Shown here one piece after another: positions 1 to 35,228 of a stretch of 35,228 nt of DNA. Both the position numbers and the translations under genes were made by a program. Each line of letters begins with the position of its first letter. Positions within the stretch are counted from its first letter, which is position 1. This DNA is from Comamonas sp. lk (lineage in GTDB: Bacteria > Pseudomonadota > Gammaproteobacteria > Burkholderiales > Burkholderiaceae_C): NCBI GenBank assembly GCA_945865425.1, contig CAMBFN010000005.1:1-35228 (forward strand), read 5' to 3'. The notes below the pieces were generated by a model that was not told the origin of the DNA, ran no database searches, and saw only the letters and a program-made list of their open reading frames with translations.

Positions 1-2
1 AT

Positions 3-167
3 GTGGGCCTGGTGGGTTATCTGAGTGGGGACGTAGACGGCAGCTTTGCCGGGGCCACTGGCGCCACAGCCCTGAATACGAGCTATTTCACTAGCTTGGT
101 GGCTGCGCATACGGAGCTGGGTTCGAGCTTTAATTTGGCACAGTTTGGGGTCTATACCACTACATAA
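3..167 (+). CDS. C-terminal end of an unidentified, probably secreted surface protein (partial)
   Basis: An open frame enters from the left edge and stops at TAA 165-167, giving the last 54 residues of a protein. The tail is small-residue rich (Gly, Ala, Ser, Thr), contains the acidic glycine motif GDVDGSFAG, which resembles a calcium-binding type loop, and ends in QFGVYTTT. Composition of this kind is typical of the C-termini of large secreted or cell-surface proteins of Burkholderiales, but I cannot name the family from 54 residues. It converges on the minus-strand glycosyltransferase that ends 23 bases downstream. The frame is well supported by composition and a clean stop; the function is inference only. 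Confidence 0.55.
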   Translation: MGLVGYLSGDVDGSFAGATGATALNTSYFTSLVAAHTELGSSFNLAQFGVYTTT

Positions 168-189
168 AAAAGCATCCTCAGACGAGGCG
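165..189 (-). terminator. Possible weak terminator for the minus-strand GT4 gene
   Basis: Between the two convergent stops lies CCTC (176-179), loop AGAC, GAGG (184-187). Read on the minus strand the hairpin is followed within four bases by a run of six T (170-165). The stem is only four base pairs, so this is a weak candidate. Confidence 0.3.
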
Positions 190-1452
190 CTAGAGTGGCA
201 TATCCCTGAACGATTGCACCCATGCCAGTTGTCCCGGCAGGCAGTGACCGCGCAAGTCGTATTGTTGGATGGCGAAATCACGGGCCGCTTGACCTAGTCT
301 TTTACGCTCATCAGGGTTTTCACATAGTTCAATCAAGTTAGATGCGAGGCTGCTTACATCAAAAAAATCAACCAAACGACCTGTCTCGTTATGGGTGATT
401 GCTTCGCGTACCGGCGGGGTGTTACTGGCCACGATGGCGCAGCCCGCGCTCATGGCTTCCAGCAAACTCCAACTCAGGACAAAGGGATAGGTCAGATAGG
501 CGTGCACGGTAGAGAGTTGCAGCATCTGTACGAATTCGCGATAGGGTATCTTTCCTAGAAAATGTACGCGGCTCAGATCAATGTCTGCCTTGACCTCGTC
601 GAGAAAGACTTGGCGCCAGCCCCTCGTACCTTTGCCCGATTCTCCGCTAGCGCTTGGCGGCAATGCACCATAGCTAACCCCATCGCCACCTACGATCAGA
701 ACGCGCGCCCTTGGCCTTGCTTTCAAAATGGCCGGCAGGGCACGCATGAAGATGTGGTAGCCCCGGTAAGGTTCTAAGTTTCGGTTCACAAAGGTGATTA
801 TTTCGTCTTGGCGTGTTAGCAGTAACTTTCCCTTTCGCGTGCCCAGTGTCATGCTGACGTCCGAATCGGGCAGGATAATTTGTGTGTCAATGCCATCGTG
901 CATGACGGTTATTTTGGAGCGAAAAGGCTCCGGAAACACAGAGCGCTGCCATTGTGTTGGCGACAGACCGGCATGGCTGATCGGGAAATGTAAATCGTAA
1001 TTAGCGTTTTTCAGGCGCAGGCGGCAGGCGTCGTCCTCTTTTGGGGGGGACAACTCCAGGTCAAAGCCCATGTCTGCGCCTTGCGCATGGTAGTAGAACT
1101 CGCTGTAAATGCCCATGCGCGCCTGGGGCCACACGTCTTTTAAAAACAGGCTTTCGCCCCAGCCCGGGTGTGCCACGATGACGTCGGGCGTAAATCCACT
1201 GAGCTGAAGCTGGCGTGCTGCATGGTAGGCGGCCTCGCCCCGCACTACCTTTGCTTCCAGGTCAGTGAGCCAGCGGTGGCCCTGGCCCTGAGCTTGCGCC
1301 TTGGGTGAATAACTTACCGTCTGCACATTGGCCATCGGCGGGCTAGGATTGATGTGCATCGCAACTACGCGATAACCCGGCAGCGCAGCCAAAGCGGGTG
1401 CGAGATGCTTGAATTGCCCTGGGAAGTTTTGGTGGACGAAAAGTATATTCAC
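190..1452 (-). CDS. Glycosyltransferase family 4 (GT-B fold)
   Basis: A 420-aa protein starting at GTG (1452-1450). The N-terminal half begins MNILFVHQNFPGQFKHL, with the Gly-rich acceptor-side loop of GT4 enzymes. The C-terminal half holds the donor nucleotide-sugar site: a strand with VLIVGGDG, HFLGKIPYREFVQML, then LSWSLLEAMSAGCAIVASN, the GT4 pattern of a conserved Glu (here in LLEAMSAG) followed by a VASN-type turn. It should transfer a sugar from a nucleotide donor at the cytoplasmic face, but donor and acceptor cannot be read from sequence. It is followed on the same strand's upstream side by the 94-aa gene at 1502-1786 (49-base gap), so the two are probably cotranscribed. It lies divergent to the large sugar locus and may serve that locus or another glycan. 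Confidence 0.9.
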   Translation of the reverse strand: MNILFVHQNFPGQFKHLAPALAALPGYRVVAMHINPSPPMANVQTVSYSPKAQAQGQGHRWLTDLEAKVVRGEAAYHAARQLQLSGFTPDVIVAHPGWGESLFLKDVWPQARMGIYSEFYYHAQGADMGFDLELSPPKEDDACRLRLKNANYDLHFPISHAGLSPTQWQRSVFPEPFRSKITVMHDGIDTQIILPDSDVSMTLGTRKGKLLLTRQDEIITFVNRNLEPYRGYHIFMRALPAILKARPRARVLIVGGDGVSYGALPPSASGESGKGTRGWRQVFLDEVKADIDLSRVHFLGKIPYREFVQMLQLSTVHAYLTYPFVLSWSLLEAMSAGCAIVASNTPPVREAITHNETGRLVDFFDVSSLASNLIELCENPDERKRLGQAARDFAIQQYDLRGHCLPGQLAWVQSFRDMPL

Positions 1453-1501
1453 GTGTTTTGGGTCAGCGCTGCTTTACCTGCCCGGTGGTGCCTCCAGCGG
1501 G

Positions 1502-1786
1502 TCAGGATGCTTTGGGTTTTTTGACAGTGGCAGCGGCTCCCTCGATTGTGGAGGGGGGATCGGTACGATTAAGAATGCCTTGCTCGACCATCTTGTTGAT
1601 GACCTGATTGAATTGCTCTGTAGTACGCAAGAAACCCTGGATAGGTATGCCAATGCTACCAACCTTGGTAGCCACGGGCTGCGCATTGGCTGCCCCTGGT
1701 GCCACGGTAATCAGATCAAAGCGAATCACGCCGTCGGCCAGGGTTACGTTGTCAAAGGCATCTATAAAAACAGAAGAATGGGACAT
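1502..1786 (-). CDS. Unknown 94-aa protein upstream of a glycosyltransferase
   Basis: A 94-aa protein with ATG at 1786-1784, preceded on the minus strand by AAGGA about ten bases upstream, a normal ribosome-binding site. The start FIDAFDNVTLADGVIRFDL looks like alternating beta strands. A helical middle (TTEQFNQVINKMVEQGIL) follows, then a Pro/Lys-rich tail with no signal peptide or membrane segment. The layout (short beta-rich start, then a helix after an expected-value-like strand) recalls DUF3467-type small proteins, but I see no diagnostic motif. Cotranscription with the GT4 gene is likely because they share a strand and are 49 bases apart. Function unknown. Confidence 0.6.
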   Translation of the reverse strand: MSHSSVFIDAFDNVTLADGVIRFDLITVAPGAANAQPVATKVGSIGIPIQGFLRTTEQFNQVINKMVEQGILNRTDPPSTIEGAAATVKKPKAS

Positions 1787-1847
1787 TATTTTTTTCCTTG
1801 AAATTTTGAAGGTACACCTGGAGTAATTTTAATCTAGATCAAATATA

Positions 1848-2006
1848 AGGAACCTCTGCATAAGTCCAAACCCGTCATTGCGAGCGCAGCGAAGCAATCT
1901 ACTTTGCCTGTCAATCAAACACTTATGGATCGCCGCGTCCCGCCACGGCGCAAGCGCCTCGCGGCTAAAGGCCGCTCCTCGCGATGACGGACTTATGTAG
2001 ACCTTC
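1848..2006. repeat. Palindromic MITE/REP-like element with about 20-base inverted ends
   Basis: The left end reads GCATAAGTCC (1858-1867), then CGTCATTGCGAG (1872-1883). The right end reads CTCGCGATGACG, then GACTTATG up to 1997, so the two ends are imperfect inverted repeats of each other. The left copy has four or five extra bases between its two blocks. Weaker inverted similarity runs outward to about 1848 and 2006. The interior holds a second inverted GC-rich block (CGCCGCGTCCCGCC near 1930). There is no coding potential. The CGTCATTGCGAG core belongs to a dispersed repeat seen in many proteobacterial genomes. It sits between divergent genes, upstream of the candidate promoter. Confidence 0.7.
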
Positions 2007-2041
2007 CTTAATGAATGTCCAAAATCCGGGGATCTAGCGCT

Positions 2042-2070
2042 TTGATACGCATATATTGCAATGTTAGACT
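2042..2070 (+). promoter_or_regulatory. Candidate sigma-70 promoter for the polysaccharide operon
   Basis: TTGATA (2042-2047) matches five of six bases of the -35 consensus. A 17-base spacer leads to TAGACT (2065-2070), four of six of the -10, preceded by TGT, which makes it an extended -10. Transcription would start near 2077 and give a leader of about 120 bases before manC, with the ops-like element inside it. It lies 45 bases beyond the right end of the palindromic repeat. Prediction by eye only. Confidence 0.45.
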
Positions 2071-2156
2071 CATCATTCAGTTAAATTTGGTCCCTGCAAA
2101 TTGGCGTCCGAACTTAAATTCGCGTCAGATCACCTCCGCCGAGCCTAAGCTGGCAT

Positions 2157-2168
2157 TGCGGTAGCGTG
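2157..2168 (+). promoter_or_regulatory. ops/JUMPstart-like element in the operon leader
   Basis: TGCGGTAGCGTG differs only in its first base from the E. coli ops sequence GGCGGTAGCGTG, where RNA polymerase pauses and RfaH loads. It lies in the predicted 5' leader, 29 bases before the manC start, on the sense strand. Just upstream, TAAGCTGGC (2146-2154) resembles the TAAGCCAGG part of the longer JUMPstart sequence. The same eight-base core occurs elsewhere in the window only by apparent chance inside genes. No rfaH gene is visible here, so the role is inferred from sequence and position. Confidence 0.55.
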
Positions 2169-2197
2169 GGTGAATCATTTTCTGGCGCTGTATTTTT

Positions 2198-3667
2198 TTG
2201 CCTCAAACGTCCCAAACCTCTTTTCTGATCGCCTTGAACGACAAGCAAAACCTCCCTGCAGTGCAAATCACTCCGGTCATCCTTTGTGGCGGCTCCGGAA
2301 CGCGGCTTTGGCCACTTAGCCGCAAAAGCTTTCCCAAGCAATTTGTACCGCTTATCGGGGGCAAAAGCTTGCTGGAACTGACCCTGGAGCGGGTGTCCTT
2401 GTTGGGCAAAGACGCGATTTGCGTCGCCTCGGAAGAACACCGGTTTTTAGTGGCGCAAGCTATGCAAGATGCTGGCGTGCAGGGGGCCGTCTTGCTAGAG
2501 CCCGTGGCGCGCAACACGGCTGCGGCCATGGCAATAGCAGCGCTTGCCGCGGCTTCTGATGCCATGCTGCTGTTTTGCCCCTCGGACCACCACATTCCCG
2601 ATGCCAAGGCTTTTGCCCAGGTCGTAAAAAAAGCCCTCCCAGCCGCTCAGGCTGGCGCCATCGTCACCTTTGGCATCAGTCCGAGTTTCCCCAGTACCGC
2701 TTACGGCTATATCCGCCAAGGTGCAGCCCGGCCTGACGGCAGCTATGCAGTTGAGGGCTTTACCGAAAAACCTGCGCTGGACAAGGCGCAGGCTTTGCTG
2801 CTGACCGGCAGCGCGCTGTGGAATGGGGGCATATTTCTATGCAGCGCCGCAACCTTGCTGGCCGCCTTGGAGCAACACGCCTCGGACATATTGCAAGCCT
2901 GCCGCCAAGCCATGGTTCACTGCACGCGCGATGGCCAATTTGTGCGTCCGCAGGCAGAGTCCTTTGCTGCTTGCCGCTCTGACAGCATAGATTACGCAGT
3001 CATGGAGCAACATGCCAACGTGGCGGTACTGCCATTTACCAGCGCTTGGAGCGATGTCGGAAGCTGGAACGCTGTGGCCGCACTCAGTGAGCCGGACGCA
3101 CAGGGCAACCGCGTACACGGGCAGGGCTTGATCATGGGTGCGCACAACACCTTTGTGCATGCGCCACACCGCCCGGTGGTGGCCTTGGGCACCCATGATT
3201 TACTGATAGTGGACACGCCAGACGCTTTGCTGGTGGCGCACAGTAGCCAGGTGGAGCAGGTTAAACAAGTGGTGGCGCGATTGGACGCGGACAAAGTGGC
3301 CCAGTCGGCCCAGCACCGCAAAGTGGCGCGTCCCTGGGGCACCTATGACAGCGTGGATGTCGGCGAGCGACACCAGGTCAAGCGCATCAGCGTGCGTCCG
3401 GGTGCCAAGCTGAGTTTGCAAATGCACCACCACCGTGCCGAGCATTGGATTGTGGTCAAAGGCACAGCCTTGGTAACGCGCGGCGACGAGCAGGTTTTGC
3501 TGACCGAAAACCAAAGCACCTATATCCCCCTGGGTGTTACCCACCGCCTAGAAAACCCGGGGAAAACGGATTTGGAAATTATCGAAGTCCAGTCCGGCAG
3601 CTATTTGGGCGAAGACGATATCGTGCGGTTTGAAGATACTTATGGGCGCGATACCAGGCGTGGCTAA
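2198..3667 (+). CDS. manC: Mannose-1-phosphate guanylyltransferase / mannose-6-phosphate isomerase
   Basis: A 489-aa bifunctional enzyme of the ManC/AlgA/CpsB type, normal length. It makes GDP-mannose from mannose-1-phosphate and GTP, and isomerises fructose-6-phosphate to mannose-6-phosphate. The N-terminal nucleotidyltransferase domain has the signature [19 protein letters not shown] (residues 31-49) and a second active-site motif, GFTEKP. The C-terminal cupin isomerase domain (about 375-480) has RPWGTYDSV, the metal-ligand region [10 protein letters not shown] and [14 protein letters not shown]. The start is uncertain: TTG at 2198 is the best in-frame candidate before a stop at 2171, with no clear ribosome-binding site. 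It is the first gene of the operon and overlaps the fcl start. No phosphomannomutase gene is visible in the window. Confidence 0.95.
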
Positions 3668-4616
3668 GATTTACGTCGCTGGACACCGGGGCATGGTGGG
3701 CAGCGCTATCGTGCGGGCTTTGCAAAGCCAAGGCCATAGCAACTTGGTGCTTCGCACACACGCTGAGTTAGACCTGATAAACCAAGCCGCCGTGCAAGCT
3801 TTCTTCGCTGAAGAAAAGCCCGATCAGGTTTATCTAGCCGCCGCCAAAGTGGGCGGCATCTACGCAAACAACAGCTATCCGGCGGATTTCATTTATCAAA
3901 ACCTGATGGTGCAGGCCAATGTGATTGACGCAGCTTTGCGCAATGGCGTAAAAAAGTTACTTTTTTTAGGGTCCAGTTGCATTTACCCGCGAATGGCGGA
4001 GCAGCCTATGCCCGAGGAAGCTCTATTGACCGGTTTGCTAGAGCCCACCAATGAGCCTTATGCGATTGCCAAAATCGCCGGTATTAAACTGTGCGAAAGC
4101 TATAACCGCCAATACGGCGCCAGCCACGGCGTGGACTACCGCAGCGTCATGCCAACCAATTTGTATGGTCCCGGCGATAACTACCATCCGCAAAACAGCC
4201 ACGTTATCCCCGCGCTGATTCGGCGCTTCCACGAGGCCAAACTGTCGGGGGCACCAAGCGTAAGCATATGGGGTAGTGGTTCGCCAAGGCGTGAATTTTT
4301 GTATGTAGATGATATGGCTGATGCCAGCGTGTTTGTCATGAACCTGCCACAGGTCGCTTATCACCAACATACTCAGCCTATGCTCAGTCATATCAATGTT
4401 GGTTTTGGAAGCGATATGACCATCGCCGAGCTGGCGCAGGCAGTGGGTCAAACCGTGGGTTATCGAGGCACTATTGATTTTGATAGCAGCAAGCCCGATG
4501 GCGCGCCGCGCAAATGGATGGATAGTGGTCGTTTGGGTAGCCTCGGTTGGCAGGCCAAGATGGATGTGATGCAAGGCCTAGCGCTTGCGTATCAGGACTT
4601 CATAACGCAAAAATAA
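3660..4616 (+). CDS. fcl: GDP-L-fucose synthase
   Basis: An SDR enzyme (318 aa from this start) that epimerises and reduces GDP-4-keto-6-deoxy-D-mannose to GDP-L-fucose with NADPH. Seen: N-terminal cofactor motif [13 protein letters not shown], catalytic Ser in FLGSSCIYP, the Tyr-x3-Lys pair in [10 protein letters not shown], and the substrate-side motif [14 protein letters not shown] at 3660 is chosen because it gives the usual N-terminus [14 protein letters not shown] and overlaps the manC stop by eight bases. ATG 3642 or TTG 3630 would add 6 or 10 unusual residues. The gene is followed at once by gmd, which supplies its substrate, so the pair forms the GDP-L-fucose branch. Confidence 0.95.
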
Positions 4617-4621
4617 ATTCC

Positions 4622-5710
4622 ATGACCAAATCTAAAGTAGCACTCATTACCGGGGTAACCGGCCAAGACGGTTCTTACCTCGCCGAATTTCTATTGGAGA
4701 AGGGCTATACGGTACACGGCATTAAGCGGCGCGCAAGTTCATTTAATACCCAGCGCGTAGACCATATTTACCAGGACCCGCATGTCGACAACGCGCGCTT
4801 TAAACTGCATTACGGGGATTTAAGCGACGGCAGCAACCTGACGCGCATCATTCAGGAAACACAGCCAGACGAAATATATAACTTAGGCGCCCAGAGCCAT
4901 GTGGCTGTCAGCTTTGAAAGCCCCGAATACACGGCAGACGTGGATGCCATGGGCACGCTGCGTATTTTGGAGGCCATACGCATCTTAGGCCTGGAAAAGA
5001 AAAGCCGGTTTTACCAGGCCTCTACTTCCGAGCTTTATGGATTGGTGCAGGAAACTCCGCAAAAAGAGACTACGCCTTTCTATCCGCGCAGCCCGTATGC
5101 GGTTGCGAAGTTGTATGCCTACTGGATCACTGTCAATTACCGCGAGGCCTATGGCATTTATGCCTGTAACGGTATCCTCTTTAACCATGAGAGCCCTCGA
5201 CGCGGCGAAACCTTCGTGACGCGAAAAATCACACGCGGCTTGTCCAATATTAGTCAGGGTTTAGAAGACTGCTTGTACATGGGCAACATCGACGCCTTGC
5301 GGGATTGGGGCCACGCCAAAGACTATGTGCGCATGCAGTGGATGATGTTGCAACAGGATAGCCCTGAGGATTTTGTGATCGCGACCGGAATGCAATACAG
5401 CGTGCGGCAATTTATTGAGTGGACAGCGCAAGAACTGGACATGCCCATTCGCTGGGAAGGATCTGGGGTGGACGAAGTGGGCTATTGGGTAAATAAGCCC
5501 ATTGTTCGCATTGATCCACGGTATTTCCGGCCGACAGAGGTGGAGACATTGCTTGGTGATCCTACCAAGGCTAAAGATAAGCTTGGCTGGGTGCCAGAGA
5601 TTACTGCATGGGAGATGTGCGCGGAGATGGTGGCTGAGGATTTGGGGCATGCAAAAAGAGCGGCCTTATTGATGCAGCACGGCTATAGTGTTAATTTGAG
5701 TGCTGAATAA
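4622..5710 (+). CDS. gmd: GDP-mannose 4,6-dehydratase
   Basis: A 362-aa SDR enzyme converting GDP-D-mannose to GDP-4-keto-6-deoxy-D-mannose, the first committed step to GDP-L-fucose or GDP-D-rhamnose. Motifs: [15 protein letters not shown] (NADP binding), QASTSELYG (Thr/Ser and Glu of the active site), [12 protein letters not shown] (Tyr-x3-Lys), and [16 protein letters not shown], a Gmd hallmark for substrate binding. ATG 4622 gives the standard N-terminus [11 protein letters not shown]; an upstream extension inside fcl is unlikely. It starts five bases after the fcl stop and overlaps the start of wzx by eleven bases. A second, shorter Gmd-family gene lies at 9030-9977. Confidence 0.96.
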
Positions 5711-7109
5711 GACCGATGAGAAAGTTCGCTCTTTGAGATTATTTCGGTATCTTAAGGCTCAGCCTTTTGATTGCGCAACGCCCGAGGGCAGGGCATCGGA
5801 GAGGTATCGATTGGCTGCCTGGGCGGTAGTAGCTAATGTTTGCAGCAAGGGCGCAGCGCTGGCTGTAATGGCTTTCAGTATCAGCCTGACCTTGCCCTAT
5901 CTAGGGACACAGCGCTTTGGTGTCTGGATGACCATTGCTAGCTTTTCTGGAATGCTGAGCTTCCTTGGTCTGGGGGTTGGAAATGCGCTTACTAATTTAG
6001 TGGCCAGTCGCTCCGTAGCACGACCGCAGGAGGTGCAAAGAGTTATAACTGGCGGGCTAGGTTTGCTCTTTCTCATTGGCCTTGTTGTAGCGCTGAATCT
6101 TTACGTTTTGGTAGATTTTTTGCCATGGGACCGCATAGTAAAGGCTGGCGAACCCGAACTACTGCGGCAAGCCCAGCAGGCCGCAAAAATCTTTGCTTTA
6201 TTGTTCGGTCTAAACCTGTTCACCACTGGAATTCAAAGTGTATTTGCTGGCATGCAGCGGACCTTTGAAGTGCACTTGGTCAATACTATTGGGTCTTTAT
6301 TGGCTTTAGTGTGTTTATGGCTTGCGTCTGAGGCGCATGCGGGACTTGGCTTGTTGCTGCTTTCCACCCTTGGGGTACAAACATTTGTAACGCTTGGGCT
6401 GATGTTTCTTCTGGTGCGACGTCAGCTGTTCACTATCGCGCAATTGGCCCCGGCGATTTGGTTTGAGTCACGCGGCCTATTGCGTAGCGGCGGCTTATTC
6501 TTTGTGCTCCAAATCGGGACCATGGTCGGTTGGGGTGCAGATGCGCTTATTATTTCCAGTACCCTGGGTGCTACATCGGTTGCGGTGTTCAGCGTTGTTA
6601 CACGCCTATTTCAATTGGTGAGTCAGCCACTTGCGATGATGAATGCACCTTTATGGGGGGCATATGCAGATGCTTATTCCAAAGGCGATGTTGGTTTTAT
6701 TAAAAAGACGCTTAAGGCCAGTTTCTTGCTGACTTTTATCATAGCCTCGCTTGCTGGGGTAATACTGTATTTGCTTGGACCCTGGCTTCTCGCGGTTTGG
6801 ACTGGAGGCCTGATCGTCGCGCCCGATTATTTGCTGGCGGCATTTGCCGTTTGGACGGTTATAGACTGTTGCGGTGGGGCCCTGGGCATGTTTCTCAATG
6901 GCATGAATATTGTCAAGCAGCAGGTATTGGTGGTTGTGCTATTTTGTCTTCTGGTGCTTCCGCTCAAGATCGTTGGAGCTGCCCAATTTGGCGTGATAGC
7001 AATACCAGTAGTAGCTACCCTCGCATATGCGCTGACACATGGGTTGTTGTATGGGGTGGTCTTCTTGCCCCACATAAAGTCTAAGTTCATAGCGGAACCT
7101 TTAGCGTGA
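5700..7109 (+). CDS. wzx: Polysaccharide flippase, Wzx family
   Basis: A 469-aa integral membrane protein, overwhelmingly hydrophobic after a charged N-terminal stretch of about 35 residues. About a dozen membrane helices are evident, for example [18 protein letters not shown] and [19 protein letters not shown]. Length, position among glycosyltransferases and the early motif [19 protein letters not shown] fit the MOP-superfamily O-unit flippases, which move undecaprenyl-linked repeat units to the periplasmic face. The start is GTG 5700, inside the end of gmd, and the stop overlaps the next gene by four bases (GTGA). No Wzy polymerase is visible nearby, which is odd for a Wzx locus that also contains an ABC exporter. 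Confidence 0.88.
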
Positions 7110-7903
7110 CTTGTCCCATTTGTTCCCAAGCTATGCGCCCATGCTTTTCAGCGCGCGTGTTGAATAAGTACGAGGCGACCTATGAAGTATGCGGACACTG
7201 CGAGTTCTTGCGCGCTGGCGATCCGCATTGGTTGGACGAGGCTTATTCCAGCGCCATTGCGGCTGCTGATACGGGGTTGGTAGGCCGAAATACGCAGATC
7301 GCCCAAGCACTGGCCAGTCTGCTTTACTTGGCGATGCCGTCGCATGGCCAGGGTCGATATTTGGATGCCGCAGGCGGATACGGCCTGTTGACTCGCCTAA
7401 TGCGTGACAAGGGTTTTGATTTTTTCTGGGCCGACGAGCATTGCAAGAATCTGCTGGCTACGGGGTTTGAATACCATCCAGATCTAGCCCAGTGTGAGGC
7501 CGTAACAGCCATTGAGGTGATGGAGCATTTGGTGGATCCCCTTCGTTTTGTCGATGAGACGCTGCGCCATGCTCGTTCAAACACAATGATTTTCACCACC
7601 AATTTGTACCAGGGAGCGGTCCCAGCGCCGGAGGCTTGGTGGTACTACACCTTCGCCACTGGGCAGCACATTGGATTTTTCACGCAAACAACACTGCGTA
7701 CATTGGGCCAGCGGCTGGGATTGCGATTTTTCAGTGCCAATGGCATACATATCTTGTCCAGCCAAGCGCTCAATGCGACACGGATTCGTTTGGCCACTGG
7801 ACGCCGCGTTTCGCAACTTTTCGCACCATGGATACGGCATCGTTTGGGCTCAAAAACAGTAAGCGACCATGAAGCGATGCTTCGCGGCAGTTCACCGATT
7901 TAA
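7106..7903 (+). CDS. SAM-dependent methyltransferase with N-terminal CxxC pairs
   Basis: A 265-aa protein starting at GTG, four bases inside the wzx end. Residues 3-30 carry two Cys pairs (CPICSQ and CGHCEF), suggesting a small zinc-binding module. The Rossmann-type methyltransferase core follows: YLDAAGGYGLLTRLMRDKG is the SAM-binding glycine loop, FFWADEHC has the acidic residue of motif II, and AVTAIEVMEHLVDPLRFVDETL is the post-I region typical of class I enzymes that modify sugars. Context suggests O- or C-methylation of a sugar in the repeat unit; the substrate is unknown. The next gene starts 14 bases downstream. Confidence 0.8.
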   Translation: MTCPICSQAMRPCFSARVLNKYEATYEVCGHCEFLRAGDPHWLDEAYSSAIAAADTGLVGRNTQIAQALASLLYLAMPSHGQGRYLDAAGGYGLLTRLMRDKGFDFFWADEHCKNLLATGFEYHPDLAQCEAVTAIEVMEHLVDPLRFVDETLRHARSNTMIFTTNLYQGAVPAPEAWWYYTFATGQHIGFFTQTTLRTLGQRLGLRFFSANGIHILSSQALNATRIRLATGRRVSQLFAPWIRHRLGSKTVSDHEAMLRGSSPI

Positions 7904-7917
7904 GAGTTGTTAAAGTC

Positions 7918-9033
7918 GTGACCCGTATCGTTTTTGATTCACAGATATTTTCCTTGCAGCAGTTTGGCGGGATTTCGCGATACGTTTGTGCCTTGGCCGA
8001 ACAGCTAGTCGAACACGATGGTGTGGATGCGCAGATCTGTGCGCCCCTGCACATCAACCAGTATTTGCGCGCGCTAAAGACCAGTGGGAATGTGGCCGTT
8101 CGAGGCCTCTACATTCCCTCAATTCCTCGATTAGGGCAAAGTCTGTCTGTACTTAATCAGGCCCTGTTTCCGATTTGCGCCATGGGCCAGCGTACCGATG
8201 TCATACATGAAACCTATTTCTCTGGCACACCGCTTTATAGGGCTAGGGCTGCCCGCGTGCTTACTGTGTATGACCTCATCCATGAGCGCTTTCCCCAAAG
8301 TTTCTTGCCCAATGACCCTGTAGCCCATAATCGCGCGCAGGCCATTAGGCGCGCGGATCATCTGATTTGCATTTCTGAGAGCACCCGCCGAGACCTGCTT
8401 GAAACCTACCAAGTGCCTGAGTCCAAGGTATCCGTGACCTACCTGGGATACGACACCTTGCCTCTTTCATCACTTAGCGCATCTTCGCTGGTCGGTGTGA
8501 GGCCCTACTTGCTGTATGTGGGCAGCCGCCACGGTTACAAAAATTTTGACGGACTATTGGAGGCCTATGCAAGGTCTCAGGCGCGCCGCGAGGGCGTGCG
8601 AATCGTTTGCTTTGGTGGAGGACCTTTGACCGCTACTGAACGCAGCCTTATCCAGAGGTACCAATTGCACCGCAATGACGTGGCACACGTTAGCGGTACT
8701 GATGAGCGTCTTGCCGCCCTATATGCTGGGGCTGTAGCCTTTGTGTACCCATCCAAGTACGAAGGTTTTGGCATCCCTCCTTTGGAGGCAATGTCGCTGG
8801 GCTGCCCCGTCATTTGCAGTCATACCAGTTCCATTCCCGAGGTCGTCGGACAAGCCGGCGCTTACTTCGATCCTAATCTTGTGGAGTCGATGCAGCAGAC
8901 GATTGACCAGGTTCTGCTGTCTCCCACCCGTCAAAAAGAATTGTCAACGCTTGGAAATGCGCAAGTCAGCCTTTTCTCATGGAAGCGATGTGCTGCGCAG
9001 ACGCTAGCCGTTTATCGGGAACTAGAGGCATGA
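7918..9033 (+). CDS. Glycosyltransferase family 4 (GT-B fold)
   Basis: A 371-aa GT4 enzyme starting at GTG. N-terminal half: FGGISRYVCALAEQL, the Gly-Gly loop near the acceptor site, and a DLIHERFP motif. C-terminal donor half: YLLYVGSRHGYKNFDGLL, then YPSKYEGFGIPPLEAMSLGCPVICS, with the EGFGIPPLEAM signature whose two Glu residues bind the donor phosphate and ribose. Given the GDP-sugar genes around it, GDP-mannose or GDP-fucose is a likely donor, but this is inference. The stop overlaps the start of the next gene (ATGA at 9030). Confidence 0.92.
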   Translation: MTRIVFDSQIFSLQQFGGISRYVCALAEQLVEHDGVDAQICAPLHINQYLRALKTSGNVAVRGLYIPSIPRLGQSLSVLNQALFPICAMGQRTDVIHETYFSGTPLYRARAARVLTVYDLIHERFPQSFLPNDPVAHNRAQAIRRADHLICISESTRRDLLETYQVPESKVSVTYLGYDTLPLSSLSASSLVGVRPYLLYVGSRHGYKNFDGLLEAYARSQARREGVRIVCFGGGPLTATERSLIQRYQLHRNDVAHVSGTDERLAALYAGAVAFVYPSKYEGFGIPPLEAMSLGCPVICSHTSSIPEVVGQAGAYFDPNLVESMQQTIDQVLLSPTRQKELSTLGNAQVSLFSWKRCAAQTLAVYRELEA

Positions 9034-9977
9034 GAGCTTTAATTTGCGGAGTTAGCGGACAGGATGGTGGCTACCTGGCAAAGTTGCTATTGGGCAAGGG
9101 GTATGAGGTCTGGGGCACTTCGCGTGATGCGCAGGCATCCGAATTTCGCAACCTAACTATGCTGGGCATAGCAGGCCGGTTGACGCTGTGCTCAATGGCG
9201 CCTAATGACTTTCGAAGCGTGCTTAGCGTGGTGTCCCGTTGCAAACCCGACGAGGTCTATTTTCTGGCCGGACAAAGTTCCGTTGGACTCTCTTTTGAGC
9301 AACCCGTTGAAACCCTTGAAAGTATCACCATAGGAACCCTCAATGTTTTGGAGGCGGTACGTTTTGTGAGCCAAAGTATCCGCATCTACCACGCCAGTTC
9401 CAGTGAATGCTTTGGCGATGTAGGTAAGTCGGCCGCAAACGAAGTTACCGCATTTGCTCCCCGCAGCCCGTATGCAGTCGCCAAGGCTTCCGCGCATTAC
9501 ATGATTGCCAACTACAGAGAGGCCTATGGTCTTTATGCATGCAGCGGTATTTTGTTTAATCATGAGTCCCCCTTGCGACCGGCTCGCTTCGTAACGCGAA
9601 AGGTGGTGGACGCTGCTGTGCGTATAGCGCGTGGATCGACTGAAAAATTGGCCTTGGGTCGCTTGGATATTTCGCGGGACTGGGGATGGGCGCCTGAATA
9701 CGTAGATGCTATGTGGCGCATGTTGCAGCAAAAAACGCCCAGGGACTACGTCATTGCAACGGGTGTCACAACTAGCTTGCAAGAATTTGTAGATGTGGTT
9801 TTCTCACATGCGGGCTTGGCATGGCGGGACCATGTAATTGATGACCCCATGCTTTATCGCCCTTCAGATATTTTCTATAGCCAGGCAGACCCTTCAAGCG
9901 CCTTGAAGGATTTGGGTTGGCAGGCCAGCGTCACCATGCCCGCACTTGCGGGTCTTTTGGTGCAAGCCGCCAAATGA
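9030..9977 (+). CDS. Second GDP-mannose 4,6-dehydratase-family enzyme (short form)
   Basis: A 315-aa SDR protein with Gmd hallmarks: GVSGQDGGYLAKLLL at the N-terminus, HASSSECFG (Ser in place of the usual Thr, Glu kept), SPYAVAKASAHYM (Tyr-x3-Lys) and NHESPLRPARFVTRKV. It is shorter than the 362-aa Gmd at 4622 and clearly divergent from it, not a recent duplicate. It probably acts on a GDP-hexose; possible roles are a second GDP-mannose dehydratase or a related reductase such as Rmd. The start is ATG 9030, coupled to the upstream stop; a longer reading from 8979 would lie inside the GT4 gene. Its stop overlaps the next start by four bases. Confidence 0.85.
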   Translation: MRALICGVSGQDGGYLAKLLLGKGYEVWGTSRDAQASEFRNLTMLGIAGRLTLCSMAPNDFRSVLSVVSRCKPDEVYFLAGQSSVGLSFEQPVETLESITIGTLNVLEAVRFVSQSIRIYHASSSECFGDVGKSAANEVTAFAPRSPYAVAKASAHYMIANYREAYGLYACSGILFNHESPLRPARFVTRKVVDAAVRIARGSTEKLALGRLDISRDWGWAPEYVDAMWRMLQQKTPRDYVIATGVTTSLQEFVDVVFSHAGLAWRDHVIDDPMLYRPSDIFYSQADPSSALKDLGWQASVTMPALAGLLVQAAK

Positions 9978-10801
9978 TTTCGTTCGTCGTCGCCGTCTAT
10001 AACGCCGCGGATACGCTAGCGCAGTGCTTGGACAGCGTGATCGCACAAAACTGCCAAGATTTTGAATTGCTGGTGATCGATGGGGGCTCCTCCGATGGTT
10101 CACTAGATGTCCTGCATGAGCGCGCGTCGCAAATCGCCTACTGGACCTCCGACGCGGATCAAGGTGTTTACGATGCGTGGAATAAGGCTTTGCCCCATCT
10201 GCGCGGGGAGTGGGTCTGCTTTCTGGGCGCCGATGATTACTTGTGGAGTAACGATGTTGTTGGAGCGCTCATCGAGCAACTGAAGAATTTGTCAGCCCAT
10301 GTTTGTATTGCCTATGGGCAAATCGTGTTGCTGGATAAGGGCGGCAATCCGATGTTCGCGTTGGGCGATCCCTGGGAATCGGTTGAGTCCCAGTTTATGA
10401 AGAAAATGTGCTTGCCGCACCCTGCTGTGATGCATAGGCGTGACGTTTTTGAAACGTATGGCGAATTTGACACATCATTTCGCATTGCCGGGGACTATGA
10501 ATTTCTCTTGCGTACTATCACCGCTAATCGCCCTCATTATTTGGGCGAACTGTTGGTGACCGCAATGCGGCCGGGCGGCTTGAGCACCAACCCTGCCAAC
10601 GCGATCATGGGCCTGAGGGAGGCACACCGGGCGTTGGCAAAGCATGGTTACCCGGTCGCATGGCTTTCGCAGTGCATGGCGTGGGCTCGCGTTTACCTGC
10701 GGCTTTTAGCTAGCCGTTGGCTGGGGCCTCGACTCACCCCTACTGTGTTGGATTGGGGGCGTCGCCTGAGGGGTCTGCCCCCGTACTGGACCAAGGTATG
10801 A
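9974..10801 (+). CDS. Glycosyltransferase family 2, WcaE-like
   Basis: A 275-aa GT-A enzyme. Motifs: SFVVAVYNAADTLAQCLDSV (strand 1), LLVIDGGSSDGSLDVL (nucleotide-binding Asp), SDADQGVYDAWNKAL, and CFLGADDYLW, the DxD-like metal site. The pattern D-x-G-[VI]-Y-D-A-x-N-K matches the WcaE/PglI-like branch of GT2, which in colanic acid is linked to fucose transfer; a fucosyl- or deoxysugar transferase role is therefore plausible. The start ATG 9974 overlaps the preceding stop (ATGA). The C-terminal 60 residues are basic and amphipathic, consistent with membrane association. Confidence 0.9.
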   Translation: MISFVVAVYNAADTLAQCLDSVIAQNCQDFELLVIDGGSSDGSLDVLHERASQIAYWTSDADQGVYDAWNKALPHLRGEWVCFLGADDYLWSNDVVGALIEQLKNLSAHVCIAYGQIVLLDKGGNPMFALGDPWESVESQFMKKMCLPHPAVMHRRDVFETYGEFDTSFRIAGDYEFLLRTITANRPHYLGELLVTAMRPGGLSTNPANAIMGLREAHRALAKHGYPVAWLSQCMAWARVYLRLLASRWLGPRLTPTVLDWGRRLRGLPPYWTKV

Positions 10802-11631
10802 GCGAGCAGCTTCGGTTTGCACCAGTGTCGGTGGTCATTCCTTGCTACCGCTGCGCAGACACCTTGCAGCGTGCGGTGGACTCCGTCGCCGCTCAGTCGC
10901 AGTTGCCCGCGGAAGTCATTTTGGTTGACGACTGCAGTGGCGATGGCACTGCAGACATGTTGGTGGCCATCGCGCGTGCCTTTGAGCCGGGGTGGGTACG
11001 CATAGTGACCCTCGATGAGAACAAGGGGGCAGGCAGCGCCCGCAATGCTGGATGGGCTGTTGCAACCCAGCCCTATATTGCCTTCCTTGATTCAGACGAT
11101 GCTTGGCACCCAAAAAAAATTCAAATTCAACTCGCTTACATGCTGGCCCAGCCGGCGGTTGTGCTTTGCGGCCATGCGCATCTGGTGCTTGGACCAGCGC
11201 TCCAGGCAAACTGGGCGCTTTCGGATGCCGAACTCCCAGCCAAATCAAGGCGTCTGCCTAAGTGGCTGTTGCTGGTGTCCAACCGATTCGTTACACCATC
11301 GGCCATGATCAGGCGTGACGTCATCCAGCGCTTTGAAGAGAGGCAGCGTTACATGGAGGATCACATGCTCTGGCTGAGCGTGGTATGCGCAGGCGGGAGG
11401 GTGGATCGACTCGTAATGCCGCTTGCAGCTATCTTTAAGCGCCCCTACGGACAGGCGGGCCTGAGTGCACAGCTATGGTTGATGGAGCGTGGCGACATAG
11501 GTAACTACCTACGCCTGTTGCGGCAAGGGCATATCAGGCGTGCGCAATTTGTTGGTTTAATCTTACTTTCGGTGGCTAAGTTCGTCCGCCGTATTGTGGT
11601 CCATGCGCTCAAAACGATGTGGACGAAGTAG
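10798..11631 (+). CDS. Glycosyltransferase family 2
   Basis: A 277-aa GT-A enzyme with VSVVIPCYRCADTLQRAVDS, VILVDDCSGDGTADML (donor-binding Asp residues), AGSARNAGWAVATQPYIAF and FLDSDDAWHPKKI, which carries the metal-binding DSDD. The start ATG 10798 overlaps the previous stop (ATGA), so it is translationally coupled. The C-terminus is basic (RRAQFVGLILLSVAKFVRR) with a hydrophobic stretch, suggesting attachment to the inner membrane where lipid-linked intermediates are built. The sugar transferred is not evident from sequence. Confidence 0.92.
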   Translation: MSEQLRFAPVSVVIPCYRCADTLQRAVDSVAAQSQLPAEVILVDDCSGDGTADMLVAIARAFEPGWVRIVTLDENKGAGSARNAGWAVATQPYIAFLDSDDAWHPKKIQIQLAYMLAQPAVVLCGHAHLVLGPALQANWALSDAELPAKSRRLPKWLLLVSNRFVTPSAMIRRDVIQRFEERQRYMEDHMLWLSVVCAGGRVDRLVMPLAAIFKRPYGQAGLSAQLWLMERGDIGNYLRLLRQGHIRRAQFVGLILLSVAKFVRRIVVHALKTMWTK

Positions 11632-11632
11632 C

Positions 11633-12418
11633 GTGCAGGCCGCTCCCGCTGTGACACTTTCCATCGTGAGTCATGGTCAGTTCGCGCTGGTGCGTGCACT
11701 GCTTGGCGATATAGCTCGGCATTGTGGGACTAGCGCTTTGGAGGTGATCCTGACAGTCAACGTACCCGAGGACCTGCCCTCGCAATTTGGTGAGCTACCG
11801 TTCCCCGTGCGGGTGATACACAACGCCAAACCGCTCGGGTTTGCGAGCAACCACAACGGCGCCTTGCGCCAAGCACTTGGCACGCACGTTTGCGTTCTCA
11901 ATCCGGACGTGCGACTTGCGTCTGATGTGTTACCCGAACTTGTTAAATCGCTGGCCGATTTGTCTGTGGGGGTCGTGGCGCCTCTCGTCCTGGATGCCCT
12001 GGGTAAGGTGGAGGACAGTGCACGCAGCTTTCCGACGCCTTGGGTGATCCTGTTGAAAGCGCTAGGTGCAAACCAAAAAACGGATCAGGTCCGGTCCGCC
12101 GCGCCACATGACGTGGACTGGGTGGGCGGAATGTTCATGCTGATGCGTCGCGAGGTTTTCGACGCCCTTGGCGGTTTTGATGAGCGGTACTTCCTGTACT
12201 ACGAGGACGTAGACCTGTGCGCACGGATTTGGTTGGCGAACATGCGGGTAGTGCAGGTACGGCAGGTAAGCGTTATGCACCTAGCCAGGCGTTCCAGCCA
12301 TCGCAGCCTGCGCTATCTGGTCGTGCACCTCGCAAGCATGTGCCGATATTTCTTGTCCGCCAGCTTTAGGGCCACGCTGTGGCGATCCTCTGCACAGATT
12401 GGACTTCGCCGCCCATGA
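11633..12418 (+). CDS. Glycosyltransferase family 2, rhamnosyltransferase-like
   Basis: About 261 aa. It has LSIVSHGQFALVRALLGDI, NAKPLGFASNHNGALRQAL, VCVLNPDVRL (the NPDV form of the metal site), VGGMFMLMRREVFDALGGFD and YFLYYEDVDLCARIW. The GG-x-F..R-x-x-F-x-x-x-G-G-F-D-E..YYEDVDL block is the signature of the WbbL/rhamnosyltransferase-like GT2 branch. The start is uncertain: GTG 11633, two bases after the previous stop, is chosen by position; ATG 11603 would add ten residues overlapping the upstream gene. No dTDP-rhamnose genes are in the window, so a GDP- or UDP-deoxysugar donor is as likely. Confidence 0.88.
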   Translation: MQAAPAVTLSIVSHGQFALVRALLGDIARHCGTSALEVILTVNVPEDLPSQFGELPFPVRVIHNAKPLGFASNHNGALRQALGTHVCVLNPDVRLASDVLPELVKSLADLSVGVVAPLVLDALGKVEDSARSFPTPWVILLKALGANQKTDQVRSAAPHDVDWVGGMFMLMRREVFDALGGFDERYFLYYEDVDLCARIWLANMRVVQVRQVSVMHLARRSSHRSLRYLVVHLASMCRYFLSASFRATLWRSSAQIGLRRP

Positions 12419-13395
12419 GCGCCTTGGAGCAGCGCTTTGCAGGTGCCGTGCTGGTTACTGGCGCTAGCGGCTTCGTCGGCACGGCACTGCTCGCGAGGCT
12501 CGCCGCCGAGGGCTATAAGGCCGTAGCCGCACCGCGCCGTAGATTAGGCGTGTCTGAGCCGCCAGAGTCCGACCGTTATGACCATGTGAACATGTCGGGC
12601 TGTTATGGCCTGGTCCACCTGGCTGCGCGTGTTCATGTAATGCACGAGGCTGCTTTGGACCCGCTGGCGGAGTACCGAAAGGACAACGTAGAGGCGACTT
12701 TGCGCTTGGCCAGGCGGGCGGCGGCGGCGGGGATCAAACGTTTTGTTTACGTCAGCTCGATCAAAGTCAATGGTGAGTCGACGCTACCAGGCATGGCCTT
12801 CACTGAGGCGGACGCCCCACGGCCGCGAGGCCCCTACGCGATCAGCAAGTATGAGGCCGAGCTTGGCCTTATGGGCATCGCAGGTGAGACCGGGCTGGAG
12901 GTGGTGATCGTGCGCCCACCCCTTGTTTATGGGCCGGGAGTGCGCGCCAATTTCGCGGCCCTTGCGCGCGCAGTGCAGCGCCGTTGGCCCCTACCGCTGG
13001 GCGCGGTGCACAACAAGCGCAGCCTGGTCGCGGTGGATAACCTGGCTGACTTCATAGTCACCTGCCTCACCGCCCCCCAAGCAAGCAACGAGGTGTTCCT
13101 TGTTAGCGATGGTGAAGACCTGTCCAGCGCTGAGCTGTGTCGGGGCTTGGCGTATGCCGCTGGCGTGCCCCCGCGCTTGATTGCAGTGCCCTTGTGGCTG
13201 CTGCAAGGCGCCGCCGCGCTACTTGGGGCTAGGGCAGTTGTGGGAAGGTTGTGCGAGAGCTTGCAGGTCGATCCTGCTAAAGCACGTGAGCGCCTTGGCT
13301 GGGTGCCCCCTTTGGCGGTGCAGGCTGGGCTGGGGCGGGTCTACCGCGGCCGTGGCGCGCTGGCATCCGGGGCGCAGCAAAAGTGCGGTACCTAG
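12415..13395 (+). CDS. wbpV: UDP-4-keto-6-deoxy-HexNAc reductase, WbpV-like SDR
   Basis: A 326-aa extended SDR: VLVTGASGFVGTALLARL (NAD(P) loop), VHLAARVHVMHE, FVYVSSIKVNGES (catalytic Ser), GPYAISKYEAE (Tyr-x3-Lys), VRPPLVYGPGVRANF and LVAVDNLADFI. This motif set is that of WbpV/WreQ-type reductases, which act after WbpM to yield UDP-D-FucNAc or UDP-D-QuiNAc. WbpM is encoded at 24477. The start ATG 12415 overlaps the previous stop (ATGA). The coding sequence looks noticeably GC-richer than genes to the right by eye. It is the last intact gene before the scar; a decayed relative lies at 23479-23831. Confidence 0.83.
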   Translation: MSALEQRFAGAVLVTGASGFVGTALLARLAAEGYKAVAAPRRRLGVSEPPESDRYDHVNMSGCYGLVHLAARVHVMHEAALDPLAEYRKDNVEATLRLARRAAAAGIKRFVYVSSIKVNGESTLPGMAFTEADAPRPRGPYAISKYEAELGLMGIAGETGLEVVIVRPPLVYGPGVRANFAALARAVQRRWPLPLGAVHNKRSLVAVDNLADFIVTCLTAPQASNEVFLVSDGEDLSSAELCRGLAYAAGVPPRLIAVPLWLLQGAAALLGARAVVGRLCESLQVDPAKARERLGWVPPLAVQAGLGRVYRGRGALASGAQQKCGT

Positions 13396-13770
13396 ACTTT
13401 GCTGGCCTTACTCAACCTACGGGGCTGCGCGTGGAGGGTCGCCCACCCGCAAAACCGCATCGCTAGCGTCTGCGAACGCATTCTTTTTGGCAACTGCTTC
13501 GACCGTTTTGGCAGTATCCTTTTTGGCAACTTATACTATCGACGCTGCTGCGAATAGCCTTGCTCATATCTAAGGCGATTTGCTACGCCGTATTCGGCAC
13601 TACGCCATTGATTGTCGACTTCAGTCAGGTTTTGCCAGATTCAAGCATTACATTGGGGTATGTTCCCTAGTCTTACCTTTGATTTTTACTTTGGAAAGTT
13701 TCTTTTTTGTCGCTCGCAGCCCCAATGCGCATTTGCCAAGTCGATCAAGGCGACCGTTGGGTAGTGCCTC
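13396..13770. other. Non-coding stretch, probable recombination scar
   Basis: No frame here gives a convincing protein. An open frame near 13548-13670 yields a hydrophobic 40-residue stretch that I cannot place and that may be a gene remnant. A 13-base direct repeat, CTTTTTGGCAACT, occurs at 13483-13495 and 13519-13531. No terminator or promoter stands out. It interrupts an otherwise tightly overlapping gene order. Confidence 0.5.
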
Positions 13771-13903
13771 ATGAATGTGCCCGAGGTAATGGCTCAGAAC
13801 GAGCAAGTCAAGCCCAAGGTTGCAATCCTGATGGGCACTTTCAATGGGCAGGAACACCTGGGCCAGCAGCTAGACTCTATTGCTGCGCAGACTCACGCAA
13901 CTG
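13771..13903 (+). pseudogene. 5' remnant of a family 2 glycosyltransferase
   Basis: From ATG 13771 the first 44 codons read as a normal GT2 N-terminus: after a short polar leader comes KVAILMGTFNGQEHLGQQLD, then SIAAQTHA. Rhamnosyltransferase-like GT2 proteins normally continue with a Trp and a SDDGSTDGT-type donor-binding motif. Here the homology stops near 13900 and the frame runs on with unrelated residues to a stop at 14103. A full enzyme would be about 280-320 aa, so more than 80 percent of the gene is gone. It marks a deletion or replacement junction at about 13900. Confidence 0.75.
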
Positions 13904-14099
13904 GTAACTCTGGTTCGGAAGCGAACCTAATGGCTGTAATCGTCTTGACCGTATATAAGAATTTTGTTAGAGATGGCTTTGATGATCAGGTTGATCTCGA
14001 CTCCGACAATTGGCCTCGCTCATCTAAACCGTGCGGGATAGTTACTCAGCGCAGAGTGAAGGTTCATAGGTTCTTACATGTTAACTTTGCCGTTAAACC
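13904..14099. other. Non-coding junction sequence before the L-amino-sugar genes
   Basis: About 200 bases between the GT2 remnant and ATG 14100. I found no recognisable protein on either strand, no inverted repeat and no insertion-sequence end. The 14100 gene lacks a good ribosome-binding site (GCCGTTAAACC precedes it), so this stretch may carry a promoter I cannot identify. Confidence 0.45.
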
Positions 14100-14954
14100 A
14101 TGAAAGTAATGATCCTCGGAGTAACCGGCATGCTGGGCAATGCCATGTTTCGCATTTTATCAGAGCGTGGTGATCTGGCCGTTTACGGTACCGCGCGAAG
14201 CAATAGTGCCCGCCAGCACTTTTCGGACAATTTGTCCGCAGGGATCATCGTCGGCACTGATGTTGAAAACAGCGACACCCTGGTCAGAGCATTCACAGCT
14301 GTGCGGCCTGATGTTGTCGTAAATTGTGTCGGCTTGGTTAAGCAATTAGCTGATGCCAACGATCCTTTGCAAGCTGTCCCAATCAACACGCTGTTGCCGC
14401 ATCGGCTTGCAGCGCTTTGCCAGGCCACCGGCGCACGCCTTGTTCATATCAGCACGGACTGCGTATTCTCTGGGTCCAAAGGCAACTATCTTGAAACAGA
14501 CTTTCCAGATGCCTATGATCTTTATGGTCGATCCAAACTGCTGGGTGAAGTGGATTACCCGCATACCATTACTCTGCGGACCTCCATCATCGGCCATGAG
14601 TTGTCGGGAAATCGAAGTCTAGTGAATTGGTTTCTCGCACAGCAGGGAGTAGTCAAGGGCTTTACACGTGCCATTTTTTCTGGCTTGCCAACGGTCGAGC
14701 TAGCAACCGTCGTCCGGGACGTCGTGCTACCCTTCACGGAGCTACATGGTCTGTACCACGTCTCCGCAAAACCCATCAATAAGTTTGATCTGCTACAGAT
14801 GCTGGCACATGCATACGGAAAAAATATCGAAATCAATCCTTCCGAAGAACTCGTTATTGATCGCTCGTTGAATTCGGATCGTTTCAAAGAAGCCACAGGC
14901 TATACGCCACCTGAATGGCCAACACTCATTCAGCGCATGTATGATTTCAAATAA
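14100..14954 (+). CDS. qnlB: RmlD-like UDP-4-keto-6-deoxy-HexNAc reductase (L-QuiNAc pathway)
   Basis: A 284-aa SDR of the RmlD type: MILGVTGMLGNAMFRIL (cofactor loop), VVNCVGLVKQ, VHISTDCVFSGSKGNY (catalytic Thr/Ser region), YDLYGRSKLLGEV (Tyr-x3-Lys) and ITLRTSIIGHEL. RmlD proper reduces dTDP-4-keto-rhamnose. Here the gene directly precedes a FnlA-type dehydratase and a FnlC-type 2-epimerase, the arrangement of WbvB-WbvR-WbvD (QnlA-B-C). In that pathway this enzyme yields UDP-L-RhaNAc, later epimerised to UDP-L-QuiNAc. It is not the CapF/FnlB type, which is about 370 aa and carries a C-terminal cupin domain; that argues against L-FucNAc. Confidence 0.82.
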   Translation: MKVMILGVTGMLGNAMFRILSERGDLAVYGTARSNSARQHFSDNLSAGIIVGTDVENSDTLVRAFTAVRPDVVVNCVGLVKQLADANDPLQAVPINTLLPHRLAALCQATGARLVHISTDCVFSGSKGNYLETDFPDAYDLYGRSKLLGEVDYPHTITLRTSIIGHELSGNRSLVNWFLAQQGVVKGFTRAIFSGLPTVELATVVRDVVLPFTELHGLYHVSAKPINKFDLLQMLAHAYGKNIEINPSEELVIDRSLNSDRFKEATGYTPPEWPTLIQRMYDFK

Positions 14955-14970
14955 ATAAAAAGGATTAAAA

Positions 14971-15981
14971 GTGTTTAATGGAAAAATCTTGATGATTACG
15001 GGCGGCACAGGCTCATTTGGTAACGCCGTCCTCAAGCGATTCCTGGAAACAGATGTCAAGGAAATTCGCATCTTCAGCCGTGATGAGAAGAAGCAAGAGG
15101 ACATGCGGATCATTCTCAACAACCCCAAGCTCAAGTTCTACATCGGTGATGTCAGGAGCTATGATAGCGTTAGCGATGCCATGAAGGGTGTGAATTATGT
15201 CTTCCATGCTGCGGCACTCAAACAAGTGCCGTCGTGCGAGTTCTATCCCATGGAAGCGGTTCGCACCAATGTGCTGGGTGCTGAAAATGTCATGAATGCA
15301 GCGATAGCCAACCGGGTTGAGCGCGTCGTTTTACTCAGCACTGACAAGGCGGTCTACCCCATCAATGCAATGGGCATCTCCAAAGCCATGATGGAAAAGC
15401 TAATGGTCGCGAAGGCACGCATGCGCACAGAAGGCGAAACCGTGATTTGTGCCACCCGCTACGGCAATGTCATGGCATCGCGCGGCTCTGTAATTCCATT
15501 GTTTGTCAGCCAAATAAAGGAAGGCAAGCAATTGACCATTACAGATCCAGCTATGACACGATTCCTGATGTCGCTGGAAGACTCCGTGGATCTGGTGGCG
15601 TATGCATTTGAAAATGGTCAACAAGGCGATATTTTTGTCCAGAAGGCACCTGCATCGACTATCGAAGTATTGGCGCAGGCGTTGCAAGCACTATTTTCTA
15701 AGAAAGACAACATTCGCATTATTGGCACGCGCCATGGCGAGAAATTGTACGAGTCGCTGGTGGCACGAGAAGAGCTTGCCAGAGCCAGCGACATGGGTCG
15801 CTATTACAGGGTTCCGGCAGACAACCGCGATTTGAACTATGCAAAATTCTCCGTAGAAGGCGAACTCAACATTGCCACTTTTGATGACTACACATCTCAC
15901 AACACGACGCGATTGGATGTCGAGGGTGTCAAAAATCTGCTGCTCAAGCTTGATTACATTCAGGAGCAGCTAAATGCTTAA
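14971..15981 (+). CDS. qnlA: UDP-GlcNAc 4,6-dehydratase / 5-epimerase (FnlA/WbvB/CapE family)
   Basis: A 336-aa enzyme starting at GTG 14971 with AAGGAT upstream, a good ribosome-binding site. Motifs: LMITGGTGSFGNAVLKRFL, IFSRDEKKQEDMR, HAAALKQVPSCEFYPMEA, LLSTDKAVYPINAMGISK (the catalytic Met-x3-Lys replaces the usual Tyr-x3-Lys) and ATRYGNVMASRGSVIPLF. Enzymes of this family turn UDP-D-GlcNAc into UDP-2-acetamido-2,6-dideoxy-L-4-hexulose, the shared precursor of UDP-L-FucNAc and UDP-L-QuiNAc. It lies between the RmlD-like reductase and the 2-epimerase and overlaps the latter by eight bases. It is a soluble, single-domain protein, unlike the membrane-anchored WbpM at 24477. Confidence 0.92.
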   Translation: MFNGKILMITGGTGSFGNAVLKRFLETDVKEIRIFSRDEKKQEDMRIILNNPKLKFYIGDVRSYDSVSDAMKGVNYVFHAAALKQVPSCEFYPMEAVRTNVLGAENVMNAAIANRVERVVLLSTDKAVYPINAMGISKAMMEKLMVAKARMRTEGETVICATRYGNVMASRGSVIPLFVSQIKEGKQLTITDPAMTRFLMSLEDSVDLVAYAFENGQQGDIFVQKAPASTIEVLAQALQALFSKKDNIRIIGTRHGEKLYESLVAREELARASDMGRYYRVPADNRDLNYAKFSVEGELNIATFDDYTSHNTTRLDVEGVKNLLLKLDYIQEQLNA

Positions 15982-17095
15982 GGTCATGACCATCGTCGGT
16001 ACTCGACCAGAGCTAATCAAAATGTCAAGAGTGATCGCTGAATTTGATCGACATACACAGCATGTCTTGGTTCACACCGGCCAAAACTTCGATTACGAAC
16101 TTAATCAAATTTTCTTTGAAGATCTTGGCATTAGAAAACCCGATTATTTTCTTAAGGCTGTTGGTAATAACGCTGCCCAAACAATTGCGCGTGTGATTGA
16201 GAAAGCCGATGAGGTACTGGAAAAAGAGCAGCCCGAGGCCTTACTGCTTTATGGCGACACCAACTCATGCCTTTCGGTCATTGCCGCAAAACGCCGCAAG
16301 ATTCCTGTATTTCACATGGAAGCGGGTAACCGTTGCTTTGATCAGCGCGTGCCAGAAGAACTCAATCGCAAGGTTCTGGATCATCTGAGCGACATTAATA
16401 TGGTGCTCACCGAGCATGCTAGGCGTTATTTGCTGGCCGAAGGAATATCCGCTGACAAAATTATCAAAACCGGCTCCCACATGCAAGAAGTGCTTGAGCA
16501 CTACATGCCAAAAATTACAGCATCGGATGTGCTTGACCGACTCAACCTACAACCTCAAGGCTACTTCTTATTGAGCGCGCACCGTGAAGAAAATGTCGAC
16601 TCGACTGAAAACCTGCAAGACCTGCTGGATACACTGCAGGCTCTGGTTAAACAGCATGAAATGCCAGTCATCGTATCCACCCATCCGCGCACCAGACAGC
16701 AGCTGGAAAAGTTAGGGGTTGATGGTCTGAGTTCGAGAATCCAGTTCCTCAAGCCATTTGGTTTCTCTGACTACATCAAGTTGCAGATGGAAGCGTTCTG
16801 TGTCCTGTCTGACAGTGGCACCATCACTGAAGAAGCTTCGTTGCTGGGCTTGACTGCCGTGACAATTCGTAACTCACACGAACGTCCAGAGGGTATGGAC
16901 CAGGGCACGCTGATCATGAGTGGGCTGAAGTCGGAACGTGTTTTGGATGCTGTCCGTATTGTGACCAGCCAGGATCAGACCGGTGCTATTCGTCATGCGG
17001 TTCCAGACTATGAAGGCGGGCTGGTATCGCAGAAAGTTCTGCGGATTGTCCTGAGTTATGTTGACTTTATCAATCGCGTAGTTTGGTCGAAATAA
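15974..17095 (+). CDS. qnlC: UDP-HexNAc 2-epimerase, non-hydrolysing (FnlC/WbvD/WbjD type)
   Basis: A 373-aa enzyme of the WecB-like fold: MTIVGTRPELIKMSRVI, VHTGQNFDYELNQIFFEDL, LLYGDTNSCLSVIAAKR, HMEAGNRCFDQRVPEE, LSAHREENVD and VLSDSGTITEEASLLG. WecB itself carries HVEAGLR where this protein has HMEAGNRCFDQRVPEE, the variant typical of WbjD/FnlC/WbvD, which invert C-2 of 6-deoxy-L-HexNAc. With the RmlD-like reductase its product should be UDP-L-QuiNAc. The start ATG 15974 overlaps the dehydratase by eight bases. Its end marks the left side of the ABC-export cassette: related clusters usually continue directly with transferases such as WbuB, which here lie 5 kb away. Confidence 0.92.
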   Translation: MLKVMTIVGTRPELIKMSRVIAEFDRHTQHVLVHTGQNFDYELNQIFFEDLGIRKPDYFLKAVGNNAAQTIARVIEKADEVLEKEQPEALLLYGDTNSCLSVIAAKRRKIPVFHMEAGNRCFDQRVPEELNRKVLDHLSDINMVLTEHARRYLLAEGISADKIIKTGSHMQEVLEHYMPKITASDVLDRLNLQPQGYFLLSAHREENVDSTENLQDLLDTLQALVKQHEMPVIVSTHPRTRQQLEKLGVDGLSSRIQFLKPFGFSDYIKLQMEAFCVLSDSGTITEEASLLGLTAVTIRNSHERPEGMDQGTLIMSGLKSERVLDAVRIVTSQDQTGAIRHAVPDYEGGLVSQKVLRIVLSYVDFINRVVWSK

Positions 17096-17136
17096 ATCCG
17101 AATTTGGTGCAAGTAAAAAAATTAGTGAGAGAAATA

Positions 17137-18060
17137 ATGAGCACGAATAGCCAGATGTTGGACGCAATTTTCAATGAGGGTGAACGTCTGGTTCCGGGAG
17201 AAACTCACGGCCGAGATGAAGTGGTTCGTCACAAAAGCGGTTATAAACTGTTTCGCGATATTATCGAATCCGACATCTTACGAGATCCATCAATGCTTAA
17301 GGACGGCATCAAGATCCTGGACATTGGCTGTGGCACCGGGCACGGGACATTCATGCTTGGAGACATTTTAGGCGCCAAAATTGTAGGTATCGATTCAAGC
17401 ATCGAGTCAATTCAGTATGCACTAGGTAACTACGGCGCGAAAAACATTCAGTATGTACACGGCGACGCTGAGTCGTGGGTGCGCGAAGCTCATACATTCG
17501 ACTACGTTGTTTCACGCCATGCGCTGGAACACGTAGTGGACGGGCTGAACTTTGCGCTGAAAGTGTCCTGGCGGAAGCGGCTAATGGTAAACGTTCCATT
17601 TAACGAGGGGGACGGCAATGTTCATCACCTCGTTCACTGGATCAAAGAGCAGCATTTCGAGGCCTATCCAAATAAAGAATTCTTATACGAAGGACTCGAT
17701 GGCGTTACTGAATTGATGCGTACAGAGGAGAATCCGCCAAATTCGATACTTTGTGTCTCGAGTGCGCCCGCGCTCAACCCTGTTCGGGGGCTTTTCGAAT
17801 TTCCTATTGCGGCGTGGAAGCCCGAGTTTTTGCAAAACCTAGGTATTCAGGCTATTGAGTCGAATATTGAAGAGCGTGAGGGCGCTTTGAAACAGCTTGA
17901 GGCAATGCTAATTAGCAGACAAAGCGTTCTTGACGCGCACGAGGGCGCATTGAAACAGCTTGAGGCAATACTAATTGGCAGACAAAGTATTCTTGACGAG
18001 CACGAGCGCGCATTGAAGCAACTTGCGGACGCGCTTACTCTACTAAGGAAAAGTTCATGA
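17137..18060 (+). CDS. SAM methyltransferase with C-terminal coiled-coil repeats; candidate chain terminator
   Basis: 307 aa from ATG 17137, which has GAGAGAAATA just upstream; a longer reading from 17083 would overlap the epimerase. Residues 60-70 carry the SAM loop ILDIGCGTGHG, followed by IVGIDSSIESIQYA and VVSRHALEHVVDGL, a class I methyltransferase with an intact core. Residues 248-300 are two and a half copies of a 21-residue (three-heptad) unit, EGALKQLEAMLISRQSVLD and so on, predicting a short coiled coil. The gene overlaps the downstream two-domain GT2 (ATGA) and is followed by Wzm/Wzt. In E. coli O8/O9a the methyltransferase WbdD, joined to a coiled coil, caps the chain and sets its length. 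A similar role here is an inference; there is no kinase domain. Confidence 0.85.
   Translation: MSTNSQMLDAIFNEGERLVPGETHGRDEVVRHKSGYKLFRDIIESDILRDPSMLKDGIKILDIGCGTGHGTFMLGDILGAKIVGIDSSIESIQYALGNYGAKNIQYVHGDAESWVREAHTFDYVVSRHALEHVVDGLNFALKVSWRKRLMVNVPFNEGDGNVHHLVHWIKEQHFEAYPNKEFLYEGLDGVTELMRTEENPPNSILCVSSAPALNPVRGLFEFPIAAWKPEFLQNLGIQAIESNIEEREGALKQLEAMLISRQSVLDAHEGALKQLEAILIGRQSILDEHERALKQLADALTLLRKSS
17878..18036 (+). repeat. 63-base tandem repeat inside the methyltransferase gene
   Basis: Unit 1 is 17878-17940, unit 2 is 17941-18003 and a partial third unit of 33 bases is 18004-18036. Units 1 and 2 agree at 57 of 63 bases by my count. Each unit encodes 21 residues, exactly three heptads, with Leu at positions 4, 11 and 18 on one face. 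Gain or loss of units would keep both the frame and the coiled-coil register. Confidence 0.9.
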
Positions 18061-19817
18061 AACAACAGGCCACGCCAGATTTTCAGCCGCTGGTTTCAAT
18101 CGTGATTCCCGTTTACAACGGTGTCAACTACATGCGCGAGGCGATAGATAGTGCCTTGGCGCAGACTTATAAAAATCTGGAAATTATTGTCATTAACGAC
18201 GGCTCCAAAGACGACGGGCAAACCGACGCGATTGCCCAAAGCTATGGCGACAAAATCCGTTATTTCTGCAAGGAAAATGGTGGCTGTGCTTCCGCGCTCA
18301 ATCTTGGTATCGCCAATATGCGCGGCGCGTATTTTTCTTGGCTCAGTCATGATGACCGCTATATGCCGGAAAAGGTGGCTCGCCAAATCAATTTACTTGC
18401 CACATTGACTGATAAAGAAACCATTATTTACGGCGGATACGAAGTAATAAATACCGAATCACAACCACAATATACGGTGCGCCCGGACTCCGTTTTATCG
18501 CCGCAAAAACGCAATATTCCGCTACTACCCTTGTTGCGCGGTCTGATCCACGGTTGTTCGCTGTTGATCCCGAAAAAATATTTTGACGAAATCGGCGTGT
18601 TCGATGTAAACCTACCCTCCACTCAGGATTACGCCCTGTGGTTTGATATGTTCCGCGTTGCCTCTTTGCATTTTGACCCGGAAATTCTGATCCAATCGCG
18701 GGTGCACCCCGACCAAGGCACGAACAAAATTGACAAACATATTGACGAATGCAACGCCCTGTGGTGCGGTTTTTTAACCAAGCTCACCGAAGTTGAAATG
18801 ACCGCGATGGAAGGTTCACCCTATAACTTTTTAACCAGCACTGCTCAATTTCTCGCTGATACACCGTACAAAGATGCGCACCAACTGGCTCTGCAAATGG
18901 TCGAAGACTGCAAAGGCGGCACTAAAATTTCGGTCATCATCCCGTTTTATAACCACGTCGCCTGGACGATAGAAGCAATACGCAGTGTACAGACGCAAAG
19001 CTACCAACAATTTGAAATCCTGTTAATTGATGACGGCTCTACCGACGATTTGGCACCGTTGCTTGAATTCATCACAATCGATCCGCGCATCAAGTATTTC
19101 CGCCAAGACAACGGCGGGCCGGCCAAAGCCAGGAATAACGGCATTGATCGCGCAACGGGTAGTTATATTGCTTTTCTCGACGCCGATGACTTATTTTGTC
19201 CGGCGAAATTGGAAACCCAGCTTAGTTACATGCAAGAACGCGGTCTGGTGTTCTCGCATACCTCCTACTCTCGCATGGACTTGGAGGGCAATGTCATCGG
19301 ATCGATCTCCTCAGGCACTTTAAGCGGCAATGTTTTTCCCGGCATTATGGCTTCCTGCCCGATCGCTATGCCAACGGTCATGGCGCGCGCCGATATTTTC
19401 AAAAAAAATCGGTTTCCCGAGCATTTTGAAATTGCTGAAGACGTGTGTTTATGGATTTGCATCGCCAGCAAATACGAAATCGGTGGCATAGATGGCGTGT
19501 TTTCAAAAGTGCGCGTCGGGCCCAACACTGCCGCACTTAACAAGCGCAAGCAAGCGATGGGCTATGTCAATATCGCGTTTTTCATCATTCACGATCCTTA
19601 CCTTGCTCAATTCGAGCGGCAAATCAAATCGTTGTTGCTCGATACGACGGATATGTTTGCCAATGCTTTTTCACCACAACCGACAGCAGTGATTCCAGCC
19701 ACGGCGCCAAGTCAACCGACACCTCATCCATCGGCTTTGCGTAAAGTAGCCACCTCGCTCAAACATCACGGCCTGCGCGTTACTTGGCAACGCATCTACC
19801 GCCGGTTAGGGTGGTAA
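18057..19817 (+). CDS. Two-domain family 2 glycosyltransferase, candidate chain polymerase
   Basis: A 586-aa protein with two complete GT-A domains in tandem. Domain 1 (about 12-240): VSIVIPVYNGVNYMREAIDS, IIVINDGSKDDGQTD and FSWLSHDDRYMPEKV. Domain 2 (about 290-510): ISVIIPFYNHVAWTIEAIRS, LLIDDGSTDDLAPLL, AKARNNGIDRATGSYIAFLD and DADDLFCPAKLE. A Pro/Thr/Ala-rich linker (around 540-560) leads to a basic amphipathic tail ending RIYRRLGW. Multi-domain transferases that alternate linkages are typical chain-extending enzymes of ABC-exported glycans. Position between a candidate terminator and Wzm/Wzt fits that role. The start overlaps the methyltransferase stop (ATGA). Donors are unknown. Confidence 0.9.
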   Translation: MKQQATPDFQPLVSIVIPVYNGVNYMREAIDSALAQTYKNLEIIVINDGSKDDGQTDAIAQSYGDKIRYFCKENGGCASALNLGIANMRGAYFSWLSHDDRYMPEKVARQINLLATLTDKETIIYGGYEVINTESQPQYTVRPDSVLSPQKRNIPLLPLLRGLIHGCSLLIPKKYFDEIGVFDVNLPSTQDYALWFDMFRVASLHFDPEILIQSRVHPDQGTNKIDKHIDECNALWCGFLTKLTEVEMTAMEGSPYNFLTSTAQFLADTPYKDAHQLALQMVEDCKGGTKISVIIPFYNHVAWTIEAIRSVQTQSYQQFEILLIDDGSTDDLAPLLEFITIDPRIKYFRQDNGGPAKARNNGIDRATGSYIAFLDADDLFCPAKLETQLSYMQERGLVFSHTSYSRMDLEGNVIGSISSGTLSGNVFPGIMASCPIAMPTVMARADIFKKNRFPEHFEIAEDVCLWICIASKYEIGGIDGVFSKVRVGPNTAALNKRKQAMGYVNIAFFIIHDPYLAQFERQIKSLLLDTTDMFANAFSPQPTAVIPATAPSQPTPHPSALRKVATSLKHHGLRVTWQRIYRRLGW

Positions 19818-19820
19818 ACC

Positions 19821-20630
19821 ATGCAGATGCAGTTTGTCCCCAAAGCCTTAAGCGACATTTACCGCTACCGTAATCTGTTGTACCAACTGATAAAGCGCGA
19901 CATAACTTCGCGTTATCAAGGTACATTCATCGGCATTGCCTGGTCGTTCTTTTTTCCGCTACTCACGCTGGCGGTTTATGCGCTGGTCTTTGGGATCATC
20001 CTCACGCCGCGCTGGCCCAATATTTCCGACCCGTCCATGTTTACGCTGATTTTGTTTTCTGGACTTTTGGTTTTCAACTTTTTCGCCGAATGCGCGAGTC
20101 GTGCGCCCAGTCTGATAATCGCCAATGCCAATTACGTCAAGAAAGTCGTGTTCCCGGTTGGTTTGCTAATCTGGATACCGATCGGCACGGCGCTATTCCA
20201 CTTGCTGCTCGGCTTAGTCGCTTGGAGCTTGCTGGTCATTGTCCTTGGTGGGCAACTCCACTGGACACTCATGTTAATCCCCTTTGTTTTGTTGCCCCTC
20301 GTCATCCTTACCGCAGGTGTCAGTTGGTTTTTAGCGTCTTTTGGCGTATTCGTCCGTGATGTCGGCCAAGTAATCAGCGTTTCCGTGCAACTCTTGATGT
20401 ACCTTGGGCCTATCATTTATCCGCGCGAAGTGTTGCCCAAAGACTACCAATGGCTGATGAGCCTTAACCCTATAACTATCCCTGCGGAGCAATTTCGCAA
20501 CCTGCTCAACATGGGTGTGTCGCCGGATTGGCAATCCCTAGGTTATTACACGCTAGCTGCCTTAGCCATTGCCTGGCTTGGCAAACTATTTTTTGATAAA
20601 ACTCGTCATGGATTCGCCGATGTTATCTGA
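19821..20630 (+). CDS. wzm: Polysaccharide ABC transporter, permease subunit
   Basis: A 269-aa membrane protein of the ABC-2 type with about six helices, for example IAWSFFFPLLTLAVYALVFG and LLGLVAWSLLVIVLGG. The N-terminal RDITSRYQGTFIGIAWSFFF (an R-Y-x(3)-x-L/I-G-x-x-W pattern) and the mid-protein ASFGVFVRDVGQVISVSVQL are conserved in Wzm/KpsM/TagG permeases. It exports complete lipid-linked chains across the inner membrane together with Wzt. The start ATG 19821 is four bases after the GT2 stop (ATG 19827 is also possible); the end overlaps wzt by 23 bases. A Wzx flippase is encoded 13 kb upstream, an unusual combination. Confidence 0.94.
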   Translation: MQMQFVPKALSDIYRYRNLLYQLIKRDITSRYQGTFIGIAWSFFFPLLTLAVYALVFGIILTPRWPNISDPSMFTLILFSGLLVFNFFAECASRAPSLIIANANYVKKVVFPVGLLIWIPIGTALFHLLLGLVAWSLLVIVLGGQLHWTLMLIPFVLLPLVILTAGVSWFLASFGVFVRDVGQVISVSVQLLMYLGPIIYPREVLPKDYQWLMSLNPITIPAEQFRNLLNMGVSPDWQSLGYYTLAALAIAWLGKLFFDKTRHGFADVI

Positions 20631-21978
20631 AGAAAAACCACTCATTCGTGTCCATGGGTTAAGTAAGAGCTACGAGATTTACCCCAAGTCGGCTGATCGC
20701 ATAAAACAAAGCCTCTGGGGCAACAATAAACGCCGTTACTATCGCGATTTCCATGCCCTATCCCATGTTTCGTTTGAAGTCTATCGGGGTGCATCCTTTG
20801 CGGTGATTGGCAAAAACGGTGCAGGTAAAAGCACGCTGCTGCAACTGATTACCGGCACCCTGGAGCCGACCGCTGGCACAATAGAAGTCAATGGCAAAGT
20901 CGCCGCCGTACTCGAACTTGGCGCCGGCTTCAACATGGAGTATTCCGGGCGGGAAAATATAGAACTCTACTGCAACTTACTGATGATGCCACCCAGTGCC
21001 ATCAAAGCGCGTTTCGATCAAATAGTCGCCTTTTCCGAACTCGAAGATTTTATCGACCAGCCCTTAAAAACTTACTCCAGCGGCATGGTCGCACGCCTTG
21101 CATTTTCTGTCATAGCCCACGTCGATGCAGATATTCTAATTATCGACGAAGCATTGTCGGTGGGTGATGCTTCGTTCTCGCAAAAGTGTATGCGTTTTCT
21201 ACATGAATTCGTAAAACACGGCAGTATCTTCTTTGTCAGTCACGACCTTAGTGCAGTCAAACGCTTTTGCGACAGCGCTATGTGGCTAGAGCACGGCAAA
21301 GTACGCGCATTCGGCGAATCTGCAAAGGTATGCGATGCCTACATGGCTGACATATACCCCAACGAAACGCAGAGCGACGTCACCGGCAGCAAACCGGTGC
21401 TTACGGCGCTAGAGCCGGAAATGCGCGTGGTTAAACCCACGCATGCAAGCAATAGTGAAGCGGTAGACAAAGGCGCACAGCATCTTGCCGGCTTCAACTT
21501 TAACCCCAACTCTGCAGCCTTTGGCAATGGAGGTGCCGAAATCATTGGTGTCGGGTTAACAGGCATCGAGGGTCGCGCACTGAGTCATTGCGAAGGGCAG
21601 ACTTTGGTTCAGGTCAGCGTCAAAGCGCGCGCCATTCAAACCGTTGATCGCCCTATTCTTGGCTTTTTCATCAAAGACCGCCTTGGTCAAGCGCTATTTG
21701 GTGCCAACACTTATCGAGCCTATGAAGGACAAACTCCCAGCATTGCAGCCGGACAGACGGTTGAAGCGGTTTTTAGCTTCAAAATGCCTACACTCATGAT
21801 TGGCGATTATTCGGTCTGTGCAGCCATCGCGGATGGTACCTTGCAATCCCACACGCAACTTCATTGGTTGCATGACGCAGGCCTGTTCAAAGTCACTACA
21901 AGTAGCCTAGATGGGGTGCTGGTAGGCATACCTATGCAAGGCATTGAACTTAGGTGCATACAACCGGTTTTGCCCTAA
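20608..21978 (+). CDS. wzt: Polysaccharide ABC transporter, ATP-binding subunit with carbohydrate-binding domain
   Basis: 456 aa from ATG 20608 (ATG 20620 possible; an upstream reading from 20569 is unlikely). The nucleotide-binding domain has Walker A GKNGAGKST (68-76), the ABC signature region TYSSGMVARLAFS, Walker B ILIIDEALSVGDASF and the switch His in FVSHDLSAV. After a linker near residue 245-290, residues about 300-450 form an extra domain with FNPNSAAFGNGGAEIIGVGL and GDYSVCAAIADGTLQSHTQL, the Wzt C-terminal beta-sandwich fold. In E. coli O9a that domain recognises the terminal cap of the finished chain before export. Its presence here, next to a candidate capping methyltransferase, supports the same mechanism. 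The stop overlaps the GT4 remnant by one base. Confidence 0.94.
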   Translation: MDSPMLSEEKPLIRVHGLSKSYEIYPKSADRIKQSLWGNNKRRYYRDFHALSHVSFEVYRGASFAVIGKNGAGKSTLLQLITGTLEPTAGTIEVNGKVAAVLELGAGFNMEYSGRENIELYCNLLMMPPSAIKARFDQIVAFSELEDFIDQPLKTYSSGMVARLAFSVIAHVDADILIIDEALSVGDASFSQKCMRFLHEFVKHGSIFFVSHDLSAVKRFCDSAMWLEHGKVRAFGESAKVCDAYMADIYPNETQSDVTGSKPVLTALEPEMRVVKPTHASNSEAVDKGAQHLAGFNFNPNSAAFGNGGAEIIGVGLTGIEGRALSHCEGQTLVQVSVKARAIQTVDRPILGFFIKDRLGQALFGANTYRAYEGQTPSIAAGQTVEAVFSFKMPTLMIGDYSVCAAIADGTLQSHTQLHWLHDAGLFKVTTSSLDGVLVGIPMQGIELRCIQPVLP

Positions 21979-22253
21979 TGCCTATTGTTTTTTTCCGCAA
22001 CTTTAGTGCCTTTGGGCTTTACTGTATAAATCGAGGCGTAAATACGGGGCTACTTATCGAAATCACGCAGTTTGGCCTGCCAGTATTTGCATCTGAACCG
22101 GATGACGTGCGCGATGTGATTCAGCCTGCGGAAACTTTTGATCCAAACGCCCCTGTTTCAATTGCACGGGCAGTCAGGTACTTTCTCAAGAATCCTGAAC
22201 CTGCTGTTCAAATTCGTTCGGCTGAAGAATTTTTGGCAGAAATGCTCACATGA
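21978..22253 (+). pseudogene. 3' remnant of a family 4 glycosyltransferase
   Basis: An open frame of 91 codons from ATG 21978 to the stop at 22251-22253, overlapping wbuB by four bases. From about 22050 on it reads like the end of a GT4 donor domain: ITQFGLPVFASEPDDVRDVI, then ETFDPNAPVSIARAVRYFL. In intact enzymes this follows roughly 280 residues that are absent here. The first 25 or so residues after the ATG look unrelated. The remnant lies exactly where the Wzt gene ends, so the incoming cassette probably removed the 5' part. A short functional protein is conceivable but unlikely. Confidence 0.72.
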
Positions 22254-23482
22254 GAGTATTAATCTGGACACAGTATTTCTGGCCTGAAAATTTCCATATC
22301 AATACAGTCGCGCGTAGTCTCAAGGTAAAGGGAATTGAGGTCACGGTGTTGACCGGAAAACCCAATTACCCTGAAGGAAAAATATTCGATGGCTACAAGG
22401 CAGCGGGCATCCAGATGGAAGAGTATTCTGGGATCGAAGTGATTCGCATCCCCTTAAGGCAGCGAGGCAAAAATTCCGGAAAAGGAATGGCCCTTAATTA
22501 CCTTTCTTTCATAATTTCTGGCTATTTGTTCGCACCTTATGCTCTGCGTGGAAAAAAGTTTGATGCAGTTTTTGTTTATGCGCCTTCACCTCTACTGCAA
22601 GCACTTCCAGCGATTTATGTATCTTGGCTAAAGCGCGCGCCACTGGTGCTCTGGGTACAGGATATTTGGCCAGATGCGTTGGTGGCAACTGGGTTCATAA
22701 AAAATCGATGGATATTGGGTATGGTGGGGCTCGCCGTACGCTACATCTACCGGTTCTCTGATTCCATCCTGATTCAATCTGAAGGCTTTCGTGCGTCCGT
22801 AGAAAGCTGGACAAGCAAAAAGGAACGCATACGTTTTTTCCCGAATTCAGTTGAAGACGTATCACCTGATCTTACAAAGTCCACTGTAAATGTTCAGCTT
22901 GTAGAGGAAGTTGCAGCATGCTTCGCAGTCGTGTTCGCTGGAAACATTGGCAAAGCGCAATCTTGCGAAACAATTATTGAGGCGGCCAAATTATTGCAAA
23001 ACGTGGCTTGCATTAAGTTCTATTTGGTAGGTAGCGGCAGTATGGCTGATTCCATTCGTGAAAGCATTACGCACAGTGGATTAAAGAATGTGACGATGAC
23101 TGGTCAGGTGCCTGCTGAGGACATGTCTGTAATCTTTGCTTCGGCATCTGTTTTACTTTTAACCTTGCGAGATGATGCAGCTTTGTCATCAACTATTCCG
23201 TTCAAGCTTCAAAGCTACCTAGCAGCAGGAAAGCCGGTAATTGCTAGTTGTAACGGCGAGGCTGCGAGTGCTATAACCAAAGCAAACGCCGGGCTTGCTT
23301 GTTCGGCAGGTGACGCATCCGCATTGGCCGACGCGGTATTGAAACTTTTTCGGATGACACCCGAGGAACGCGTGGGTCTTGGGAAACATGGCCGCGATTA
23401 TTTTGAGGCGCATTACCGTTTACAAACCCGTGTAACGGAGCTAGTGACGCATTTCGACGATGTGGTTGCTCGGCATAGATGA
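22250..23482 (+). CDS. wbuB: Glycosyltransferase family 4, WbuB-like (L-amino-sugar transferase)
   Basis: A 410-aa GT4. It starts MRVLIWTQYFWPENFHINTV and carries TGKPNYPEGKIFDGY, VFVYAPSPLLQALPA and VLWVQDIWPDALVATG, a set typical of WbuB/WcaI-like proteins. The C-terminal half has VFAGNIGKAQSCETIIEAA and KLQSYLAAGKPVIAS. WbuB is commonly encoded beside the L-FucNAc or L-QuiNAc pathway genes and is thought to transfer that sugar. Here those genes (14100-17095) are separated from it by the export cassette. ATGA overlap with the GT4 remnant upstream; its own stop overlaps the start of the decayed epimerase. Confidence 0.9.
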   Translation: MRVLIWTQYFWPENFHINTVARSLKVKGIEVTVLTGKPNYPEGKIFDGYKAAGIQMEEYSGIEVIRIPLRQRGKNSGKGMALNYLSFIISGYLFAPYALRGKKFDAVFVYAPSPLLQALPAIYVSWLKRAPLVLWVQDIWPDALVATGFIKNRWILGMVGLAVRYIYRFSDSILIQSEGFRASVESWTSKKERIRFFPNSVEDVSPDLTKSTVNVQLVEEVAACFAVVFAGNIGKAQSCETIIEAAKLLQNVACIKFYLVGSGSMADSIRESITHSGLKNVTMTGQVPAEDMSVIFASASVLLLTLRDDAALSSTIPFKLQSYLAAGKPVIASCNGEAASAITKANAGLACSAGDASALADAVLKLFRMTPEERVGLGKHGRDYFEAHYRLQTRVTELVTHFDDVVARHR

Positions 23483-23831
23483 CCGGAGCGAATGTCGTGA
23501 GGGTTCTTTTAACAGGCACAAACGGTGTTGTAGGACAGGCGCTGTGTCGTCGGTTGTACCAAGACGAAAAGCATGAAGTCGGCGGAGCAGTAATAGGTGA
23601 TGTTAAATTTATTTCGGCATTGCGCACTAACTAATGGGTGAGATTCATTGATAAGCAAAATCTGCTTGCGCGTTGGATGGTGTGGATATTTATGTCCAAT
23701 TGGCTGATGGTGCGCATTTGATGCGATACACACATAATGATCCACTCACGGCAGACTTGGAGACCAAGAACTGCAGGACGCTGAATTCGGTACTGCAACC
23801 GGTGGTTGCGGGTGTCAGACGGTTAATTTAG
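23479..23831 (+). pseudogene. Decayed WbpV-like epimerase/reductase
   Basis: Two pieces in different frames show an SDR of the WbpV type. From ATG 23479 the first 51 codons give VLLTGTNGVVGQALCRRL, the N-terminal cofactor loop, before a stop at 23632. A second piece in another frame (about 23676-23831) gives IYVQLADGAHLMRYTHNDPL and VVAGVRRLI, matching VHLAARVHVM..DPLAEYRKDNVEATL..AAAAGIKRFV of the intact gene at 12415. The catalytic Ser, Tyr and Lys and the C-terminal two thirds are missing. ATGA coupling to wbuB and position before the initiating transferase show it was once an operon member. Frameshift plus truncation means it is not functional. Confidence 0.8.
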
Positions 23832-23897
23832 TTTGTCCCTCAAATCTCGCTGATCCGCTAAATCCTCACACGATGCGTCAATTTGCGTCTGCTTCAA

Positions 23898-24458
23898 ATG
23901 AAACGTGTAATCGATCTGATCCTAGTAATCACCGCTACCATTATTTTTCTTTTACCCCTGGCAACCATCGCCCTGGTCGTTCGCCTCACTTCCAAAGGCC
24001 CGGTCCTCTATTGGTCCGATAGAGTCGGCCGCAACAACCTGATATTCAGGATGCCAAAATTTCGCACCATGCGCACTGACACGCCAACGGTGGCGACCCA
24101 TATGTTGGATGATCCTGCGACTTGGCTCACCCCGGTAGGTGCATTCCTGCGCAAAAGCAGCCTCGATGAATTACCCCAGTTTTGGAGTATTTTGGTAGGC
24201 GACATGACTCTGGTGGGTCCCCGGCCAGCACTGTTTAATCAAGCGGATTTGATTGGCATGCGAACAGAGGTCGGTGTACATACCCTTACACCAGGTTTGA
24301 CAGGGTGGGCCCAGGTCAACGGGCGAGATGAGTTGCCAATTGCGCAGAAAGTTAAGTTTGATGCAGAGTACTTGTCGCGTCAAAGCTTTGCATTCGACAT
24401 CTATATCCTTTGGCTAACGGTGTTAAAGGTGGTACAGGGCGATGGTGTGACCCATTGA
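23898..24458 (+). CDS. Initiating sugar-phosphate transferase (PglC/WcaJ-type monotopic)
   Basis: A 186-aa protein, the minimal catalytic form of the polyprenyl-phosphate sugar-1-phosphate transferases. One N-terminal hydrophobic segment (IDLILVITATIIFLLPLATI) precedes the catalytic domain with FRMPKFRTMRTD, FLRKSSLDELPQFW, DMTLVGPRPAL and PGLTGWAQVNGRDEL. It should transfer a HexNAc-1-phosphate from a UDP-sugar to undecaprenyl phosphate, the first membrane step. Neighbouring WbpM and the WbpV-type reductase point to D-QuiNAc or D-FucNAc as substrate. ATG 23898 is preferred over TTG 23883 because MKRVIDL is the usual start. It lies 66 bases after the decayed epimerase. Confidence 0.92.
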   Translation: MKRVIDLILVITATIIFLLPLATIALVVRLTSKGPVLYWSDRVGRNNLIFRMPKFRTMRTDTPTVATHMLDDPATWLTPVGAFLRKSSLDELPQFWSILVGDMTLVGPRPALFNQADLIGMRTEVGVHTLTPGLTGWAQVNGRDELPIAQKVKFDAEYLSRQSFAFDIYILWLTVLKVVQGDGVTH

Positions 24459-24476
24459 CAATAATCTAAAAATGAC

Positions 24477-26531
24477 ATGAATAACTTCTTTAACGAAATC
24501 TCGCAATCTGTTGTGGCCCTGCCGCGAGAGGCCAAACGCATTATTGTTTTGGTCGTTGACATTAGTTTTTGTGTGCTGTCTGTTTGGTTAGCATATTACT
24601 TACGTTTGGGCGAATTTATTCCGTTGGCGGGTAGGTCTATGTTGGCCGCTGCGGTGTCGATTTCACTGGCCATTCCCCTATTTATTATTTCAGGGCTCTA
24701 CCGCGCAATATTCCGATATAGCGGCCTACCTGCCATCGTTTCTTTGGTGAGGGCAATCGGTGTATACGGATTGATTTATGCAGCGATATTTACTGCGATC
24801 GGGTTTGATGGTATCCCTCGTACGGTTGGACTGATCCAGCCCATGCTGCTTTTGCTCTTTGTGGGCACGTCGCGCGCGTTTGCCAAGCTCTGGCTCGGTG
24901 GTGAGTATCAAAGTCGATGGAAACGTGCCGCCTTGCCACAGTTACTCATTTACGGTGCTGGAAGCGCCGGTAGGCAGTTGGCTAACGCGATGGCGGTAAG
25001 CACAGACATTAGCTTGGTCGGTTATCTAGATGATGATGATCGTTTGCACGGCCACGTGTTAAATGGGTTACCCATTTTTGACCCACGCGATCTCCCTATG
25101 TTGGTGACCCAAAGCAAAGTAACAAATATATTGATGGCTATGCCGACCATTTCCAGGCAACGTCGAAATGCAATTCTTGAAGCCTTAGCGCCTTTACACC
25201 TTTCGGTACGAACTTTGCCAGAAATTAATGATCTCGCTACCGGTAAGGTCAGTCTCAGCGATATACGTGAGTTGGATATTGATGACTTGCTTGGCCGGGA
25301 GCCGGTCAAACCCAATGCGCTATTGATTAACCGAAACACCCAAAACAAAACAGTTTTAGTAACTGGTGCTGGAGGCAGCATAGGCAGTGAACTATGCCGA
25401 CAAATTTTGCAAGCAAAGCCCAAGCGATTGTTGTTGGTAGACATGAGTGAATTTGCTTTGTACCAAATTCATTTGGAGTTACTCGCCTTTGTAAATCAGA
25501 GCCAAAATTCCCCAAGTGATTCTTTAGATGGTGAATTAGTTGCACAGCCAATCGGTGTATCAGAAGACTTGACTATTGCATCAGAAATCGTTCCATTGCT
25601 GGCCTCAGTCTGCGACGAAGTACGCATGCAAGAGATCATGGATACCTGGCGCCCGCACACGGTGTACCACGCGGCCGCTTACAAGCACGTGCCCTTGGTA
25701 GAGCACAACCCCGCCGAAGGCGTGCACAACAATGTGTGGGGTACGCGCGTTTGTGCAGAAGCAGCCGTGCGCAATGGGGTGCGCAATTTTGTCCTGATCA
25801 GCACTGATAAAGCCGTACGCCCGACCAACATCATGGGCGCTAGCAAGCGTTTAGCGGAAATGGTGTTGCAGGCTTTGGCTGAGCTTAACCCGGCGGTGAT
25901 GGCTCAGGGTGGCTCTGCACCCACCTCGCGCACTTGTTTTTCGATGGTGCGTTTTGGTAACGTGTTGGGTTCCAGCGGTTCAGTCGTGCCGCTTTTTCGA
26001 GAGCAAATTCGAAATGGTGGTCCCATCACCCTGACCCATGCGGACATTACCCGTTTTTTCATGACGATTCCAGAAGCTGCTCAGTTGGTGATACAGGCCG
26101 GAGCTATGGCTACGGGTGGTGATGTGTTTGTGTTGGACATGGGTCAGCCGGTGCGCATTGTGGATCTGGCACGCCGTATGGTCGAGCTTTCGGGTCTGAG
26201 CGTGAGAGACGAAAACAATCCGGAGGGAGACATAGAAATCACCGTCACTGGCCTGCGCCCTGGCGAGAAGCTGTACGAGGAATTGTTGATCGGTGAAAAC
26301 CCGGTTCCCACGCAGCACCCTCGCATCATGAAAGCCCAAGAGCCCTTTTTGCCTTGGTCCCAACTGCAGCAAAGCCTGGGTGCACTACACATTGCCAAGG
26401 GCGTTAACGATGTGGCGCTAATACGCGGCTTGCTGCAGCAATTGGTATCGGGATACCATCCCACCGGCGAGGTGGTCGATTGGGTGTACCTGGCCCAAGA
26501 TCGCGAGGCGGTGGCGGTGGGGGGCGAGTGA
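24477..26531 (+). CDS. wbpM: UDP-GlcNAc 4,6-dehydratase, membrane type
   Basis: 684 aa, a typical WbpM/CapD length. Four N-terminal membrane helices (about 20-125) are followed by a first Rossmann domain with LIYGAGSAGRQLANAM and a second, catalytic one with VLVTGAGGSIGSELCRQIL, AAAYKHVPLVEHNPAEG, ISTDKAVRPTNIMGASKRLA (the Met-x3-Lys active site) and VRFGNVLGSSGSVVPLF. It converts UDP-D-GlcNAc to UDP-2-acetamido-2,6-dideoxy-D-xylo-4-hexulose, which a WbpV-type reductase finishes. It is the last gene of the rightward locus and ends one base before the convergent MFS gene, leaving no room for a separate terminator. Confidence 0.96.
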   Translation: MNNFFNEISQSVVALPREAKRIIVLVVDISFCVLSVWLAYYLRLGEFIPLAGRSMLAAAVSISLAIPLFIISGLYRAIFRYSGLPAIVSLVRAIGVYGLIYAAIFTAIGFDGIPRTVGLIQPMLLLLFVGTSRAFAKLWLGGEYQSRWKRAALPQLLIYGAGSAGRQLANAMAVSTDISLVGYLDDDDRLHGHVLNGLPIFDPRDLPMLVTQSKVTNILMAMPTISRQRRNAILEALAPLHLSVRTLPEINDLATGKVSLSDIRELDIDDLLGREPVKPNALLINRNTQNKTVLVTGAGGSIGSELCRQILQAKPKRLLLVDMSEFALYQIHLELLAFVNQSQNSPSDSLDGELVAQPIGVSEDLTIASEIVPLLASVCDEVRMQEIMDTWRPHTVYHAAAYKHVPLVEHNPAEGVHNNVWGTRVCAEAAVRNGVRNFVLISTDKAVRPTNIMGASKRLAEMVLQALAELNPAVMAQGGSAPTSRTCFSMVRFGNVLGSSGSVVPLFREQIRNGGPITLTHADITRFFMTIPEAAQLVIQAGAMATGGDVFVLDMGQPVRIVDLARRMVELSGLSVRDENNPEGDIEITVTGLRPGEKLYEELLIGENPVPTQHPRIMKAQEPFLPWSQLQQSLGALHIAKGVNDVALIRGLLQQLVSGYHPTGEVVDWVYLAQDREAVAVGGE

Positions 26532-26532
26532 G

Positions 26533-27792
26533 CTATTTGGTTTTCCGCGACCGCAACAAAAACACCACAATCGCCACATTGAGCATATTCCAAGCCACGC
26601 CGTTTAAAAACGCAGCGTGGTAGGAACCCGTCAGGTCAAACACTTTGCCTGACATCCATCCCCCGGTAGCCATGCCTAGCATGGTGAACATAATCACCGT
26701 CCCCACCCGCGCGCCGATTTGCGTGGGCGCAAAATTTTCACGAACGATCAGCGTGTAAGACGGCACGATGCCCCCCTGGAATAAGCCGAACAAGGCGGAC
26801 ACCAGGTAGAGCGAGACCAGCCCGTCAAAAGGCAAAAACATCAGCAGCGCGGTAGCTTGCAAGATCGAGCCCAGCAGCAGCGTGCGCAGCGCGCCGATGC
26901 GGTCGCAAATAGCGCCAGAAACCAAGCGGCTGACGATGCCACAGGCCAGCATGAGCGAGAGCATTTCCGCACCCCGCGCTGCGCCATAGCCCAGGTCAGT
27001 GCAATAGGCCACGATATGCACTTGCGGCATGGCCATGGCAATGCAACAACTAAAGCCCGCTACACACAAAAGTACGGTGGCGCGGGTGGGGGACAAGCCA
27101 AACGGAAGTTCCCTCGCCTGAGCATCAGCGCTGACGCTGGGTGCGATCACCACGACCGCCGGTCTGCGACGCAGCAGTGGCGCAAGCATCAGCATGCACA
27201 CAGCGCAAAACAGGCCCACACCCATATAGGCCTGCCGCCAGCCCAAGGTCTCGATAAAGTGCTGCATCACCGGTGGCCAGATCGCGCCCGATAGGTAATT
27301 GCCACTGGCGCAAATGGCCACCGCCACCCCACGTCGCTTGGCAAACCACAGCGCCGTGTCGGCCATCAATGGGGCAAATGCAATCGAGCTGCCCAGCAGG
27401 CCAATCAGCACACCATGCGCTAACGCAAATCCAATGATGCTGGTGGATGTAGACGCCAGCACAAAGCCCAATCCCATGGCGCATGCGGCCACTACCAAAG
27501 GCCGGAACAGGCCGTATTTATCCGCCATGCGGCCCATCAAAATGCCACCAACGCCAAAGCCGATCATCAACAAGGTGTAGGGCAGGGCGGACTCTGCGCG
27601 GCCAATGCCAAACTCGGCTTGGACGGCCGGAATAATCACCGGCACCACCCACATGCCCAGATTGCCTAGCGTCATCATCAACAGGCAAATACCTAGGCGG
27701 AACCAGGCATAGGAGGAATCGACTAAATCTTCGCGGGAGTCTATCGCCGTAGGGGCTGAGGCTGCTTCAGGGGGAAGTGGAGGCGTAGTCAC
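26533..27792 (-). CDS. MFS transporter
   Basis: A 419-aa protein with about twelve membrane segments. The loop after helix 2 reads GRMADKYGLFRPLV, the MFS loop 2-3 motif. A central hydrophilic stretch (about 205-230) separates two six-helix halves, and the second half has an equivalent loop, GAICDRIGALRTLLLG. The overall pattern resembles the monocarboxylate/oxalate (MCT/OFA) branch, so a small organic acid is a possible substrate, which remains inference. The start is GTG 27792 with no strong ribosome-binding site. It is on the opposite strand to the sugar locus and abuts wbpM; the sulfatase on the same strand is 124 bases upstream. Confidence 0.88.
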   Translation of the reverse strand: MTTPPLPPEAASAPTAIDSREDLVDSSYAWFRLGICLLMMTLGNLGMWVVPVIIPAVQAEFGIGRAESALPYTLLMIGFGVGGILMGRMADKYGLFRPLVVAACAMGLGFVLASTSTSIIGFALAHGVLIGLLGSSIAFAPLMADTALWFAKRRGVAVAICASGNYLSGAIWPPVMQHFIETLGWRQAYMGVGLFCAVCMLMLAPLLRRRPAVVVIAPSVSADAQARELPFGLSPTRATVLLCVAGFSCCIAMAMPQVHIVAYCTDLGYGAARGAEMLSLMLACGIVSRLVSGAICDRIGALRTLLLGSILQATALLMFLPFDGLVSLYLVSALFGLFQGGIVPSYTLIVRENFAPTQIGARVGTVIMFTMLGMATGGWMSGKVFDLTGSYHAAFLNGVAWNMLNVAIVVFLLRSRKTK

Positions 27793-27860
27793 GCGCCATT
27801 ATGAAGCAGGCCCGCCGCCGCAAAGTTGTGTCCATGCGGCGGATCTTCAAAAACCCAAAT

Positions 27861-27897
27861 TCCGTCATTGCGAGGCCGTAGGCCGCGGCAATCCATG
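27861..27897. repeat. Partial copy of the CGTCATTGCGAG repeat
   Basis: CGTCATTGCGAG at 27863-27874 is identical to the core of the left arm of the element at 1848-2006. It continues GCCGTAGGCCGCGGCAATCC, a small inverted unit (GCCGTAGGC and flanks). Only one arm is present, so this is a solo or decayed unit between the sulfatase end and the MFS start. Confidence 0.6.
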
Positions 27898-27916
27898 ACT
27901 TTGTGCCCAGTGCCAA

Positions 27917-29581
27917 TTAATTTCCGTAAAAAACGTATTCGTCCCCAGCACCTAATTTTTGCTTGATGTTCTTATCGATGGCAATCGGCCCTGCGCCTAG
28001 CGAAGGCCACATCGGTTTACTTTGGGCTTTGTCCCAAACCATTAAATCAGTCTTCATGCGCGCCACGCGTTCAGGCTCGGCGGCGGCCAGATTGTTCTTT
28101 TCGGTGGGGTCCTTGGCCAGGTCAAACAGCCAGTCTTTTTTCGGTTGCTCCGAGACCTGCAACTTCCAGTCGCCCGATCGCACCACGCGGTAAGTATCGG
28201 TACGCCAGAAAATATTTTCGTGCGGACGCCCGGTGGATTTGCCCTGCGCATAGGGCAGCAGGTTCACGCCGTCTATGGGCCGGTCTTTGGGCTCTGCTAG
28301 CCCGGCTGCAGCCGCAGCCGTCGAGAAAATATCAAAGTGATTGACGGGTGCGCTCACTTGCGTACCTTTGGGGATGCCAGCCGGCCAGCGCATGAAGAAA
28401 GGCACATGGATGCCGCCTTCAAAGAAGGTGGCTTTCCAGCCACGGTAGGGGGAGTTGATCCCGTCCAAGCCAAGGTAATGCGCGCCGCCGTTATCGGTGG
28501 TAAAAATGACCAAGGTGTTGTCATCGACGCCCTGGTCTTTGAGTGACTGCAGTACCCGCCCGATATTGCGGTCCAGCGAACGAATCATGGCCGCATACAC
28601 GCGCAGGGTGTGGTCCGGGATAAAGCTCAGCGCGTCATAGTCTTCGCGCGTGGCCTGCAAAGGGGTATGCGGCGCGTTGTAGGCCAGGTACATAAAGAAA
28701 GGCCGGTTTTTATTGGCCTGCACCACCTTGACGGCTTCGTCGGTAAGGTAATCGGTCATGTACTTTGGGGGCTGAAACACCTCGCCGGCGTTATGGCGTA
28801 TGCCCCAAGGCGCCGAGGCCCAAAGGAACTTGTCGATCAAGTCAAATTCTTGCTTGGAGTTCACTACGTTGGGGCTGTTTTCCGGTAAAAACATCGAGCC
28901 GCCATGCATCAGCGAAAGCGACTCGTCAAAGCCATGCGCATACGAGCGGAACTGCGGGCTATCACCCAAATGCCATTTGCCCAAATGCACGGTGCGGTAG
29001 CCCGAGCTTTGCATTAATTTGGCAATCGTAATCTCGCTGGTGGGCAGGCCCATGTCTTCGTAGGGAATCAGCGCGCCTTCACGGTCTGCGTGGTACAGGG
29101 CCTGTGGCCAACCTTCGCGTGGTTTGGTGCTGGTAATCACCTTCATAAATTGCTTGGGCGTAGGCGTGAACTCAAAACCAAAACGGGTGGCATAGCGCCC
29201 GGTCATCATGGATGCACGCGAGGGCGCACAAGTGGCATTGGCCGAATAGCCGTTACGAAAGTTCACCCCTTCGCGGGCTATGCTGTCGATATAGGGTGTG
29301 GGTACCTTGCCATCGGCAATGCCGCCACCATTGAGCGTGATATCGTTAAAGCCCAAGTCGTCGGCCACGATCAAGATCACGTTGGGGGGCCGTTTACCAG
29401 GGCTTGCCGTGGCCTGCGCGGGCCCTGCTTGCCAGACGACTTCCTGCGTTGGCCCGTAGTCCTTGCGCAGCACGTATTTCACGTACAAAAGCAATGCGCC
29501 GCTAGGCCCGCCTATCGCATAAAAACCGGCCCCTGCCAAAAGCAGCAAGGCCAAAAAGCCCAAGGCTATGCGTTTGATCAT
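27917..29581 (-). CDS. Sulfatase (arylsulfatase family, S1)
   Basis: 554 aa from ATG 29581-29579, chosen because GAGGAG sits eight bases upstream; a reading from 29611 adds ten residues. The N-terminus (IALGFLALLLLAGAGFYAIG) is a membrane anchor or signal peptide, so the enzyme acts in the periplasm or outside. Metal-site Asp residues are in LIVADDLGFND (74-75). C118 in CAPSRASMMTGRY is the C-x-P-S-R site converted to formylglycine. FTTDNGGAHYLG and HLGKWHLGDSPQ complete the active site. It would remove sulfate esters from an aryl or carbohydrate substrate; which is unknown. No maturation enzyme gene is seen in the window. An SD upstream but no clear promoter. Confidence 0.95.
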   Translation of the reverse strand: MIKRIALGFLALLLLAGAGFYAIGGPSGALLLYVKYVLRKDYGPTQEVVWQAGPAQATASPGKRPPNVILIVADDLGFNDITLNGGGIADGKVPTPYIDSIAREGVNFRNGYSANATCAPSRASMMTGRYATRFGFEFTPTPKQFMKVITSTKPREGWPQALYHADREGALIPYEDMGLPTSEITIAKLMQSSGYRTVHLGKWHLGDSPQFRSYAHGFDESLSLMHGGSMFLPENSPNVVNSKQEFDLIDKFLWASAPWGIRHNAGEVFQPPKYMTDYLTDEAVKVVQANKNRPFFMYLAYNAPHTPLQATREDYDALSFIPDHTLRVYAAMIRSLDRNIGRVLQSLKDQGVDDNTLVIFTTDNGGAHYLGLDGINSPYRGWKATFFEGGIHVPFFMRWPAGIPKGTQVSAPVNHFDIFSTAAAAAGLAEPKDRPIDGVNLLPYAQGKSTGRPHENIFWRTDTYRVVRSGDWKLQVSEQPKKDWLFDLAKDPTEKNNLAAAEPERVARMKTDLMVWDKAQSKPMWPSLGAGPIAIDKNIKQKLGAGDEYVFYGN

Positions 29582-29736
29582 GCTCTCACTCCTCATTTTT
29601 GTAGCGGTCAATCGGTGCCTGCCACAGGCCCTTAGCCATTGACTGTTTCAGCCAACTTCGACACCTAACTCTCCTTGTATTATGTCCTCACCTTAGTAAA
29701 TGAATAGCCCATATCGGGCACACAGGAGACAGTTGT

Positions 29737-30159
29737 ATGCAGATTGAGAACGCCCAAATCCCCAGTTCCGCACAAATGCGGGACGCCCTACAACGCGACG
29801 ACGGCAGCGAGATTTACATGCTCAACTTGCTGAAATTTCGCGAGCAAGCAGCTTATGCCGATGGTCGCCAAAGTGACTTGACTGGTCAGCAGGCCTACAG
29901 CATTTACGGCCACGCCATGACGCGCATGGTCATAGAAGCGGGTGGCAAGCTCGTGTATGTAGGCAAGGTGCGCGGCTTATTGGTTGGCAGCGGCGATGCG
30001 CATTGGGACCAGGTGGCCATCATGATGTACCCCTCATTTAAAGTGATGGCTGCCATTACGGGCTCGCAAGCCTATGCGGATATTCATGTCCACCGCGAAG
30101 CCGGCCTGGCCGGGCAGGTGCTGATAGAGACCGTTAAGCCCCCGACGGTGCCTCAATGA
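29737..30159 (+). CDS. DUF1330-family protein
   Basis: A 140-aa cytoplasmic protein starting at ATG 29737 with AGGAGA ten bases before, a strong ribosome-binding site. The motif EIYMLNLLKFREQAAYADG and the later WDQVAIMMYPSFKVMAAI are typical of the ferredoxin-like dimeric alpha/beta barrel of DUF1330. It is somewhat longer than the usual 95-residue members because of an insert around residues 45-70. The biochemical role of the family is not established. It is divergent from the sulfatase with 155 bases between the starts, room for both promoters. Confidence 0.85.
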   Translation: MQIENAQIPSSAQMRDALQRDDGSEIYMLNLLKFREQAAYADGRQSDLTGQQAYSIYGHAMTRMVIEAGGKLVYVGKVRGLLVGSGDAHWDQVAIMMYPSFKVMAAITGSQAYADIHVHREAGLAGQVLIETVKPPTVPQ

Positions 30160-30198
30160 AGTTATGAATTGGCAAAGCCTGTGTCCTGGTCATCAGAG

Positions 30199-30236
30199 AA
30201 TTAGCGCTTTTGCAGTTGGTTTTTAGTGCGCTGATT
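30199..30236. terminator. Possible bidirectional terminator hairpin
   Basis: AATTAGCGC (30199-30207) pairs with GCGCTGATT (30228-30236) with one mismatch across a 20-base loop, between two convergent genes. A T-run (30246-30250) follows at some distance on the plus strand. The long loop makes this weak. Confidence 0.3.
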
Positions 30237-30925
30237 CAAATCATATTTTTGCGCTTGTTCTCGATTTGAATGCGCAAGGCTGCCATCATCAACTCCGCAT
30301 TCGCCAAATAGGGGTTGATCTTGCTCGCCCGCTCCATCAGCGCAAGAGCGCGTTCGGGCTGGGAGCGCTCGGCCAGCATTTGCGCATAGCCCACCAAGGC
30401 GCCGAAATGCTCGGGCAGGCGTTTAAGCACCTCCTCGCAATCTTGCATGGACAGCTCGTATTCGCCTGCCATGTAATACAGCGTGGCACGCTTATTCCAG
30501 GCCTCCGCAAACTCTGGGCGCTTGGCAATGATGTCGCTAAAAACATGGATCGCCTTGGGCAGATCGCGGTCCTGCATGCGGTCCATGCCTTCTTGGTACA
30601 GTTTGTCGATGACGGCATCGCCTGATTTACCCCACAGCTGCCACACGGTCGCCAGCGCCACTTGCCGCACTGCAGGCTGGGCATCGTCAAGCAAGGCAAG
30701 CACTGCGCCCGCATCCTTGGCAGTGCCCAGCTTGAGCAATTGGTGCATGCCGTTGATACGCCGCTGCGGCTCGGCATGTCCCAGCGCCTTACGCGCTTGC
30801 TGGTAGTTGAGCTTTTCCTCACTGGCCGCATGTGCGAGCTGCATGGCAAACAAGACCAAGACCAGGACCCCAGCCAAGGTCATTTTCAAGATGGGGGGCA
30901 GGGCGCAGCGCAAATAAAGTGACAC
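30236..30925 (-). CDS. Exported HEAT/TPR repeat protein
   Basis: 229 aa from GTG 30925, with GGAGA seven bases upstream; ATG 30883 is an alternative. The N-terminus has a signal peptide (LAGVLVLVLFAMQLAHA, cleavage near AHA-AS), so it is probably periplasmic. Residues about 45-105 look HEAT-like (GAVLALLDDAQPAVRQVALA). Residues 110-215 form three TPR units (DLPKAIHVFSDIIAKRPEFA, EYELSMQDCEEVLKRLPEHF, PERALALMERASKINPYLA). Such repeats mediate protein contacts; no catalytic motif is seen. Divergent from the enoyl-CoA hydratase gene, 143 bases apart. Confidence 0.87.
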   Translation of the reverse strand: MSLYLRCALPPILKMTLAGVLVLVLFAMQLAHAASEEKLNYQQARKALGHAEPQRRINGMHQLLKLGTAKDAGAVLALLDDAQPAVRQVALATVWQLWGKSGDAVIDKLYQEGMDRMQDRDLPKAIHVFSDIIAKRPEFAEAWNKRATLYYMAGEYELSMQDCEEVLKRLPEHFGALVGYAQMLAERSQPERALALMERASKINPYLANAELMMAALRIQIENKRKNMI

Positions 30926-31068
30926 GACAGGTCTCCAGCAAAGTTATAGGACAAGCTTACCTGAGCGCGAAGTGCTTCGACAAGCGCCTCTGTTAAATTG
31001 ACATTTTGTAAGGCCTTTGCCGCCATTACCCGTAACGCAAGCACGCCGCCATACCCGTAAGGAAATCC

Positions 31069-31917
31069 ATGCACGCTACCGAGTATTCATCTGCCGTCAG
31101 CAGCCAGCGCTTGGGCGCTATCACGCTGATCACCTTGTCCCGCCCCGATGTGCGTAATGCCGTGGACGCCGACACCGCGCGCGCCCTGTACGCTGCATTT
31201 ATCGCTTTCGAAGAAGAGGCAGATGCCAAGGTTGCGGTGTTCCACGGCGCGCACGGGCATTTTTGCGCTGGTTGGGACCTTAAAGCCGGTGCGCGCATGG
31301 CCCGAGACGAAGGTGGCCCGGGCGTTTTGACGAACCTGGATTTCGATGCGCTCTCTGGCACCCAGTTGGAGGCTGCGCCCGCCAGCGCGCCGCTTGGGCC
31401 CATGGGCCCCTCGCGCCTGCTTTTGTCCAAACCGGTGATCGCGGCCATCAGCGGTGCGGCGGTCGCCGGTGGCATGGAGCTGGCGTTGTGGTGCGATATG
31501 CGGGTGATGGAGGAGGACGCTTATTTTGGCGTGTTTTGCCGCCGCTTTGGCGTGCCATTGATCGATGGTGGCACTGTGCGCCTACCGCGCCTGATTGGCA
31601 TGGGCCATGCCATGGACTTAATCCTTACCGGTCGCAAAGTGGAAGCGGCCGAAGCGCTGGCCATGGGCCTGGCCAACCGCGTTGTGCCTAAGGGCGGCGC
31701 GCTGAATGCGGCGCTCGCGCTGGCCGAGCAAGTAGCCGGGTTCCCCCAAACCACTATGAACGCCGACCGCATGAGCGCCTACCAGCAATGGGACTTGCCC
31801 TTGCACCATGCCTTGCACCAGGAATGGCTACGCGGCAAAGCCTGTATTGGAGAAGGTTTGCAAGGCGCTGGCCGCTTTGCAGACGGGCAGGGGCGACACG
31901 GTAGTTTTGGTGGCTAG
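31069..31917 (+). CDS. Enoyl-CoA hydratase/isomerase family protein
   Basis: A 282-aa crotonase-fold protein with AAGGAA upstream of ATG 31069. Seen: ITLSRPDVRNAVDADTARAL, HFCAGWDLKAGARMARD (oxyanion-hole and CoA region), ISGAAVAGGMELALWCDMRV (second oxyanion Gly) and FGVPLIDGGTVRLPRLIG. The family hydrates or isomerises acyl-CoA substrates. Its usual catalytic Glu pair is only partly recognisable, with Asp in VPLIDGGT at the second position, so the exact reaction is unclear. The C-terminal ACIGEGLQGAGRFADGQGRHG is the normal ending for this subgroup. It is monocistronic by context. Confidence 0.92.
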   Translation: MHATEYSSAVSSQRLGAITLITLSRPDVRNAVDADTARALYAAFIAFEEEADAKVAVFHGAHGHFCAGWDLKAGARMARDEGGPGVLTNLDFDALSGTQLEAAPASAPLGPMGPSRLLLSKPVIAAISGAAVAGGMELALWCDMRVMEEDAYFGVFCRRFGVPLIDGGTVRLPRLIGMGHAMDLILTGRKVEAAEALAMGLANRVVPKGGALNAALALAEQVAGFPQTTMNADRMSAYQQWDLPLHHALHQEWLRGKACIGEGLQGAGRFADGQGRHGSFGG

Positions 31918-31992
31918 GGCGCAGGAGCAGGCAGACCCGTTGCACAATCTTGAAGGCGTCTTTTGCGCTGCAGGCTTAGCGCCCCGAGGGCC

Positions 31993-32685
31993 TTAACCCA
32001 AAGTACGTCCAAAGAAATGCAGCGTCCTATCCCAGGCCTGTTGCGCCCATACTGGGTCGTATTGGGTAGCGGGAATGCGCGCCGGGCCGACAGCGGTTTC
32101 GTTGGCAAACGCGTGGTGCGCCAGGTAGCGGTGGAATTCAAAATCTACTTTAGCTGCTTTTAATTTTTCTTCCAATGCATCGACCGTGGCGATTTTGAAA
32201 AATTCATCTTGGGTGGCCCAATGGCCCATGAGAGGTACGCGAATTTTGCTGGCGTCCACGTAGTCCAAGGGCGGGCAGCCGTACCACGTTACGCCGGCGT
32301 CGATTTCCGGCGATTGGGTGAGCGACAGCAAGGTCAGCGCACCGCCCATGCAAAAGCCGGTGACGCCGACTTTGGCACTGCGGCCTTTGAAGAACTGCAC
32401 CGCGCCGCGAATGTCTTGCGAGGCGGCATCGCCAAAGTCCAGTGCACTCATCAGGTGGTGTGCTTCTTGCGCTTGGACCGTCGATTTGCCCCGGTACAAG
32501 TCGGGTACCAATGCCTGAAAGCCTGCGATGGCCAGGCGATCAGCGACGCCGCGAATCTGGTCATTGAGCCCCCACCATTCCTGAATGACCACAATGGCCG
32601 GGGCCTTACTTTTGCCCGCAGGCTCGGCCAAGTAGCCCTGTAATTCTTTGCCGTCGGGGCGCTGAAAATTGACCTTGTGTCCCAT
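31993..32685 (-). CDS. Dienelactone hydrolase family protein
   Basis: A 230-aa alpha/beta hydrolase; ATG 32685 has AGGAGA upstream. The nucleophile is C112 in VTGFCMGGAL, the Cys form typical of dienelactone hydrolases. The acid is probably the Asp in HWATQDEFF and the base the His in YLAHHAFANE. The N-terminal IVVIQEWWGLNDQIRGVADR is also characteristic (the Glu interacting with the Cys). The physiological substrate is unknown; many members act on small lactones or esters. It is divergent from a second, exported member of the same family at 32851. Confidence 0.93.
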   Translation of the reverse strand: MGHKVNFQRPDGKELQGYLAEPAGKSKAPAIVVIQEWWGLNDQIRGVADRLAIAGFQALVPDLYRGKSTVQAQEAHHLMSALDFGDAASQDIRGAVQFFKGRSAKVGVTGFCMGGALTLLSLTQSPEIDAGVTWYGCPPLDYVDASKIRVPLMGHWATQDEFFKIATVDALEEKLKAAKVDFEFHRYLAHHAFANETAVGPARIPATQYDPVWAQQAWDRTLHFFGRTLG

Positions 32686-32850
32686 GGAGGGTCTCCTGTT
32701 GCAGTGCTGGCATCTTAGCGGCCCATAGCGACAGACATGAAAAAATCACTTACAAAAAATGCTACACAGCTCCTGTATATTCGGTCGCGAGCACAAGCCA
32801 AGGCGGCACGCCAAGGCTTGATTTCCCAACCTACCGCAGAGCCCTACGCC

Positions 32851-33741
32851 ATGTCACGCCAAAGCGCAAAAGACTTTGATCAAGAACTTTTAATTTTGTT
32901 TGATGCCTATGTCCACGGCACTATCGATCGGCGTGGCTTTTTGCAAGCGGCGCAAAAGTTTGCCGTAGGCGGGGCCACGGCAGCCGGGCTGCTGGCGGCC
33001 TTGAGCCCGGACTTTGCGCTGGGGCAGGTGATTGTAAAAGACGATGCGCGCATCCGCAGCGAGTGGGTGGAATTTGCATCGCCCAATGGCTCCGGCACTG
33101 TGCGGGGCTATTTGGTGCGGCCTTCGGGGGCCAGCGGCAAATTGCCGGCGGTGCTTGTCGCCCATGAAAACCGGGGCCTGAACCCGCATATTGAAGATGT
33201 CGCGCGGCGTCTGGCGCTGGCCGGTTATATGGCTTTTGCCCCGGATGCGCTCACACCGCTGGGTGGCTATCCCGGCGATGAGGATAAGGCGCGCCAACTG
33301 TTCGGGCAGCTAAACCAGGCCAAGACCCTCGAGGATTTTGTGGCGGCCGCTGGCGTGCTGGCCAGCCGCAGCGACGCTGCCGGCAAGATGGGGGCAGTGG
33401 GTTTTTGCTGGGGTGGTGGCATGGCGCACCGCTTGGCTACGCGCTTGCCGCAACTGGCCGCCGCCGTGCCCTTTTATGGCGATGTACCTGCCGCCAGCGA
33501 AGCGGCCAAGGTGAAGGCGCCGCTCTTGCTGCATTTTGCGGGCACCGACGACCGGATCAACAAAGCCTGGCCGCCGTACGAAGAGGCTTTGAAGGCGGCG
33601 GGTGTAGCTATGACGGTGCACCACTACGCGGGCACTCAGCACGGCTTTAACAACGACACCACGCCGCGTTTTGACAGCGCGGCCGCCGCCCAAGCCTGGG
33701 AGCGCACGCTGGCATTCTTTGCACAGACGCTGCGGGGCTGA
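32851..33741 (+). CDS. Exported dienelactone hydrolase family protein (Tat-type signal)
   Basis: 296 aa from ATG 32851; a 38-residue upstream extension to 32737 looks non-homologous. After a 25-residue polar leader comes DRRGFLQAAQKFAVGG, a twin-arginine motif, then AATAAGLLAAL-type hydrophobic residues, suggesting Tat export or membrane anchoring. The catalytic domain has VLVAHENRGLNPHIEDVARR, nucleophile C186 in VGFCWGGGMAH, the Asp of FAGTDDRIN and the His of TQHGFNND, all intact. It may hydrolyse a small ester or lactone in the periplasm. The two hydrolases are divergently arranged with about 165 bases between starts and differ strongly, so they are not a recent duplication. Confidence 0.9.
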   Translation: MSRQSAKDFDQELLILFDAYVHGTIDRRGFLQAAQKFAVGGATAAGLLAALSPDFALGQVIVKDDARIRSEWVEFASPNGSGTVRGYLVRPSGASGKLPAVLVAHENRGLNPHIEDVARRLALAGYMAFAPDALTPLGGYPGDEDKARQLFGQLNQAKTLEDFVAAAGVLASRSDAAGKMGAVGFCWGGGMAHRLATRLPQLAAAVPFYGDVPAASEAAKVKAPLLLHFAGTDDRINKAWPPYEEALKAAGVAMTVHHYAGTQHGFNNDTTPRFDSAAAAQAWERTLAFFAQTLRG

Positions 33742-33749
33742 GCGCGCGT

Positions 33750-35228
33750 CTAGGCCAGCGAAAAACCTTCGTGGCTAAAAGGGGTGCGGCGCAAACGCAC
33801 GCCAGTCGCAGCGGCAATTGCATTGGCAATGGCCGGCGTGATGGGCCCATAAGGCGGCTCGCCGAACCCGCCCCAGACCTCGCCGCCGCTGGGCACCAGC
33901 ACGGACTCAATAACAGGTGTTTGGCGCAACTGCACCAAGGGGTAGTCTGCCAAATTGCTTTGGGTTACCCGCCCGTCTTGGATATTGATCTCATTCATAA
34001 AAATGCTGGACAAGGCATAGACCACATTGCCTTCAATTTGTGCCCGCGCAGAATCTATATTGGCAATTTGGCCGCTGTCCACGGCGATGGTGATGCGGTG
34101 CAGCGTCACCGCTTTTTGCTTGGACACCGACAACTCCACCACGCAGGCGGCAAAGCTGCCATAGGCGTCTTGCACCGCCAGCCCTTGAAAACGCCCGGGG
34201 GCTAGCTTGGCACCCCAGTGGCCTTCGCGGGCTGCTGCTTCGAGCACTTTGCGATCGCGCCCGCCGGCGGGCAAGAGCTCCAGGCGCCCGAGCAATGCGT
34301 CTTTGCCGGCAGCGTGCAGCACTTCGTCCAAAAAGCTCTCGCGTGCAAAGGGATTTTGCGAGTGGAACACCGAGCGCCAAAAACCCACCGGCACATTGAT
34401 CTGGCAGATGCCGTGGCGTAGGTCCAGATTCGCCACTTGGTAGGGCATGTCGTGAAACGATTCACCTGCTTGAAAGTCCTGCCCGTTTTTCAGCGATGCG
34501 GGTCGGACTTTTTCCATGATCGATTGCGAGGCCATGCGCGCCTGCCAGCCCAGCACGCGCCCGTCTTTGCTCACCACGGCGCGTTGGCGGTACAGCGCCG
34601 CCGGCCGGTAAAAGTCGTGCTGCATATCCTCTTCGCGCGACCAGAGCAGTTGCACCGGCGTGCCGCCCAGTTCACGGGCGATCAGTACCGCCTGGCGCAC
34701 AAAGTCTTGCGATGCGCCACGCCGCCCGTAGCCGCCGCCCAAATAGGGCCGGTGCACGGTTATGTTCCCCACCGGCAGGCCCAGAGTTTTGGCCGCTTCG
34801 TTGAGGCTGGCTTCGGCGCTTTGCGTAGGCGCCCAGACTTCGGCCAAGTCGCCTTTGACCCAGGCCGTGCAGTTTTGTGGCTCGAGGGTGAAGTGGTTCA
34901 GGTAGGGCGTGAAATAGTCCGCCTCTACTGTTTTGAAGTCTGCCGCTTGCGCGCCCGTGGCAGTCGCCCAGGTGGCTTCGAAATCGCCTTCGTTGCGCAG
35001 GCTGCGTGATGCCAGCACCCCCGCTTGCAGGCTTTGTGCAATCGCCTGGTCGTCCAGCTTTTCATTGCCCCGGTAGTCCCACACTACTTTGACTGCTTTG
35101 AGTGCTTGCTGCGCACGCCACCAGTTATCGGCCACGACGGCGACGAAGTCCGGCCCGGTCACTACTTTCTTGATACCGCGCCGGCTCATAGCCGCCGCGC
35201 CATCCACCGATTTGGGCACGCCGCCAAA
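33750..35228 (-). CDS. Molybdopterin-binding oxidoreductase large subunit, IorB-like (partial)
   Basis: The reading frame runs off the right edge; the visible part is the C-terminal 492 codons or so. Motifs of the xanthine dehydrogenase/isoquinoline 1-oxidoreductase beta family: VWAPTQSAEASLNEAAKTLG, HRPYLGGGYGRRGASQDFV (molybdopterin region), LWSREEDMQHDFYRP, VGFWRSVFHSQNPFARESF and the C-terminal EVWGGFGEPPYGPITPAIAN. The family hydroxylates N-heterocycles or oxidises aldehydes using molybdenum cofactor with a 2Fe-2S small subunit, which would lie beyond the window on the upstream side. Substrate unknown. It converges with the hydrolase, with 8 bases between stops. Confidence 0.92.
   Translation of the reverse strand, partial: FGGVPKSVDGAAAMSRRGIKKVVTGPDFVAVVADNWWRAQQALKAVKVVWDYRGNEKLDDQAIAQSLQAGVLASRSLRNEGDFEATWATATGAQAADFKTVEADYFTPYLNHFTLEPQNCTAWVKGDLAEVWAPTQSAEASLNEAAKTLGLPVGNITVHRPYLGGGYGRRGASQDFVRQAVLIARELGGTPVQLLWSREEDMQHDFYRPAALYRQRAVVSKDGRVLGWQARMASQSIMEKVRPASLKNGQDFQAGESFHDMPYQVANLDLRHGICQINVPVGFWRSVFHSQNPFARESFLDEVLHAAGKDALLGRLELLPAGGRDRKVLEAAAREGHWGAKLAPGRFQGLAVQDAYGSFAACVVELSVSKQKAVTLHRITIAVDSGQIANIDSARAQIEGNVVYALSSIFMNEINIQDGRVTQSNLADYPLVQLRQTPVIESVLVPSGGEVWGGFGEPPYGPITPAIANAIAAATGVRLRRTPFSHEGFSLA

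Follow-up and report, generated by a model that had tools for sequence, protein, structure and literature searches.

Four genes with predicted roles in chain synthesis, capping and ABC export in a putative qnlBAC-linked O-antigen block of Comamonas sp. lk

Contig CAMBFN010000005.1 of Comamonas sp. lk carries, within the 35,228-nucleotide stretch analysed here (the window), four adjacent genes predicted to encode a methyltransferase (MT) with a coiled-coil tail, a protein with two family 2 glycosyltransferase domains (GT2-GT2), and the Wzm and Wzt components of an ABC exporter (Table 1). Are these genes a self-contained export cassette, as a first-pass annotation proposed, or part of a larger polysaccharide locus? 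We consider it likely that they belong to a larger qnlBAC-linked O-antigen block working by the ABC-transporter pathway, and that within it they build, cap and export the chain. The genome is metagenome-assembled (72.7% complete, 183 contigs), and assembly error and missing genes are possible.

Table 1. Positions of the features discussed, numbered from the first base of the window
Feature	Position	Strand	Evidence
Wzx-like flippase	5700-7109		
GT2 gene remnant, N-terminal ~40 codons, upstream of qnlB	13771-13900	+	
qnlB/fnlB-like reductase	14100-14954	+	73% to L026, 74% to L027; rmlD-like, under NCBIfam cut-off
qnlA/fnlA-like UDP-GlcNAc 4,6-dehydratase/5-epimerase	14971-15981	+	TIGR04130 FnlA 567 bits (cut-off 730); 85% to L026
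qnlC/fnlC-like 2-epimerase	15974-17095	+	PF02350; 86% to L026
qnlC-MT spacer, 41 bases, closely alike in P. brassicacearum (L026)	17096-17136	+	Alignment
MT: SAM-dependent methyltransferase (class I) ending in a coiled coil; putative terminator and ruler of the chain	17137-18060	+	
63-bp tandem repeat (21 codons, three heptads), 2.5 copies, in MT coiled-coil tail	17867-18025	+	
GT2-GT2 protein, candidate polymerase	18057-19817	+	Two Glycos_transf_2 stretches
Wzm, ABC transporter permease	19821-20630	+	PF01061, E 8e-24
Wzt, ABC ATPase with C-terminal carbohydrate-binding domain	20608-21978	+	PF00005 and PF14524
GT4 gene 3' stub	21979-22253	+	PF00534 positions 109-167 of 172, E 5e-5, 23.3 bits (cut-off 26.4)
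wbuB-like GT4, putative transferase for the adaptor	22250-23482	+	PF00534/PF13692
Decayed, frame-shifted NAD-dependent epimerase gene	~23497-23853	+	Epimerase genes of L068, L071, L072, 34-35.6%
Initiating sugar-phosphate transferase	23898-24458	+	PF02397, E 5e-55
WbpM-like nucleotide-sugar dehydratase	24477-26531	+	PF02719, E 8e-117

The domain content originally proposed for the four genes is borne out by Pfam matches to Methyltransf_25 in MT (E 7e-15), Glycos_transf_2 in the GT2 protein (E 3e-59), ABC2_membrane in Wzm, and ABC_tran plus Wzt_C in Wzt (E 1.2e-29), with all three transporter models above their cut-offs. The nearest PDB sequence relative of Wzt is 8dku (E 5e-71), and those of GT2-GT2 are the chondroitin synthases 2z86 and 2z87 (E 1e-21, in two stretches). 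Together with the domain families and published analogues, these relatives back the assignment of a candidate terminator, polymerase and exporter. A homopolymer is not favoured over a repeating disaccharide, since two GT2 domains would suit either equally. All four reading frames are open, and the packing described before, with overlaps or gaps of at most 4 bases, holds for MT and GT2 (4-base overlap) and for GT2 and Wzm (3-base gap), but not for Wzt, whose probable start, 20608 or 20620, gives an overlap with wzm of 23 or 11 bases.

MT had been taken to begin at about position 17096. Its start is most likely ATG 17137, because this codon is conserved in the four related loci yielded by the MT scan (L025-L028) and the frame upstream of it is not kept in them, a pattern on which the alternative start TTG 17083 was also rejected. 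The spacer between qnlC and MT, 41 bases in the window, measures 39, 41, 42 and 35 bases in L025, L026, L027 and L028, respectively. All four loci have the order qnlC-MT-GT4-GT4-Wzm-Wzt, with qnlC directly 5' of MT; qnlA also lies upstream in each (L025 begins inside it), and qnlB is visible in the loci of Pseudomonas brassicacearum 38D7 (L026) and P. costantinii LMG 22119 (L027) only. Window DNA from 14172 to 17880 (3.7 kb, from qnlB into MT, spacer included) aligns to L026 at 76%, and the alignment stops where the MT coil repeat starts. The L026 locus lies downstream of cmk and rpsA, which we take to be the usual O-antigen site of Pseudomonas. The qnl names used here mean qnl/fnl-like, with QnlABC (L-QuiNAc) not distinguished from FnlABC (L-FucNAc), and the functions given for Qnl/Fnl, WbuB and WbpM are those that go with these names.

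In L026 and L027 the qnlBAC, MT, Wzm and Wzt genes are homologous to those of the window and in the same order. In place of GT2-GT2, however, these loci have two GT4 genes, and in place of wbuB they continue with acyltransferase-like (judged by eye), GT2 and YfhO-like genes; the coil in L027 is far longer than in the window. The window is one mosaic version of the block, resembling Pseudomonas in qnlBAC and the MT catalytic domain but differing in the coil and the glycosyltransferase part. No close copy of MT was found in 99 other sampled genomes of the genus, the best other match scoring 38.9 bits.

The coiled-coil extension of the methyltransferase domain is indicated by hydrophobicity at heptad positions a and d (fraction 0.70 there against 0.32 elsewhere, for the best-fitting of the seven registers) and by structure prediction. 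The 70-residue tail is predicted as a single helix (residues 237-306), with pLDDT values of 81-86 across residues 251-300, 55 at 241-250 and 70 at the end; the catalytic domain of the same model has a mean pLDDT of 54.9, that is, low confidence. The tail also contains a tandem repeat overlooked in the first-pass annotation, with units 1 and 2 being 86% alike and units 2 and 3 82% over 38 bases. Among relatives, MT tails range from 59 to 290 residues, with 101 in P. brassicacearum 38D7 and 290 in P. costantinii LMG 22119, and have internal repeats in multiples of seven; the repeat is present at the DNA level in the window MT only and in the protein alone in the relatives. The window MT also lacks the end segment common to L025-L028, whose MTs have a basic C-terminal end: its last 20 residues carry a charge of +1, compared with +3 to +5, and for its best 18-mer the helical moment is higher (0.60), yet the charge is -2. 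In WbdD, a region at the C-terminus attaches the protein to the membrane and brings in the polymerase (PMC11231755); by analogy, the lack of this segment may mean that the ruler of the window MT is altered or impaired.

The coiled-coil ruler model rests on E. coli O9a WbdD and K. pneumoniae O12 WbbB (PMC5082667, PMC11231755), coiled-coil terminators are a mark of the capped-export strategy (PMC11231755), and the O9a Wzt domain recognises the chain in a cap-dependent manner (PMC3482155). E. coli O8, with a WbdD described as methyltransferase only, without a kinase (PMC3482155), and K. pneumoniae O5 likewise combine a separate coiled-coil terminator (WbdD), a multi-domain polymerase (WbdA) and an ABC exporter with a carbohydrate-binding domain (PMC3482155, PMC11231755). 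The window differs in its GT2-GT2 polymerase, in its linkage to qnlBAC, wbuB and a Bac_transf initiator, and in that none of the 24 PDB sequences matching MT at E ≤ 0.01 is named WbdD, a comparison that took in the PDB copy only. A further likeness, by description, is to E. coli O101/O162 (Onovel32), which has a protein with an N-terminal methyltransferase domain and a C-terminal coiled coil, along with wzm, wzt and glycosyltransferases that appear, like GT2-GT2, to have two catalytic sites; there, an intact methyltransferase with its coiled coil is needed for O-methylation (PMC13168486). In K. pneumoniae O4 and O7 the terminator likewise resides in a coiled-coil protein, but the polymerase modules are split differently among proteins, the O4 chain ends in a Kdo-type sugar, and the O7 cap is methylphosphate added by a methyltransferase-kinase (PMC11231755). 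No kinase domain of the O9a type occurs among the 11 Pfam matches, those of MT included, or among the 25 of 27 NCBIfam matches listed, although the O7 kinase domain is itself unannotated in the source.

The export module fits the known capped, ABC-exported O-antigen pathway and is, as a cassette, ordinary. In this pathway, the sugar transferase and WbuB would start a lipid-linked adaptor, which the GT2-GT2 protein would elongate in the cytoplasm, perhaps with an L-amino sugar from QnlABC. The coiled-coil tail would keep MT away from the polymerase until the chain is long enough, whereupon methylation of the non-reducing end would stop growth; the C-terminal domain of Wzt would then recognise the finished end, and the chain would leave through Wzm/Wzt to be ligated to lipid A-core. 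The domains, the L026 alignment, the shared order in L025-L028, the cmk/rpsA site, the tail lengths and repeats, the helix prediction and the published parallels argue for capped export, and the missing MT end segment, a Wzx-like flippase, the PDB matches without a WbdD and a truncated GT4 argue against it.

The truncated GT4 marks the far junction of the block in the window. The earlier view that a GT4 belongs beside wbuB is confirmed, as the 3' end of such a gene persists as a stub: its final 65-66 residues are 52-56% identical to intact wbuB-adjoining GT4 genes in L066, L067 and L068, and its 4-base overlap with wbuB is retained, as in those loci. The wbuB-like GT4 itself matches a WcaI-family subfamily model under its cut-off. 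In L066 and L067, from the same genus, a different ABC module lies between qnlC and wbuB, followed by the intact GT4, and in four further genus-mates (L071-L074) wbuB comes directly after qnlC; the interval can thus be empty. The stub, and likewise the remnants at 13771 and ~23497-23853, had been overlooked. The open reading frame at 13771-14103 has no Pfam match. Over 28-29 residues it matches GT2 genes of three Wzm/Wzt loci (L090, L091, L094) at 55-71%, and over 61 residues it matches L092 at 39%.

Could the four genes nevertheless be a transferable cassette inserted between qnlC and wbuB? Tight packing, the GT4 stub at the right-hand edge, the absence of a close MT copy from the 99 genus genomes and the sometimes empty qnlC-wbuB interval would suit this, as would codon-usage distances that are slightly larger from the four genes to their neighbours (0.080-0.089) than among other cluster groups (0.056-0.087), compared without a significance test. 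The reading is nonetheless very improbable, and already contradicted. The set is without initiation and sugar-nucleotide genes and so not self-contained, qnlC adjoins MT in all four related loci with the DNA match crossing the border, and a different ABC module occupies this position in L066 and L067, which speaks against an interruption of a qnlBAC-(GT4)-wbuB order. That order without an ABC module occurs in none of nine other same-genus wbuB loci, one of which, L070, is a 3.7-kb contig. The four genes recur in the same order in none of the four MT loci, eight other same-genus Wzt loci or eleven class-level Wzt loci, of which several stretches end at contig ends; in L048, L049, L053 and L092 a distant MT-domain match (29-33%) follows just after Wzt, a different order. 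GC content shows no step at 17.1 or 22.0 kb (0.491 in qnl, 0.494 in the four genes, 0.501 after them), and the two domains of Wzt each cluster with those of qnl-linked loci. A composition island confined to 17.1-22.0 kb was rejected, the low-GC stretch spanning ~13.5-25.5 kb.

Cap chemistry and glycan destination are inferred here, which leaves room for a reading in which MT modifies residues inside the chain or a sugar of the adaptor, or in which the glycan is a capsule, exopolysaccharide or S-layer-type polymer instead of a capped O-antigen. We regard this as unlikely in view of the coiled-coil tail of variable length, the Wzt_C domain, the L026 copy at cmk/rpsA and published accounts of such proteins as terminators (PMC11231755, PMC13168486). 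That the region is a decaying mosaic or partly an assembly artefact, lacking a working capped-export pathway, would agree with three gene remnants in ~10 kb (13771, 21979, 23497), a Wzx-like gene with no recognised Wzy to go with it, the changed MT tail and the 183 contigs of the assembly. This, too, is quite improbable given that all four frames are open and that the qnlC-MT and GT4-wbuB junctions have parallels in other genomes, although none was found for the MT-GT2, GT2-Wzm and Wzt-stub junctions in the loci read.

The Wzt sugar-binding domains of seven qnl-linked loci form one clade relative to 17 others, which count as not qnl-linked by having no qnlA/qnlC match in the available stretch, several of these contigs being short. 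The Wzm tree does not follow qnl linkage, and window Wzm sits on a long branch without a supported place. The idea that the sugar-binding domain tracks MT alone was dropped, as L066 and L067 fall in the Wzt clade without an MT match. Searches of plasmids returned 22 records for MT (none with 80% cover), two distant ones for GT2-GT2 and 55 for Wzt (all <60% identity). Phages gave 13 records for Wzt (all <60% identity, two with 80% cover; no annotation among the 10 of 13 matches listed), and a viral-contig scan with the MT alignment gave 30 stretches and no relative.

That the Wzt sugar-binding clade follows qnl linkage offers a testable guess at the ligand of this domain. The loci also form a comparative set, with the same upstream qnl genes, a close MT catalytic domain, a homologous exporter and tails of 59-290 residues, that is a natural test of the ruler model. 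Tentatively, the qnlBAC-linked MT family might be a natural ladder of O-antigen rulers, in which the coil would change by in-frame duplication in multiples of a heptad, the MT catalytic and Wzt sugar-binding domains would remain linked to the L-amino-sugar pathway, and the polymerase glycosyltransferases would be exchanged. We lower its odds because the tandem repeat exists at the DNA level in the window only. If true, expansion of the repeats would drive the evolution of chain length, and what the Wzt domain recognises would be determined by the cap together with the qnl sugar.

The Wzx-like flippase suggests a second or older export route. The Wzy_C model has no match on the window contig, although many Wzy proteins escape it, and the cluster genes searched have other assignments. 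A Wzy_C protein does occur on another contig (C23), flanked by genes that by eye resemble those for an ABC exporter and a GT2, a setting that would suit a ligase.

The four-gene set is real and probably functional. Its genes are all open (see the table), and the parts named in the first-pass annotation are confirmed: a methyltransferase (MT) as candidate chain terminator, a two-domain GT2 protein (GT2-GT2), Wzm, and a Wzt carrying Wzt_C. MT, also a candidate ruler, has its conserved start at 17137, 41 bases downstream of qnlC, and overlaps GT2-GT2 by 4 bases; a 3-base gap separates GT2-GT2 from Wzm, and Wzm and Wzt overlap by 11 or 23 bases, according to the Wzt start chosen. The nearest relatives in a PDB sequence comparison are 8dku for Wzt (E 5e-71, two stretches) and the chondroitin synthases 2z86/2z87 for GT2-GT2 (E 1e-21, two stretches). 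The source genome (2.12 Mb, 183 contigs, the window being contig C5) is 72.7% complete.

Features of the window and of two compared loci
Feature	Position	Content
Four open genes	17137-21978	MT with C-terminal coiled coil, GT2-GT2, Wzm, Wzt with Wzt_C carbohydrate-binding domain
qnlB, qnlA, qnlC	14100-17095	qnl/fnl-like genes
wbuB	22250-23482	wbuB-like GT4
Flippase gene	5700-7109	Wzx-like (MatE, E 3e-8)
Epimerase gene	12379-13395	Intact
Degenerate stretch	13400-14100	GT2 N-terminal remnant like GT2 genes of genus-mate Wzm/Wzt loci L090-L092 and L094
Epimerase gene	23497-23853	Decayed
Locus L081 (order-level genome G181)	2343-6999	Two GT2 genes like domain 1 of the candidate polymerase GT2-GT2
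Locus L091 (same-genus genome)	7497-9618; 14883-16632	Two Wzm/Wzt pairs

These genes had been read as a self-contained ABC-export cassette, but such a stand-alone unit is not supported. An MT scan of a genome collection, reaching close relatives only, yielded 37 pattern matches, with four relatives: a Pseudomonadaceae MAG (locus L025), P. brassicacearum 38D7 (L026), P. costantinii LMG 22119 (L027) and a second MAG, labelled Campylobacterales (L028). All four have qnlC directly 5' of MT, in the order qnlC-MT-GT4-GT4-Wzm-Wzt (GT4 family assignment checked in L026). qnlA lies 5' of qnlC in these loci, the L025 contig carrying only the last QnlA residues, and close qnlB matches are present in L026 and L027. 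L026 aligns with window DNA 14172-17880 in a single match of 76% identity, spacer included, which stops where the coil repeat starts; past that, only short wzm and wzt pieces align. Matches to the other three stop at 17764-17847. Protein identities to L026 are 73% for QnlB, 85% for QnlA, 86% for QnlC, 77% for MT, 46% for Wzm and 57% for Wzt. Because the DNA match runs through the spacer and the qnlC-MT order is shared by all four relatives, the cassette's proposed left border cuts a conserved unit. We favour the view that the four genes form the chain-building, capping and export part of a larger qnlBAC-linked O-antigen block.

The right side was compared through wbuB-like genes: of 103 genomes in the genus, 10 (the own one among them) have such a gene at E <= 1e-90. 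In two of the nine other loci (L066, L067), qnlC is followed by a 2OG-Fe(II) oxygenase, a pair of GT4s, a protein of 333-335 residues (without a Pfam match in L067), Wzm and Wzt; next come a GT2 that resembles domain 1 of GT2-GT2 in the window (41-48%), an intact GT4 and wbuB. Of that GT4 the window retains the final 65-66 residues, at 52-56% identity and with the same 4-base wbuB overlap. The ABC module at this site in both loci, together with the window's GT4 stub, indicates that such a module in the qnlC-wbuB interval is common to the window and these genus-mates, and that the GT4 became truncated in the lineage leading to the window. In four others (L071-L074) wbuB is directly 3' of qnlC, so the interval can be empty; in the remaining three (L068-L070) wbuB lies upstream of the qnl genes, with the intact GT4 directly before it in L068. 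The module may have entered the interval once or more often. The window's decayed epimerase gene occupies the place where, in L071, L072 and L074, an epimerase separates wbuB from the sugar transferase.

GC does not change sharply at either edge of the four genes (0.491 in qnl, 0.494 in the four genes, 0.501 from wbuB to wbpM), and the low-GC stretch spans ~13.5 to 25.5 kb as one whole. By raw codon-usage distances, the four genes are slightly more distant from other cluster groups (0.080-0.089) than those groups are from each other (0.056-0.087).

MT is rare. Its matches at E <= 0.001 occur in 68 of 100 sampled genus genomes (own included), the best besides the own gene reaching 38.9 bits; at E <= 1e-40 only the own genome matches among 299 of the family. 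In the genus of L026, 2 of 348 genomes pass that threshold, those of L026 and L025, and the L027 genome is absent from these matches. GT2-GT2 at E <= 1e-60 is found in 2 of 399 order genomes, the own and G181, which matches domain 1 only, at two places. The 4 kb preceding qnlB in G181 hold both genes, one just before qnlB and the other ~2 kb further away, a hint that the GT2 type of domain 1 uses the qnl sugar.

Trees of 24 sequences comprised the window, the four MT loci, two qnl-linked and six other genus loci (the 8 others of 9 at E <= 1e-80 among 103 genomes) and 11 class-level loci (others passing E <= 1e-110 among 369 genomes). They separated the seven qnl-linked Wzts from the other 17, with support of 99/96 for the sugar-binding domain and 93/91 for the ATPase domain, whereas Wzm gave this grouping in only 18% of bootstrap trees. 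Identities to the window are 50-55% for MT-locus versus 36-43% for class-level Wzt sugar-binding domains, 63-65% versus 48-56% for ATPase domains, and 45-47% versus 34-46% for Wzm. The Wzt clade is a useful lead. L048, L049, L053 and L092 have a distant MT-domain match (29-33%) just after Wzt, the same kinds of parts in another order. The L091 pairs lie within 10 kb, and for the second Wzt the match covers only residues 8-303. A record named Pseudomonas phage (OQ572406.1, match H26), which may be bacterial DNA, encodes a Wzt-like protein (34% over 94%).

The set belongs to a known kind. A coiled-coil terminator is described as a mark of the terminated ABC strategy (PMC11231755), and the window anatomy fits this pathway as reported for E. 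coli O8, where WbdD is a simple methyltransferase (PMC3482155). In E. coli O101/O162, according to PMC13168486, O-methylation depends on an MT that, like the one seen here, ends in a coiled coil. By analogy, the window genes likely function in a terminated ABC pathway; membership of MT in the WbdD sequence family was not supported by PDB sequence comparison. In P. brassicacearum WCS365, insertion mutants of a wzt gene, which may lie in a locus other than L026, reportedly altered biofilm and lost plant protection (PMC12919676).

In WbdD, chain length is described as set by coil length (PMC5082667, a review; PMC11231755), and we infer that coil length may act likewise in window-type MTs. Past residue 237, tails measure 70 residues in the window and 94, 101, 290 and 59 in L025 to L028, and self-similarity is best at periods of 21, 28, 28, 42 and 28. 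The heptad pattern by itself favours multiples of seven; of 2000 shuffles keeping each heptad position's make-up, 4, 17, 69, 0 and 8, respectively, reached the observed score. The window repeat is visible in DNA as 2.5 copies of 63-bp units; no DNA tandem repeat was found in the four relatives' loci. The basic end segment of their tails is missing from the window MT. AlphaFold2, with five input sequences, modelled one helix at 237-306 (well supported at 251-300) and the catalytic domain poorly. The literature searched, which covers few subscription papers, yielded no account of naturally varying repeats in coiled-coil terminators; the tail-length series is a useful lead. No Wzy was recognised in the window cluster, which carries the Wzx-like flippase gene together with the ABC exporter.
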